A program made the position numbers and the translations under genes. 52,301 nucleotides of DNA from NCBI GenBank assembly GCA_030446005.1, contig JASUSP010000002.1:1-52301 (forward strand), in the 5' to 3' direction. Shown one piece after another: positions 1 through 52,301 of this stretch; the stretch's first letter is position 1; the number at the start of each line of letters is the position of its first letter. Below the pieces are notes generated by a model. That model searched no databases and was not told the origin of the DNA. It worked only from the letters and a program-made list of their open reading frames with translations. The stretch comes from Tepidanaerobacteraceae bacterium (GTDB taxonomy: Bacteria; Bacillota; Thermosediminibacteria; Thermosediminibacterales; Thermosediminibacteraceae).

Positions 1-68
1 AGATTCATTTTTATCCCATATTTTTACATTTAGGTATGGGGTTAGTTTTTTGTTGCCTTTTTTCGAAA

Positions 69-630
69 CATTATTTTCAGGATAGGTAGGCTAAAAACTG
101 ACGAATCGCACCTTAGCTGGTATATGGAGAAGCAAGTTTCAATCCCTTATAGGTAGGCTAAAAACTATTTGTGCTCCGACAGTATTTTCTGTGCCTTCGT
201 GAGTTTCAATCCCTTATAGGTAGGCTAAAAACTAACGACTTCTTTTATCTCCTTTGCTACCTTTTGCCATGTTTCAATCCCTTATAGGTAGGCTAAAAAC
301 CCAAAAAACAAAAGCCCCTACTCACGGGGCTTTCCGGTTTCAATCCCTTATAGGTAGGCTAAAAACGAGAAAGCATTTTCTGCTTCCTCTTTTTCTTTGT
401 GGTTTCAATCCCTTATAGGTAGGCTAAAAACTAAAGTGACTGTCTTGGATGACGGCACGACAAAGATGTTTCAATCCCTTATAGGTAGGCTAAAAACACA
501 TAAACGCAGAAAGAGTCCCGCTTTCTGGAGCGTGTTTCAATCCCTTATAGGTAGGCTAAAAACCCGTCCGAGTGCAAAAAACTTGGGCGGGATTGGTTCG
601 GTTTCAATCCCTTATAGGTAGGCTAAAAAC
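69..630 (-). CRISPR. CRISPR array 1, eight full repeats plus one degenerate end repeat
   Basis: Eight identical 30-bp repeats (GTTTCAATCCC...GGCTAAAAAC) start at 136, 203, 271, 337, 402, 468, 534 and 601. The ninth, at about 69-98, keeps only its right 17 bases. Spacers are 35-38 nt and unrelated to each other. The decayed repeat marks the old trailer end, so the leader is on the right, next to cas2, and transcription runs leftward like the cas genes. Read that way each repeat ends in GGGATTGAAAC, the usual 8-nt crRNA handle of type I-B systems (family knowledge). A 74-residue open frame across the array is only translated repeats. Confidence 0.98.
301..336 (-). terminator. CRISPR spacer that reads as an intrinsic terminator
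   Basis: On the minus strand, the inferred pre-crRNA direction, this spacer contains AAAGCCCC, a 7-nt loop GTGAGTA, GGGGCTTTT and then GTTTTTTGG: an 8-bp GC-rich stem followed by a T tract. It looks captured from a terminator of an invader or of the host. If it works in the pre-crRNA it would reduce transcription of the three older spacers to its left. The structure is visible; the effect is inferred. Confidence 0.6.
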
Positions 631-810
631 CCGTAAAATGGTTAAAAAATAAAAGATTTAAAGAGAAAACAGATTGAGTTAATTTTCAATAAATAATTCG
701 ACAAAAATACATAAAATCCTTCTCACCCCGCATAAATTCTATCACTATTAGCATTTTTGCTCTGTCGTCGATCCCTGGGGGTTTTTGCATTATTGGAGGT
801 CGACGACATC
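631..810 (-). promoter_or_regulatory. Leader of CRISPR array 1 with inverted repeat
   Basis: This AT-rich stretch lies between the youngest repeat and the cas2 stop codon. At 764-807 is an inverted repeat, GTCGTCGATCCC paired with GGAGGTCGACGAC, three bases past the cas2 stop. A near-copy lies in the leader of array 2 (9471-9516), so it is probably a leader element recognised during adaptation or transcription rather than a chance hairpin. I could not place a confident promoter. Confidence 0.6.
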
Positions 811-1074
811 TTAAATGATCATCTCATCTCCTCCTTTTTTTATCCCTAAAATTTCTCTTTCGGAGTATTTCGTCGTTCGCAAGATATAGAAAATTACCGA
901 ATCCTCTTTTTCATCTATAGCCCTTTTAAGCTCAAGTTTTAATTTCCTCATGGCTGCTTCAGTTATTTCACCTTCAAGGACGGAATTCTGCACCCAATTA
1001 AGATACTTCCTGCAAATTTTCAATACTTTTCCCACTCTCTTTTCTCCAACATCATATACTAAAATCAAAAACAT
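811..1074 (-). CDS. cas2: CRISPR-associated protein Cas2
   Basis: This 87-residue protein is a typical Cas2, the small ferredoxin-fold partner of Cas1 in the integrase complex that inserts new spacers. The N-terminal strand MFLILVYD carries the conserved metal-site Asp8, followed by a VGKVLKICRKYL helix and the NSVLEGEIT turn. Length matches the family. It is the last gene of the cas operon, 38 bases after cas1, and its stop abuts the inverted repeat of the array 1 leader. Confidence 0.96.
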   Translation of the reverse strand: MFLILVYDVGEKRVGKVLKICRKYLNWVQNSVLEGEITEAAMRKLKLELKRAIDEKEDSVIFYILRTTKYSEREILGIKKGGDEMII

Positions 1075-1112
1075 AATCCACTCCTATATCCGTATATTTT
1101 TTTTTGAAATTA

Positions 1113-2105
1113 CTACCATTTAGCAACAAATGCTTTATACTCTTCCTCACCGATTAAATGTTTTTCCAGTTTATATAGCTCCAACCTTATAAGTCGGCGG
1201 TAAGAGACATTTTTACCCAAAGTTCTGTGGTTAAACGTTGTTGACAGTTTATTTTCCAGCTCTTCCACAAAGATTTTCATGCCGTTTTCTTTTAGTACAA
1301 TCCCATGCATGCTTTTTTCGAAGTGTTCCTTTGTGATCATATTCTTCCCTACCAGGGTAAATATTACCCTGTCAACGATTATGGGCTTAAATACTTCCGA
1401 AACATCTAGATTTAATGTAAACCTTCTAAAATTAGTCGCATGCAGAAATCCTATGCGCGGATCCAGATGAGTTTTATATATCTCACTTAGCACTCCTGTG
1501 TACAAAAGAGAATTCCCGAAACTTATCAACGTATTGAGATAATTCTCCGGTGGCCTCCTGCTCCTGTGGTCAAAGCTAAATTCCTGTTTCCCTAAGATTA
1601 CATCAAAAGCTCTGTAATAGCTGTCCCTGATATTGCCTTCTACAGCCATGAGTTCTTCAATATTCTTACAGGATTCTATTTTCTCATCGTATTTTTTAAT
1701 AGCTTCCTCTATTTCCGAAAGAGGCTTCCCCCGGTTTATATAATACCTAATCACTTGTTGGATGTTTTTCGATGCACCAATAACAAATTCTTTGGCTATC
1801 TTTAGCCTTTTATCAGGTTCTAGATAATGTTGAGCTTGTTTTAATATCATGTACCCTGAATTAAGATGTTCCCTTGGATAGAACGTGCCTACGTAATAAT
1901 CGTAACGATTGAAGAAATGGAGGATGATCCCTGATTGTGTCAAAAATTCTAGAAAGCGCTTGTTAACATTGACTTCGCCGAAGACATATATCTCGCTCGT
2001 ATTTTCTACTGGAATGAATTTTTGCCCTTTTTCATTTTCAAAGTAAATAGTATTATCTTTTCTCTTCAGTTCTCCGCTTGAAAAAATATAAATCGACTTT
2101 TTCAT
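1113..2105 (-). CDS. cas1: CRISPR-associated integrase Cas1, type I-B
   Basis: Cas1 is the metal-dependent integrase of spacer acquisition. The protein of about 330 residues has the beta N-terminal domain (KKSIYIFSSGEL) and a helical catalytic domain with Glu156 (MAVEGNIRD), His222 (GFLHATNFRRFTLN) and acidic Asp234/Glu237 in the expected order. I chose the ATG at 2105, which overlaps the cas4 stop as ATGA. A start three codons upstream also has a GGGAG site. It is translationally coupled to cas4, with which it would choose and trim spacers. Confidence 0.96.
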   Translation of the reverse strand: MKKSIYIFSSGELKRKDNTIYFENEKGQKFIPVENTSEIYVFGEVNVNKRFLEFLTQSGIILHFFNRYDYYVGTFYPREHLNSGYMILKQAQHYLEPDKRLKIAKEFVIGASKNIQQVIRYYINRGKPLSEIEEAIKKYDEKIESCKNIEELMAVEGNIRDSYYRAFDVILGKQEFSFDHRSRRPPENYLNTLISFGNSLLYTGVLSEIYKTHLDPRIGFLHATNFRRFTLNLDVSEVFKPIIVDRVIFTLVGKNMITKEHFEKSMHGIVLKENGMKIFVEELENKLSTTFNHRTLGKNVSYRRLIRLELYKLEKHLIGEEEYKAFVAKW

Positions 2106-2593
2106 GACATGCAAAACTCCCTGTACCCGCAGTTTTTACAATACCCTATTTTTTTAAAGGGTGGAGGATTTTCTTTTAAAACAATCTTCTCTATATCCCT
2201 AAAAATTTTTTCAAGTTCTTCTTCTAACTCCGGAGTAAGTTCAACCGCTAGCTTTTTCCTCTCATCTGGAAAAAGAAGTAAACCTTTTGCTTTTATCCCT
2301 TTTTCCTTTAACTTATACAGATAAAAGGCCAGCTGAAGCCTGGCACTATCCTCGGCTCTAGAACTTTTCTTGACTTCTCCGACGACTATATCTTCTCCAT
2401 CGGACCTGATAAGATCAATAACTACATTTTCAAAATTGATTTTCTTCCTGTCTCTCTCGTAACTTTCTTCATCTATTAAACGGCCTATCTCTATGTAAGG
2501 ATGTTCTTGATCGGGTATTATCTGATGTGCCATAAGCCAGGTCTGCCTTTTGCAAATTGTATAGCTCTGAATTAAAGTGCCGTTTATTAGCAT
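2102..2593 (-). CDS. cas4: CRISPR-associated exonuclease Cas4
   Basis: Cas4 is a RecB-family nuclease with an iron-sulfur cluster that processes prespacers and checks the PAM. The RecB motif GEVKK is visible, as are four candidate cluster cysteines: one near the N-terminus (TICKRQTW) and three near the C-terminus (GYCKNCGYREFC). The ATG at 2593 overlaps the cas3 stop as TAATG, so it is preferred over an upstream start that would run 27 bases into cas3. About 163 residues, normal for I-B Cas4. Confidence 0.95.
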   Translation of the reverse strand: MLINGTLIQSYTICKRQTWLMAHQIIPDQEHPYIEIGRLIDEESYERDRKKINFENVVIDLIRSDGEDIVVGEVKKSSRAEDSARLQLAFYLYKLKEKGIKAKGLLLFPDERKKLAVELTPELEEELEKIFRDIEKIVLKENPPPFKKIGYCKNCGYREFCMS

Positions 2594-4971
2594 TACCACA
2601 AGGCTACCACCCCTTTGCATATAAATCCGGTATTTTCGTCATAGTATTCTCGGAGCACATTGTTGCCAACATACCGGAATCCGGCTACTTCCGGCGGAAG
2701 GTTATCTGTCTTCAGGGGGATTGAGACGATATACTTGTAAAAATCAGCCTTTATTTTGTCGAATTCTCGCCTTCTTTCTAGCAAATTTTTTATTTCTTTT
2801 ACCCTGAGGTAATTCTTCCATATCTCCTTAGCCTCTTCATTTAATTCGATAAAGACATCCAATCTGGGATAGTCCTCTTCAATCAATTTAAAATCCGCTA
2901 TACCTGCGGTTTCATCCGTGCTGTCATACTTCATCTTATATACTGCCTCCAGAAGCTCCCTGGATTTATCACTGGACTTTCTCTCCTGAACTTCCCGGTA
3001 ATAATCTTCTATAATTTTCAGAAATTCCTTCTCTTCTATTACCCTGTACCTCTCCAAAATACTTCGCGTTATATCTAAAAGTACCGAATCGTATATGTAT
3101 GACGAATAGAGCCTTCTCTCGTCCTTTAGCGAAACTACAATTACCTCCCCTTTACCCGACCAGTTCCTGTTGCACCTTCCGGCAGCTTGATTTATCGAAT
3201 CAAGAGGCGCTAAGTCTCTGTAGACAACGTCAAAGTCTATATCCACACCGGCTTCCACTACCTGGGTGGTAACCGCAAATTTTACGTTCCTTTCCTTCAT
3301 CTTTTTTATCCTGCATAACCTTTCATAGGGAACGACATGCGCCGAAAGGTAGATCATCTCTTCATTCCCGATTCTTTCCTTAAGCAAATTGTAAAAGTTC
3401 TTTGCCGAATTTATCGTGTTAAGTATAAAGAGATAACTCTTTCCGTCCTCTATATCCAGGCTTTCTGCAAATTCTTCAAGCGTCATGTCTTTTTCAAGCC
3501 GAGGCTTTACAATTACCCTTTCCATCTTCTCGAAATAGAAATTTCTGTCAACCAAAGGAATCATTTCACTTCTAGAAAAAATAAGAGGTTCTGTAGCTGT
3601 AACGAATACAACGTAACAATTAAGTTGTTCCGTCAGTTCTTTCAAAATTTCCCTCACCAGGAGCCAGTAATTAGATGGGATTGATTGAACTTCATCAAGA
3701 ATGATTATGCTCCCCGCCAGTCGGTGGAATTTTCTCAGGTCTTTGTTCTTGTTAGAAAGAAGTGCATAAAACAGTTGGACAAAAGTCGTAACGATAATTT
3801 CAGAATTCCAGCCTTCGATGAGTATTTTCGCATGATCCGGCTCGAACTCTGTTTCTTCTTTTTTGTAATACACTTCCGAAAGGTGATGGTGCTTTAACAG
3901 CAAACTGGTATCAACTTCAAAACCATTTGCTCTGAGAACTTTTTCAATCTGCTCCGCATTTTGTTCAATAATGCTCAGGAAGGGCAGGCAGTATATAATT
4001 CGAGGGATATATCCTTTTTCGCTTAATATTTCTTTTCTCAATTTCAGCGCGAAAGCTAGCGATGTCAGGGTTTTGCCGAGCCCTGTCGGTAGATTAATAG
4101 ATATCAGCCTGCTGCTCAAATTCAGGTCTTTTTCGATGACTTCTTGATATGCCTTTTCCCGCAATCTGTTCAGATAAGTATCTTCAGCATTCATCGCACT
4201 CTTGTATCTATCAACAAGATAATAATCGAACTTTCCGTCAGTTCTCTCTATGATTCTGCCTGTCGTAACTTCGCCTTTATCGGCATCAATAAGTAATGAA
4301 AATATGAAATTTGTCAAAAGATATGGGTTAATACTTTGCTGTCGCTCCAGCCTTCTTAACTTCCTTCTGACCACCCCCAGTTCATTCGGCAGAGATTGTA
4401 CCCATCCTCTGAGAACATCAACTGTTATTTTCTGACCAAGTCCTGCTTCTTCTAACCTTGCACTGAGAATTTCTAACTTCCGTTCTTCTATGCTGTCTAC
4501 TTGTTTCAGCAAAACCTCTATATCCTTTTCTTCAACTGTCGCTTCATCGACTACATCTTCAAAATCGCCATGATGTTTCTTTACCGCCAAAAAAGCAACA
4601 AAAGGTAGATAGGCGGCGTAATCACCGCATTTTATGTCTTTTCTATTCTCCAATTCATTTTTCGCTACAAAAAAAGCAGCGACAGCCGAGAGCAAACCAT
4701 GATTGGTTTCTTTCATGGCTTTCAGCTTTGCTCTTTTCTCTTCTGAGGCAAAAAGATAAGTTTGAAAATAAGTCGTGGCTTTTCCAATATCATGGCAAAG
4801 AGCAGAAATCCGAACAATCTTAAACAAAAGATCTCTTTCAATTTCTTTAAAAATATCCGAAGGACATTGCTTGAGATTCTTTTCCGCCAAATATGCAACA
4901 TTTATGAGATGTTCTTCCAAAGGCTTCCCTGGATGCGAATAGAATTCAGAAAAAGACGATTCGTTCACCAT
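2593..4971 (-). CDS. cas3: CRISPR-associated helicase-nuclease Cas3, fused HD domain
   Basis: Cas3 degrades DNA bound by Cascade. Its N-terminal HD nuclease shows His13 (FYSHPGKPLEEH), His60-Asp61 (ALCHDIGK) and later histidines near 91 and 133-134. The superfamily 2 helicase follows, with Walker A NLPTGLGKT near 293-301, the DEVQ box near 426-429, and TTQVVEAGVDIDFD plus QAAGRCNR in the second RecA domain. About 792 residues, a full-length single-chain Cas3. The ATG at 4971 has GGGAGG six bases upstream and overlaps cas5 by 26 bases; an ATG eleven codons earlier lacks such a site. Confidence 0.96.
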   Translation of the reverse strand: MVNESSFSEFYSHPGKPLEEHLINVAYLAEKNLKQCPSDIFKEIERDLLFKIVRISALCHDIGKATTYFQTYLFASEEKRAKLKAMKETNHGLLSAVAAFFVAKNELENRKDIKCGDYAAYLPFVAFLAVKKHHGDFEDVVDEATVEEKDIEVLLKQVDSIEERKLEILSARLEEAGLGQKITVDVLRGWVQSLPNELGVVRRKLRRLERQQSINPYLLTNFIFSLLIDADKGEVTTGRIIERTDGKFDYYLVDRYKSAMNAEDTYLNRLREKAYQEVIEKDLNLSSRLISINLPTGLGKTLTSLAFALKLRKEILSEKGYIPRIIYCLPFLSIIEQNAEQIEKVLRANGFEVDTSLLLKHHHLSEVYYKKEETEFEPDHAKILIEGWNSEIIVTTFVQLFYALLSNKNKDLRKFHRLAGSIIILDEVQSIPSNYWLLVREILKELTEQLNCYVVFVTATEPLIFSRSEMIPLVDRNFYFEKMERVIVKPRLEKDMTLEEFAESLDIEDGKSYLFILNTINSAKNFYNLLKERIGNEEMIYLSAHVVPYERLCRIKKMKERNVKFAVTTQVVEAGVDIDFDVVYRDLAPLDSINQAAGRCNRNWSGKGEVIVVSLKDERRLYSSYIYDSVLLDITRSILERYRVIEEKEFLKIIEDYYREVQERKSSDKSRELLEAVYKMKYDSTDETAGIADFKLIEEDYPRLDVFIELNEEAKEIWKNYLRVKEIKNLLERRREFDKIKADFYKYIVSIPLKTDNLPPEVAGFRYVGNNVLREYYDENTGFICKGVVALW

Positions 4972-5662
4972 TTTCAGCCTCCCAGCAAACACGGGTGCAT
5001 GCATGGATCGACTTGCCCTGGACTTCGAAAATTACGTCTTCGTATCTTTCTACTATGCGCTCGGAGGTCATTTCGACGGGTATCCTCTCTTTAAAATACT
5101 GCTTCCCTTCTTCGAAAACAATCCCGTAATCATCCAGTGCATTAACCGGTATTACCGTTACTATTTCCCCTTCTTCGTTGAAACGCTCGACAAAATCAAA
5201 CATCCCCACATACCTGAAATCTGCCAGGAGCTCGCTAAGGCCCAGTGAAAGCGTATAAACGGTTTTGTGAGATTTTACATTTTCAACAAGCTTGTTAAAA
5301 ATATCCGCATCTTCATGGTACACATAAAACCTGTAAGACGGATTTTTCAAAAATTCCGTGCGTATTTGCGTTCTAGCCTCGTGAGTTCTCTTCTTTACCG
5401 GAATCCAGAAATTCCCCTTGGTATTTACGTGATTTATACCCATTCTTATCTTTTTTACAGGAGAGAGAATTCTAACAGCAACTCTGCACTTTTTATGGGA
5501 AAAGCAATCAAGATATTCTTTTTTATCGATACCAGCTATAGCTCCAAGCATCCCTCTGACTGTGGGCGGAGGAGGAAAAGAAAACGTCAGTGGCGACGAT
5601 GTAGTATAAAATTTTTTAAAGTGGGCAAAATCCCCGAAAACGTCAAAGACAATTACCTTCAT
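4946..5662 (-). CDS. cas5: Cascade subunit Cas5, type I-B
   Basis: Cas5 caps the 5' handle of crRNA and contacts Cas8 in Cascade. The N-terminus MKVIVFDVFGDFAHFKKFYT followed by a proline-rich TFSFPPPPTVRGMLGA segment is the characteristic Cas5 RRM opening with its thumb. 238 residues, as expected for Cas5b/Csh subfamily members. It starts 15 bases after cas7 and its 3' end overlaps cas3. I-B Cas5 is normally not the processing nuclease, so it does not replace the missing Cas6. Confidence 0.93.
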   Translation of the reverse strand: MKVIVFDVFGDFAHFKKFYTTSSPLTFSFPPPPTVRGMLGAIAGIDKKEYLDCFSHKKCRVAVRILSPVKKIRMGINHVNTKGNFWIPVKKRTHEARTQIRTEFLKNPSYRFYVYHEDADIFNKLVENVKSHKTVYTLSLGLSELLADFRYVGMFDFVERFNEEGEIVTVIPVNALDDYGIVFEEGKQYFKERIPVEMTSERIVERYEDVIFEVQGKSIHACTRVCWEAENGERIVFF

Positions 5663-5676
5663 GACAACAATTCCCC

Positions 5677-6585
5677 TTAAAATGATAGTTCGTTCAAATC
5701 AAAACCGCTCAATGCTTCTTTTATGGATATTGCCTTCCCTTCCATTGATAGAACCAGCCGTTCATCAACTTTATAATTAATTCTATCTATCGTATTTTTG
5801 TGTCTATTCAGTGCACCAACCAGTTCTGTTATATCGAGCACGCCATCTTTTATATCCCTTATCTCTTCATCGTTCTTTTCGCTGACAAACTTTATCCTCT
5901 TATCCAGCTCTCCTGTATGGAAATTTTTCTCCTTATATACTACCTGAAGCAGTAAACGCGGCATCTGGCCGGCTTTTGAAGTTGATATGAGGTTTTTCGT
6001 CCCGTTCCAAAGCCCTTCCAGGAGGTACATAACATCCTCTTCCGTTAGGTCAATCCCCTGATTTGCTGCAGCATTTTCATTGACGATACCGTAAAACGCT
6101 ATAAGCGAATATGGTAGGATGTATTTTTCTGTAAAGGTCCCCTGTTTTTTGTCCTGCCCTGAGGGCATTACAGTTGTGCCTTTTACGTACATGACATTTA
6201 CTCTGTGCAGAGACCTGCCGTATTTGAACTGGACGGGGCCCGTCAGGGTCATCGTCTTATCCTTCACTGCTGTAGTAGCACCAAAAAGCCTCACGTCGAT
6301 GCACTTCTTTATAATCTCTTCGTTGTCTTTAAAATCAGCGAGCCTGTCTTCTTTCGTCTTCAAATTGCCCTTATCGTCCCTCAATTCCAAAACGAATACA
6401 TCCAGGTTCTTGTAATAATAAAGATAATCCCTAACAGTCCTCTTCAAGCGGACATCGGTTACTATATTTACCCCTGTTTCCTCATCTATCCTCGGTTTGT
6501 TCTCATCGACAGGATCTCCGTTTGGGTTAGCATCCGTTACATCATAAAGAAAAAGTATTTCCGACCTGTTTTTTATGCACGCCAT
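5677..6585 (-). CDS. cas7: Cascade backbone subunit Cas7, type I-B (Csh2 family)
   Basis: Cas7 forms the helical crRNA-binding backbone of Cascade. The N-terminus (EILFLYDVTDANPNGDPVD, then DEETGVNIVTDVRLKRTVRDY) is diagnostic of the Csh2/Cas7b family. 302 residues, normal length. GGGAGG lies ten bases before the ATG. It is the second gene of the operon, 33 bases after cas8b. Confidence 0.96.
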   Translation of the reverse strand: MACIKNRSEILFLYDVTDANPNGDPVDENKPRIDEETGVNIVTDVRLKRTVRDYLYYYKNLDVFVLELRDDKGNLKTKEDRLADFKDNEEIIKKCIDVRLFGATTAVKDKTMTLTGPVQFKYGRSLHRVNVMYVKGTTVMPSGQDKKQGTFTEKYILPYSLIAFYGIVNENAAANQGIDLTEEDVMYLLEGLWNGTKNLISTSKAGQMPRLLLQVVYKEKNFHTGELDKRIKFVSEKNDEEIRDIKDGVLDITELVGALNRHKNTIDRINYKVDERLVLSMEGKAISIKEALSGFDLNELSF

Positions 6586-6617
6586 TTTAAATATACCTCC
6601 CTAACAAATTTTTATTG

Positions 6618-8390
6618 CTAAACTGATATTTCTTCCGGTTTTTCCTCCGGATAAATTATCTTTGCTACCTCATCTACCAAATTCATGCCGGCAGCAAAGT
6701 AAAAATTCATTTCATCAACCGACATATTCCAGCCTTCCTTTTCAGAAAGAAGGTAATGCGATATCTCCTTCGCCAGCATCCTCTTTCCCTTGTCAAACGA
6801 ATCGTACTCTTCTAGCTTATTCTGGATTTTGGGCAAAAGCGCTTTGAAATCTTTCTCGTCCATCTTCAAGCTCTTAAGGCTTTTGATAAAAGGCTTAGCT
6901 CCCCTTTCTTTAAATTGTTTTCTAAGCAATAGTTCTGCAAGAGCTCCCAAAAGGAAGAGTCCTCTTTTTACTGGGGTTTCAAACGCAGAACCGTATTTTT
7001 TAAACAAATCGTCGAATAACCTTTCTTCCATACTTTTCTCCTCCATTTTTATCAGCTTTAATTTTTCCAAAAAAATCAAAACCATCAGGCCGTCTTTCAC
7101 AGCCCGATAAAAATTGTTGTCATTTACGAATTCGCTCCTTATTTTGTTCATAATAAACTGCAATACAAAATGGTAGCTCACCGGCCGATTTTTAAATATC
7201 CTGTCAACAATATCCAGAAAATAGCCGTCAAGGTCGTAATTTCTCTTATTCGGATCTGATTTCGAGAAGAAGTTTCTAACTGTAGCGAATGTGAAATCGT
7301 CCTGGAAAATTTCATCAATGCACTCTTTCGTATCAAATATCTTTCTTATACGAGAAGGAAATACATCCTCAATCAAAAGCAAGATCCTCTCCGCCGCGTT
7401 CATTTTCTGCAAAAACAGGAAATTCACCGTTATGACATCCTTCACATCTTTGAGATAATACAAAATATCTTCTTCATCTCGTGTAATGCTTTTGATCACT
7501 TTACTTCTCAGAGAAATTAACTTCGAGGAGCTCCTGAAAATATCGAGTATGTCCTCCGAAACATTTTCAACCCCAACTATAAACTTCGGTATCAAATAAT
7601 ACCTTATGCCGCAAAAACTGAAGCTCAGATGCTGCTCAACGTACTTCTTGCCTTCTTCCAAAGCAAGCTTGCAGTCAAAACATACGGGGAAATTTTTCCA
7701 CGCCTCGTCTTCTCTAAAACCGCCGGTTATATATCCTGGTTTGTCGAGGGTATAAAACGCGTAGGTGTTCAGGTTTCCTATCACAACAGGCTTTTTTTCG
7801 CCACATATCGAACAGACCTTATCCGAAGCAGCACATCTTTTGTCCTTTTCGTTCACCTGATATATCAGTAGCTTTTTGAATACCTCAAAATCCCCTATAT
7901 AACTTGTCTTGTTTCCTTCCTTTATTTTCAGAGTAATGAATATTCCAGTTTTTCCCGGTATCTCATCCCTGATCCTGTAAATTTCATTTTTTATGGTTTC
8001 TGCATTCTTTTCAAGCTGATCTCTAATGCTTGCTAAAAATTCCCTTTCTTCACCGGTAATTTTTATATCTCTTTTATCTAAGATGGCAAACCAACCCATA
8101 ATTTTCCTGTCAAAAGTGCCCGCCGGATCCTTCGCAAGCTTCGCAGAAGGCGTATAATCAGCTCCATTAGCAGCTCCACTTCGATAGAGATATTTCATTA
8201 TCTTGCTACTTTCATAATCTTCAAGTTCAACTCCGCAAAATTTTATTTCATTATTTAATTTTTCAAAGACTATCGCTACAACTTTCTTATAATTTCCATT
8301 TGAGTTAGGATCCTCGACGAGTACCTCCAAAGGCTGTCTCCCTTCTCTCTCTATTACCAACCTGCCTATTTCCTTTACCGCCGATAGCAT
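6618..8390 (-). CDS. cas8b: Cascade large subunit Cas8b (Csh1/TM1802 family)
   Basis: Cas8b recognises the PAM and recruits Cas3. The protein of about 590 residues has the zinc-binding pair of this family: CSICGEKKP followed about 40 residues later by FPVCFDCK. No polymerase or HD motif is present, which separates it from Cas10. First gene of the cas operon. The ATG at 8390 lies nine bases after GGTGGAGG and is preferred to the ATG three codons earlier, which almost touches that site. I could not assign a convincing promoter in the AT-rich 150 bases upstream. Confidence 0.93.
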   Translation of the reverse strand: MLSAVKEIGRLVIEREGRQPLEVLVEDPNSNGNYKKVVAIVFEKLNNEIKFCGVELEDYESSKIMKYLYRSGAANGADYTPSAKLAKDPAGTFDRKIMGWFAILDKRDIKITGEEREFLASIRDQLEKNAETIKNEIYRIRDEIPGKTGIFITLKIKEGNKTSYIGDFEVFKKLLIYQVNEKDKRCAASDKVCSICGEKKPVVIGNLNTYAFYTLDKPGYITGGFREDEAWKNFPVCFDCKLALEEGKKYVEQHLSFSFCGIRYYLIPKFIVGVENVSEDILDIFRSSSKLISLRSKVIKSITRDEEDILYYLKDVKDVITVNFLFLQKMNAAERILLLIEDVFPSRIRKIFDTKECIDEIFQDDFTFATVRNFFSKSDPNKRNYDLDGYFLDIVDRIFKNRPVSYHFVLQFIMNKIRSEFVNDNNFYRAVKDGLMVLIFLEKLKLIKMEEKSMEERLFDDLFKKYGSAFETPVKRGLFLLGALAELLLRKQFKERGAKPFIKSLKSLKMDEKDFKALLPKIQNKLEEYDSFDKGKRMLAKEISHYLLSEKEGWNMSVDEMNFYFAAGMNLVDEVAKIIYPEEKPEEISV

Positions 8391-8539
8391 ATATATCATT
8401 CCTCCACCTGCTATCTCGCATATAAAAAAATTTCGGAATTAATTGACATAATTATCGAAAATCGTTTAATATTAATTTTCTATATACTTTCTGAAAATCC
8501 TCTTTGTACAATAAAAAATATTTTGACAAGATTCTAGAG

Positions 8540-8568
8540 AAAAAACGCCGCCCCTCAAAGGAGCAGCG
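8540..8568 (-). terminator. Intrinsic terminator between the cas10 relic and cas8b
   Basis: In the minus direction CGCTGCTCC, loop TTTGA and GGGGCGGCG form a 9-bp stem with two G-U pairs, followed by TTTTTT. It would stop transcription coming from the Cas10 relic before cas8b. Confidence 0.75.
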
Positions 8569-8591
8569 ATCTTACGCTTTCCTCAACTATT

Positions 8592-8801
8592 TTATTGATG
8601 TGGATGGCCTTTTTTAGATTGGAAACTATTATGGGATTTTAACAAAAGTTTCGCAAAAATACGCGCTCCAGTCCTGATGACCCGGGGTTCCGTAACCACG
8701 TGCATCACCTTGTATTTTCTTTTAATAGCATCGTAAACCTCTTCTTCGCGGGTCCTTTGCCAGAACTTCCCTATATCATGGAGCAAGGAGGCGAGCAGCA
8801 A
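8592..8801 (-). pseudogene. Remnant of the Cas10/Csm1 HD domain
   Basis: A 69-residue open frame, continuing open a few codons upstream, reads LLLASLLHDIGKFWQRT, which is the first HD motif of type III Cas10 (Csm1). The rest of Cas10 (over 700 residues, with zinc finger and GGDD palm) is absent and the frame ends in unrelated residues. It sits between two terminators and next to CRISPR array 2, as expected if a type III-A locus was once here and was deleted. An alternative is another HD-family fragment, but the ASLLHDIGKF context strongly favours Cas10. Confidence 0.75.
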
Positions 8802-8832
8802 ATTTCTTTCATCTTGCTTGTAATCAGTGAAT

Positions 8833-8856
8833 AAAAAAACCGCCTTTTTAGCGGTT
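8833..8856 (-). terminator. Intrinsic terminator at the trailer end of array 2
   Basis: In the minus direction AACCGC, loop TAAAAAG and GCGGTT are followed by a run of T. It lies 100 bases beyond the oldest repeat of array 2 and probably ends its pre-crRNA. Confidence 0.7.
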
Positions 8857-8956
8857 CTGGTTTGCAGACCATATAAATTTTCTCCGACAAAAATAATGAA
8901 AACGGCAGTGCCTATTATGAACCCCCTGCTGCATATCCCTTTACGTCAGCAAGGTT

Positions 8957-9426
8957 CTTTCAATCTCATTATGGTTCGATTAGACCAGAAGGTAAATCAA
9001 TATGGGGTGTAATTGTAGCAGAAGTTTAAATCCCATTTGGGTTTCAATCCCATTTGGGTTTCAATCCCACTATGGTTCGATTAAACCTTAAAACTGGGGA
9101 ACAAGGTGGGGAACAAGGTAGCCCGTTTCAATCCCACTATGGTTCGATTAAAACCTGACCGTAGCCATACTCCAGGATGCAGGCCTGAAGCCCGGTTTCA
9201 ATCCCACTATGGTTCGATTAAAACTAATGATTTGATACAGCAGCACAGCAGTGTTTTCCGTGTTTCAATCCCACTATGGTTCGATTAAAACTGAAATGCC
9301 TGTGAGCGAGAGGACTTATTTCAGATTGGTTTCAATCCCACTATGGTTCGATTAAAACGATATTAGCCTTTATGTGCAAGCAACTAGAAGAAATTAGTTT
9401 CAATCCCACTATGGTTCGATTAAAAC
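8957..9426 (-). CRISPR. CRISPR array 2 with a different repeat and a rearranged repeat unit
   Basis: The 30-bp repeats (GTTTCAATCCCACTATGG...GATTAAAAC) start at 9125, 9195, 9262, 9329 and 9397, with a slightly altered copy at 9058 and a degenerate copy with five mismatches at 8957-8986. Spacers are 37-40 nt. The unit at 9024-9087 is enlarged by two extra 17-bp copies of its left part. Decay at the left end places the leader on the right, so transcription is leftward. The transcribed repeat also ends in GGGATTGAAAC, as in array 1, although the middle of the repeat differs. Confidence 0.97.
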
Positions 9427-9627
9427 CAAGCCAAAAAGCCAGTTTTTATAAGGATTTGAGGGGTTCGAGTTGCCGTCGACCTCCGGTACTTGTTTTTTGC
9501 CGGGAGGTCGACGGCAATATCTTTTAGATATATTTTGACAATTTTTATAAATACTTCTACGAAAAAATAAAAAATCCTCTCTTCGGGTTAAATATTTCAT
9601 ATAACGGACGATATGGTCTCTGCAGCG
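9427..9627 (-). promoter_or_regulatory. Leader of CRISPR array 2 with inverted repeat
   Basis: Gene-free AT-rich DNA between the youngest repeat and jetD. At 9471-9516 TGCCGTCGACCTCC pairs with GGAGGTCGACGGCA around an AT-rich centre, matching the element in the leader of array 1 in stem sequence and in a GCAAAAA stretch in the loop. A 63-residue open frame here has no coding character. A -35-like TTGACA-type sequence near 9534 points rightward and I do not count it as a promoter. Confidence 0.6.
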
Positions 9628-10854
9628 TCAGGCTATAATTGCCTCCTGTTCCAACCTTATCTTTAGCTCAAGCATTTTTTCTATCACGCCGTGAAATTCG
9701 CCGTACTCCTCTTTTCCCAAAAGTTCCCTTAATCTTTCTTCATAGTCCCTGCCGAAAGGCTCGCCGAAGGCTTTGTACTTTTCCAACGTTTCCACGTCCA
9801 TGTAAAGAGGATTTAGCTCTCTTATGATTTCTTTCAATTTCACGAAAATCTTGAATCCTCCTAAGTCTATGTCTCCCCAGTGGTAAAACTCTACATTTTT
9901 ATTTGCCGCCTTAATAAAACAATAAAGCTTTTCCAGAAAAAGCCTCTTCGATGGGCTGTAAAACCCTCCGAGGTAGACTATAAAGTCTCCTTTCGAGTTT
10001 GCATCCTTTATCAGTTCATAGTAATTAGCCTTGTTTTCAACGGTAATCACCCTGCTGCACGAGATGTCTAAAATTTCCATCTCTCTCACAGAAAGGCTGT
10101 TTAAGGAAGTGCCGTAGGCAAAAGCAGAAAAATCCACAACGCTCCCCGCCACTGTGGCCTTCAATGCCCCGCAAAAAAGTATCTCCTCTATGGTCTTTAA
10201 TATTCCAATTTTTTCAAAGGCTTCGTCCTCTTCGATGTCTTCTTTGAAAAGAAAATCTTTTATCACTGCAAAGACCTTGCCCTTTACCCTCTCAAATTTC
10301 TTGCTGTCCTTCAGGTACCTTTTGCTGAAAACCCTTTCTAAAACCTCTTCATCGCCTTTTTGTTCAATCCCTTTTAAGGCCTTCAGCGTAAGGTCGAATA
10401 ATTCTTCTTCCTTCGGGAGGTATGCGGGGTAGCTCTTTTTCTCCCTTATCCTTTCTATTTCAAAGTTCGCAAATCCTAAAAGCCATTCGCTTTTTATTTC
10501 TTGTTTGAAACTGGAAAGCTTTTCTGCCATCCTTTTTAAAATCGCATCTTTGGGCTCTCTCTTGGCCGCACCATAAGCTTTTTCCAAATTTTCCAGGTTT
10601 AAAAACACCTTTTCTACGATATTTCCTTCTTCAAATTTTACCCACTTTATCTTGATAATGCCCTCTTTCTCCAGCTCCTTTAAGGCAAAATGGACGTTTT
10701 CCTTGGATTCTACATTTTCTATGTCGTAGAAGGGAAATTCGCCCTTGGAAAAGTTCAAGGTTATCCTTTTTTCGATTTTGGCATCTCCCGAAAATCTCCT
10801 GCTTCTTTCGTATTTGTCAAGAAGCCTTGATACAATCGCCTTCCTTAAATCCAT
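9628..10854 (-). CDS. jetD: Wadjet anti-plasmid system nuclease JetD
   Basis: JetD is the Toprim nuclease subunit of Wadjet, which cuts small circular plasmids after loop extrusion by JetABC (established for the family). An N-terminal winged-helix (DUF3322-like) region is followed by the DUF2220/Toprim fold with ITVENKANY, YLGGFYSPSK and the metal-binding YHWGDIDLGG. About 408 residues. The ATG at 10854 overlaps the jetC stop as TGATG; a longer frame starting 27 codons upstream lies inside jetC and is not used. Last gene of the jetABCD operon. Confidence 0.9.
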   Translation of the reverse strand: MDLRKAIVSRLLDKYERSRRFSGDAKIEKRITLNFSKGEFPFYDIENVESKENVHFALKELEKEGIIKIKWVKFEEGNIVEKVFLNLENLEKAYGAAKREPKDAILKRMAEKLSSFKQEIKSEWLLGFANFEIERIREKKSYPAYLPKEEELFDLTLKALKGIEQKGDEEVLERVFSKRYLKDSKKFERVKGKVFAVIKDFLFKEDIEEDEAFEKIGILKTIEEILFCGALKATVAGSVVDFSAFAYGTSLNSLSVREMEILDISCSRVITVENKANYYELIKDANSKGDFIVYLGGFYSPSKRLFLEKLYCFIKAANKNVEFYHWGDIDLGGFKIFVKLKEIIRELNPLYMDVETLEKYKAFGEPFGRDYEERLRELLGKEEYGEFHGVIEKMLELKIRLEQEAIIA

Positions 10855-13800
10855 CAACTGCCTTCCCCTTCTTCCATCACTTCCCTCGGGTCGAAGGCCC
10901 GCACAATGGTGCTGTCCTTGCCCTTTATCACGCACAGGTTCCGGTCCACCAAAGTCGCTATATCCTGAATCTTTTCCGTAGGGGCCGAGATAATTGCCTG
11001 AAAGCCGAAGCTCCTTAGAAGCTTTATGCTCTCCTGCACCCGCTGGTGGTCCATCTTGCTGAAGGCTTCATCGAAGATTATGAGCCTCAAAGTATTGTTT
11101 TCCCTGTACATATTCCCAAGCCGGTAAATCCTGCCGAAGGAAGCGAGGATTGATATATAAAATGGCGTCTGAGTTTCCCCTCCAGATTTCTTGAGTAGCG
11201 TCCTCGAAAGCCTCGATTCCCTGCCCTGGTCGTCGGTAACTATGAGATCGAAGGTAAGGTAGGTGCGGTAGTCGGTGTACGTTTCGATGTTTTTCTCGAG
11301 CTTTTCCCTTTCGTCCGCCGAAAGGGTCGACTCCCCAACATAGACTATCTGGTTGAAAAGCTCCTCCAAAGCTTCTCCGTGCCGTTTTTGAAACTCTATG
11401 GAGAATATGGAATAACCCTCGAGAAGGAGGCTGTCCATTATCATGTCGTAAAATTTTCTGTAAGCCGGATTGGGCCTTACTTCGAACCTGTACCTGTCTT
11501 TCCCGAAGGAGAACTGCTTCAAGGCCGAATTTAGCTCGTCAATCTGTTCCTTTACCATGTCGATGTTTTCCTTTATCTTGCTTATGAAGTCCTCCTGGAA
11601 CTGAATCCTTGCCTTTTCCTTCGCGTCTCTTATTTTCTCTTCGTAGGCGGGAAGCTCGGTGCTTAAAAGCCTTTCAAGTTCCTTTCGGTATTCGGCATTG
11701 TCCGGGGAGGATACGTTAAATGGCATCTTGTATTCCCGGTTGTAATCCGAGCGTTTGTTCAAAAGTAAATTCCACTTTTTCTCCTTTTGACTCTGCGTCC
11801 TTGCCACCTGGCTTTGAAATGCCCTTATTATGTTTTCCGGGTCTTTTCTTGCCTGAAGCTCCTTGAGGAACCTGGGCTCCCCCGTTTCCTTTATGAAATC
11901 TGAGTCGAATTCCTCCTCAAGAGCCTGAATCCGGCTTTGCAATTCTTTTTCCATTTGCCCTCTTTGGTGCTCCAAAAGCCTTATTTCGGAAGTTATCTCC
12001 GATATGACCCCTTGCAGCTTTTTTATTTCATTTTTAACTCCTTCCAGTTCTTTTTCAGCCTTTTCTATCCTTTCGTCGATTTCCATCAATTTCGTAAGGT
12101 CAAGCAAGGACTTTTGCCTCTCGATTTCTTTTAGCTTTTCCGAGAGTAAATCCAGTTTTTCCCTTTCCTTTTTGGCATTTTTTACATTCTCTATGAAGCT
12201 TTCCGTGATGGGTTCCACGTTCTTAATACGGGCAAGTCTTTCATATCCATCCATCAGTTCCTTTAGCTGGGCCTTCTTCTCCTTCATTTCAGCTGTTTTT
12301 GCCTGCATCAGGCCTTCCAGGGATTTTTTGCCGATATAGGGTATTCTCCACCTCTCCGGGTTTAGCTGCCTTGCCACGTAATTTTGATATAGCATGCAGT
12401 CCGGTGTTATAGCCGTGGGGTAATTTCTCAAATCCTCAACTTTTTCGCACTTCACGACCCTTCCCAGCAGAAAATCCACGAAAAGTCGGGCGTATTTGTT
12501 TTCCGTCATCACTTCTGAAGCGAGGCTGTTTTGCCACACTTTTATGTTTTGCCTTTCGAGTTTTCCGGTGTCCACAAGGCCTATATCGTAAAAGCCCTTT
12601 TCGAATTTCAGCCTGTCGTAGATTTTTAAGGCATCCAAAAAGTATTCCGGCTCCGGGACGAGGTAAAATTTCTGGGTGTGAAGGTAAGCTTCAATTGCGT
12701 TTTGCCACCTTTTGTCCCGCACTTCCAGAAGGTCCGCCAGGATTTCCACCTTTATTTCCTTCTTGTATTTGCTCTTCAAGGCTTTTTCTATCTCGCTCTT
12801 CAGCTCTAGAAGCTTCCTGTCGTAGGGCTTAATGCCTTTTTTGAGGTTCTCTATCTCATCGCCGAGGGCTTTTATGCTTTCCTCCAGTTTTGTTTTTTCA
12901 TGCTCTATGGAGTAAAAAAGCTTTTCGATGCGGTCTTTACACTGGAAAGCAGCATTTTTCAAAGAAAGCAGTTCGTCTTCTTCGATATCGGCAATGCCAT
13001 CGGCGGTACCGACAAGAAGCTTTTTTATTTTTTCTTTTGCGGTTTTCAATAACCTCTCGTCGAATTTATCGGCAAAAGATGAAATATTTTCCAAAACTGC
13101 TTCCCAGTTTTGAAGTACTTTAGTATAATTTCCCAGGAAATGCTGGAGGGCGGCCTTCTTCTCTTTTATTTGTTCACTTAGGCTTTCTTCCTGGGCATTG
13201 AGATACTGACTTTTTTTGTAATCTTCCATGCTGAATTTTTCCCTGAGCAGGTCTTCTTTTCTGCGTTCAAGTTCATTAACTTGCCTTTCGAATTCATTTT
13301 TTTGCCCTTCCTTTTCCTCCAAAAGGGCCTTCTTTGTTTCCGTTTCCTTTAAAAGAGCTCGCTTTTGATTTATTATGCTTTCCACCTGGGCTCTTTTTAT
13401 AAGGTATTCCTGCTCCTTTAGTCTCTTTTCCTCCGTCAGATATTCATTATAAAGGGCTTCTATCTCCTCTAAATCTCCTACCATCTTTTTTACCTGCTCA
13501 GCCTGGTATTCCAGCTCTTTGTAATACCTCAGGTTTTCCTGCATGTCGGAGATGTCGATTTTGGGCGGTGCGTCGCATACGTATTCGGTAATGAATTTTT
13601 CTATCTCCACTATGGGCGAAAAGGAAACGGATTTTTTAAAGACGCTGTAGAATTTTTCGTTGAGGCTTCCCATCTTCGCCAAAAAATGGGCCTGGTATTC
13701 CCTGTTCGAGCTGAAAATCTTAAATTTTTCCCTGTATCTTGCATTCAGATAAGTCCTCAGGTCCTTCGTATTCAGAGGAAGCCCGTCTACTATGAAGTGG

Positions 13801-14210
13801 TTTTCCGGCAAGTACGATTCGAGGTAAAAGAACCTGTGGTTCTCCTCCCCGTTTTCATACACGTCGAAGGCAACGCCGTAGCAAAAGGTGCTCTTCTTTG
13901 CAGTATCGTAAAACTCGCCCACGATGTAGCTCGAAAAGTTCCCTTCCCTCAAAACGAGGATGCCGCCTTCCGTATCGTCGGCGATCTCTCCCCGTAAGTA
14001 CCCTTTTAAATTCCTCTTCGACCTTTCGTTGGCGGCCTTGTTGAAATAATCGCCCTTCGTATCCCCCAGGATTAAAAGCTGCAAGGCGTCTACTATCGTG
14101 GACTTCCCGGCGCCGTTTTTCCCGGTCAGGAAATTTATCATCTCGAATTCTATGAGTTCGTGCAGGATGTAGTGCCAGTTAATGAGGAGCAGTTTTTTCA
14201 AAAGCTTCAA
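10854..14210 (-). CDS. jetC: Wadjet SMC-like ATPase JetC
   Basis: JetC is the MukB-like SMC motor of Wadjet. The 1118-residue protein has Walker A GKNGAGKST at 30-38, long heptad-rich coiled coils (for example around 270-350, 420-480 and 640-760) broken by a central hinge region near 480-620, an ABC signature LLKKSGGETQTP, and Walker B LRLIIFDEAFSKMD near the C-terminus. The tail resembles the ATP-binding Wadjet proteins rather than chromosomal SMC or SbcC. It overlaps jetB by four bases and jetD by one codon, so the three are translationally coupled. Confidence 0.92.
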   Translation of the reverse strand: MKLLKKLLLINWHYILHELIEFEMINFLTGKNGAGKSTIVDALQLLILGDTKGDYFNKAANERSKRNLKGYLRGEIADDTEGGILVLREGNFSSYIVGEFYDTAKKSTFCYGVAFDVYENGEENHRFFYLESYLPENHFIVDGLPLNTKDLRTYLNARYREKFKIFSSNREYQAHFLAKMGSLNEKFYSVFKKSVSFSPIVEIEKFITEYVCDAPPKIDISDMQENLRYYKELEYQAEQVKKMVGDLEEIEALYNEYLTEEKRLKEQEYLIKRAQVESIINQKRALLKETETKKALLEEKEGQKNEFERQVNELERRKEDLLREKFSMEDYKKSQYLNAQEESLSEQIKEKKAALQHFLGNYTKVLQNWEAVLENISSFADKFDERLLKTAKEKIKKLLVGTADGIADIEEDELLSLKNAAFQCKDRIEKLFYSIEHEKTKLEESIKALGDEIENLKKGIKPYDRKLLELKSEIEKALKSKYKKEIKVEILADLLEVRDKRWQNAIEAYLHTQKFYLVPEPEYFLDALKIYDRLKFEKGFYDIGLVDTGKLERQNIKVWQNSLASEVMTENKYARLFVDFLLGRVVKCEKVEDLRNYPTAITPDCMLYQNYVARQLNPERWRIPYIGKKSLEGLMQAKTAEMKEKKAQLKELMDGYERLARIKNVEPITESFIENVKNAKKEREKLDLLSEKLKEIERQKSLLDLTKLMEIDERIEKAEKELEGVKNEIKKLQGVISEITSEIRLLEHQRGQMEKELQSRIQALEEEFDSDFIKETGEPRFLKELQARKDPENIIRAFQSQVARTQSQKEKKWNLLLNKRSDYNREYKMPFNVSSPDNAEYRKELERLLSTELPAYEEKIRDAKEKARIQFQEDFISKIKENIDMVKEQIDELNSALKQFSFGKDRYRFEVRPNPAYRKFYDMIMDSLLLEGYSIFSIEFQKRHGEALEELFNQIVYVGESTLSADEREKLEKNIETYTDYRTYLTFDLIVTDDQGRESRLSRTLLKKSGGETQTPFYISILASFGRIYRLGNMYRENNTLRLIIFDEAFSKMDHQRVQESIKLLRSFGFQAIISAPTEKIQDIATLVDRNLCVIKGKDSTIVRAFDPREVMEEGEGS

Positions 14211-14848
14211 CTTTCCTCTTCCTCCCCTTCGGGTATTTCTTCTTCCGAACTTCCTTCCTCTATCATCCCGTAGATGACATTAATCTTTTCGGATGGCAAG
14301 ACGTGCAAAATGGAAGGGTATATGATTATCCTGCTTTCATAGTCGTCCAGGGGATTTTCTATTTTCTCTATAATCTGGTAATTTTTGAAAAAATTCAGGG
14401 CATCGTTTAAGTCCCTTTCTGCCGGCTTTTTGTCCAAGGCCCCGGTATTTAAAAGCTTCCTCACCACGTCGCCCTTTGTCACTATAACGTCCTTTCTCAG
14501 AGAAAGTTTTTCCCTTTCCTCCTCGTACAAAAGTCTTAAAGCAAAAAGCACCAGTGTCTCGAATTTTTTCAGCCTTGCGCGGTTTTGCTCGAATCTGTTG
14601 TAGATGGAAATCACGCCGTAGTGGTTGTCTTTTTGTACATCCCAGCCGGCCATGGAAAGGTAGCCCGAAAAGACTTCAAAGTAGCGTTCTAGAAATCTAT
14701 AGTCCGGGTTTATCCTCACGTTCATCGAGGTTTTGTCATACTTTTCCCTCAGGATAAAATTGTGAGAAAGGAGGAAGTTTACCAACCTTGCAAATTCCCG
14801 CTTTTGGGAATCGCTCATCTTTTCGTATTCCTCATACCACATCTTCAC
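14207..14848 (-). CDS. jetB: Wadjet kite subunit JetB
   Basis: JetB is the winged-helix kite protein (MukE-like) that bridges JetA and JetC. The 213-residue protein has the N-terminal ARLVNFLLSHNFILREKYD helix pair, a central LETL-type winged helix (KFETLVLFALRLLYEEERE) and a very acidic tail (EEGSSEEEIPEGEEEES). Motif-level family assignment rests on position and size between jetA and jetC; the sequence resembles the DUF4194/DUF6063 type seen in Wadjet loci. Overlaps both neighbours by four bases. Confidence 0.85.
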   Translation of the reverse strand: MKMWYEEYEKMSDSQKREFARLVNFLLSHNFILREKYDKTSMNVRINPDYRFLERYFEVFSGYLSMAGWDVQKDNHYGVISIYNRFEQNRARLKKFETLVLFALRLLYEEEREKLSLRKDVIVTKGDVVRKLLNTGALDKKPAERDLNDALNFFKNYQIIEKIENPLDDYESRIIIYPSILHVLPSEKINVIYGMIEEGSSEEEIPEGEEEES

Positions 14849-16230
14849 ACCTTCTTTTTTATCCTCATGCGGGGAATCCTGTAGCCGTTTACGGATACGC
14901 TTCCTTTTTCTTCGAAGGCCACATCGTAAAAGGAACCCCTTTCGTCGTGCATGATGACTCCTAGAATGAGCATCAAAAATTCCTCATCGCCATCGAGGTT
15001 TATATCTTCAGACAAAACTTCCCGTTTTTCCTCTAAAAGCTTTTTGAAAAACTCAAAGACCTTCTTTCGCGTCAGCGCACTTTTCAGCCTCTCTTTTAAG
15101 CTTTCCATCTCCTTTTCGAAAACGCCTTCTTCCTCGGGCTCTTTTATTTTGGTGAATTTCACGTCCTGCAGTTTCCGCTCGGATTTCTTCGTGTAAAGGG
15201 AATTCTCGTCGATGTAGCTCTGGGGAAAAAGCAAAACGGCGTCGTTTACGGCGTTTACTATTTCTTCATTTTCCGGTGCAGCTTTGAGTATCTCCACTAT
15301 CTTACCTTTTAGGCTCATATCCACGTTCAAAAGGTACTGCATCCTCTCCACCGAAGCCCTGGTATATGCCGCCCGCTTTCTATCAATCTCCTTGAGCAAA
15401 ACATCGATATTGTAGTAGATGTTCACTATCTCGTTTATCATCCCCGTAACTTTCTCAAGGGCTTCTTCCTCATCCTTGCAAATTCTCCGTTTTACGGAAG
15501 ATTTCACCAGCAGGTCCATCATTTCTTTGTCGTAAAGCCAGGAGTTTAAAATATTTATGATGGGCGTCTTGTAGCGGGGGATAGAATCGAGGGTCTTCAG
15601 GGGGTGGTATATCCTCTCGTCGATAAGTTCTCTGAACTCGTCGAAGTGCTCCTTCAATATCTGCCTTACTTCTTCCTTCTCGTACAAAGCCTGGTGGTAC
15701 TTTCTCAGGTTGTTGAGAAGGCTTTTTAGTTCGTTTATGAGATCTTTCGTCCTCTTGTAGGCTTCCCGGAGGGCAAAAATGGCGTCCTCGCTTCTTTCCA
15801 GGTCCTGGTTTTTCAGGTTGTTATAGGCGGAGTGGACATAAGAACCGTACTCCTTCACGTCGTCTATTTGAAGCTCGTACAGCGTATTCAGGATTTTTAT
15901 CGAGTAATCGTGAAGGTATATAATTTCCTCTATAAAATTTTCCGAATAGTCCCGGTATATCCAGCCGGTTTTTTCAAGCTTTCGCAAAATGAAATGGGCG
16001 ATGGCCGAAAGACTTGCGCCGTCCGGCCTTTCCCCGTCTTCTTCCTCCTCGGGCAAAAAGCTCGAATTTTCAAGGTAACTTTTCAGCCTTTCCACCAGGT
16101 CGTCCTTTTTTACGAGCATTTCCTCCTGGTACGCCTGGAAGATTATAAAAAGGGAGTCCAGGTAGACGTGTTTATTTTTGGAAGCCAGAACCGAAAAAAG
16201 ATTTTCCGGAATTTTGTCGAAAAAGGCCAT
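14845..16230 (-). CDS. jetA: Wadjet kleisin subunit JetA
   Basis: JetA is the MukF-like kleisin of Wadjet. The opening MAFFDKIPENLFSVLASKN is characteristic of the JetA family of type III-like loci; a winged helix near 25-110 is followed by helical segments and a C-terminal winged helix with VNGYRIPRMRIKKKV. About 461 residues. I start at 16230, with AGAGGG eight bases upstream; the longer frame adds 12 residues without a site. First gene of the operon, separated from the MNT gene by only 20 bases. Confidence 0.87.
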   Translation of the reverse strand: MAFFDKIPENLFSVLASKNKHVYLDSLFIIFQAYQEEMLVKKDDLVERLKSYLENSSFLPEEEEDGERPDGASLSAIAHFILRKLEKTGWIYRDYSENFIEEIIYLHDYSIKILNTLYELQIDDVKEYGSYVHSAYNNLKNQDLERSEDAIFALREAYKRTKDLINELKSLLNNLRKYHQALYEKEEVRQILKEHFDEFRELIDERIYHPLKTLDSIPRYKTPIINILNSWLYDKEMMDLLVKSSVKRRICKDEEEALEKVTGMINEIVNIYYNIDVLLKEIDRKRAAYTRASVERMQYLLNVDMSLKGKIVEILKAAPENEEIVNAVNDAVLLFPQSYIDENSLYTKKSERKLQDVKFTKIKEPEEEGVFEKEMESLKERLKSALTRKKVFEFFKKLLEEKREVLSEDINLDGDEEFLMLILGVIMHDERGSFYDVAFEEKGSVSVNGYRIPRMRIKKKV

Positions 16231-16250
16231 GCTTTTTCCCTCTTCATGTT

Positions 16251-16610
16251 TTAAGGATATATCCACACAGCTTCTTTTTCAAGTTCTTTATAAAACCTCG
16301 AATTTGTCTTTCTCATTTCCTCGAACTCTTCCTCGGTATAGACCAGCAAATCCACAGGGACCGGTATTTTCTCCGTATCCCAATTAAGAGAACGCTTAAA
16401 AAAAGAAACATCGGACCCTTTGAGCACGAATATCACATCAAGGTCGCTTCCTACCCCCCAGTCTCCGCGGGCATAGGACCCGAAATACCCTATTTTCAAG
16501 ATATCATCCCTATTTTGTTTCACCTCTTCGATCCATTTTAAAAGGGACGAAACAACAGCTTCCTTATCCGGCCATTTTAGAACGGACGAATTCGACGATC
16601 TCACAGGCAT
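16251..16610 (-). CDS. mntA: MNT-type nucleotidyltransferase antitoxin
   Basis: 119 residues with the minimal nucleotidyltransferase motif: Gly44-Ser45 (YFGSYARGDWG), Asp56 and Asp58 (GSDLDVIFV) and a third Asp at 87 (VPVDLLV). In HEPN/MNT (type VII) modules this enzyme adenylylates and silences the HEPN RNase. The start overlaps the end of the HEPN gene by 47 bases, so the two are coupled. All three catalytic acids are present, so it should be active. Confidence 0.88.
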   Translation of the reverse strand: MPVRSSNSSVLKWPDKEAVVSSLLKWIEEVKQNRDDILKIGYFGSYARGDWGVGSDLDVIFVLKGSDVSFFKRSLNWDTEKIPVPVDLLVYTEEEFEEMRKTNSRFYKELEKEAVWIYP

Positions 16611-16965
16611 ATTTTACTGCCTCCTTACTCTGTAATGGACCATAGTGCTCAAACGGTGCTCCATCAGGGTGGCTGTCCGGATATCTTGCAGGTATATAAA
16701 AGTTATCGAGTACTTTTGCCTTCTCAATGAGGTCTTGGCTTATACCAACACTTTCGGGAAGTTCTCTTAAAAGCCTGGATATCACGTGCCCCCATGCTTC
16801 CTGGCCAAGGTAAAGGTGAAGCGCTTTTACCGCCTTTTCGCCGGCCTGATGTGCTGCAAAACAAGCCCATTCATGGTCATGGCTTTCCATGGACAATTTT
16901 GCATGATTCAAATCTTTTATCGCTTGTTTTAACCAATCGAAAGCCCTGTTTGGCATTTGTTTCAC
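16564..16965 (-). CDS. hepT: HEPN-domain toxin
   Basis: The 133-residue helical protein is a HEPN-family partner of the MNT gene downstream. It has the typical helices (FDWLKQAIKDLNHA, ACFAAHQAGEKAVKALHLYL) and an RX4H RNase motif, RYPDSH. A start three codons later (MPNRAF, 16956) is equally plausible. It lies inside the defence island and would act as an RNA-cleaving toxin when the MNT partner fails. A non-toxic sensor role is possible for some HEPN/MNT pairs. Confidence 0.85.
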   Translation of the reverse strand: MKQMPNRAFDWLKQAIKDLNHAKLSMESHDHEWACFAAHQAGEKAVKALHLYLGQEAWGHVISRLLRELPESVGISQDLIEKAKVLDNFYIPARYPDSHPDGAPFEHYGPLQSKEAVKYACEIVEFVRSKMAG

Positions 16966-18083
16966 TCCTGCAATAATAGGTTCGATAACATGATATCAAA
17001 TAACATCTCCACCGGCAAGATGGGGACTTCGTGAAAGTCCCTCCCGACTATTCTTTCCGCCGTGAACATCGAATCCCAGACTGCCTCCTCCACCGCTTCC
17101 ACCGCCGCCTGAAACACCTTGTTTATTTCATCGGAGTGGGAGGACAGGGTCTCGATTCTGATGAAAGGCTCGCCGTAATGGCAAACTCTGTTTGCAGTCG
17201 AAAAGGCAAGTGCAATGTCCCCGCTCCCGTTTCCCATGAAGGAGCCGGTCCTCGCAAGGCCCAAAATCCCCCTCTTTGCCACCCTCTCAAGGCCCCTTGC
17301 ATCCAGCGGCACATCGGTGGCGATGACTATTATGCACGAGCCTTTGTCTTCCTCTATGGTGTCTTTCTTACCTTTTATATCCCTTTCCAGCCTTTCTTTC
17401 AGCATCCTTCCCACGCTTTTGCCGTTGAAAATGAGGTCCTCCATCCTGCCGTAATTGGTGAGGAGCAAAGCCCCTACTGTGTAGACCTTTCCCCCTATCT
17501 CTATTTGCCTCGAAGCTGTGCCTATGCCGCCTTTAAACCCGTGGCATATCATGCCTGTCCCGGCCCCTACACTCCCCGTTTCGAACTCCCTTTTTGCGCT
17601 CATTATGGCATCGATGACATGCTCTCGTTTCACATGCCTTCCCCTTATGTCATTTAAGTAACCGTCGTTGCACTCTAATACAACCGGGTTTACGGTGCCG
17701 GTCGTAACACCGATATCCTCGTTGAGGGAAAGCATGTACTCCACCAGGGCATCGGAGGCGATTCCGACGGAAAGCGTATTGGTGAGGATTATCGGCGTCT
17801 CCAGCGTCCCCAGCTCCTTTATCTGTACAAGTCCGGCGGACTTGCCGAAGCCGTTTCCCACAAAGCACGAGGCAATCAATTTTTCCTTGAATATATTTCC
17901 ACCGTGCGGTATTATCGCGGTCACCCCCGTCCGCACGGGGCCCTCCCCGGGAATAAGTTTTCCTTCACCTGAAATCAAAGTCACGTGCCCCACCTTTACC
18001 CCTTCCACATCGGTTATGGCATTCAATGGGCCTGTCGGAAGCCGCCCTACGGAAAGGCCATATTCCCTCATCCTTTTTCGCAT
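16962..18083 (-). CDS. P1-family N-terminal-nucleophile peptidase (DmpA-like)
   Basis: This is an autoprocessing aminopeptidase/esterase of the DmpA (peptidase S58) family. The frame has AITDVEGVKVGH near the N-terminus, TGVTAIIPHG, GAGTGMICHGFKGGIGTASR, and the self-cleavage site DKGSCIIVIATDVPLD, where the Ser after Gly becomes the nucleophile of the small chain. About 373 residues, full length. The ATG at 18083 lies just after GGGGAG; other ATGs nearby are less well placed. It overlaps the HEPN gene by four bases, but no functional link to defence is known to me. Confidence 0.92.
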   Translation of the reverse strand: MRKRMREYGLSVGRLPTGPLNAITDVEGVKVGHVTLISGEGKLIPGEGPVRTGVTAIIPHGGNIFKEKLIASCFVGNGFGKSAGLVQIKELGTLETPIILTNTLSVGIASDALVEYMLSLNEDIGVTTGTVNPVVLECNDGYLNDIRGRHVKREHVIDAIMSAKREFETGSVGAGTGMICHGFKGGIGTASRQIEIGGKVYTVGALLLTNYGRMEDLIFNGKSVGRMLKERLERDIKGKKDTIEEDKGSCIIVIATDVPLDARGLERVAKRGILGLARTGSFMGNGSGDIALAFSTANRVCHYGEPFIRIETLSSHSDEINKVFQAAVEAVEEAVWDSMFTAERIVGRDFHEVPILPVEMLFDIMLSNLLLQE

Positions 18084-18139
18084 TTTTCTCCCCTGGTTGT
18101 TTAAACTGCACAAAACTATACAAAATCATACAGTTTAGA

Positions 18140-18420
18140 CAGCTGGGCTATTTATAGTCCGCCCTTTCAGAGAGTGCTCATTCCCAGCAGGCGGTATTCA
18201 AGCACTCCCATAGCCCCTGCCCCAAGAAGCAGGAACTCGCGCCCTTACCCGGGTCTCCCCACTTGCCCTGAATGTAATACTCCCTTCAGGACAGAGACAT
18301 CCCTTAATACTTTCTCAGGGGAGAGTGGCGTCACCACCGCTACCTTGAGAACTCGCCAGAGATTGTAGCTTTCGCTATAGGCACCAAGACTTGTTCCATC
18401 CAGAGGTCTTGGTCCCCTCC
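18140..18420 (-). ncRNA. Probable omega-RNA of TnpB, overlapping its 3' end
   Basis: TnpB nucleases use an RNA made from the 3' end of their own gene and the element's right end (family knowledge). Here the minus strand is unusually GC-rich and foldable: CCCTGAA/TTCAGGG near 18270-18300, CCTGC/GCAGG near 18215-18235, and GAGTGCT/AGCACTC near 18172-18206. The last 60 TnpB residues are low-complexity and do not look like protein fold, as expected for translated structured RNA. Exact ends and guide start cannot be set by eye. Confidence 0.4.
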
Positions 18421-19696
18421 CTGGCTCACTCCCAAGGCTTTGTAATAGTCTTATCGTCCTTTCTATCTCCTGTAGTTGCCTTTTCTTTAGTTGTTTGTTC
18501 TTGACCGTTCTATTTACGTACTCTTTTAGTTCCTCCAATTCATCAGCATCTAAATCTTTTAGAATTGCCATATACCCTTCGGGAATTTGCTCTTTTAACC
18601 CAAGCCCTCTTCTTGCTATGACATACGCTGCTGCCACGTCCTTGCTTATCATATGCTGCGGTGCATATTTCAGCATCCCTATCACTGATGTGTAGGCAGG
18701 ATTGACCTCTATGATTTGTATGCCCTTTCTCTTCGCTAAAATCTTGATTTTCTCTACAAGCGACCCGTAGCTGAAATTGTGTCTTATCCTTCTCGATTTC
18801 CTCCCCGAAAAGTCTCCTCTTTTTCCTTTGTCTCTTATGTCCAATCTTTCGATTGCTATCGCTTTTTTCTTTTTTTCTGCCAGCCTTACTACTTCGTGGG
18901 CATATTGCCATCTGTAATATTCCCTCTTATTTGAATTGCCGCTTACAAGTTCGGGCATCGGAATTTTGCCGTGTCCTGCTAATTGTCCGTTCTCATCTGT
19001 TTGTGCCCATGCTATATGGTTCGGATATGCGTTGACGTCTATACCTATAACCCCATTCTCCTTTGTTACCGCAACTTCCGGGAAGTTTTCTTCAATCGTA
19101 AAGTAAGCATATACCTTCCCGTTTTTGAGCTTTAGCTCTACAGAATAGGCTTCTCCACAAGTGCTGATTGCCTTGAGTAATTCCTCCCGGCTCTTTCCTT
19201 TTTTGCATCCCGCTTGTATCCTTGCATATGCATACTTTCTTTCACCTACGTTGATTCTAAGTACTGCACCATTTTCATCTATCTCGATCCTTGTATTCAG
19301 GTTCCCTTTCTTGCTCTTGTCTCCTCTGGAATAAAGATTGCCTTTTCTTCTTTCTTGCCATTCATGTTGCAGCTTCTTATATGCTTTTCCATTTATGTGC
19401 CGTTTCTTGAGCTTTTCAAATAAACTCCTGCCGCCAAAGATAACCTTCCTTGGATTCTCTTGCCTTTCTTTACAGGATTCTAAAACGCTTTTTGCCTTCA
19501 TTATCGCATCGTCTACATATCTCGAATTTAAATTGAAAATCCCTTGCAGTTCTCTTTTGAGTTCATTTCTTTTATGTCCTTCTAAAAGCCTGTTATATGC
19601 GAATCTTGCGCAGGATGACCATCTTCTCATTAAATCCGCTACTTTTTGCTTATCTTCCTTGCTTTTGAAGATAAGTTTAGTCTGTATTGTTATCAT
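18245..19696 (-). CDS. tnpB: TnpB-family RNA-guided nuclease of an IS607-like element
   Basis: The 483-residue protein opens with the TnpB helical domain (RFAYNRLLEGHKRNELKREL) and carries the split RuvC catalytic triad: Asp220 (GVIGIDVNAY), Glu283 (AIAIERLDI) and Asp353 (ISKDVAAAYVIARRG). The CxxC zinc ribbon normally between the last two is missing; NPAYTSVIGMLKY stands in its place, as in a subset of TnpB relatives. All three acids are present, so nuclease activity is plausible. Starts 18 bases after the HTH frame. The last about 60 residues are probably translated omega-RNA. Confidence 0.88.
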   Translation of the reverse strand: MITIQTKLIFKSKEDKQKVADLMRRWSSCARFAYNRLLEGHKRNELKRELQGIFNLNSRYVDDAIMKAKSVLESCKERQENPRKVIFGGRSLFEKLKKRHINGKAYKKLQHEWQERRKGNLYSRGDKSKKGNLNTRIEIDENGAVLRINVGERKYAYARIQAGCKKGKSREELLKAISTCGEAYSVELKLKNGKVYAYFTIEENFPEVAVTKENGVIGIDVNAYPNHIAWAQTDENGQLAGHGKIPMPELVSGNSNKREYYRWQYAHEVVRLAEKKKKAIAIERLDIRDKGKRGDFSGRKSRRIRHNFSYGSLVEKIKILAKRKGIQIIEVNPAYTSVIGMLKYAPQHMISKDVAAAYVIARRGLGLKEQIPEGYMAILKDLDADELEELKEYVNRTVKNKQLKKRQLQEIERTIRLLQSLGSEPGRGPRPLDGTSLGAYSESYNLWRVLKVAVVTPLSPEKVLRDVSVLKGVLHSGQVGRPG

Positions 19697-19714
19697 GTCT
19701 TTTTACCCCACTTG

Positions 19715-19942
19715 CTATCTCATGTATGCCTTCATAATGCCACTCTTGGGAATTGGCGTATTCTTCAAGTTTTTATATCTTCTTCTCCCTTTTGGTGTCC
19801 TAATTGGAGTTATTAATCCTTCCTTTTCCCAATTTTTTAATGTACTTCTGCTGATGTTGTATGTTTCTTTAACTTTTTGTATATTCAATAACATCAATAA
19901 ATACCTAGTTAAAATTTTATCATTTTGTATTGTTGTATTCAA
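19715..19942 (-). pseudogene. MerR-like DNA-binding head of an IS607 TnpA, recombinase domain missing
   Basis: A frame of 59-75 residues contains the helix-turn-helix QKVKETYNISRSTLKNWEKE followed by GLITPIRTPKGRRRY, matching the N-terminal MerR-type domain of IS607 serine recombinases. The frame ends about 19 residues later, before any resolvase catalytic domain, and none is found in other frames. It may be a truncated transposase or a small repressor kept to control tnpB. Starts TTG 19942 (AAAGGT upstream) or ATG 19894 are possible. Confidence 0.6.
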
Positions 19943-20004
19943 CTGTTGTTACCTTTAGAAAGTAGCTGCCAATAATATTAATAACTAATAAAAAATAACA
20001 TGTA

Positions 20005-20033
20005 TATACAAAAAGCGTAGCTGGTGGTATAAT
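20005..20033 (+). promoter_or_regulatory. Sigma-A promoter of luxS
   Basis: TATACA (20005-20010), a 17-base spacer and TATAAT (20028-20033) preceded by TG in the extended -10 position (TGGTATAAT). The start codon lies 24 bases downstream with GGGAGGG in between. Confidence 0.75.
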
Positions 20034-20056
20034 GATAACGAACGGGAGGGATTGCT

Positions 20057-20509
20057 TTGAAAATCGAAAGTTTTGAACTCGACCACACAAAGGTTAAGGC
20101 ACCCTACGTAAGGCTTGCCGCGGTGGAAGAGGGGCCGAAAGGGGACTTGGTCGCCAAGTACGACCTCAGGTTCATAACCCCCAATAAAGGTGCGATATCC
20201 ACCGGAGGGATACATACGTTGGAGCATCTCCTTGCGGGATTCATGCGCGAAGAGCTGGATGGAGTCATCGACATTTCTCCAATGGGCTGCAGGACCGGCT
20301 TTTATCTCATAAAGTTCGGCAGAACTCCTCTATCCGAAATTAAAAAAGCCCTGGAAAATGCCCTTGAAAAAGTCCTGAAAGCGGAGGAAGTTCCCGCCGC
20401 CAACGAAGTCCAGTGCGGGAATTTCAAAGATCATTCGCTGGTCGATGCGAAAAACGCTGCAAAAATGGTCCTGGAAGAGGGAATATCCTTATTTGAATTT
20501 ACGGATTAA
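20057..20509 (+). CDS. luxS: S-ribosylhomocysteine lyase LuxS
   Basis: LuxS cleaves S-ribosylhomocysteine to homocysteine and the AI-2 precursor DPD in the activated methyl cycle. The 150-residue protein has the metal site His53, His57 (GGIHTLEHLLAG) and Cys120 (NEVQCGNFKDHS), general base Glu56 and catalytic Cys78 (DISPMGCRTGF). Length is normal. The start is TTG at 20057, with GGGAGGG seven bases upstream. It has its own promoter and terminator and no methyl-cycle gene next to it. Confidence 0.97.
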   Translation: MKIESFELDHTKVKAPYVRLAAVEEGPKGDLVAKYDLRFITPNKGAISTGGIHTLEHLLAGFMREELDGVIDISPMGCRTGFYLIKFGRTPLSEIKKALENALEKVLKAEEVPAANEVQCGNFKDHSLVDAKNAAKMVLEEGISLFEFTD

Positions 20510-20530
20510 CGGCCGTAAATCTATTTTTTT
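20497..20530 (+). terminator. Intrinsic terminator of luxS
   Basis: ATTTACGG, loop ATTAACGG and CCGTAAAT form a perfect 8-bp stem, followed by CTATTTTTTT. The left arm overlaps the last codons of luxS. Confidence 0.8.
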
Positions 20531-20579
20531 ATTTTATTTGCAAGAAAGACACATTTTAAGAAGGGGTTGAAGTAAAGAT

Positions 20580-21980
20580 ATGGCAAAATTAGCGGAACTT
20601 TTTGCACCGAAAGACATGACGGTGGGAACGCCATGGAAGCGAATCGTCGAATTTTCAATCCCTATGCTGATAGGCAACATCGCCCAGCAGCTTTACAACA
20701 CCGTTGACTCCATCGTCATCGGGCGGTACGTAGGGGACAGCGCCCTGGCGGCCGTGGGAAGCGCGTTCCCGGTGTTTTTCTTTTTGCTAGTGCTTTTCGT
20801 GGCGATATCCACCGGAGCGGGGATAATGGTATCCCAGTACTTCGGCGCAAAGGACAGGGAAAAGCTTTCCCGCACCATCGGAGTTTGCATAACGCTCACG
20901 GCAATAGCTTCGGCTATAATCATGATTATATCGCCTTTTGTAGTCCGGCCCATGCTGGTTTTTATAAACACGCCCGACTCGATACTGGACTGGAGCACTA
21001 ACTATCTATTGATACTCCTTGTAGGCAACTGGGGTTTTTCGTACTTCAACATACTTTCGGGAATACTGCGGGGACTGGGGGATTCCCTGTCGGCCCTGGT
21101 CTTTCTCTTGATTTCCACAACACTCAACGTGGTGCTCGACATCTGGTTCGTGGTGAGCTTCAACATGGGTGTGGCCGGGGTGGCGCTGGCAACGGTTATC
21201 GCACAGACGATATCAGCGGTACTGTGCGCCATAAAACTGAAAAGGATGGACGACATATTCGATATGAACTTCGAGATGCTCAAACCCATAAAGGACTACG
21301 TAATGCAGATAATAAAGCTTGGGATTCCTTCAGGGCTGACCCAGGCGATTTTTTCCCTCGCCATGGTCACCGTACAGTCCCTTACTAACAGTTTCGGCGA
21401 AATGGTAATCGCGGCTAACGTCATAGTGATGCGAGTTGATGGCTTTGCCATGATGCCCAATTTCACCTTCGGCATCACCATGACCACTTACGCCGGGCAG
21501 AATGTAGGTGCAAGGAAGATGGACAGGGTCGAAGAGGGAACCCGCCAGGGCCTTGCCATTGCGGTGGGAGTCTCGACAGTAATAACCATCATCCTGCTCT
21601 TCTTCGGAAGGTACCTCATGGCTATATTCACCAGCACGACAGAGCTCGTGAACCTTAGCATGCGGATGATGCGCATTCTGGCGGTAGGGTACATCGCGAT
21701 GGCGGTCACCCAGGTGCTTTCCGGTGTAATGCGCGGTGCGGGAGATACGGTGACCCCCATGTGGATCTCGCTCATTACCACGATTTTTTTCAGAGTTCCC
21801 CTCGCTTACGGCCTCGCATATATAACGCGAAGCCCCGCATATCCTAACGGCAGGCCCGAGTCCATATTCTTTTCCCTGCTTTTTGCCTGGGTATTCGGCG
21901 CTTTGATCACCACCTATTTTTATAAAAGAGGAGCATGGAAAGAAAAAGCGCTCTTTAGAAGTTTAGGAAGAAACCAGTAA
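20580..21980 (+). CDS. MATE-family multidrug/metabolite exporter
   Basis: A 466-residue membrane protein with about twelve hydrophobic helices in two repeats. The opening (TPWKRIVEFSIPMLIGNIAQ, then QLYNTVDSIVIGRYVGDSAL and AAVGSAFPV) is typical of MATE cation-coupled antiporters that export drugs or metabolites. Repeat two has GIPSGLTQAIFSLAMV and GVMRGAGDT. The substrate cannot be read from sequence. It starts with ATG at 20580 behind AAGGGG, 70 bases after luxS and behind that gene's terminator, and ends at a strong terminator. Confidence 0.93.
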   Translation: MAKLAELFAPKDMTVGTPWKRIVEFSIPMLIGNIAQQLYNTVDSIVIGRYVGDSALAAVGSAFPVFFFLLVLFVAISTGAGIMVSQYFGAKDREKLSRTIGVCITLTAIASAIIMIISPFVVRPMLVFINTPDSILDWSTNYLLILLVGNWGFSYFNILSGILRGLGDSLSALVFLLISTTLNVVLDIWFVVSFNMGVAGVALATVIAQTISAVLCAIKLKRMDDIFDMNFEMLKPIKDYVMQIIKLGIPSGLTQAIFSLAMVTVQSLTNSFGEMVIAANVIVMRVDGFAMMPNFTFGITMTTYAGQNVGARKMDRVEEGTRQGLAIAVGVSTVITIILLFFGRYLMAIFTSTTELVNLSMRMMRILAVGYIAMAVTQVLSGVMRGAGDTVTPMWISLITTIFFRVPLAYGLAYITRSPAYPNGRPESIFFSLLFAWVFGALITTYFYKRGAWKEKALFRSLGRNQ

Positions 21981-22020
21981 AAAACCGCCGGCCCCCGATA
22001 TTTACGGGACCGGCGGTTTT
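21981..22020. terminator. Bidirectional terminator between the MATE gene and gldA
   Basis: AAAACCGCCGG and CCGGCGGTTTT flank an inner CCCG/CGGG stem. A and T tracts lie on both sides, so it can serve the converging MATE and gldA transcripts. Confidence 0.9.
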
Positions 22021-22045
22021 GCTGTGCAAAATCTGTCAGAGTTTC

Positions 22046-23146
22046 TTACATAAGCTTTTTCAAAGCCTTGCCCAGTGCGTCAGCACCCATTATAGCATTA
22101 TATACATCTTCCGGCGTCACTTTAAACGGCATGTTGTGGATGGTCTCGCCCTCAGCGCAGGATGCTTCCGCCACCTTCCTTATGTCCTCTTCCTTCACTT
22201 CCTTAATGCCCAGGTCCTCCAGAGTTACCGGCAACCCTACATCGAGACAAAAACCTATGACTTCCTCCAGTTCTTCCATGGGGCTGTTTTCCATTACGAG
22301 CTGAGTTATGGTTCCGAAAGCAACCTTTTCTCCGTGGTACATGTGATGACATTCGTGCAAAACGGTAAACCCGTTGTGGATGGCGTGGGCTGCCGCAAGC
22401 CCTCCGCTTTCAAAGCCTATGCCGCTCAGGTAAGTGTTGGCCTCCACCACATTCTCCACTGCAGGCGTGCAGGCCTTTTTCTCCACAGCAAGCTTGGCCT
22501 TAAGGCCGTCCTCCAGAAGCGTCCTGTAGCAAAGCTCCGCAAGAGTCATGGCAGCTTTTGTGCTTTGTCCACCCGACAAGGCCATGGCATTCGAGCGCAT
22601 GCAAGCCCTCGCTTCAAAATAAGTAGCCAAGGCATCGCCCATGCCCGCCACCAGGAGCCTTGCCGGAGCTTTAGCGATCATACCGGTATCCACCAGGACA
22701 ACATCGGGATTTTTGGGAAGGAACAAGTACTTGCTAAACACTCCTTCGTCGGTGTATATGACGGAAAGCGCGCTGCACGGTGCATCGGTCGATGCGACAG
22801 TGGGCACAATCACAACCGGCAGCGAGAGAAAATAGGCTACTGCTTTTGCGGTATCGAGGACCTTTCCTCCCCCGATTCCGACAATCACTTCCGAGCCGTG
22901 CTCTTTTGCAAGATTTTTTAACCTTTCTATTTCCCCTTCCGAGCATTCGCCTTTAAAAGGCTCAAACACTAGCTTCACTTTTTCACCAGCAAAGCTTTCC
23001 TCTATTGTCGGTCTCGTCCTTTTGATGCCGTTTTCGCTGGCGATTACGAAAAACGAACTTCCGAGTTTTAAGGTATGCTCTTTGATGTGTTTTAAAACTC
23101 CGTTCCCCTGAACGTATTTGCCGGGACCTATAATTGCTCTTACCAT
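22046..23146 (-). CDS. gldA: Glycerol dehydrogenase GldA-like
   Basis: This iron/zinc-type alcohol dehydrogenase oxidises glycerol to dihydroxyacetone with NAD (family role). The 366-residue protein starts IGPGKYVQGNGVL, has the NAD-binding GIGGGKVLDTAKAVA near 96-110, VPTVASTDAPCSALSV, and metal ligands Asp in MGDALATYFEARAC and His residues in AHAIHNGFT and CHHMYHGEKVAFG. Single-gene unit with its own promoter. It could also reduce related hydroxyketones. No dihydroxyacetone kinase is nearby. Confidence 0.94.
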   Translation of the reverse strand: MVRAIIGPGKYVQGNGVLKHIKEHTLKLGSSFFVIASENGIKRTRPTIEESFAGEKVKLVFEPFKGECSEGEIERLKNLAKEHGSEVIVGIGGGKVLDTAKAVAYFLSLPVVIVPTVASTDAPCSALSVIYTDEGVFSKYLFLPKNPDVVLVDTGMIAKAPARLLVAGMGDALATYFEARACMRSNAMALSGGQSTKAAMTLAELCYRTLLEDGLKAKLAVEKKACTPAVENVVEANTYLSGIGFESGGLAAAHAIHNGFTVLHECHHMYHGEKVAFGTITQLVMENSPMEELEEVIGFCLDVGLPVTLEDLGIKEVKEEDIRKVAEASCAEGETIHNMPFKVTPEDVYNAIMGADALGKALKKLM

Positions 23147-23175
23147 GGTTTAACCCCTCCTTGCCTTTTGTTAAG

Positions 23176-23204
23176 ATTTTATCACATAATGAAAAAGTTC
23201 ACAA
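23176..23204 (-). promoter_or_regulatory. Sigma-A promoter of gldA
   Basis: In the minus direction TTGTGA (23199-23204), a 17-base spacer and TAAAAT (23176-23181), followed by an AAGGAGGGG ribosome site and the gldA ATG at 23146. Confidence 0.65.
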
Positions 23205-23327
23205 GATGTCAGCATAAGAAGCACTTTTTTCAACCATTTTTCTTATATTTTCTTATATTTCCTTTCCAATTTTTCTATAAAATTCACAGCCTCACCATAT
23301 ATCCGTCAAATAAGTTTCGTCATCCTA

Positions 23328-23564
23328 TTACATATATGCCGTCCAGCCACCGTCCACCGCAAGACACTGGCCATTTATAGAAGGAAGACTCATCACTTGC
23401 CAGAAAAACGGCCACCTTCGCAATTTCAAAAGGATCCCCGACCCTTCGGCCCTTCTTGCTGCTGCAAGGACACTGGCGCCCTCTTTGGCAAATTGGTAGG
23501 CTATTGCCCTCCCGATTCCCGAACTTGCACCAGTTACAATGGCCACCTTGTTCTTCAGCCTCAT
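23328..23564 (-). pseudogene. Deleted short-chain dehydrogenase (SDR) relic
   Basis: The open frame begins like an SDR with the nucleotide site [20 protein letters not shown] but is only 78 residues. It jumps to the SDR end ([10 protein letters not shown]) after about 150 missing residues, including the YxxxK site. Part of the C-terminal strand ([16 protein letters not shown]) is readable only in another frame, so frameshifts accompany the deletion. Not functional as an oxidoreductase. Confidence 0.85.
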
Positions 23565-23591
23565 AAAATCTCCCCCCCCTCATAATCTTAC

Positions 23592-23738
23592 TCACGCCAT
23601 CCGCGCCGGCTCACCTTGCACTGTCACCCTGCAACGGATTTTCTCCTCTGTAAGCCTTTCTATCTTTTTTGAAAACTCGTGGGCCTCGTAAAAGCTTGAA
23701 TCTCCTTGTAACGAAGCAATTACTCCAGATAAATTTTA
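23592..23738 (-). pseudogene. C-terminal fragment of an unrecognised protein
   Basis: The minus strand carries an open frame without a start, beginning after a stop: SGVIASLQGDSSFYEAHEFS then KKIERLTEEKIRCRVTVQGEPARMA. The coding-like composition suggests the tail of a lost gene, perhaps the cytoplasmic end of a cation-diffusion transporter, but this is a weak guess. It lies directly upstream of the SDR relic in the same direction. Confidence 0.35.
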
Positions 23739-23766
23739 AAAAAATGCTTGAAAAGCAATCATTCTT

Positions 23767-23788
23767 GATATATATTATGATATATATC
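23767..23788 (+). promoter_or_regulatory. Palindrome upstream of vapBC, likely operator
   Basis: GATATATAT, four bases, ATATATATC: a perfect 9-bp inverted repeat 33 bases before vapB. VapB/AbrB-type antitoxins usually repress their own operon by binding such palindromes. The match to a -10-like TATGATATAT inside it supports overlap with the promoter. Confidence 0.5.
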
Positions 23789-23820
23789 CGAAATTTATAT
23801 TGCCCGGGGAGATGATAAAA

Positions 23821-24051
23821 TTGGATGTGGCAAAAATTTTCAAAAACGGAAGAAGTCAGGCAGTTAGATTGCCTAAGCAGTATCGCTTTAATGACTCTGA
23901 AGTATTCATAAAAAAAGTCGGCGAAATCGTCGTTTTAATTCCCAAAGATAGCGTTTGGAAAAGCTTCGAATATGGCATAAAGCACTTTTCCGAAGATTTC
24001 ATGGAAACTAGGGACCAACCGGAACCAGAAAAAAGGGAAGAGATGAAATGA
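23821..24051 (+). CDS. vapB: VapB-type antitoxin (AbrB/SpoVT fold)
   Basis: The small protein has the AbrB-like DNA-binding head VAKIFKNGRSQAVRLPKQYR, followed by a charged tail that would bind VapC. I start at TTG 23821, nine bases after GGGGAG; the ATG at 23812 touches that site directly and an upstream TTG precedes it. About 76 residues. It ends in an ATGA overlap with vapC. A decayed near-copy lies at 32253-32564. Confidence 0.88.
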   Translation: MDVAKIFKNGRSQAVRLPKQYRFNDSEVFIKKVGEIVVLIPKDSVWKSFEYGIKHFSEDFMETRDQPEPEKREEMK

Positions 24052-24449
24052 AGTACATGCTCGATACCAATATATGTATTTATATCATCAAAAAGAAACC
24101 CACCGAGGTTATAGAAAGATTCAAAAAGCTCGACATTGGAGACATTTGCATATCCTCAATAACTTTAGCCGAACTTTGGTACGGCGTTGAAAAAAGCCAG
24201 TATAAAGAAAAAAACAGAGCAGCCCTTGCCGCCTTCATCGCCCCTTTTGAGATACTGCCCTTTTCCGACAAAGCTGCAACCAGCTACGGAGAAATCCGCG
24301 CATTCCTGGAAAAAAGAGGGGAGTCCATCGGCGCGTACGATTTGCTGATTGCCGCCCATGCGCTTTCCGAAAACCTCACGCTGGTAACAAACAACGTTAG
24401 GGAATTTGCCAGAATCCCGGGATTATCCGTAGAAAACTGGGTTGAATGA
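24048..24449 (+). CDS. vapC: VapC-type PIN-domain ribonuclease toxin
   Basis: 133 residues with the PIN acidic site: Asp6 (MLDTNICIYII), Glu42 (ITLAELWYG), Asp98 (GAYDLLIAAHA) and the following LVTNNVREFARIPGL signature. VapC toxins cut tRNA or rRNA until bound by VapB. Full length and apparently intact, coupled to vapB through ATGA, and closed by a strong terminator. Confidence 0.94.
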   Translation: MKYMLDTNICIYIIKKKPTEVIERFKKLDIGDICISSITLAELWYGVEKSQYKEKNRAALAAFIAPFEILPFSDKAATSYGEIRAFLEKRGESIGAYDLLIAAHALSENLTLVTNNVREFARIPGLSVENWVE

Positions 24450-24450
24450 A

Positions 24451-24480
24451 AAAATACCGCGCATTTTTGCGCGGTATTTT
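24451..24480. terminator. Bidirectional terminator between vapC and the sugar-acid kinase
   Basis: AAAATACCGCGCA, four T, TGCGCGGTATTTT. The perfect 13-bp stem has A and T tracts on both sides and serves both converging units. Confidence 0.9.
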
Positions 24481-24498
24481 TTCGATAAAGATCCCTAT

Positions 24499-25752
24499 CT
24501 ATCGATTTTTTAAAAATTTTACGGCCTTCACTATCGATTCGTCGTTTCCAAAAGCGCCCGCCTTTGTCACTACTTTCACCCCGTCGGCCACTCCTCCGAT
24601 GAGCACGAGCTGCGGTATTCCCGGCTCCAATTCCGAATTTATCCTGCATCCGGTGGCGGAAAGTTTCTTTACGACGTGTATCGCCGTATCTCCTCCAGTA
24701 AGAACCATTCCCGCCGGTTTTCTTGCTTTTACCACCTCATGGGCAACCTCTCCCATGAATCGCGCTATAGCTTCGCTAGTTTCCGCGGAGGAAAGCCCCA
24801 AACTATTTCCAACCGCAATCGCATCAGTAACGTCTTTCTCTTCTAATGCTGATGCAATTATGACGTCCTTTGCCTTATCCATAAAATCGAGCACCTGTGC
24901 TAAAATACGTTTTATTTCATCGTAAGGGTTTATCAGAGCTTTCTTTACATCCACTTTTGCCAGAGCTATCTGGCTTTCTTCGGCTGCCCTCGCTATTTGC
25001 CTTCTGGTCACCTGACTTACGCTTCCCGCCACCACCAAAATCCTGTCTTCATTCTTTCTCTTCTCAAGGCAAACCATAAGTGCCTCGGCGAGACCCGCCG
25101 AGCCTACCCACAGTGCTTTCTTTTCAAGAGCGAGGACAGCTTCCGCTATTCTTACAAGATCTTCTTCTGTCGCAACATCAAAAGCGAAAACATCGTACTT
25201 TCCAAGGTCTTGCAATATGCTTTCGGCCAAATTTTCATTCATCTCTTCCAGCTTTTTCAGCCTCACCGGAATATCCAAACTTTCTTCTAATAGCTTTTTT
25301 ACATCGGAAGTGGTCACCGGATTTTTCGGGTCTTTTGCAAGTTCGGTTTTATCGACGGGTACACCGTTGAGGTAGTGAATACCGTTTCGAGTGGTGCGGC
25401 CGTTTTTCGGAAAGGCAGGGGCGAAAACTATAATTTCGGGTTTCAAGCTTTCCCGCAGAGCTTTTAATTCAGCTCCTATATTACCTCTCAAAGTCGAATC
25501 TATCTTTTTGTAAAGTACCGCATCTTTATATCTTGCGATTAATGAAGATATTTCCTTTAGTGTTTCATAAGCTTTCAACGGTGGAAGACTCCTGGTTTCG
25601 GTATCTATGACCAATGCATCGACTATGTCCTCGTATTTTTCTATGCCGGAAATTTCCGTCATGGTAACCGACAAATATCCGTATTTCGCAAGCTGCACCC
25701 CGGTGTCATTGCTTCCCGTGAAATCATCAGCTATAATTATAACCTTAAACAA
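24499..25752 (-). CDS. Four-carbon acid sugar kinase (DtnK/OtnK-like)
   Basis: A DUF1537-family kinase, which phosphorylates four-carbon sugar acids such as D-threonate or D-erythronate at O-4. The 417-residue protein starts FKVIIIADDFTGSNDTGVQL, has the KKIDSTLRGN motif, AFPKNGRTTRNGIHYLNG, and the C-terminal ATP-site features GSAGLAEAL, AGSVSQVTRRQI and LTGGDTA. Last gene of the uxaA operon, overlapping the permease by eight bases. Together with the PdxA2-type enzyme it can make dihydroxyacetone phosphate from a threonate-like acid. Confidence 0.88.
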   Translation of the reverse strand: MFKVIIIADDFTGSNDTGVQLAKYGYLSVTMTEISGIEKYEDIVDALVIDTETRSLPPLKAYETLKEISSLIARYKDAVLYKKIDSTLRGNIGAELKALRESLKPEIIVFAPAFPKNGRTTRNGIHYLNGVPVDKTELAKDPKNPVTTSDVKKLLEESLDIPVRLKKLEEMNENLAESILQDLGKYDVFAFDVATEEDLVRIAEAVLALEKKALWVGSAGLAEALMVCLEKRKNEDRILVVAGSVSQVTRRQIARAAEESQIALAKVDVKKALINPYDEIKRILAQVLDFMDKAKDVIIASALEEKDVTDAIAVGNSLGLSSAETSEAIARFMGEVAHEVVKARKPAGMVLTGGDTAIHVVKKLSATGCRINSELEPGIPQLVLIGGVADGVKVVTKAGAFGNDESIVKAVKFLKNR

Positions 25753-26707
25753 CCTTCTCGCTCCCTGTCAAACTTTTTCCGCGTTCTATTTTATCAAGGT
25801 ATGATACCAAAAGAGGACATAAAATCGCCGTAATTATGACCGACGCCGCAACTTGAGCCGTAGCAGCGGCCACCAAAGGCGCTAAAGTCGGGTCTACGGC
25901 AGCTACAGCGGCAGGCGTCGCGACCGAATTCCCTGCGCTCGTTCCGATGGCAGCTCCGACCCCTTTATTTTCACGGAAAATATATTTAATTGTGAGATAA
26001 CCTCCTAAGCCCGTGAGCACAACTGTCAAAATACCTAATAATATTCCTGGAAATCCCGCTTTAAGGATTGTCCTAAAATCTAAAGCTGCTCCTAAAGGAA
26101 ATGCAAAAAACGGAATCAACAACTTTTGCCCGGGTGCTAGAAATTTTTTCCATTCTTCATCCAAATTGCCCAGTATCATTCCCACTATAATCGGAATAAC
26201 CACGGCGACCAGTGCTATAAAAGGAATGTTGGCAAGACCCGTCGCCCCCATGGCTACCATCGTGAGAAACGGTCCGTCGTTTATCGAAAGAATAGCTATC
26301 GCACCTACATCCGTCGGGTCACCGTACTGCGAAGCAAGCGCCGTATAAAGTCCCCCATTGGAATTTGTGACCGCGGCTATAATAGCAAGTGCTGATATCC
26401 CGAAAAGTCCTGTAGGCCCCATAAATTTACCTACGATCCACCCTAAAGCGGCACCGATAAAAAACTTTACTGCCGTCAATGCTACACCCTTGCTCAGAGA
26501 AATCCCGGCTTCTTTTAATGTAATCTGCGCTCCGTTGCAGAGCAGGAAAAGTCCAATTAGAGGCATGGCCCCCTGTTTAAATAACGCTGTAGTAAATCCC
26601 CCTATCTGTAAAGCCTGGGGGAAAAATGTATTTATTATAGCTCCTAAAAGCAGGGGAACAACCATAAGTCCCCCTGGAATACGTTCGATAGTCTTAAAGA
26701 TCTTCAC
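25745..26707 (-). CDS. 2-keto-3-deoxygluconate permease-like transporter (KdgT family)
   Basis: A 320-residue inner-membrane protein with about ten helices, opening IFKTIERIPGGLMVVPLLLG and containing TLKEAGISLSKGVALTAVKF, the pattern of KdgT proton symporters. In this operon it more probably imports the sugar acid handled by the UxaA-like enzyme and the four-carbon acid kinase than ketodeoxygluconate itself, since no kdgK or kdgA is nearby. Lies 18 bases after the large lyase subunit. Confidence 0.88.
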   Translation of the reverse strand: MKIFKTIERIPGGLMVVPLLLGAIINTFFPQALQIGGFTTALFKQGAMPLIGLFLLCNGAQITLKEAGISLSKGVALTAVKFFIGAALGWIVGKFMGPTGLFGISALAIIAAVTNSNGGLYTALASQYGDPTDVGAIAILSINDGPFLTMVAMGATGLANIPFIALVAVVIPIIVGMILGNLDEEWKKFLAPGQKLLIPFFAFPLGAALDFRTILKAGFPGILLGILTVVLTGLGGYLTIKYIFRENKGVGAAIGTSAGNSVATPAAVAAVDPTLAPLVAAATAQVAASVIITAILCPLLVSYLDKIERGKSLTGSEKVV

Positions 26708-26725
26708 CAGCTTCTCCCCCTCGTC

Positions 26726-27883
26726 TTAAAAAGTTGAAATAAGCTTATACATGCCGAATTCCCTGTGTTTTAAAGCTTCCGCCTTCGTAAGCTTGCCGTT
26801 GCACACCTCGATGAGCTCTTTAAATAACCTTTCACCCACATCTTTTATGGTTTCATCGCCTTCCACTATGGTCCCGGCATAAAAATCGATGTTGTCCATC
26901 ATTTTCTTATATGTCTCAGGATTTGCAGTTATCTTTATAACCGGAGCTATGGGTGAACCGGTAGGAGTTCCCCTTCCCGTAGTAAAGACTACCACCTGAG
27001 CTCCTCCGGCGGTCATGCCAGTAATCGATTCTATATCCTGGCCGGGAGTATCCATAATGTAAAGCCCTTTGCCTTTTGGCTCTTCGCCGTATTCCAAAAC
27101 GCCCTGCACGGGTTTCGTGCCGCCTTTGTATATACACCCGAGCGACTTTTCCTCTATAGTGCTTATACCTCCTTCAATATTACCAGGGGTCGGCTGTCCC
27201 CCTCTCATATCCACACCCATGGTCTTGGCCTTTTCTTCGCACCTTCTCACCATATCCAAAAGCTTTCTTGCAACTTCTTCATTTACCGCGCGCTTTGCCA
27301 GCAAATGTTCGGCTCCTATTATCTCGGTTGTTTCCGAAAACATCGAGGTTCCGCCCAAATCGACTATCTTGTCCGACACGTACCCCGCTACGGGATTGGA
27401 TGCAAGCCCCGAAGTCGTATCAGAACCTCCGCACTCTACGGCGTAAATCAAATTAGATATATCCACCTCTTCTCTTTTAAGCTGTACAACCTCCTGGGCC
27501 ATCTCCCTTACTATCCTGGTTCCAGTCTCTTCAGCTTTTAACGTACCGCCGCAATCCTGAATTATTATGTATTCCACCCTTTTTCCGGTCTTTGCAATCT
27601 CCTCAGCGACTTTTTCGGTAGGCACTCCTTCGCATCCGAGTCCCACGACGAGAGCTGCGGCAACATTAGGGTTTTTCCCCAAACCTATTAAAGTTTTCGT
27701 GGTGAGCTCCAGGTCCGCACCTATCTGACAGCAGCCGTGCTGATTGGGAATTGCTACCGCACCTTCTACATGTGAAGCTATACGCATTGCCACTTCGCTC
27801 GCACATACCGACGACGGTATTACAAGGATATGATTCCTTATTCCTACTTTTCCGTCGGGCCTTACATAACCTAATATTTTCAT
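26726..27883 (-). CDS. UxaA-family lyase, large (C-terminal-domain) subunit
   Basis: 385 residues matching the C-terminal catalytic part of altronate/galactarate dehydratases: GYVRPDGKVGIRNHILVIP, NQHGCCQIGAD, VECGGSDTTSGLASNPVAGY and DTPGQDIESITGMTAGGAQV. The small SAF-domain subunit is a separate gene that overlaps by four bases. The same split is found in sulfolactate sulfo-lyase (SuyAB), so the substrate may be an aldonate-type acid or a sulfonated acid. The kinase and PdxA2 neighbours favour a sugar acid. Confidence 0.85.
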   Translation of the reverse strand: MKILGYVRPDGKVGIRNHILVIPSSVCASEVAMRIASHVEGAVAIPNQHGCCQIGADLELTTKTLIGLGKNPNVAAALVVGLGCEGVPTEKVAEEIAKTGKRVEYIIIQDCGGTLKAEETGTRIVREMAQEVVQLKREEVDISNLIYAVECGGSDTTSGLASNPVAGYVSDKIVDLGGTSMFSETTEIIGAEHLLAKRAVNEEVARKLLDMVRRCEEKAKTMGVDMRGGQPTPGNIEGGISTIEEKSLGCIYKGGTKPVQGVLEYGEEPKGKGLYIMDTPGQDIESITGMTAGGAQVVVFTTGRGTPTGSPIAPVIKITANPETYKKMMDNIDFYAGTIVEGDETIKDVGERLFKELIEVCNGKLTKAEALKHREFGMYKLISTF

Positions 27884-28191
27884 CTTCCTTCCTCCTCCCA
27901 GTCTCCTCTTCCCCTCAGGCTTTCAAAATTGTGAACGTGGACGTGCTCTCCCGTTTTTATGGGACGCGTGGTTTTACCGATTACTTCACCGTACTTGATT
28001 ATTTCTTTTCCCAAGTCAATATCCATGAGGGCAAATTTATGGCCGAATGGAATGTCATCGAGCAAATTCACCTTAACTATTTTGCCATCTAAATCCACAT
28101 TCACCTCCTGTCCTTTATTTAGGTCCTGAACCGCAGTGGCCACATTGTCCTTGGGGTTTATAACCACCGCCAATTTCTTCATGAAAATCAC
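27880..28191 (-). CDS. UxaA-family lyase, small (SAF-domain) subunit
   Basis: 103 residues forming the SAF-like N-terminal domain of UxaA/SuyA enzymes: VINPKDNVATAVQDLNKGQE, LDDIPFGHKFALMDIDLG and a KYGEVIGKTTRPIKTGEHVHVHN end. The histidines of GEHVHVHN usually help form the metal site with the large subunit. First gene of the operon, with GGAGG before the ATG and a sigma-54 promoter 20-35 bases upstream. Confidence 0.87.
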   Translation of the reverse strand: MIFMKKLAVVINPKDNVATAVQDLNKGQEVNVDLDGKIVKVNLLDDIPFGHKFALMDIDLGKEIIKYGEVIGKTTRPIKTGEHVHVHNFESLRGRGDWEEEGR

Positions 28192-28209
28192 CTCCGGAAA
28201 AGATTAGCT

Positions 28210-28226
28210 TGCAATTAATATGCCAA
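28210..28226 (-). promoter_or_regulatory. Sigma-54 promoter of the uxaA-like operon
   Basis: In the minus direction TTGGCATATTAATTGCA: GG at -24 and GC at -12 are exactly 12 bases apart and both hexamers fit TGGCAY-N5-TTGCW. It directly precedes the lyase operon, opposite the end of the sigma-54 activator gene. Confidence 0.9.
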
Positions 28227-28285
28227 ACCCGAAAATCTTTAAAAAATGCCGTTCTCCTGATTGAAGACTCCAGGTGCGCTATTGC

Positions 28286-28324
28286 AAAAAAAAGCAGCTG
28301 ATGCAAATTGCATCAACTGCTTTT
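28286..28324 (-). terminator. Terminator of the sigma-54 activator, containing a likely activator site
   Basis: In the minus direction AAAAGCAG...CTGCTTTT encloses TTGATGCA/TGCATCA and ends in a T run, a good intrinsic terminator just after the activator stop. Its centre, 28301-28313, is ATGCAAATTGCAT, an ATGCA-N3-TGCAT palindrome about 77 bases upstream of the -24 element. A similar TTGCA-N3-TGCAA lies upstream of pdxA, so this is a candidate enhancer site as well. Confidence 0.7.
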
Positions 28325-28325
28325 A

Positions 28326-30212
28326 TCATTTTTCATTCATCGCTTTTTTTAATTTTCTCCAAAGTGTTGTTCGGTTGATCCCTAACCTTCTTGCAGCCTC
28401 AGAAATATTGCCGCCCGTTAACTCCACCGCTTTTTTTATATACTCTTTTTCCACAATTTTTAGAGGTTTTATATCATAATTATTACTTTCAAATGTTTTA
28501 TCTTCACCAACATTACTTTCACAATAAAACCTTACATCACTCACATCTATTAATGTTCCCTCGCAAAGGGCACACGCTCTTTCGATGATACTCTCAAGTT
28601 CCCGAACATTACCCGGGTAGTCAAAGGTCTTTAAAATATCCATCGCCCTCGAAGTTATGCCTTTTATGTTTTTCCTGCATCTTGCCGAATGTTTTTTTAT
28701 CATATAAGGTACAATTACTTCTAAATCTTCTTTCCTCTCCCTCAAAGGCGGAATATTTATATTGAGCACGTTTATCCGATAAAAAAGGTCCTCTCTAAAT
28801 CTGCCCTCTCTTACCATATCGATGAGGTTTCTATTTGTCGCACATATTATCCTGACATCTACTGGAATTAATTTGTCGTCCCCTATCCTTCTTACCTTTC
28901 TTTCCTGAATTACTCGAAGAAGTTTTGCTTGAAGCCCTATGGGCATTTCTCCTATCTCATCGAGGAATATGGTTCCTCCATGGGCAAGCTCGAACAGCCC
29001 CGCCTTTCCTCCTTTCACCGCACCGGTAAAAGCGCCTTCCACATAACCGAAAAGCTCGCTTTCAAGAAGATTTTCCGGCAGCGCGGCGCAGTTTACCGCA
29101 ACAAAAGGACCATTTTTTCTCAAGCTGGAATTGTGAATACTCTGGGCAAAAAGCTCTTTGCCGGTCCCGGTTTCGCCTACTATCAATACCGTAGAGTCCA
29201 ATATCGCATACTTCCGGGCTTGCTTTATCACATCGTCCATTTTTTTGCTTTTATATAAAATATCGTCGAAACTGTACTCGGCAACAAGACCCCTATCCGA
29301 CAGCTTCCTTCTTATGCTGTGTTCCACTTTTTGAAGCGTCGCCACCTCCTGAAAGGTGGCAACAGCTCCTACGATTTCATCGTTCACAATAACGGGCACC
29401 CTGTTGGTTACTATCATGGTATCCGAAACTTTCTGAAGTTGACCTATCTGGGGTTTTCCTGTCTTCAGCACTTCGTAAAGTTCGGTATTAGGTATAACTT
29501 TCTCTACCTTTTTGCCTAAAACTTTGTTCGACGGCTGTTTAAAAATTTCCTCCGCCATTCTGTTGTATATGGAAATTCTGCCCTCTTTATCCACCGCTAC
29601 TATTCCGTCATGGACAAAATCCACTATGGTCTTTATCTTTTCCGTCCTTTCCTTTTCGGCCTTGATGGCCTCCGCCAGCCTGAAAGCTTCATTTACGGCG
29701 GCGGCTATCGCCTCTTTTCCCGAAGTTATAAGCCTGCTTTCTAAACCAAGCTCTTTTGCGCTGCGAGCTCCAATCGTATCGCCTATGATTATCTTTATCC
29801 CTTTTTCTTTTGCTTTTGCGATCTGCTTTGGCCCTATTTCCTCTTTTTCTATTACGATTTTGGCAATATTAAGGTTCAGCACCTCGCCTATAACTTCACA
29901 ACCATATATAACGTTTTTATATCCGGCCACACCTATAATTTCTCTATAGCCCAGCAGTCCCCGAAACTGTCTTAAAATGTCGTACGCATTTACTTTTATT
30001 TCCACAACCGGAACCGAAACCGCCTCTTTTATGAGCTGATAAGTGCCACCGCGACTTATTATGACATCGAACCCTTTGTTTTCCCATTCCTTTGCGACTT
30101 TTACCCCCTCGCTCAAATCCCCCAACTCCACCTCTACGTCCACACCCAGCTCTTTTTTCACATTCAAGGCCATATCGAGTAAGTCCCTGTAAGGTGCAAT
30201 AAGCCCTATTTT
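28326..30212 (-). CDS. Sigma-54-dependent activator with PrpR_N sensor and PAS domain
   Basis: About 628 residues. The N-terminal part (IGLIAPYRDLLDMA, NKGFDVIISRGGTYQLIKEA) is the PrpR_N sensor fold that binds small organic ligands. A PAS domain follows (IVDFVHDGIVAVDKEGRISI), then the AAA+ domain with Walker A VGETGTGKE, the sigma-54 contact GAFTGA, Walker B GGTIFLDEIGE, and a Fis-type HTH (NISEAARRLGINRTTLWRKL). I start at 30212, with AAAGGGG upstream. It most probably activates the two sigma-54 promoters found on either side. Confidence 0.93.
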   Translation of the reverse strand, partial: KIGLIAPYRDLLDMALNVKKELGVDVEVELGDLSEGVKVAKEWENKGFDVIISRGGTYQLIKEAVSVPVVEIKVNAYDILRQFRGLLGYREIIGVAGYKNVIYGCEVIGEVLNLNIAKIVIEKEEIGPKQIAKAKEKGIKIIIGDTIGARSAKELGLESRLITSGKEAIAAAVNEAFRLAEAIKAEKERTEKIKTIVDFVHDGIVAVDKEGRISIYNRMAEEIFKQPSNKVLGKKVEKVIPNTELYEVLKTGKPQIGQLQKVSDTMIVTNRVPVIVNDEIVGAVATFQEVATLQKVEHSIRRKLSDRGLVAEYSFDDILYKSKKMDDVIKQARKYAILDSTVLIVGETGTGKELFAQSIHNSSLRKNGPFVAVNCAALPENLLESELFGYVEGAFTGAVKGGKAGLFELAHGGTIFLDEIGEMPIGLQAKLLRVIQERKVRRIGDDKLIPVDVRIICATNRNLIDMVREGRFREDLFYRINVLNINIPPLRERKEDLEVIVPYMIKKHSARCRKNIKGITSRAMDILKTFDYPGNVRELESIIERACALCEGTLIDVSDVRFYCESNVGEDKTFESNNYDIKPLKIVEKEYIKKAVELTGGNISEAARRLGINRTTLWRKLKKAMNEK

Positions 30213-30300
30213 CATCGCAAAAACCCCTTTGGCATTTTTGGCGTTTGACCTTTTGTCCATTTAATTTCTTCATATCAAACGAAAAATCCTTTCAACAAAT

Positions 30301-30328
30301 AAAAAAAACCCCAAATATCTGGGTTTTT
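30301..30328 (-). terminator. Intrinsic terminator of pdxA
   Basis: In the minus direction AAAACCC, an 8-9-base loop and GGGTTTT followed by T, 13 bases past the pdxA stop. It separates pdxA from the activator gene. Confidence 0.75.
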
Positions 30329-30340
30329 CAATGACAAAAA

Positions 30341-31375
30341 TTACTTTATTTGAAACTTATATCTTGCCATTTTAACTGCCATCTTAATGGCATCGACCAA
30401 ACTTTCCTCATTTGCCCTTCCCTCTCCTGCTTTTCCAAACGCCGTCCCGTGGTCTACCGATGTGCGAATTATCGGAAGTCCGAGTGTACAATTTATCCCT
30501 TTAACCTCGGTAAACCTTCCAGTCTTCGCGTCAATCTTAAATCCCGTCAATTTAACCGGTATGTGCCCCTGGTCGTGATACATCGCAACGACCACATCGT
30601 ACTGACCCGACAGTGCCTTTACAAATACGGTATCCGGAGGCACCGGACCTTCCACATCTATCCCGTCTTTTTTTGCTTCTTTAATAGCGGGGATTATATA
30701 TTTTTCTTCTTCGTCACCAAAAAGGCCGTTTTCGGAACTATGCGGGTTCAACCCGGCAACTGCAATGCGGGGGCTTTCCACATCCAGCATCTTCATTGCA
30801 TCGTAGGCAAGCCTTATAACCTTATACACCCGCTCTTTCGTGATTAAATCGCAGGCTTTTCGCAAAGAAACGTGCGTCGTCACGTGGACAACCTTCAAAT
30901 TGTCGTTTGCCAGCATCATGGCATATTCTTTCGTATTCGTTAAATCGGCAAATATTTCGGTATGACCCGAATAATGGTAGCCGGCTAAATTTATGGCTTC
31001 CTTACTTATCGGCCCTGTTACTACTGCATGTATCTTATTTTCCAAAGCCAGCTCTATGGCTTTTTTAACGTAATTAAAAGCAGCGTTACCGGCAGTGGCG
31101 CTTACTTTTTTGTATTCCCAGCTCCCCGGCGCTAAAAGGTTCAGATTTATGTAATCTATCGTTTTGTACACCCCTTTAGCTTCACTCACATCGGTTATTT
31201 CACGAAGCGTCAAATGCAAATTCGTGAATTCATTCGCATCTTTCAGAGCCTCGTAATCTCCAATCACAACGGGAATGCACTCCTTGTAAATTTCTTCCCT
31301 CGCCAGGGCTTTTAGGGCTATTTCAGGCCCTATCCCTGCGGGATCGCCCATCGTTATCCCGATTACAGGTTTCAT
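30341..31375 (-). CDS. pdxA: PdxA-family dehydrogenase, probably catabolic PdxA2
   Basis: PdxA enzymes oxidise and decarboxylate 4-phosphorylated four-carbon acids. The protein of about 344 residues opens KPVIGITMGDPAGIGPEIAL and has the metal histidines in GYHYSGHTEIFAD and AMYHDQGHIPVKLTG and the C-terminal SVDHGTAFGKAGEG. Its placement with a DtnK-like kinase and under the same sigma-54 control points to the PdxA2 branch (threonate-4-phosphate to dihydroxyacetone phosphate) rather than vitamin B6 synthesis. Start at 31375 behind AAAGGGG; the longer frame runs through the promoter. Confidence 0.9.
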   Translation of the reverse strand: MKPVIGITMGDPAGIGPEIALKALAREEIYKECIPVVIGDYEALKDANEFTNLHLTLREITDVSEAKGVYKTIDYINLNLLAPGSWEYKKVSATAGNAAFNYVKKAIELALENKIHAVVTGPISKEAINLAGYHYSGHTEIFADLTNTKEYAMMLANDNLKVVHVTTHVSLRKACDLITKERVYKVIRLAYDAMKMLDVESPRIAVAGLNPHSSENGLFGDEEEKYIIPAIKEAKKDGIDVEGPVPPDTVFVKALSGQYDVVVAMYHDQGHIPVKLTGFKIDAKTGRFTEVKGINCTLGLPIIRTSVDHGTAFGKAGEGRANEESLVDAIKMAVKMARYKFQIK

Positions 31376-31432
31376 TTCTTGTTTTCCCCTTTCTATATTT
31401 TTCATAACTGTAATAGCATAACTGGTAATAAA

Positions 31433-31448
31433 GCAAAATTTATGCCAA
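31433..31448 (-). promoter_or_regulatory. Sigma-54 promoter of pdxA
   Basis: In the minus direction TTGGCATAAATTTTGCT, with GG (-24) and GC (-12) 12 bases apart, a near-perfect TGGCAY-N5-TTGCW, about 58 bases before the pdxA ATG. Confidence 0.9.
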
Positions 31449-31489
31449 CCGTAAAAATTCACTATATCCGCTTTTTTATATTAAATGTG

Positions 31490-31502
31490 TTGCAATATGC
31501 AA
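31490..31502. promoter_or_regulatory. Candidate activator site upstream of pdxA
   Basis: TTGCAATATGCAA: TTGCA-N3-TGCAA palindrome, 44 bases upstream of the -24 element. It shares the TGCA-N3-TGCA core with the site upstream of the uxaA-like operon. Confidence 0.5.
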
Positions 31503-31664
31503 TATCTATGTTTTCTTTTTCATCAATTCCCTGCTGCGATGACTGCTTCTTTAGAAAAAGAACTTATCTACGAATGTAAAAAACTGAATTGAATGAAAGC
31601 AGTCATATTTTTTTATCAGTTACCTTTTCTAAAATAAGATTTGATGCTATTTCTAACCTTATTA

Positions 31665-31813
31665 TTATAATAAAAGCATAACTGCGCCCGGCAGCGCTCC
31701 TATTAAAATGCAAAAAGTCCCAAAAAAGCCTCAATAGCTCCGGAGATCACCGTAACTCAACCCACAACCGCAGCCCAGGTGCTGAATTCTTCGAGTTTCT
31801 TTTTCAAGTCCAC
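31665..31813 (-). pseudogene. Relic of a small membrane protein
   Basis: A GGGAGG site precedes GTG at 31813 and the frame DLKKKLEEFSTWAAVVG, then a stop. Further hydrophobic segments continue in shifted frames (VTVISGAIEAFLGLFAF and LIGALPGAVMLLL). The pattern resembles small two-helix membrane proteins of the DUF5362 kind, with at least two disruptions. Confidence 0.4.
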
Positions 31814-32033
31814 CAAAAATACCTCCCTCTAATTTACGCTAAAAACAGTATCGAAAATTATTATTTTTTACAAACAATTCTCCAGAGATTTCAAAAAATC
31901 TTTCCGGTTTATTCCATTATTTTGATTACTTTAATGCCCTGCTGTCAATAATTGTCTTTGAAGATATAAAAAATAAAAGCTGATGTAGAACCGGCTCAAC
32001 GCTATCCTTCCTTATATTCAAAGACCGGCATTT

Positions 32034-32230
32034 CTATAATTCTGTCGGTTTTAGTCTCATATAAGAACTAATCAAGTTTAAGTGCCGTTCTGCGTCATAG
32101 TATTTTTCTCCGCACTCTTCACATACAAGGGCCAGACATTTTCTATTACAATCAATTTCTCATTGACCCACTTTTCAACCCTTACTCTTTTTCTCACTAA
32201 TGGGCCTTTGCAATACAAACATGCGATAAA
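32034..32230 (-). pseudogene. Frameshifted YgiT/MqsA-type zinc-finger antitoxin
   Basis: One frame gives ACLYCKGPLVRKRVRVEKW then VNEKLIVIENV. A one-step shift then gives ALVCEECGEKYYDAERHLN and a final SSYMRLKPTEL stop. Together these are the two CxxC knuckles of YgiT-type antitoxins, split by a frameshift near 32120 and lacking a clear start codon. The toxin expected next to it is gone; a vapB relic on the other strand lies there. Confidence 0.65.
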
Positions 32231-32252
32231 TGGAAGGTCTAATCCCTGGGAG

Positions 32253-32564
32253 ATGATAAAATTGGATGTGGCAAAAATTTTCGAAAACGGAAGAAGTCAG
32301 GCAGTTAGATTGCCCAAGCAGTATCGCTTCAACGACTCTGAAGTATTCATAAAAAAATCGGCGAAATCGTCGTTTTAATTCCCAAAGATAGTATTTGGAG
32401 AAGCTTCGAATACGGCATAAAATACTTTTCCGAAGATTTCATGAACACCAGGAATCAGCCGGACCTTCGCTCACGCCCTCTCCGAAAACCTTACGCTGGT
32501 AACAAACAATGTTAGGGAATTTTCTAGAATACCGGCATTAACCATAAAAGACTGAGTTGAATGA
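32253..32564 (+). pseudogene. Decayed second copy of vapBC
   Basis: DNA from the start codon region onward is nearly identical to the intact vapB at 23812 (including GGGAG and IKLDVAKIFENGRSQAVRLP). A single lost G after the run of seven A near 32358 shifts the frame, and a deletion then joins the end of vapB to the last 33 or so codons of vapC (AHALSENLTLVTNNVREF, ending ...KD stop). Most of the PIN domain is missing. Confidence 0.9.
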
Positions 32565-32581
32565 ATCTTTATATCTCTCTT

Positions 32582-33052
32582 TCAATGACTTTCCATAAGC
32601 ATACATAACAGCTTCTTAATCATTCTTTTAACTTCAGCAATTCCCTCGCGCGTTTTTGCAGATACCGCAAAAATATTTTCCCTCATCACGCCAGCCTGGA
32701 TTAAAAACTTCTCCGCTCGATCTATTTTCGCTTCTTTTAAATCGATTTTATTTATAATTCCGACCACCGGTTTTTGAAAAACTGCGCAAAAACCAGCGGG
32801 CAATGAAGGCTTATCGGATGTAGCATCCTGTATTACTATAATAAGTGATGATTCAATAGCCATATTAATTACTATATAGTTAAACCTTCTTATCTCGATA
32901 TACTCCCCCGGAATATCTACATAATTTTCCTTAAACTCGATCATCTGCGTCTTTTTCGCTTCTTTGCCTTCTCCAAGAATTGCATTTATAAAGGTAGATT
33001 TTCCCGCCCCGCTAGGACCTATAACAATTATCCTCGCACTATTTTCGCCCAT
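32582..33052 (-). CDS. eutP: EutP/PduV-type GTPase of the microcompartment
   Basis: A small Ras-like P-loop protein of about 156 residues: RIIVIGPSGAGKSTFINAIL, DIPGEYIEIRR in the switch region and the specificity motif INKID. EutP/PduV proteins are linked to microcompartment positioning; an acetate-kinase activity has been reported for EutP, which would turn acetyl phosphate into ATP. I start at 33052, although its ribosome site is weak. It is the last gene of the cluster, behind a hairpin that follows eutH. Confidence 0.85.
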   Translation of the reverse strand: MGENSARIIVIGPSGAGKSTFINAILGEGKEAKKTQMIEFKENYVDIPGEYIEIRRFNYIVINMAIESSLIIVIQDATSDKPSLPAGFCAVFQKPVVGIINKIDLKEAKIDRAEKFLIQAGVMRENIFAVSAKTREGIAEVKRMIKKLLCMLMESH

Positions 33053-33068
33053 AAATAAAACCAAATTT

Positions 33069-33104
33069 AAAGACATAAAGCCCAATCTCGGGCTTTATGT
33101 CTTT
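33069..33104. terminator. Perfect 15-bp hairpin between eutH and eutP
   Basis: AAAGACATAAAGCCC and GGGCTTTATGTCTTT around a 6-base loop. In the minus direction the tail is TTTAAATTT, a weak T tract, so it may be a partial terminator or an mRNA-stabilising hairpin that lowers eutP expression. Confidence 0.7.
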
Positions 33105-33126
33105 TCATCTATTATTCTATTTTTAT

Positions 33127-34212
33127 CTAAATAACAGCTTTATCCCGCGGGGCAAATAAACTTGCAACCATAACCGCTGTAATTCCTGCCACTAACTTTC
33201 CTACTATCATCGGGAAAATCATTTCTTTCGCAACACCTGCGGTAAAACCTAGATGATCGCCAAAGGTAAATGCGGCACTCACCGCAAAGGCAACGTTCAA
33301 AACCTTTCCCCTATAATCCATGTCCTGCATGATTTGAAACATGGGTATATTGTTGGCGAGAGTCGCGACCATACCAGCCGCTGCCACATCGTTCATCCCC
33401 AACATCTTTCCTAGCGACATAAGCGGCTTTTTAAACACTTTTGTTATGAAATGCACCATCGGAAATGCACCAGCTAACATTATCGCTATAGCACCTATAA
33501 TCTGGATACCATCCCATATCGGCGCCATGCCGGGTATTACAACAATTCCCGTAAGGGTTTCCACTATAATCGCAGCGAGGGCTACGGTTATCATTATTAC
33601 AACGCCTTTCCCAAATATATTGAAACCGGAAATCATTTTTTCGGGAATTTTCCAGAGTCCCAAAGCAATTAGCACTGATACAATTATAATAGGGACTAAA
33701 TTTCTCAAAATCATATCCAATGGGAATCCAGCGGCGAGCCCTCCAGCAAAGCATCCTATGGGTATCGTAATCATACCTGCTAATATTCCGGTTGCAAGAG
33801 CCCTATGATCTTCTTTCTTTATAATTCCGAGCGCTACCGGTATTGTAAACACGATAGTCGGTCCCATCATAGCACCAAGTATAAGACCAGCAAAAAGACC
33901 TGCTTCCTTTGTTTGCGCAAGTTGCATCGCTAGAGGATAACCACCCATATCGTTTGCGAGAAGGGTGGTTGCAAACATCGCCGGATCTGCTCCTAGTGCG
34001 GTATAAACAGGTACTATTACAGGTTTTAATATATTGGCAAGGACAGGAGCAAAGGAAACCACTCCAACCATTGCTAAGGCAAGAGAACCCATTGCATTAA
34101 AGCCTTCTTCAAATTTTTCTCCAAAACCATATTTGTTGCCTAAAATTCTGTCTATAGCTCCTATTATCATAAAAATAACCATTATATTAACAATAATCTG
34201 GTTGATATTCAC
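33127..34212 (-). CDS. eutH: Ethanolamine transporter EutH
   Basis: A 361-residue membrane protein with about eleven helices and the EutH signature: GNKYGFGEKFEEGFNAMGSL, LLANDMGGYPLAMQLA and MGPTIVFTIPVALGII. It lets ethanolamine enter when it is scarce or protonated. It ends the main eut operon, 40 bases after the shell protein EutM1. Confidence 0.95.
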   Translation of the reverse strand: MNINQIIVNIMVIFMIIGAIDRILGNKYGFGEKFEEGFNAMGSLALAMVGVVSFAPVLANILKPVIVPVYTALGADPAMFATTLLANDMGGYPLAMQLAQTKEAGLFAGLILGAMMGPTIVFTIPVALGIIKKEDHRALATGILAGMITIPIGCFAGGLAAGFPLDMILRNLVPIIIVSVLIALGLWKIPEKMISGFNIFGKGVVIMITVALAAIIVETLTGIVVIPGMAPIWDGIQIIGAIAIMLAGAFPMVHFITKVFKKPLMSLGKMLGMNDVAAAGMVATLANNIPMFQIMQDMDYRGKVLNVAFAVSAAFTFGDHLGFTAGVAKEMIFPMIVGKLVAGITAVMVASLFAPRDKAVI

Positions 34213-34252
34213 AAAGACCGCCTCCTCTCTTACATATCCATGGAAAAATAAT

Positions 34253-34543
34253 TCATTCTTTTTTGTTCAGCTTGGGCAGTATATACTCCACATCCGAATG
34301 GGGCCTCGGAATGACATGAACTGCTATAAGTTCTCCCACCCTTTGAGCAGCAGCAGCCCCAGCATCGGTAGCGGCTTTAACCGCTCCCACATCGCCCCTT
34401 ACCATTACCGTGACCAGTCCTCCTCCTACATGTTCCTTTCCTATTAGATATACGTTTGCTGCTTTGACCATAGCATCGGCAGCCTCAATGGCGCCCACCA
34501 ATCCTTTTGTCTCTATCATTCCCAATGCAATTTGATCTGCCAT
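34253..34543 (-). CDS. eutM: Microcompartment hexamer shell protein EutM/PduA-like (copy 1)
   Basis: A 96-residue single-BMC-domain protein: [40 protein letters not shown] and the C-terminal [17 protein letters not shown]. It forms flat hexamers with a small pore for substrates. The ATG at 34543 has AAGGAGG eight bases upstream; a longer frame has none. Very similar to the copy at 42487, which suggests duplication inside the operon. Confidence 0.95.
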
Positions 34544-34583
34544 AAAACATCCTCCTTCAAAATTTATTTTCATTTATCAAAAG

Positions 34584-35453
34584 TTACAATATTAAGTCTA
34601 TACCGCTTTTTTGCTGTTCATATATCTTTTTGACTATTCCCGCTACATGTGCTCCCGCCTCAACCGGGTCAAGCCCTTTTTTGTGAATGTTCGAAACGAC
34701 ATTTCTCTGCGATTCAACGGTATCACTCCTGGGTCTCCAGCACAGATACACGCTCATGCTTTTTGCCGTAACCAATCCGGGCCTTTCTCCTATGAGTTCT
34801 ACCACAACGTCGGGTTTTAAAACCTCTCCCACGTCGTTCATCACGGGAACCCTGCCGTACCTTATGAAAAACGGTCTTCCTAGGCTAAGGCCGTATGACT
34901 TAATACCTTCCATAAAGGATGCCAAAAAGTCTTCCGCATTTTCTTCTATTGCTTTAGAGCTCAATCCATCTACAACAATCACCTGCACGTTAGGACTTTC
35001 AGGGCAATTTTTCTTTATAGTCATCTTTGCTTCTTCCGAAAGAATTCTCCCCAAGTCAGGCCTGGTAAGGTACTCATCCTTATTTTTTGCTTCCGTAGTT
35101 ACAGAAAACAGATTTAACTTATTTAAAAATTCCTCCGACACTTCGCTGAAAACCGCATCCATAGCCGCTGCATGATCGGCTCTAAACCTCAACCACGGTA
35201 TGGTTAAATACCTCGGCCCACTCCGACCTATGCATATCCTTGCAGGTGTCGACTTTTTTAGGATTTTTAGCGCCTCTTCATCCAAAGGATTTTTTATAAA
35301 AATCTTATCGTACAAACTGTATTCCGATATATCTGAAAACTCTCTTATTTCTTCATCACCATTGTTTTCTTTGTTTACAACAACACCCTCTTCCCTCAAT
35401 TTCTGCAAAACTTGGCTGACAATGCTCTCTAACAAAGCCGGATCACAATTCAT
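34584..35453 (-). CDS. eutC: Ethanolamine ammonia-lyase small subunit, copy 1 (partner of the variant EutB1)
   Basis: 289 residues. After a helical, charged N-terminus that may act as a shell-targeting segment (LLESIVSQVLQKLREEG) comes the EutC core: TPARICIGRSGPRYLTIPWL, FRADHAAAMDAVF and the B12-tail region VELIGERPGLVTAKSMS. It binds coenzyme B12 at the EutB/EutC interface. Eight bases after eutB1, so the two form their own lyase. More diverged in its middle than copy 2. Confidence 0.93.
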   Translation of the reverse strand: MNCDPALLESIVSQVLQKLREEGVVVNKENNGDEEIREFSDISEYSLYDKIFIKNPLDEEALKILKKSTPARICIGRSGPRYLTIPWLRFRADHAAAMDAVFSEVSEEFLNKLNLFSVTTEAKNKDEYLTRPDLGRILSEEAKMTIKKNCPESPNVQVIVVDGLSSKAIEENAEDFLASFMEGIKSYGLSLGRPFFIRYGRVPVMNDVGEVLKPDVVVELIGERPGLVTAKSMSVYLCWRPRSDTVESQRNVVSNIHKKGLDPVEAGAHVAGIVKKIYEQQKSGIDLIL

Positions 35454-35460
35454 CTGTCTC

Positions 35461-36846
35461 TCACCCCCTCCCTAATGGTTCTCTTTTAAAGAATATTGAA
35501 GGATCACCGGCTATATCGGTCAACTTCCCATCCTTCATTATGCCCATCTCTTCCAGCCACTTCTCAAACTCCGGCGCCGGACGCAACCCGAGCAACTCCC
35601 TCAGCGTAACATCGTCATGGTAACTAGTATCCTGATAGCTCAACATGCAGTCATCGCTGCCCGGAACTCCCATATAGTAGTTGGCACCCGCTAATGCCAA
35701 AAGCATTATGGCATTCTCCTGATCGTTCTGATCCGCCTTCATATGATTTGTATAACACGGTGCCATACCCATAGGAAGTCCCAAAAGTTTACCCATAAAA
35801 TGATCCTCTAGACTTGCTCTAATTACCTGTTTCCCGTCATAAAGAGTCTCTGGCCCGATAAAACCCGATACGTTATTTACCATGAAGGGTCTGTATCTCC
35901 TCGCAAAACCGTAAGTTCTCGCTTCTAATGTCTGCATATCGGCTCCATGGTGTGCTCCAAGCGACAACTCAGAACCCTGACCCGTTTCGAAGTACATCAG
36001 GTTGGGCCCACCCGCACAACCTTTCTTTTTTATCATTTCAAAAGCTTCATCCAAAAGTTTGGCTGATATGCCAAATTCCTTGTTGCAGCTTTCCGTTCCC
36101 GCCACACTCTGGAAAAATACGTCTACCTTTGCTCCCGCCTCTACCGCCTTCATCTGCGTGGTAATATGGGACAAAACGCAATTCTGAGTGGGGATAGCCC
36201 ACTTTTCTATAAATTCGTGGGTTGCATTCATTAATCTTATCGTATTCTCAACGGTGTCCTCATTCGGATTCACTCCAATAACCGCATCTCCCGAACCGTA
36301 AGATAGCCCTTCCATGATGGACGCCAGAATTCCCTCTACGCTGTCGTTCGGATGATTGGGCTGTATCCTAAAAGAAAGGGTTCCTGGCAATCCAATAGTG
36401 GTGCGCGCAGTCGTAGCGATTTTAATCTTACTTGCCGCATACACGAGATCCATATTAGACATAATCTTGGCTACCGCTGCAGCCATCTCCGCAGTAAGGC
36501 CTGGCGAAATTCTCTTTATATCCTCGCCCGTTGTATGATGGCTCAATATGTATTCCCTCAACTCCATTACCGTCATGTTTTTTATTTCCCTGTATACCCC
36601 TTCGCATATGCCGTCATCTATTACCCTGGTTACTTCATCCTCTTCATACGGAACCACGGGGTTTTTCCTCAAATCTTCAAGAGTCAGCTCGCTCAATACC
36701 CTCTTTGCTGCAATTCGTTCCTCATTGCTTTCCGCCGCGATACCCGCTAATATGTCTCCAGCCTTTTCCTCACTTGCTTTTGCGAGGACCTCCTTAACAC
36801 TCTTAAACACATACGTCCTCCCAAACAGTCTAGTCTTCAGTTGCAA
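35461..36846 (-). CDS. eutB: Ethanolamine ammonia-lyase large subunit, variant copy EutB1
   Basis: A 461-residue TIM-barrel catalytic subunit. Counted against E. coli EutB from memory it aligns without gaps to position 362. Arg160 and Gln162 (SFRIQPNHP), Asn193 (GVNPNED), Glu287 (YFETGQGSE) and Phe329 (SGFIGPE) are kept. Position 362, an Asp in E. coli that contacts the substrate, is Ala here (MGMAPCYTNH against MGCDCCYTNH), and 361 and 363 change too. EutB2 in the same operon keeps Cys361-Asp362. So this lyase probably has another substrate or altered activity. It overlaps the small gene upstream by a few bases. Confidence 0.93.
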   Translation of the reverse strand: MQLKTRLFGRTYVFKSVKEVLAKASEEKAGDILAGIAAESNEERIAAKRVLSELTLEDLRKNPVVPYEEDEVTRVIDDGICEGVYREIKNMTVMELREYILSHHTTGEDIKRISPGLTAEMAAAVAKIMSNMDLVYAASKIKIATTARTTIGLPGTLSFRIQPNHPNDSVEGILASIMEGLSYGSGDAVIGVNPNEDTVENTIRLMNATHEFIEKWAIPTQNCVLSHITTQMKAVEAGAKVDVFFQSVAGTESCNKEFGISAKLLDEAFEMIKKKGCAGGPNLMYFETGQGSELSLGAHHGADMQTLEARTYGFARRYRPFMVNNVSGFIGPETLYDGKQVIRASLEDHFMGKLLGLPMGMAPCYTNHMKADQNDQENAIMLLALAGANYYMGVPGSDDCMLSYQDTSYHDDVTLRELLGLRPAPEFEKWLEEMGIMKDGKLTDIAGDPSIFFKREPLGRG

Positions 36847-37124
36847 TCTTTTTCCCCCCTTTTCTCTGTTAACTTTTCCTTTATCATTTTTATAATTCTA
36901 TTGCATACTTCCTCATCCGTTATCCCGTTCTTCTCGAAGCATTCTTTTAAGTATCCTTTCATTTCTCCGTCATCGTCAACTCTGACTATTTTTATATTAG
37001 TGCTCTTTATTAAATCCTGAGCTCCGGGCAATATGATAGTGCCTTTGGTAATAAACAATACCTTGCTTCCTTCGTAAAAACACCTTTCAATATCCTTGCT
37101 CGTCAGAATGTGCTTCTCGCCCAA
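36837..37124 (-). CDS. Small microcompartment-locus protein with an EutQ/EutT-like N-terminal module
   Basis: About 95 residues. I start at TTG 37124 because AGGAGGGG (37130-37137) lies just before it; the longer frame would translate that site. Residues near 15-50 (KVLFITKGTIILPGAQDLIK, then TNIKIVRVDDDG) match the short module with a TPxAR motif that opens EutT and EutQ and that also ends the flavoprotein at 39365. No cupin or adenosyltransferase domain follows; the rest is a charged helix. Function unknown. It lies between pduT and eutB1 and overlaps eutB1. Confidence 0.75.
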   Translation of the reverse strand: MGEKHILTSKDIERCFYEGSKVLFITKGTIILPGAQDLIKSTNIKIVRVDDDGEMKGYLKECFEKNGITDEEVCNRIIKMIKEKLTEKRGEKDCN

Positions 37125-37167
37125 AAAATCCCCTCCTCTCCGGGAAAACACTTTTCTCTACACCAAC

Positions 37168-37725
37168 CTAAATCAATTTTTCCAATACATCCTCCGAAAT
37201 ATATGGTATTACGGCAAAATTGAGAATCATTCCCTCTTCCCTAACATTATCCTTGCCCGCATTTACAGCCGACTCCACAGCACTTACATCTCCAATCATC
37301 GTCACAAAGGATTTCCCGCCCAGTCCCACTGCCGGCCTAATCTCGATGAGATTCACTCCTCCCGCTTTTACCGCCGCATCCGCTGCATATATGCAAGCCG
37401 TCACACTATATGTCTCTATAACTCCCAGCGCCCATTGCCTTTCAACATTTTTTATTTCTGTGGTTGCCTCGAGGGCCAAAAGCACGTTCTCGTGCACATT
37501 AGGTATCACGACATTATCCACCATGAATTCTCCAAGTATCTCCTTCCCTCTCTCAACAGAACTGTTTACAGCTTCCACATCACCTCCGATTAATATTAGA
37601 AACTTCCCGGGGCATATGGTCCTCGCCACAAAAAGTTTAACGGGAGCCACCTTGACCATTCCATCAGCTGCTTCGATCCCCCTGGCAATGCTGATCGACT
37701 CTACTATTCCTATCGCTTTGCTCAT
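37168..37725 (-). CDS. pduT: Tandem-BMC shell protein PduT with Fe-S pore cysteine
   Basis: A 185-residue protein with two BMC domains: SKAIGIVESISIARGIEAAD and ALGVIETYSVTACIYAADAA. Cys38 (ARTICPGKF) sits where Citrobacter PduT binds a [4Fe-4S] cluster at the trimer pore. This shell protein is thought to pass electrons between the lumen and cytosol together with PduS. It is two bases from pduS, so the pair is co-translated. Confidence 0.95.
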   Translation of the reverse strand: MSKAIGIVESISIARGIEAADGMVKVAPVKLFVARTICPGKFLILIGGDVEAVNSSVERGKEILGEFMVDNVVIPNVHENVLLALEATTEIKNVERQWALGVIETYSVTACIYAADAAVKAGGVNLIEIRPAVGLGGKSFVTMIGDVSAVESAVNAGKDNVREEGMILNFAVIPYISEDVLEKLI

Positions 37726-37727
37726 AA

Positions 37728-39050
37728 TTATTCCTCCCCTTTTATTACTACAAAATCTTCGGTAACTTCTGCTACAATGCCCGGAATACTAGCGTGGATA
37801 TCCGCTCCCAGCGAGTTTTCGTCAACTTTTGCCAATACATCTCCTTCGTTCACCTTGTCTCCCCTCTGCACAACCGGTATAGCTTTTGCACCGATATGCT
37901 GCTTCGTATAAATCTTTGCTTCAGCAGTTTTCAATTTCTCATCTATAAATTCGGGTTTCTTTTCGTATTTGTCTAAACTCAGCCGCGTCAACAACCTCGA
38001 AGTCGGAATTCTTCTCAAATCCCTATTTTGCCTTGCAGAATATTCTCTTTTTTCCGCAGAGTATTTCACTCCTTTTTCCGCAAATACGCCTTTCAGGTAC
38101 TGATTTACCCTCCTGGGCGACAAACCCTGCGGACAAGAATACATTTCGCATACTCCGCACTCCGAACAAATTAATGCGCTTTTCAAAAACCTTTCTTCTA
38201 AGTTGAAGGCAAGAGAAATCATAATCTTGTGAGGCTCTAATTCATGTCCTAAAAGATACCTGGGACATTGATCAGTACAATACCGGCACTGAATGCAGCA
38301 GGTCCGCGCCTTCCTCAAAATCTGCTCGATAGATATCATCTTTTTGCTTACAACCGGATGGTTTTTTTCAAATACCAAAATTCCCCCGCTCGTCTTCGTT
38401 ATCACATCATCTTTCGATATGATCTTTCCCATTGCGGGCCCGCCATCTATGATTACCTTTTCTTCATATTCGATTCCAAGCTTTTCCAAAATACTGCTGA
38501 CTTTCATGCCAATCGGAACCTTAACCGTAACGGGTTTTTCTATATCTCCGGAAACCGTAATAAATTTTTCCGTCACAGGTTTTTCTTCAAAAAGTGCGTT
38601 GTACACGTTGTAAACTGTTTCTACATTATTTACCACTGCACCCACCATTAAAGGTATTCCGCCCGGAGGAACAATCTTGCCAGTTATCTCGTAAACCAAA
38701 ACTTGCTCGTCGCCCGCCGGGTAGAAATCCCCGGCATAAAATATTCGGATATCAAGATTTTCGGACTTTACAAACTCTTCCAATTTTCCAAAAAGATGCT
38801 TGTATTTGCTCTTAACGCCGATGAATGCTTCTTTTGAATTTGTATAATCCTTTAGTGCCGCAAGTCCCCTTGCAACCCTTTCCGGAAATCTTTTTAAAAT
38901 TTCCTTTGTGACCCACAAAAGCGGTTCGCATTCTATGCCGTTTAATATGTAGTGTAGTATTCCTTCTCTTTTTAATTTTGCATACGTAGGGAATCCCGCT
39001 CCCCCGGCCCCGACTACACCTTTTTCCTTTAAGATTTTAGTCATTTCCAT
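37728..39050 (-). CDS. pduS: PduS-type flavin/Fe-S cobalamin reductase (RnfC-like)
   Basis: About 440 residues. The N-terminal GVVGAGGAGFPTYAKL is the RnfC-type NADH/FMN site; two 4Fe-4S motifs follow (CIQCRYCTDQCPR and CSECGVCEMYSCP), and a C-terminal lipoyl-like domain ends the chain. PduS reduces cob(II)alamin for the adenosyltransferase and may connect with the Fe-S pore of PduT. The ATG at 39050 has GAGG six bases upstream; the frame could start two codons earlier at TTG. Confidence 0.93.
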   Translation of the reverse strand: MEMTKILKEKGVVGAGGAGFPTYAKLKREGILHYILNGIECEPLLWVTKEILKRFPERVARGLAALKDYTNSKEAFIGVKSKYKHLFGKLEEFVKSENLDIRIFYAGDFYPAGDEQVLVYEITGKIVPPGGIPLMVGAVVNNVETVYNVYNALFEEKPVTEKFITVSGDIEKPVTVKVPIGMKVSSILEKLGIEYEEKVIIDGGPAMGKIISKDDVITKTSGGILVFEKNHPVVSKKMISIEQILRKARTCCIQCRYCTDQCPRYLLGHELEPHKIMISLAFNLEERFLKSALICSECGVCEMYSCPQGLSPRRVNQYLKGVFAEKGVKYSAEKREYSARQNRDLRRIPTSRLLTRLSLDKYEKKPEFIDEKLKTAEAKIYTKQHIGAKAIPVVQRGDKVNEGDVLAKVDENSLGADIHASIPGIVAEVTEDFVVIKGEE

Positions 39051-39094
39051 TTCCAACCTCGATCATCTCCAAATCACGTATTTTATTGCTTCAG

Positions 39095-39361
39095 TTAGGA
39101 AATTATATCCATAGAATCAACTATACCTATAACTGCTGCATCGATTGGAATAAATTCGTCCGAAACTTTCCTGGCGGAACTACCGGTAGTAACAATGACG
39201 TATTCACCCATTCCCGCTCCTATGTTGTCAACAGCAACGAAAGCCTTTCCTATCAGATTTTTATTTTCGTCCACCTGTTTTAATATCAAAAGTTTTTGTC
39301 CTTTCATGGTTTCTTCTTTTCTCGTTGCCCAAACATTCCCTATAACCTTTGCTATAATCAT
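39095..39361 (-). CDS. eutN: Microcompartment vertex protein EutN/CcmL family
   Basis: 88 residues of the pentameric vertex family: IIAKVIGNVWATRKEETMKG, KAFVAVDNIGAGMGEYVIV and TTGSSAR with a PIDAAVIGIVDSM end. Pentamers close the corners of the shell. It starts four bases after the flavoprotein gene. Confidence 0.95.
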   Translation of the reverse strand: MIIAKVIGNVWATRKEETMKGQKLLILKQVDENKNLIGKAFVAVDNIGAGMGEYVIVTTGSSARKVSDEFIPIDAAVIGIVDSMDIIS

Positions 39362-39364
39362 TTT

Positions 39365-40195
39365 CTACACCATCCAATTTAACGTAATTTTATAATCTTT
39401 TATCATATCCCTGGCCGCAGGCGTGATTATGCACTTACTCGGCAATTTGATTTTTCGTATGCCCTCGCCGTAGAGCTTTTGAATAATTTCCCCCGTAATC
39501 AACTTTGAATCTATTGTAATTTCGGTCGATTTATTCTCATACTCACACTCTTTTTTGCTCAGCAAATTATTCATCTCACTGCTTCCACAAATCAAGCTTT
39601 CTACTTCCTCCGACATTTTTTGCGCTTTACAGAATATAATTCCAAATTCCTTTAGCTTTCGGACTATCTCATCTATAACTTTAAAATACCCTTGATTCTT
39701 TACAGCGAAGGGTATGGAATCTTCACAAGCCAAAATTTTTTTTCCTGCCAATATGGCAACAGCAACTGCCTCGGTAGCAACCGTGTCCCTTATGCCAAAA
39801 GCAATTTTTGCAGCCGTATTTTGAGTCAAAGTCGGCAGAACGACAATCCTGGATTTATCAATAGCTTCATACAAACCATCACAACAAACTTCTTCCAACC
39901 GTGCATTCTTTTTTAACTTTTCTTGCGGCAACACCTTTTTTGCCATCTCGGAAAATACAGCATAGAGCTTGTATTTACCGCTCAACTTACCAAGTTCCTC
40001 CGCCACCGCGTCCAGCGAACCGGTCCCACCAGTAAAAACAACGAGTATATTCCCCGGGCTTTCCTCCTTGCCCGGCGTTTTGTATTCCTCTTCTTTTGAG
40101 GCTTCACTGTAGCCTGCTTTTTTCAGTACCTCCGAAACTATTCTCCTTACCAGCTCTTCAATATACCTTTGTTCTTCTTCTTTCAGAATTTCCAT
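39365..40195 (-). CDS. Microcompartment-associated flavoprotein with C-terminal TPAAR module
   Basis: 276 residues. The N-terminal helix (EEQRYIEELVRRIVSEVLKK) looks like a shell-targeting peptide. The core (ILVVFTGGTGSLDAVAEELG and VVLPTLTQNTAAKIAFGI) resembles the HFCD/PPC-decarboxylase flavoprotein fold that binds FMN. The last 35 residues carry IKLPSKCIITPAARDMIKDY, the module seen in EutT and in the small gene at 36837. Its reaction is unknown; a flavin role beside PduS is possible. Overlaps eutJ by 38 bases. Confidence 0.75.
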   Translation of the reverse strand: MEILKEEEQRYIEELVRRIVSEVLKKAGYSEASKEEEYKTPGKEESPGNILVVFTGGTGSLDAVAEELGKLSGKYKLYAVFSEMAKKVLPQEKLKKNARLEEVCCDGLYEAIDKSRIVVLPTLTQNTAAKIAFGIRDTVATEAVAVAILAGKKILACEDSIPFAVKNQGYFKVIDEIVRKLKEFGIIFCKAQKMSEEVESLICGSSEMNNLLSKKECEYENKSTEITIDSKLITGEIIQKLYGEGIRKIKLPSKCIITPAARDMIKDYKITLNWMV

Positions 40196-41024
40196 CTTCT
40201 TTCACCCCTATGCAGCTTAAAGCAATTCCCAACGGAGTCACATAAAACGGGTTTATCGGTTTGTAGACCGGAAGATCTATTTCCCTGGAAATAATGTCTT
40301 CTACGCCTTCCAAGCAGCAGCTGCCTCCTACTAAATACACCGCATCCACTCTATATCCCCTTATGTGCCTTTTAATTATATCCGCAACTTTCTGAATACA
40401 TGGTTTGACGAGCGCTATCACTTCCTTTTTGTTTACCGGATCCTTTTTAAATTCTTCCGCTTCCTCGAAGCTCATCTTCTTTGCCCCCGCTATTACCAAA
40501 GAAAAATGCGTTCCGCCTGTCGGTTCATCAGCCGTATAGATAACTTCTCCATCCTTCACCACAGCTATTCCCGTAGTACCCCCGCCTATATCAACAATGG
40601 CGCCATCACTTATATTCAGGACGTAATTAGCCGCCGTAGGCTCATCGACCATATTTATGACTTCGAACCCGGCACCCTCCGCAACGTAAAAATGAGATTT
40701 TTCAACTGACTTGCCCGTACCTGGAGGAAAAGCAGCGGCTCCCTTTATCAATTCCACATTAAGCTTTCTTTCTATTTCCTCTTTTAACTCCTTAACTATG
40801 CGCATGGCACCGGTAAAATCAACCACAACGCCATCCTTTACTACCTGGGCAAACCTGTAAGAACCCGCAATGGGTTGGCCTGTAGAATCAACTACCATCA
40901 ATACGATATAGGCCGTTCCCAGATCAACACCCGTGTAAAGCTCACCCATATGATTTTTAGGAGTTTTTATGCATTTTTCCGCATCCAATATTATTTTGTC
41001 TACATTGCTGTCAAAAACCGCCAA
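40158..41024 (-). CDS. eutJ: Ethanolamine utilisation chaperone EutJ
   Basis: 288 residues of the actin/Hsp70-like ATPase fold: phosphate 1 ELYTGVDLGTAYIVLMVVDS, phosphate 2 GAIVDIGGGTTGIAVVKDG, and an adenosine motif near YLVGGSCCLEGVEDI. EutJ is thought to help assemble or keep active the microcompartment enzymes. Lies two bases from pduL and overlaps the flavoprotein. Confidence 0.93.
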   Translation of the reverse strand: MAVFDSNVDKIILDAEKCIKTPKNHMGELYTGVDLGTAYIVLMVVDSTGQPIAGSYRFAQVVKDGVVVDFTGAMRIVKELKEEIERKLNVELIKGAAAFPPGTGKSVEKSHFYVAEGAGFEVINMVDEPTAANYVLNISDGAIVDIGGGTTGIAVVKDGEVIYTADEPTGGTHFSLVIAGAKKMSFEEAEEFKKDPVNKKEVIALVKPCIQKVADIIKRHIRGYRVDAVYLVGGSCCLEGVEDIISREIDLPVYKPINPFYVTPLGIALSCIGVKEDGNSERRRTKVY

Positions 41025-41025
41025 A

Positions 41026-41655
41026 TTAAATTCCTCCTATTTCCATATAAACGATATCATTGTTCTTTATTCCGAGCGCGTTGGCCTCTTCTACATCTAA
41101 ATGACATTCTAACGCAAACTCTTCATGCACTCTAATTAATACATCACCTAGAATACCTCTCCTGATTCCCGAATCGAATCTAATTCTCACCAACTGCATA
41201 TCCTTTACTCCGTACTTTTGAGCATCCTCGGGAGTCATGTGGATGTGCCTTTGTGCAACTATAACACCCTCTTCTAACTTTACGAAACCCTCAGGACCGA
41301 CCACCAACACGCCCGGTGTTCCTTCGTGTTTGCCGGAATCCCTGACTACAGGATTTATTCCCAAATGATAACAGTCTGAAATTGAAAGCTCTACCTGGGT
41401 CTTGGACCTTTCAGGTCCCACAACCCTCACGGAGTCGAATTGACCTCGCGGACCTATAATTTTTACCACTTCTTCCGCAGCAAATTGTCCAGGCTGCCCC
41501 AAGTATTTTTTAACCGTTAAAGACTTATCTCCAAATAATATTTCCCTATCTTTTTTGCTTAAATGTATATGCCTGTTTGAGATAGTTACAGGAACAGGCA
41601 CTCTTTTAATATACGCTAAAACTTCTTGAACTACTCTGCTCACTATTTCTTCCAT
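41026..41655 (-). CDS. pduL: Phosphate acyltransferase PduL/EutD-type
   Basis: Converts acetyl-CoA to acetyl phosphate and recycles CoA inside the shell. The 209-residue protein has the zinc histidines ISNRHIHLSKKD and VAQRHIHMTPEDA and the following ECHLDVEEANAL. The N-terminal amphipathic helix (VSRVVQEVLAYIKR) is probably its encapsulation peptide. Two bases from eutJ and one codon after eutT, within the tightly packed core. Confidence 0.95.
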   Translation of the reverse strand: MEEIVSRVVQEVLAYIKRVPVPVTISNRHIHLSKKDREILFGDKSLTVKKYLGQPGQFAAEEVVKIIGPRGQFDSVRVVGPERSKTQVELSISDCYHLGINPVVRDSGKHEGTPGVLVVGPEGFVKLEEGVIVAQRHIHMTPEDAQKYGVKDMQLVRIRFDSGIRRGILGDVLIRVHEEFALECHLDVEEANALGIKNNDIVYMEIGGI

Positions 41656-41656
41656 T

Positions 41657-42457
41657 TTACCCCTCCGATTTATTGTATCTTCCCGCCCTCAACCAGCACA
41701 TCATAATATACACTGCACTGCTCAATCTATTTAAAGCTTTTATTATATCCGCCCTTATGAATCCCTCGTTAGGATCAAAAAACGCCTCGCATGCATAAAG
41801 TTCAACTTCCCTTATCTGAGTCCTAATTAAATTTAATTCAGCCATCAATTCTCCCATCTTGTAATCGGGCATAAAATGCTCTACGCCTATTGAACCTTTA
41901 GGGTTATGGGAAATTCTCCTTATCTCGTCTTCCTTAAAACCCAAAATATTTAAATCTTCCACCGGCTCCGAAAGCACTTCGGCCCTCATTAGCTGCCGCA
42001 CTGTTTTTAATATCTCTTCCAAATCTTCTGCTAACTTCTTAACTTTATTCTTTTCCGCCAGCACTTGCGCTTTTATGATAAATGCCTCTAGAGAATCTAT
42101 CTTTCCCCTTAATTTTACCCGCGGGTGAATTTTGGGAACCAATTTATTGCCGTAAAGATGCGTAAAGCCTTCCGGCTTCTCATTCGTCTTTATATTTGAA
42201 ACTAAAACTTCATATCGCCCCGGATTACCACCAGCGCCATCCTCAGCTCCTTTTTTGCACCCAACTTCATCTTTTGCCTTTGCATTTGCACTTTCTTCTT
42301 TTTTAGTATCATCAGCCACAATTATTTCGATTTTATTTTCATTCAGATAACTCCTGGCCGCTGGGGTTAAGATGGTTCCCGGCGAAATGACAAACTTATT
42401 CACCGGGCCCATCTTTCTTAATTCATTTCTTATGTCAATTTCTGTAAGCACCTTCAT
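41657..42457 (-). CDS. eutT: ATP:cobalamin adenosyltransferase EutT (metal-independent type)
   Basis: Makes coenzyme B12 for the ammonia-lyases. 266 residues: an N-terminal module with ISPGTILTPAARSYL, a spacer, then the adenosyltransferase helix bundle (KIHPRVKLRGKIDSLEAFII, GELMAELNLIRTQIREVELY). The His-X11-Cys-Cys-X2-Cys metal site of enterobacterial EutT is absent; only isolated cysteines are seen. It therefore looks like the Firmicute class described for Listeria that needs no metal ion. Paired functionally with PduS. Confidence 0.9.
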   Translation of the reverse strand: MKVLTEIDIRNELRKMGPVNKFVISPGTILTPAARSYLNENKIEIIVADDTKKEESANAKAKDEVGCKKGAEDGAGGNPGRYEVLVSNIKTNEKPEGFTHLYGNKLVPKIHPRVKLRGKIDSLEAFIIKAQVLAEKNKVKKLAEDLEEILKTVRQLMRAEVLSEPVEDLNILGFKEDEIRRISHNPKGSIGVEHFMPDYKMGELMAELNLIRTQIREVELYACEAFFDPNEGFIRADIIKALNRLSSAVYIMMCWLRAGRYNKSEG

Positions 42458-42486
42458 TTCTTATACCCCCAGCTTATTTCATATTT

Positions 42487-42798
42487 TTACTTTGTAGGGT
42501 CGTAATCACCTTCTTTATTTACCTTAGGCAGAATATACTCCACTTCCGGATGAGGCCTTGGAATTACGTGGACCGAAATCAGTTCTCCGACTCTAGCGGC
42601 AGCTGCCGCTCCCGCATCAGTCGCAGCTTTTACCGCTCCTACATCGCCTCTCACCATAACCGTCACCAAACCGCCGCCAACCTTTTCCTTTCCTATCAGA
42701 GTCACGTTTGCGGCTTTTACCATTGCATCCGCCGCTTCAATGGCCGCTACCAGACCTTTTGTCTCTATCATTCCCAAAGCAATTTGACCACCGTTCAT
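42487..42798 (-). CDS. eutM: Microcompartment hexamer shell protein EutM/PduA-like (copy 2)
   Basis: 103 residues with one BMC domain ([54 protein letters not shown]) and a short acidic tail. It differs from the copy at 34253 by only scattered residues. Main facet-forming shell protein. Lies between eutE and eutT. Confidence 0.95.
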
Positions 42799-42816
42799 TT
42801 TAAAACCTCCTCGTTT

Positions 42817-44307
42817 TTATGAATTTATTCTTTTGAGCACTTCTTCCACGATACTTTTGATGATGTCGGCGTTCAGTTCTTTAGATACACCTGCCGCATT
42901 GCACTCATTTGGCTTATTTTCTTTTGCCAAAAGGCTGGCCTTCAATTCGTCCAAAGTCCGCACTCCGTAGGCAACCCTCTTTATATTCATCAAGTGCATC
43001 GGCCCTATATTGTCCGAAGTAGCATTTCCTCCCCATGTTCCGCAACCTAATGTTAGCGAAGGAACCAACCCCGTAGTAGCTCCTATCGCACCAAATGAAG
43101 ACGGCTGGTTTACCAGGATTCTAAATGCAGGTTTTTCCAAAGCGAACTTCTTTATTATTTCTTCATCGTTCGAATGGATGGACATGGAATGCCCCAGCCC
43201 ACCAAGATTTAATAGCTCGATGCAAAGCTGGCAGGCTTCTTTCCAATCCTCAACTTCGTAATAAGCCAGTATCGGACTGAGTTTTTCTTTTGACAGAGGA
43301 TATTGCTTACCAACCCCAGAAAGGGGAGCCAGCAGGACCCTCGTGCCATTCGGAACCTTTATGCCAGCTTTTTCCGCTATATCTACCGCCGATTTTCCAA
43401 CTATGGCAGGATTTAAGCTCCCATCGTACCTAAACGCATATTTTTCCAGCTTATAAATTTCTTCCGGATTTAAAAAGACTCCGCCGAGCTCTGTAAAAGT
43501 ATTCTTTACCTCCTCCGCAATGCACCTGTCGCATATTACCGCCTGCTCGGAAGCACATATCGTTCCGTTATCAAAAGTTTTGCTCGCGATTATAGCCTTT
43601 ACTGCATCCCTTACATTAGCACTTCTTTCAATATATGCTGGCACATTCCCAGGACCAACGCCGTATGCTGGCTTGCCGGCACTATACGCCGCCTTAACCA
43701 TATCCGAACCACCGGTAGCCAATATAAGATTCACATCCGGATGCTTCAGCAGTGTTTGAGTCGCTTCAAGGGTAGGGGTAGATATGCATCCTAAAATCCC
43801 CTCAGGCGCCCCTGCCCTTATCGCCGCTTTATGCATTATTTCAACTGCCTGCGAAGTGCAGTCAGCTGCTCTGGGGTGCGGGCTGAAAACTATTGCATTT
43901 CTTGCCTTCACGGAAATTAGCGACTTAAATATCGCAGTAGAAGTGGGGTTAGTAGTAGGCGTCAGCGCTGCAATCACACCCACAGGCTCTGCAATTTCGT
44001 AAACTTTGTTTACTTCATCCTTCCTGATAAATCCCACAGTTTTCAAATCCTTTATCGTCTCATATACCCTCTTTGCAGCGAATAAATTCTTGATTATTTT
44101 ATCTTCGTATACCCCGATATCGGTTTCTTCAACCGCTATTCGTGCGAGCCATTCGGAAGCTGCTGCAGCTTCATCAGCCATAGCTTTGACTATTTCGTCA
44201 ATCTTCTCTTGCGGGTAAGTATCCAGAATCTTTTGCGCTTCTTTTGCTTTTGCTACCAAATTTCTAACTTCTTGTATTGCCAACAAATCCTTGTCGATCT
44301 TCATCAT
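42817..44307 (-). CDS. eutE: CoA-acylating acetaldehyde dehydrogenase EutE
   Basis: Converts acetaldehyde, CoA and NAD to acetyl-CoA and NADH in the compartment lumen. The 496-residue protein has PTTNPTSTAIFKSLISVKAR, NAD-site residues near VGPGNVPAYIERS, and the catalytic Cys251 (KTFDNGTICASEQAV). The C-terminal NADIIKSIVEEVLKRI is amphipathic and may target it to the shell. Preceded closely by the EutK-like gene. Confidence 0.96.
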   Translation of the reverse strand: MMKIDKDLLAIQEVRNLVAKAKEAQKILDTYPQEKIDEIVKAMADEAAAASEWLARIAVEETDIGVYEDKIIKNLFAAKRVYETIKDLKTVGFIRKDEVNKVYEIAEPVGVIAALTPTTNPTSTAIFKSLISVKARNAIVFSPHPRAADCTSQAVEIMHKAAIRAGAPEGILGCISTPTLEATQTLLKHPDVNLILATGGSDMVKAAYSAGKPAYGVGPGNVPAYIERSANVRDAVKAIIASKTFDNGTICASEQAVICDRCIAEEVKNTFTELGGVFLNPEEIYKLEKYAFRYDGSLNPAIVGKSAVDIAEKAGIKVPNGTRVLLAPLSGVGKQYPLSKEKLSPILAYYEVEDWKEACQLCIELLNLGGLGHSMSIHSNDEEIIKKFALEKPAFRILVNQPSSFGAIGATTGLVPSLTLGCGTWGGNATSDNIGPMHLMNIKRVAYGVRTLDELKASLLAKENKPNECNAAGVSKELNADIIKSIVEEVLKRINS

Positions 44308-44311
44308 CTTT

Positions 44312-45085
44312 CTACACCTCCTCGCCGAAGTGCTTTATCAACAGGTCTAATATTTCAGCCTTCCTCATGGAATCGATCCTTTCTCCGAGGACCTCTTTGC
44401 CTAAAAGTTCCTTTGCAATCTTTCTCAAGTTTTTCGCACTTATTTTATCTATGCTCTTGGTCTGCTCTACTATTTTCCTCAAATGTTCCTTTGTGATCAG
44501 CTCTTTTATCCTGGCAGTTATTTTTATCAATTCCTCTTGTCTTTTTATGTTTTCATCATTTTGTGGATTTTCTTCATTTTCCCTTTCTTCATTTTCCCCA
44601 TCCTTTTTTGTCTCATTTCCATCTATTTCATCCGATATTTCATCTATTTTCTCCTTTTCCACCGTTTTTGAGCTATCTGTTTCTTCCATCCCTCTATCAA
44701 ATTCTTCCTGAATCCTTTCTTCAATTTGTTCTTCCTCCTGCAAATCTTGCAAAGCCATGTTCCTTTCCGTATTTTTAGCTTTGACTTCACCTTCCGATCC
44801 CACATTGACCCTTCCGTCTATAATTATCACCGAATTCTCATCCATCCTCGGTATTACGTTCACGCTCACTACATTGCCAATACGCTTTGCCGCTGCAAAA
44901 CCGGCTTCGGTGGCAGCTTTTACCGCCCCTACATCTCCGGTTATTATCGTTGTGACCAAACCTCCGGTAGTATATCTAAAAGCATATAATTCTACGTTAG
45001 CAGCCTTCAGTGCTGCATCTGTCGCCTCGATAGCTGCAACCAATCCATAAGTTTCAATAAATCCGTATGCCTTACTTTCCATCAT
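44312..45085 (-). CDS. BMC-domain shell protein with acidic linker and C-terminal helical domain (EutK/PduK-like)
   Basis: 257 residues. Residues 1-90 are a BMC domain ([39 protein letters not shown]). About 75 strongly acidic residues follow (EEEQIEERIQEEFDRG and later Glu/Asn-rich runs), then a Lys-rich helical end (LRKIVEQTKSIDKISAKNLR ... MRKAEILDLLIKHFGEEV). The layout is that of EutK or PduK, where the tail may bind nucleic acid or partner proteins. The tail itself I do not recognise. Between eutL and eutE. Confidence 0.85.
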   Translation of the reverse strand: MMESKAYGFIETYGLVAAIEATDAALKAANVELYAFRYTTGGLVTTIITGDVGAVKAATEAGFAAAKRIGNVVSVNVIPRMDENSVIIIDGRVNVGSEGEVKAKNTERNMALQDLQEEEQIEERIQEEFDRGMEETDSSKTVEKEKIDEISDEIDGNETKKDGENEERENEENPQNDENIKRQEELIKITARIKELITKEHLRKIVEQTKSIDKISAKNLRKIAKELLGKEVLGERIDSMRKAEILDLLIKHFGEEV

Positions 45086-45093
45086 TTTCTCCC

Positions 45094-45750
45094 CTAAAAT
45101 CTTTTAGGATACTTAGCTACCTCCATGACAGCAGCAGCAAATGCATCGCAGGCCGCTTTACAAGCAGATTGCGAGCCCGTCAAATGTCCTCCTGCAAAGT
45201 TCGTCTCCGTAGGAGGCCCAAAGAACGAAGTCAACTTAACCTCTGCTGCTTTGATGGCCGCATCAAGGGCATACATGGCTTCAATGGGCGGAGCTATCAA
45301 ATAAGCAAGTGGTGCCCCTTCGGGAATATTGTTTATTTTCGACAGATAAGAACCTGTCCTCGATATGCACTGGGCATAAAATGCTATCTGGCCTTCTTCA
45401 TCGGCAGCCCAAAAACAAGCATCATTTTCAATGCAGTCAATAGCTGCATTCAATCCGCTCTTCACCTCAGCGGGATTGGGCCCTGCTAAGATTCCTATGA
45501 ATTCCCCCGACAGCGGACCCGAAGCGTGGGCCGACCCAGCATAGAAGGACTTGGCATATACTACCTCGACATCAGCTTTTTTTGTCGCCTCATCTACCGC
45601 TGTATAGCCCACATCATCGATGCTGACGGTGAGCATGCCTATGCTTCTGTGCTCCGGTTTTAAATTCAGCTCTTTTTTCATGTAATCGTTTACGTTCGGA
45701 ATCAACTTAACAGCCAACACCTGAGCTTTTATCGGTTTAAATCCGTACAT
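45094..45750 (-). CDS. eutL: Trimeric tandem-BMC shell protein EutL
   Basis: 218 residues of the EutL family, circularly permuted tandem BMC domains forming trimers with a gated pore. Typical segments are KAQVLAVKLIPNVNDYMKKE, SIGMLTVSIDDVGYTAVDEA, and SFFGPPTETNFAGGHLTGSQ with SACKAACDAFAAAVMEVA. Follows eutC2 by 13 bases. Confidence 0.95.
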   Translation of the reverse strand: MYGFKPIKAQVLAVKLIPNVNDYMKKELNLKPEHRSIGMLTVSIDDVGYTAVDEATKKADVEVVYAKSFYAGSAHASGPLSGEFIGILAGPNPAEVKSGLNAAIDCIENDACFWAADEEGQIAFYAQCISRTGSYLSKINNIPEGAPLAYLIAPPIEAMYALDAAIKAAEVKLTSFFGPPTETNFAGGHLTGSQSACKAACDAFAAAVMEVAKYPKRF

Positions 45751-45763
45751 TTTACTACCTCCC

Positions 45764-46693
45764 TTACAAATTCATTAATTTTACACCGCTAGCTTTTGCA
45801 TCGTAGATCTTCTTTACAATGCTGGCAACATGGGCGCCAGCTTCCACCGGCGGCAATCCCCCATCATGGATATTAGAGACCAACATCCTATCGGATTCTA
45901 TCGTTTTCTTATTGGGTTTGTAACACATATAAGCGCTCATGCTCTTTGCAGTGACCAAGCCCGGCCTTTCTCCTATCAATTCCACGAGGACTTCAGGTTG
46001 CAACAATTCTCCCACTTCGTCCATAACCGCTACCCTTCCGTACTTTATGAAGAAAGGCTTTCCGATGCTCAGCCCATAACTTTTAAGAGCCTGTAAAAAC
46101 GACGGTATGAAGTCCTTAGCATTAGCCTCAATGGCAGTAGAACTCAGTCCATCCACAACTATCAACTGAACCTGCGGTGACTTGGGACACTCTTTCAAAA
46201 TCTTCTCCTTCGCCTCTTCTGAAAGCTTTCTTCCCAGATCGGGTCTTGTTAAATATTCATCCTTATCTCTTACTACTGTCTGAACTGTAAACAGTCCCAA
46301 TTCTTCAATGAATGCCGGATCCACATCTTTCATAACCGCATCTTTCGCCGCGGCAAGATCCGCCCTGAACCTCAACCACGGCTCCACCTTATACCTTGCT
46401 CCAGCTCTCCAAAGGCCTATCCTCGCAGGCGTATTTTTCTTAATTCTCATAAGCCCTTCTCTGTCAGCCGGCTCGGGTATAAGCGCCCATTCTTCCAACT
46501 TTATTTCACAAAGGTCCTGCAGGTACTCCCCCCCACAGGTGGCATCAGCTTTTTCTTTTGCCGAACATACATCTCCCTTTTTTTCGACATCCGGCTTATC
46601 TTTTTTGTCCCCTTCCTGTCTCATCAGTTTTAATTCCTTAAGAACGCTTTCCACTATTCCCTGTATATCCTTTTCACTCAGCATCTTTTTCAC
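45764..46693 (-). CDS. eutC: Ethanolamine ammonia-lyase small subunit, canonical copy 2
   Basis: 309 residues. A charged N-terminal helix (KDIQGIVESVLKELKLMRQ) and a Lys/Asp linker, then the EutC core with TPARIGLWRAGARYKVEPWL, FRADLAAAKDAV, VELIGERPGLVTAKSMSAY and VSNIHDGGLPPVEAGAHVAS. Works with EutB2 three bases upstream. Slightly longer than copy 1 because of the linker. Confidence 0.95.
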   Translation of the reverse strand: MKKMLSEKDIQGIVESVLKELKLMRQEGDKKDKPDVEKKGDVCSAKEKADATCGGEYLQDLCEIKLEEWALIPEPADREGLMRIKKNTPARIGLWRAGARYKVEPWLRFRADLAAAKDAVMKDVDPAFIEELGLFTVQTVVRDKDEYLTRPDLGRKLSEEAKEKILKECPKSPQVQLIVVDGLSSTAIEANAKDFIPSFLQALKSYGLSIGKPFFIKYGRVAVMDEVGELLQPEVLVELIGERPGLVTAKSMSAYMCYKPNKKTIESDRMLVSNIHDGGLPPVEAGAHVASIVKKIYDAKASGVKLMNL

Positions 46694-46695
46694 CC

Positions 46696-48060
46696 CTACT
46701 TCAAGAATATGGTGGGATCGCCCGCTTTTGAGGTCAACTTACCGTCTTTCATCAAGCCCATATTTTCCATCCACTTTTCGAACTCTGGAGCGGGCCTCAA
46801 ACTCAAAGTTTCCCTCAAAGCAGCGATATCGTGATAGCTGGTGCACTGGTAATTCAGCATTATGTCATCTCCCATAGGAATTCCCATGAAATAGTTGCAT
46901 CCAGCTGCCGTAAGCAAAACCGCAAGGTTCTCAATATCGTTCTGATCTGCCTTCATATGGTTGGTGTAGCACGCATCACAGCCCATGGGAATGCCAGTAA
47001 GTTTCCCCATAAAGTGATCTTCCAATCCTGCTCTTATTACCTGCTTGCTATCGTACAGGTACTCTGGTCCGATGAATCCTACTACCGTATTTACCAAAAG
47101 CGGCTTGTACCGTTTGGCAAGGCCGTAACATCTCGCTTCCATAGTCACCTGGTCGGCTCCGTGATGAGCATCGGCCGAAAGCTCCGAACCCTGTCCTGTT
47201 TCAAAGTACATCAAATTCGGTCCTCTGCCAGTGCTATGCTTTTTAATGAGTTCATGAGCTTCATCGAGCATACTTACCGATATTCCAAAGGCTTCATTCC
47301 CTTTTTGACTACCTGCAATACTCTGGAAAACAACACCTACTGGAGCTCCCTGCTGTATGCATTTCATCTGCGTCGTCACGTGTGCTAATACGCTGTGTTG
47401 TGCCGGGATCTTCCATTTTTCGATAAATTCATAAAGTGCCCACAGCAACCTGCTAACGCTATCCACATCGTCTATGCAAGGATTTATTCCTATAACCGCA
47501 TCTCCCACTCCAAAACTCAATCCTTCCATCACTTCCGCCATTATTCCATCCACATTGTCCGTGGGGTGATTCGGCTGTAACCTCGCCGAAAGAGTCCCGG
47601 GAAGTCCTAGTGTAGTGTTGCAATGAGACACTCTCCTTATCTTTGCTGCCCCATATATCAAATCCAAATTCGAGCTTATTTTCGCCACCGCAGCCACCAT
47701 TTCGCTGGTTAAGCCCTGGCTCACCCAATCTATATCGTCGGAAGTCGTCTTGTCGTCTAATATATACTCTTTTAGCTGGCCTACAGTCCAACTCTTTATC
47801 TTGCTGTAAACGTGCTCGTTCACCTGGTCCTGAATCACCCTGGTGACCTCATCCTCTTCATAGGGCACCACCGGGTTATTTCTCAAATCCTCCAGGGTCA
47901 AATTCGCCAGGACGTACTTTGCCGCTATTCTTTCTTCTTCGGACCTTGCCGCTATACCCGCCAAAATATCCCCTGATTTTTCTTCATTTGCCTTGGCAAG
48001 AACTTCTTTTACATCCTTAAAGCTATAGACAGTCCCTCTCACTTTTGCTTTAAGAATCAC
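46696..48060 (-). CDS. eutB: Ethanolamine ammonia-lyase large subunit, canonical copy EutB2
   Basis: 454 residues, the length of classical EutB. The substrate pocket is conserved: Arg160 and Gln162 (SARLQPNHP), Asn193 (GINPCID), Glu287 (YFETGQGSE), Phe329 (VVGFIGPEYLY) and Cys361-Asp362 (MGCDACYTNH). It should convert ethanolamine to acetaldehyde and ammonia by a B12 radical mechanism. Directly after eutA, whose product reactivates it. Confidence 0.97.
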   Translation of the reverse strand: MILKAKVRGTVYSFKDVKEVLAKANEEKSGDILAGIAARSEEERIAAKYVLANLTLEDLRNNPVVPYEEDEVTRVIQDQVNEHVYSKIKSWTVGQLKEYILDDKTTSDDIDWVSQGLTSEMVAAVAKISSNLDLIYGAAKIRRVSHCNTTLGLPGTLSARLQPNHPTDNVDGIMAEVMEGLSFGVGDAVIGINPCIDDVDSVSRLLWALYEFIEKWKIPAQHSVLAHVTTQMKCIQQGAPVGVVFQSIAGSQKGNEAFGISVSMLDEAHELIKKHSTGRGPNLMYFETGQGSELSADAHHGADQVTMEARCYGLAKRYKPLLVNTVVGFIGPEYLYDSKQVIRAGLEDHFMGKLTGIPMGCDACYTNHMKADQNDIENLAVLLTAAGCNYFMGIPMGDDIMLNYQCTSYHDIAALRETLSLRPAPEFEKWMENMGLMKDGKLTSKAGDPTIFLK

Positions 48061-48083
48061 AGCTTCTCCCCTCCTTCAATTTT

Positions 48084-49532
48084 TCAATGCGAAAATACTA
48101 GTGTCTTTAAAATCACCGGAACTACACTGCCGTTATAAAGTGGCTCTCCTATGTCTATGTAATCACCCTCCTTTACAGAAATCTCGTCTATAGAAATTAC
48201 ATCGTACAGACTGCCGCAAAGGTTTTTTAACACGCTTCCCAAGGCCTTTCCCAGATCGCCCTCGCAAATTACAATCAAAGGCCCCCGTTGACTTGCTATT
48301 CTATACGCCGCAAATATTGATTCCGCTAAGTTTTTTATTTTCTCAAATTTTGCATTATTAAGGTCCGGTATCAACACTGCGGGAATAATCTGTCCTTCCG
48401 CATTATTAAAAGTATCCATTTTCCGCCTTACCTCTTCCATGATCTCATTTTTACTGCCGTAGGGATTGTCAATTCTAAATACTGGAATATTCCTCAGAGG
48501 AAGGACCTTCGGATCAGATATATAGATAGTAGACCCGCTCAATTCGGTCGTATGCACCCCTGCACCTATTACGGTAGCGTAAATCGTTTCTGAAGGTTTC
48601 ACTACCTTGTAAGGAAGTTTTGAAATACCCTTTTTTAATTCGAAGGCCAGCAAAGGACCTACATCCTGAAATCTTGTCGCCAATAAAACATCCCGCGAAT
48701 ATTCATCTTCATAAAACAACCTTCCCACTCCGCCGGAGAAAGTTACTACATCAATTTTCATCGGTTCCTTAGGCAAAACTCCGATTGCAAGTTTTTCCGC
48801 CAGAGGATTTGGCTTAAAAATCAGAATACTCAACAAGGCTTCCGCCAGTCTCCTTGCAAATTCTTGCAAATCGTCAAAGCTCACCCTATCGCCTTCACCG
48901 GCAACAAGTCTCATTTCATCCAAAATGATGCGGCCATAATGGGAAACATTTTTCAACCTTATCTCGGTACAATTAGTCAGTAGTTTAATCAACCTTCCGC
49001 CTATATTTGCACAAAAAGTACTCAAAAGCTTTCCTTCTCCAAAAACAGAAATATTGGTAGTACCCCCCCCTATATCCACATTGCAGACATTATTTTTCAT
49101 TTCAGAGGATAATTTCGCTGCTCCTGCCCCCACTCCGGCAAGATAAGCCTCCAAATTAGGCCCTGCAGTAGCTACCACAAAGGTCCCCGCCAGCTTTGAA
49201 ATTGCATCTAATATATTCTCTGCGTTTTCCTTTCTTGCCGTTTCGCCGGTAATGATAACGGCACCAGTTTTTATTTCGCTCGGGTTAACGCGCGCTTTTT
49301 CGTATTCTTTTTCGATGATGTCTTTCAAACCAATAAAATCGATGGTCTTTTCATCGATCAGCGGCGTAAAATAAATATCGCTTCTGTACAAAATATTTTT
49401 TTCAATGATTTCTATCTTCGGCGCGTTAAAGCTCCCAGCAATATTTTTTATTTTCAACTTGCTGATGATTAAAGAAGTCGTAGAAGTGCCTATATCTATT
49501 CCTACACTCAATATTTCCTCTACATTCGCCAC
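48084..49532 (-). CDS. eutA: Ethanolamine ammonia-lyase reactivating factor EutA
   Basis: 482 residues of the actin-like ATPase fold: SVGIDIGTSTTSLIISKLK, ITGETARKENAENI and CNVDIGGGTTNISVFGEG. EutA swaps damaged B12 out of the lyase with ATP. Only one copy is seen for the two lyases. The start is GTG at 49532 with AAGGGG eight bases upstream. First gene after the attenuator leader. Confidence 0.95.
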   Translation of the reverse strand: MANVEEILSVGIDIGTSTTSLIISKLKIKNIAGSFNAPKIEIIEKNILYRSDIYFTPLIDEKTIDFIGLKDIIEKEYEKARVNPSEIKTGAVIITGETARKENAENILDAISKLAGTFVVATAGPNLEAYLAGVGAGAAKLSSEMKNNVCNVDIGGGTTNISVFGEGKLLSTFCANIGGRLIKLLTNCTEIRLKNVSHYGRIILDEMRLVAGEGDRVSFDDLQEFARRLAEALLSILIFKPNPLAEKLAIGVLPKEPMKIDVVTFSGGVGRLFYEDEYSRDVLLATRFQDVGPLLAFELKKGISKLPYKVVKPSETIYATVIGAGVHTTELSGSTIYISDPKVLPLRNIPVFRIDNPYGSKNEIMEEVRRKMDTFNNAEGQIIPAVLIPDLNNAKFEKIKNLAESIFAAYRIASQRGPLIVICEGDLGKALGSVLKNLCGSLYDVISIDEISVKEGDYIDIGEPLYNGSVVPVILKTLVFSH

Positions 49533-49551
49533 GACTTAAGCCCCTTTCTCC

Positions 49552-49607
49552 AAAAAACAAAGCCCCACCTGCACGGTTGAAAAACCGTGCTCGATGGGAC
49601 TTCTTTG
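49552..49607 (-). terminator. Leader terminator before eutA
   Basis: In the minus direction CCCATC, a small internal loop, GCACGGTT, loop, AACCGTGC and GGTGGG form a long stem that can extend through CAAAG/CTTTG, followed by TTTTTT. It lies between the promoter at 49661-49690 and eutA, the position of an attenuator. Confidence 0.85.
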
Positions 49608-49611
49608 CCCG

Positions 49612-49633
49612 AAAGAGACGCCATTGTCCCTTT
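49612..49633 (-). promoter_or_regulatory. ANTAR-type antiterminator hairpin in the eutA leader
   Basis: AAAGGGAC, the six-base loop AATGGC and GTCTCTTT. The loop has A at position 1 and G at position 4, the signature of RNA hairpins bound by EutV-type ANTAR regulators, and sits five or so bases before the terminator. A second hairpin is usual; the only upstream candidate is a poor TAG/CTA stem. Confidence 0.6.
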
Positions 49634-49660
49634 CCTTTTAGTTAGTTTGTCCTAGCTTTT

Positions 49661-49690
49661 ATTATAGTATATAAGGCCATATTTTTTCAA
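49661..49690 (-). promoter_or_regulatory. Sigma-A promoter of the eutA-eutH transcript
   Basis: In the minus direction TTGAAA (49685-49690), an 18-base spacer and TATAAT (49661-49666), starting 13 bases past the eutV stop. The transcript would begin with the roughly 120-nt attenuator leader. Confidence 0.65.
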
Positions 49691-49702
49691 TACCCAAATA
49701 TC

Positions 49703-50293
49703 TCATATTTTCATAATTTCTTCGAATTTATTACTAATTATTATATTTTTAGCTATCTCTACCATGCTTTTTCTCATATTCATACTTAATTTCTGCATTC
49801 TTTTGTAGGCTTCTTTTTCATTTAAATTGTATTTTTCCATTATAATTCCCTTCGCTATCTCGATAATCTTTCTGCTTTCAAGTTTAACCTTTAATTCAAC
49901 ATTTTCTTCTTTCAACTTTTTATAATTAAACCACTTCGAAATAGCCATATTTAGTGCGGGTATAATATCTTCTTCCTTAATTGGCTTTACTAGATACCCA
50001 AAAATGCCCCCCACCGATGAAGCCTGTTCCACAAGTTCGTACTGGCTGTAAGCTGTAAGCAATACCACTGGACAAATCTCCTCTTCATTAATCAACTTAG
50101 CCGCCTGAAGTCCATCCATGTCCCCCGGCATCTTTATATCCATCAATACCACGTCCGGCTTTAAACTCCTCGCCATATTCAAGGCCGTTTTCCCGTCCGC
50201 GGCCTCTCCCACCACCAAACAACCCTTTTCTTCCAAAATCTCCCTTACATCCATCCTTATTATAGGTTCATCGTCGACGATTAAAACCCGCAC
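49703..50293 (-). CDS. eutV: ANTAR response regulator EutV
   Basis: About 196 residues. Receiver domain with Asp7-Asp8 (LIVDDEPIIRMDV) and phospho-acceptor Asp52 (VVLMDIKMPGDMDG), then a coiled linker and the ANTAR RNA-binding domain (AKGIIMEKYNLNEKEAYKRM). EutV binds hairpins in eut leaders to stop termination when phosphorylated by EutW. I start at GTG 50293 with AGAGGGG upstream, just after the eutW stop; the longer frame overlaps eutW. Confidence 0.94.
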   Translation of the reverse strand: MRVLIVDDEPIIRMDVREILEEKGCLVVGEAADGKTALNMARSLKPDVVLMDIKMPGDMDGLQAAKLINEEEICPVVLLTAYSQYELVEQASSVGGIFGYLVKPIKEEDIIPALNMAISKWFNYKKLKEENVELKVKLESRKIIEIAKGIIMEKYNLNEKEAYKRMQKLSMNMRKSMVEIAKNIIISNKFEEIMKI

Positions 50294-50330
50294 CTCATAC
50301 ACCCCTCTTACAATTCCGGACTGTAAAATT

Positions 50331-51755
50331 TTATTTACTAGTGTAGGGAAACATGACTTCGACCACCACACCGTTTTCATTGTGTATATTGATATAACCT
50401 TTAAGATCTTCTTCCACCAGCGTCTTTATAATATTCAATCCGAGGTTTTTTGACTTTTCGATCGAAAAATCCCTTTTTAAACCCACGCCGTTGTCCCTAA
50501 CCATTAAACATATGCTCTTGTCAAATTCCTTCAGAATTATAGCTATCTCTCCCTCATTTCTTCCCACAAACGCATGCTCGATGGCATTGTGAATAAGTTC
50601 ATTTATGATGAGTGCCAGGGATGTTGCCTCCCTTGATGTGAGCTTTATCGGGCTGCAATCTATACTTATGTTTATATTCTTCTGGGGATCTATCATCAAA
50701 GAAACCATTTCTACAATCTTTCTTATCATGTTATCTATATCAACGTACTCCATTTCTTCCTTTGATAGGATGTCGTGAACCACCGCGATGCTGAGTATTC
50801 TGCTTATGCTATCGCTAAAAGCGTTTTTAGCCTTTCTCGATTTAATTCTCCTCGCCTGAATCCTCAACAAGCTAGCCACCGTCTGAAGGTTGTTTTTAAT
50901 CCTGTGATGTATCTCTTTAATTACGACCGACCTTCTCATCAACTCTTTTTCCTTTTCCCTTATCTCAGTTATATCTCTTATGAGCATCAGCGCGCCCGCC
51001 GTTCCATCAGGACTGTTCAGGGGCACCGAAGTAATGGCTATGTTTAAACCATTTATCTTAGATTCTATATACATCTGCTCCGCCAAAAAATCGTCCCTTA
51101 TATCCAACTCGGAAATAATATCTATAATCCTTTTCCCTCCAAATTCCTCTCCAAAAAAACCCATTCTGTTGAAAAGATCCCTGGCAGCATTGTTGTAATA
51201 TGTAACTTTTCCATTTTTATCAATTATCAAAAGCCCATCGGGCAGTATATCCGAAATTCTACCCTCCGCAAAGGCCAATTTGAAAAGGGTCTCCGACAAA
51301 TGTTCCGTCGTCTCTATAAGCTCTTTTACCCTTTTCTCCTGAGAAACCTGTTCGGTGATATCCTGCTCCATAATAAGCGTGCCTATCGTGCGCCCGTTCC
51401 TAGATGTTATGGGAACCACGCTCTGTTTTATGGGCACCCCTTCCTGACTTATTCCCCTCATCCCTATTGTCGGCAAGCCGGTCTGCTGAGTCCTGATAAC
51501 GGCAGGTTCGTTTTGTTTTAAAGCCAGCTGCCCAACGACGGAAAAACGGTAAAGGGATTTTGCCGTCCTGGGTTTTGCCTCTGCCACCACGATTGCCGCA
51601 TCCGGATCTCTCGTTATGCAATCTATGAATATGTCGGCCTGAGTCAAATCAGCTACGATCTGAATAACTTCCGAAAGCCTCTGGATGATCTTTATCTCTT
51701 CGTGATTCAAATCGCTATACTTTCTGCACAATTCCTCTATTATTTTCTCACCCAT
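50331..51755 (-). CDS. eutW: Sensor histidine kinase EutW
   Basis: 474 residues, soluble. An N-terminal PdtaS-type sensor region (residues 1-140, ending RTIGTLIMEQDITEQV), a PAS domain (FAEGRISDILPDGLLIIDKN, DITEIREKE), then a HisKA_2 dimerisation region with the phospho-His in VIKEIHHRIKNNLQTVA and an HATPase domain (ELIHNAIEHAF, VRDNGVGL). In Firmicutes EutW senses ethanolamine and phosphorylates EutV. Follows eutS. Confidence 0.93.
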   Translation of the reverse strand: MGEKIIEELCRKYSDLNHEEIKIIQRLSEVIQIVADLTQADIFIDCITRDPDAAIVVAEAKPRTAKSLYRFSVVGQLALKQNEPAVIRTQQTGLPTIGMRGISQEGVPIKQSVVPITSRNGRTIGTLIMEQDITEQVSQEKRVKELIETTEHLSETLFKLAFAEGRISDILPDGLLIIDKNGKVTYYNNAARDLFNRMGFFGEEFGGKRIIDIISELDIRDDFLAEQMYIESKINGLNIAITSVPLNSPDGTAGALMLIRDITEIREKEKELMRRSVVIKEIHHRIKNNLQTVASLLRIQARRIKSRKAKNAFSDSISRILSIAVVHDILSKEEMEYVDIDNMIRKIVEMVSLMIDPQKNINISIDCSPIKLTSREATSLALIINELIHNAIEHAFVGRNEGEIAIILKEFDKSICLMVRDNGVGLKRDFSIEKSKNLGLNIIKTLVEEDLKGYINIHNENGVVVEVMFPYTSK

Positions 51756-51773
51756 TGCAATGCCACCTACTCT

Positions 51774-52109
51774 TTAACTTTTCGTAATTTTAGCAGGCGT
51801 GAATCCCAATACTTCCGACAAAAATTTTATAACTTCGCTCAATGCGCACTCCACAGCAGCCACATCGCCATTTACCACCAGCGATCCGCTGAATCTATCT
51901 AAAAATCCTATTTCGACAGAGGCGGATTTTATCGCTATGTCCGCAGCTATTATGGCACCTTCTCCCGGGGTGATGGTCAATATGCCCAACGCTCCTTTTG
52001 GATCCAAGCCCAGCTTCCTATACAGCGAAATGCCCGGACTCGCTATGAGATGAGCTAAAGTAATCTGTTTGCCAGGCACGTATTCCTGGATTATCCTCTG
52101 TTTTGTCAT
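51774..52109 (-). CDS. eutS: Microcompartment hexamer shell protein EutS
   Basis: 111 residues of the permuted, bent EutS hexamer: [40 protein letters not shown] and [18 protein letters not shown]. First gene of the cluster in this window, with GGAGG before the ATG. It precedes eutW by 18 bases, so the regulators are co-transcribed with a shell gene. Confidence 0.95.
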
Positions 52110-52301
52110 AATTTTCCTCCATTTTTTATTTTTCTCTTTGGCTTGTTAATTATTATTATACATCAAAATTGTTTTAAATTCTATAATTTTATAAATACCT
52201 TTTTCTGAGGTTATGATATAAATTGGTACTTTTTGGAACTAAAAAAATTCCTTCCGATAGAAGGTACAAGGCGCTTCCATGTAGAAATATTTTATAGAGT
52301 A
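52110..52301 (-). promoter_or_regulatory. Upstream region of eutS
   Basis: AT-rich DNA with TATAAT at 52155-52160 (minus direction) but only a weak -35. At 52250-52264 CCTTC/GGAAGG followed by a T run may end a gene beyond the window. No cobalamin riboswitch and no clear ANTAR hairpin are seen here. Confidence 0.4.

Follow-up and report, generated by a model that had tools for sequence, protein, structure and literature searches.

The eut operon analysed here encodes two large subunits of ethanolamine ammonia-lyase (EAL), and one of them, EutB1, is by its residues a member of a large, unrecognised part of the EutB family. In this branch Asp362 is replaced by Ala, which is followed by Pro363 (AP-type EutB or AP-EutB). 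Choline or its N-methylated relatives, not ethanolamine, are the probable substrates of the AP branch. On balance we favour the reading that EutB1 and EutC1 form an AdoCbl-dependent, AP-type lyase acting on an N-methylated ethanolamine, i.e., choline, N,N-dimethylethanolamine (DMAE), or N-methylethanolamine (MMEA). The window is the whole stretch of 52,301 nucleotides from a Tepidanaerobacteraceae bacterium.

EutB1 and its operon

The eutB1 gene starts with TTG and has 461 codons (36846..35461 including the stop codon). Residues are numbered as in E. coli EutB, confirmed against eutB of MG1655 (L216). The first-pass annotation aligned EutB1 without gaps to E. coli EutB up to residue 362; the gap-free alignment extends to the C-terminus and covers all 453 residues. 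As that annotation had also read, R160, Q162, N193, E287, and F329 are retained, C361-D362-C363 of E. coli has become M361-A362-P363, and EutB2 of the same operon keeps the Asp (C361-D362-A363). These two are the only EutB copies in the genome and are 67% identical. EutB1 exceeds the cut-offs of PF06751 (695.7 vs. 25 bits) and PRK15067 (669.2 vs. 554 bits) and matches only EutB among the NCBIfam models; curated models call it plain EutB. Its AlphaFold2 model (mean pLDDT 92.7) compares with E. coli EAL (3abo_A) at TM 0.97, rmsd 1.2 A, and 58% identity, and the EAL barrel fold is thus predicted to be present.

Table 1. Genes of the eut operon in the window
Feature	Coordinates	Strand	Evidence
eutB1, AP-type EutB (A362-P363)	35461..36846	minus	PF06751 695.7 bits; all 11 clade-diagnostic residues
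eutC1, small subunit, starting 7 bases past eutB1	34584..35453	minus	NCBIfam PRK05465 EutC 299.8 bits
second EutM-type shell protein	34253..34573	minus	orthologous position in L152, L153
eutH transporter	33127..34212	minus	NCBIfam EutH 601.5 bits
eutP GTPase-like protein	32582..33085	minus	sequence; matching position in L152-L155
small gene immediately upstream of eutB1	36837..37151	minus	resembles TIGR02536 C-terminal piece (weak, 22.7 bits)
pduT-like shell protein and pduS-like oxidoreductase	37168..39056	minus	conserved gene order
eutT cobalamin adenosyltransferase	41657..42457	minus	PRK15020 139 bits, under cut-off
eutE acetylating acetaldehyde dehydrogenase, common downstream enzyme	42817..44307	minus	NCBIfam TIGR02518 682.6 bits
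eutC2, partner of eutB2	45764..46693	minus	profile match; EutC tree
eutB2, canonical Asp362 EutB	46696..48060	minus	profile match; alignment
eutA, sole reactivase of the operon	48084..49532	minus	best EutA model 483.9 bits, under its cut-off
eutV and eutW regulator/sensor pair	49703..51755	minus	sequence; homologues in relatives

The claim that one EutA and one shell serve both lyases holds for the gene content of the window, which has a single eutA and a single set of shell genes. The small gene upstream of eutB1 has a counterpart preceding AP-eutB in L152-L155 and L249. It carries a module of about 45 residues (the C-terminal piece of TIGR02536, pattern roughly I-x-P-x-A-x-D/S-x-I/L) that occurs in three places: this free gene, the N-terminus of EutT, and the C-terminus of a 276-aa protein (39365-40195). 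Across the order of the window the free gene sits before AP-eutB. By sequence impression, the N-termini of EutC1 and EutC2 resemble short amphipathic targeting helices, and the genes downstream of the operon at 27880-31462 (minus strand), for a UxaA/SAF-like small protein, a sigma-54 PrpR-type regulator, and a PdxA2-type dehydrogenase, are a set typical of four-carbon sugar-acid breakdown. An Rfam scan found no family in the eut region and CRISPR repeats at 136-630 only, where the left end of the window holds an array of at least eight repeats (CRISPR-DR2).

A conserved branch of the EutB family

We searched 84,980 GTDB species genomes with a DNA pattern for FMGKLxGxxMGxxxCYTNH. At codon 362 the second base was any but A, so that the pattern covered 13 amino acids and excluded Asp and others whose codons have A in the middle, such as Glu, Asn, and His. 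All of the 82 loci matched by the pattern read G-[M/I/V]-A-P-CYTNH. Among sampled proteins, Ala362-Pro363 is present in 69/69 members of the AP branch and in 0/62 Asp362 proteins, and in a tree of 132 EutBs a single branch (SH-aLRT 99) parts these two groups. It had been asked of EutB1 homologues whether residues 361-363 are random or conserved in a clade; residue 361 is Met, Ile, or Val, residues 362 and 363 are fixed, and A362-P363 is a lineage marker, not noise.

AP loci are found in Clostridia (Desulfosporosinus, Sporomusa, Geosporobacter, Alkaliphilus, Flavonifractor, Ca. Formimonas warabiya) and outside them in Synergistota, Propionibacteriaceae, Nitriliruptorales, Treponema, Desulfobacterium, and termite-gut deltaproteobacteria (Myxococcota in the record taxonomy). 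Several of the genomes are MAGs that look gut-associated (termite/cockroach type, as judged by isolate names and Smac51): L022, L068, and L096 (Propionibacteriaceae/Actinomycetes), L098 (Treponema), and L030, L037, L055, and L061 (deltaproteobacterial). Their spread over several phyla suggests a common substrate or gene transfer. A third type that lacks Asp362 is seen in L230 (genome G157), where a EutB starting near 11770 has Gly362 and reads M-G-C-V at 361-364. It retains D406 and Q376, groups with the AP proteins in the tree, and shares its locus with a canonical EutB. Full-text searches of the open-access literature, which leaves most subscription journals outside, returned no description of the AP branch, and nothing relevant on EAL in connection with N-methylethanolamine or with MttB and choline.

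Changes in the substrate pocket

Asp362 is the amine-site residue expected of an ethanolamine-specific EAL; it is missing in EutB1 and is Ala in all 69 AP proteins. In the E. coli EAL structures (3abo series) this residue contacts the amino group of the substrate; a literature search on Asp362 found nothing relevant. Ten other columns split the Asp362 and AP groups as fully as D362A does: T325N, V327S, Y334T, G345D/S/N, C363P, N376Q, L379A/G, C388A/S, T406D, and T412D. EutB1 has the AP state at all 11 (N325, S327, T334, S345, A362, P363, Q376, A379, A388, D406, D412), and with A362-P363, N325, T334, Q376, and D406 all there it is assigned by sequence to the AP-type subfamily.

R160, Q162, N193, and E287, which serve the hydroxyl side and catalysis, are invariant across the 69 AP and 62 Asp362 proteins, as are V326, F329, and L402. 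In the models, strand 6 of the barrel holds residues 325 and 327 or ends just before them, and residues 361-363 close strand 7. In the E. coli structures, R160, Q162, and N193 hold the hydroxyl group and Q162, E287, and D362 hold the amine. The amine side of the AP pocket (strands 6-7) thus seems to have been rebuilt while the remaining active site was kept. One candidate for a relocated acid is D406, which does not vary among the AP proteins.

Genes found near AP-eutB

Neighbours of AP-eutB include MttB-family methyltransferases, corrinoid proteins (PF02607+PF02310), an APH/homoserine-kinase-like protein, EamA transporters, and PocR-AraC regulators. Of 41 AP and 43 Asp362 loci, 19 and 0, respectively, have an MttB-family methyltransferase no more than 10 kb away (Fisher p 7.4e-8, which overstates independence because the sample holds a few near-duplicate loci and eight of the 19 linked AP loci are from Desulfosporosinus). 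Within the same distance an MthK-like kinase is found at 13 of the 41 AP and none of the 43 Asp362 loci, and an EAT-like amino-acid permease at none and 16, respectively. The MttB-linkage trait changes seven times inside the AP branch of the tree. Sixteen MttB-bearing genomes have both EutB types on separate loci, with linkage at 10 AP and no Asp362 loci, a matched comparison that controls for chance in MttB-rich genomes. The linkage is seen again in an independent random phylum draw (L224, L226, L231, L246; 398 genomes, at least 90% completeness requested). Note that MttB is absent from half of 50 AP genomes; the MttB/MthK linkage is frequent but missing in most members and is no defining trait of the clade. 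In the genome of the window, which is 83% complete, neither MttB nor MtmB nor MthK is found, near EutB1 or elsewhere, so the linkage evidence comes from relatives only. Matches to the CutC model elsewhere in G000 are under the cut-off (best 570.9 vs. 1050).

At ten of the AP loci (L133, L138, L139, L141, L163, L197, L224, L226, L231, L246) the nearby MttB is of the pyrrolysine type with an in-frame TAG (Pyl-MttB), and those scanned (L138, L139, L141, L163, L224, L226, L246) exceed the cut-off of TIGR02369, the trimethylamine (TMA) methyltransferase model. The vicinity of the S. acidovorans AP locus has a choline/ethanolamine kinase (PF01633) and a PylS-like synthetase, and that of S. malonica has pylB/C/D-like genes. 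The single locus L142 of Ca. Formimonas warabiya DCMF contains both a canonical and an AP eutBC, separated by a few kb.

Possible substrates

The earlier suggestion of a lyase with another substrate has good support from the fixed clade, the coordinated pocket changes, and the linkage to genes of choline and methylamine demethylation. AP-EutBC would still work by radical chemistry and bind the hydroxyl group through the same residues, but would have lost the carboxylate that holds the free ammonium group. Choline, DMAE, or MMEA would then be cleaved to tri-, di-, or monomethylamine and acetaldehyde, and the acetaldehyde would enter the shell and EutE/PduL in common with ethanolamine breakdown by EutB2C2. 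In the window, where the diagnostic residues shared with the relatives point to a shared substrate, the AP enzyme would feed the common eutE/pduL; with the demethylation genes missing from the genome, the amine there may be unused or serve as a nitrogen source.

Two forms of this explanation can be distinguished. In the first, which we hold tentatively, choline is demethylated before AP-EutBC acts: MthK/MthB would yield DMAE, a divergent Pyl-MttB would possibly yield MMEA, and AP-EutBC would cleave either to di- or monomethylamine and acetaldehyde. The E. limosum system MthB/C/A/K is reported to convert choline to its phosphorylated form and then to demethylate it, giving DMAE (PMC12155760). 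The AP-linked neighbours match these proteins in kind (MttB-like, corrinoid, pterin-binding, and serine-kinase-like), and the kinase is taken as MthK-like by family resemblance and co-occurrence. Sporomusa malonica and Ca. F. warabiya, named as choline users with mthK-mthB (PMC12155760), both have AP-EutB, and homologues of the AP-linked kinase there are 65% and 60% identical. MthC-MthK-MthB genes adjoin AP-eutBCA in 8/8 Desulfosporosinus loci examined, and Pyl-MttB, MthK, and a non-Pyl MttB occur jointly in L133, L139, L224, and L231. DMAE is, like TMA, a tertiary amine, although its acceptance by Pyl-MttB is supposed, and five Pyl-MttB loci (L138, L141, L163, L197, L246) have no MthK nearby. 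Ca. F. warabiya DCMF turns choline into acetate and monomethylamine (PMC8163858), the outcome that an MMEA lyase would be expected to give, but its authors explain the monomethylamine by a route through glycine betaine and sarcosine. In two published studies of its quaternary-amine metabolism the ethanolamine genes are unmentioned. The canonical monomethylamine methyltransferase MtmB is present without the dimethylamine methyltransferase MtbB in seven AP genomes (G062, G069, G078, G086, G094, G096, G098). Growth of Sporomusa sphaeroides on DMAE (PMC6315149) was considered as further support and set aside, as it could not be tied to AP-EutB: among nine Sporomusa genomes AP-EutB is seen in S. 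malonica and S. acidovorans only, and G463 has an Asp362 EutB.

In the second form, which is doubtful, AP-EutBC is itself a choline trimethylamine-lyase, the B12 counterpart of CutC, and converts choline to TMA and acetaldehyde. The ten Pyl-MttB loci and the absence of MtbB from 42/50 AP genomes speak for it. However, the majority of AP-linked Pyl-MttBs fall into two divergent clades (565-647 bits vs. 663-760 for the scanned non-adjacent Pyl-MttBs) and may therefore act on an amine other than TMA, and the amine formed from choline by DCMF is monomethylamine. A genuine CutC coexists in 9/50 AP genomes, where choline cleavage by AP-EutBC would be redundant; this divergence and coexistence agree better with the demethylation-first route. 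The idea that CutC and AP-EutB are mutually exclusive was rejected on the same nine genomes. None of the MtbB and MtmB genes adjoins AP-eutB, and they leave the released amine undecided.

It is somewhat unlikely that AP-EutB is still a lyase of ethanolamine (or 2-aminopropanol), a low- or high-affinity isoenzyme with altered affinity. In the window it has the operon, EutH, EutA, and the shell in common with EutB2, and Q162 and E287, the other amine contacts in the E. coli structure, are invariant. An affinity variant is hard to match with an ancient and invariant Asp-to-Ala change accompanied by Pro363 and nine more co-varying columns, with the linkage to methylamine genes, and with the missing EAT-like permease.

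EutC partners and self-sufficiency

EutB1 had been described as having its own EutC. The eutC1 gene is indeed present, but EutC1 does not belong to a co-evolved partner clade. It groups with Asp-type EutCs of its own order, including EutC2, and therefore looks like a local duplicate of the latter. EutCs adjoining AP-EutB require at least six label changes on the EutC tree, and in 11 tandem loci of the order eutB(D)-eutB(AP)-eutC (L132, L141, L151, L158, L160-L162, L171, L202, L203, L207) one EutC serves both EutBs. As these partners are polyphyletic and shared, EutC co-evolution was rejected as an argument for a separate substrate.

The tandem loci would fit AP-EutB acting in mixed hexamers with canonical EutB and modulating it. 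This is improbable, as AP-EutB is the sole EutB in four genomes of at least 99% completeness from the 398-genome phylum draw (G120, G131, G382, G243), inside eut loci. The same is true of four deltaproteobacterial MAGs from termite guts (G070, G076, G089, G093). In the near-complete genomes it thus works without a canonical partner, and the suggestion of a regulatory paralogue finds no support there; from its sequence context, the AP branch is a catalyst rather than a regulator. AP-only loci have eutC, eutA, eutL, and eutT, and several also have eutE, implying a C2-aldehyde product fit for an acetylating aldehyde dehydrogenase. A degenerate or inactive paralogue, suggested by the loss of one substrate contact, is hardly credible for a full-length, strongly conserved protein of several phyla with catalytic residues invariant in 69 members.

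AP-eutBC is mostly without shell genes in the relatives from Flavonifractor, Intestinimonas, Butyricicoccus, and Nitriliruptorales. In the gut Clostridia L146 (Flavonifractor plautii ATCC 29863), L147, L165, and L166 it stands alone; eutVW-like regulators are mostly present, and the surrounding DNA covered here is for the most part free of shell genes.

Comparison with known systems and implications

AP-EutB is a variant of a known enzyme family, and its substrate is a prediction. Like EutBC of E. coli (3abo) and Listeria (2qez), it has the whole fold, a gap-free alignment, the conserved residues at 160, 162, 193, 287, and 329, a EutC partner, EutA, EutT, and a shell. Unlike them, the AP branch is fixed for D362A, C363P, T325N, V327S, Y334T, T406D, and other changes and keeps other genomic company. 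The reaction proposed for AP-EutB, i.e., an N-methylated ethanolamine converted to a methylamine and acetaldehyde in a shell, is similar to that of CutC/CutD in GRM1/GRM2 microcompartments. CutC, however, is a non-homologous glycyl-radical enzyme with an activase, whereas AP-EutB uses AdoCbl. The phosphocholine:THF methyltransferase MthBCAK of Eubacterium limosum (PMC12155760), whose relatives by kind adjoin AP-eutB in many loci, takes a methyl group off and leaves DMAE with the C-N bond of the ethanolamine unit intact, unlike the cleavage proposed for AP-EutB. In the microcompartment locus taxonomy of Axen et al. 2014 (PMC4207490), with its EUT2 and EUT3 loci, every locus with EAL subunits counts as ethanolamine-utilising, and the passages considered here draw no line between AP and Asp362 types; its EUT2D has a PocR regulator, and in L143 AP-eutBCA is likewise followed by a PocR-AraC regulator.

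If AP-EutBC converts choline to TMA and acetaldehyde, it would be a second, B12-dependent enzyme class for this reaction, unrelated to CutC. Its hosts would then include both environmental anaerobes and gut bacteria, Flavonifractor plautii among them, and its annotation as ethanolamine ammonia-lyase would explain why it has been overlooked. More generally, if an N-methylated ethanolamine is the substrate, the annotated ethanolamine ammonia-lyases of many anaerobes would belong to the breakdown of choline and methylated amines. They would provide the step after MthB (the fate of DMAE) and a possible CutC-independent source of methylamine, and A362-P363 would be a simple sequence marker for reannotating genomes and microcompartments. 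The AP branch would also be a natural experiment in which an AdoCbl radical enzyme swaps its amine by remodelling of strands 6-7 while the other parts of the active site stay fixed.
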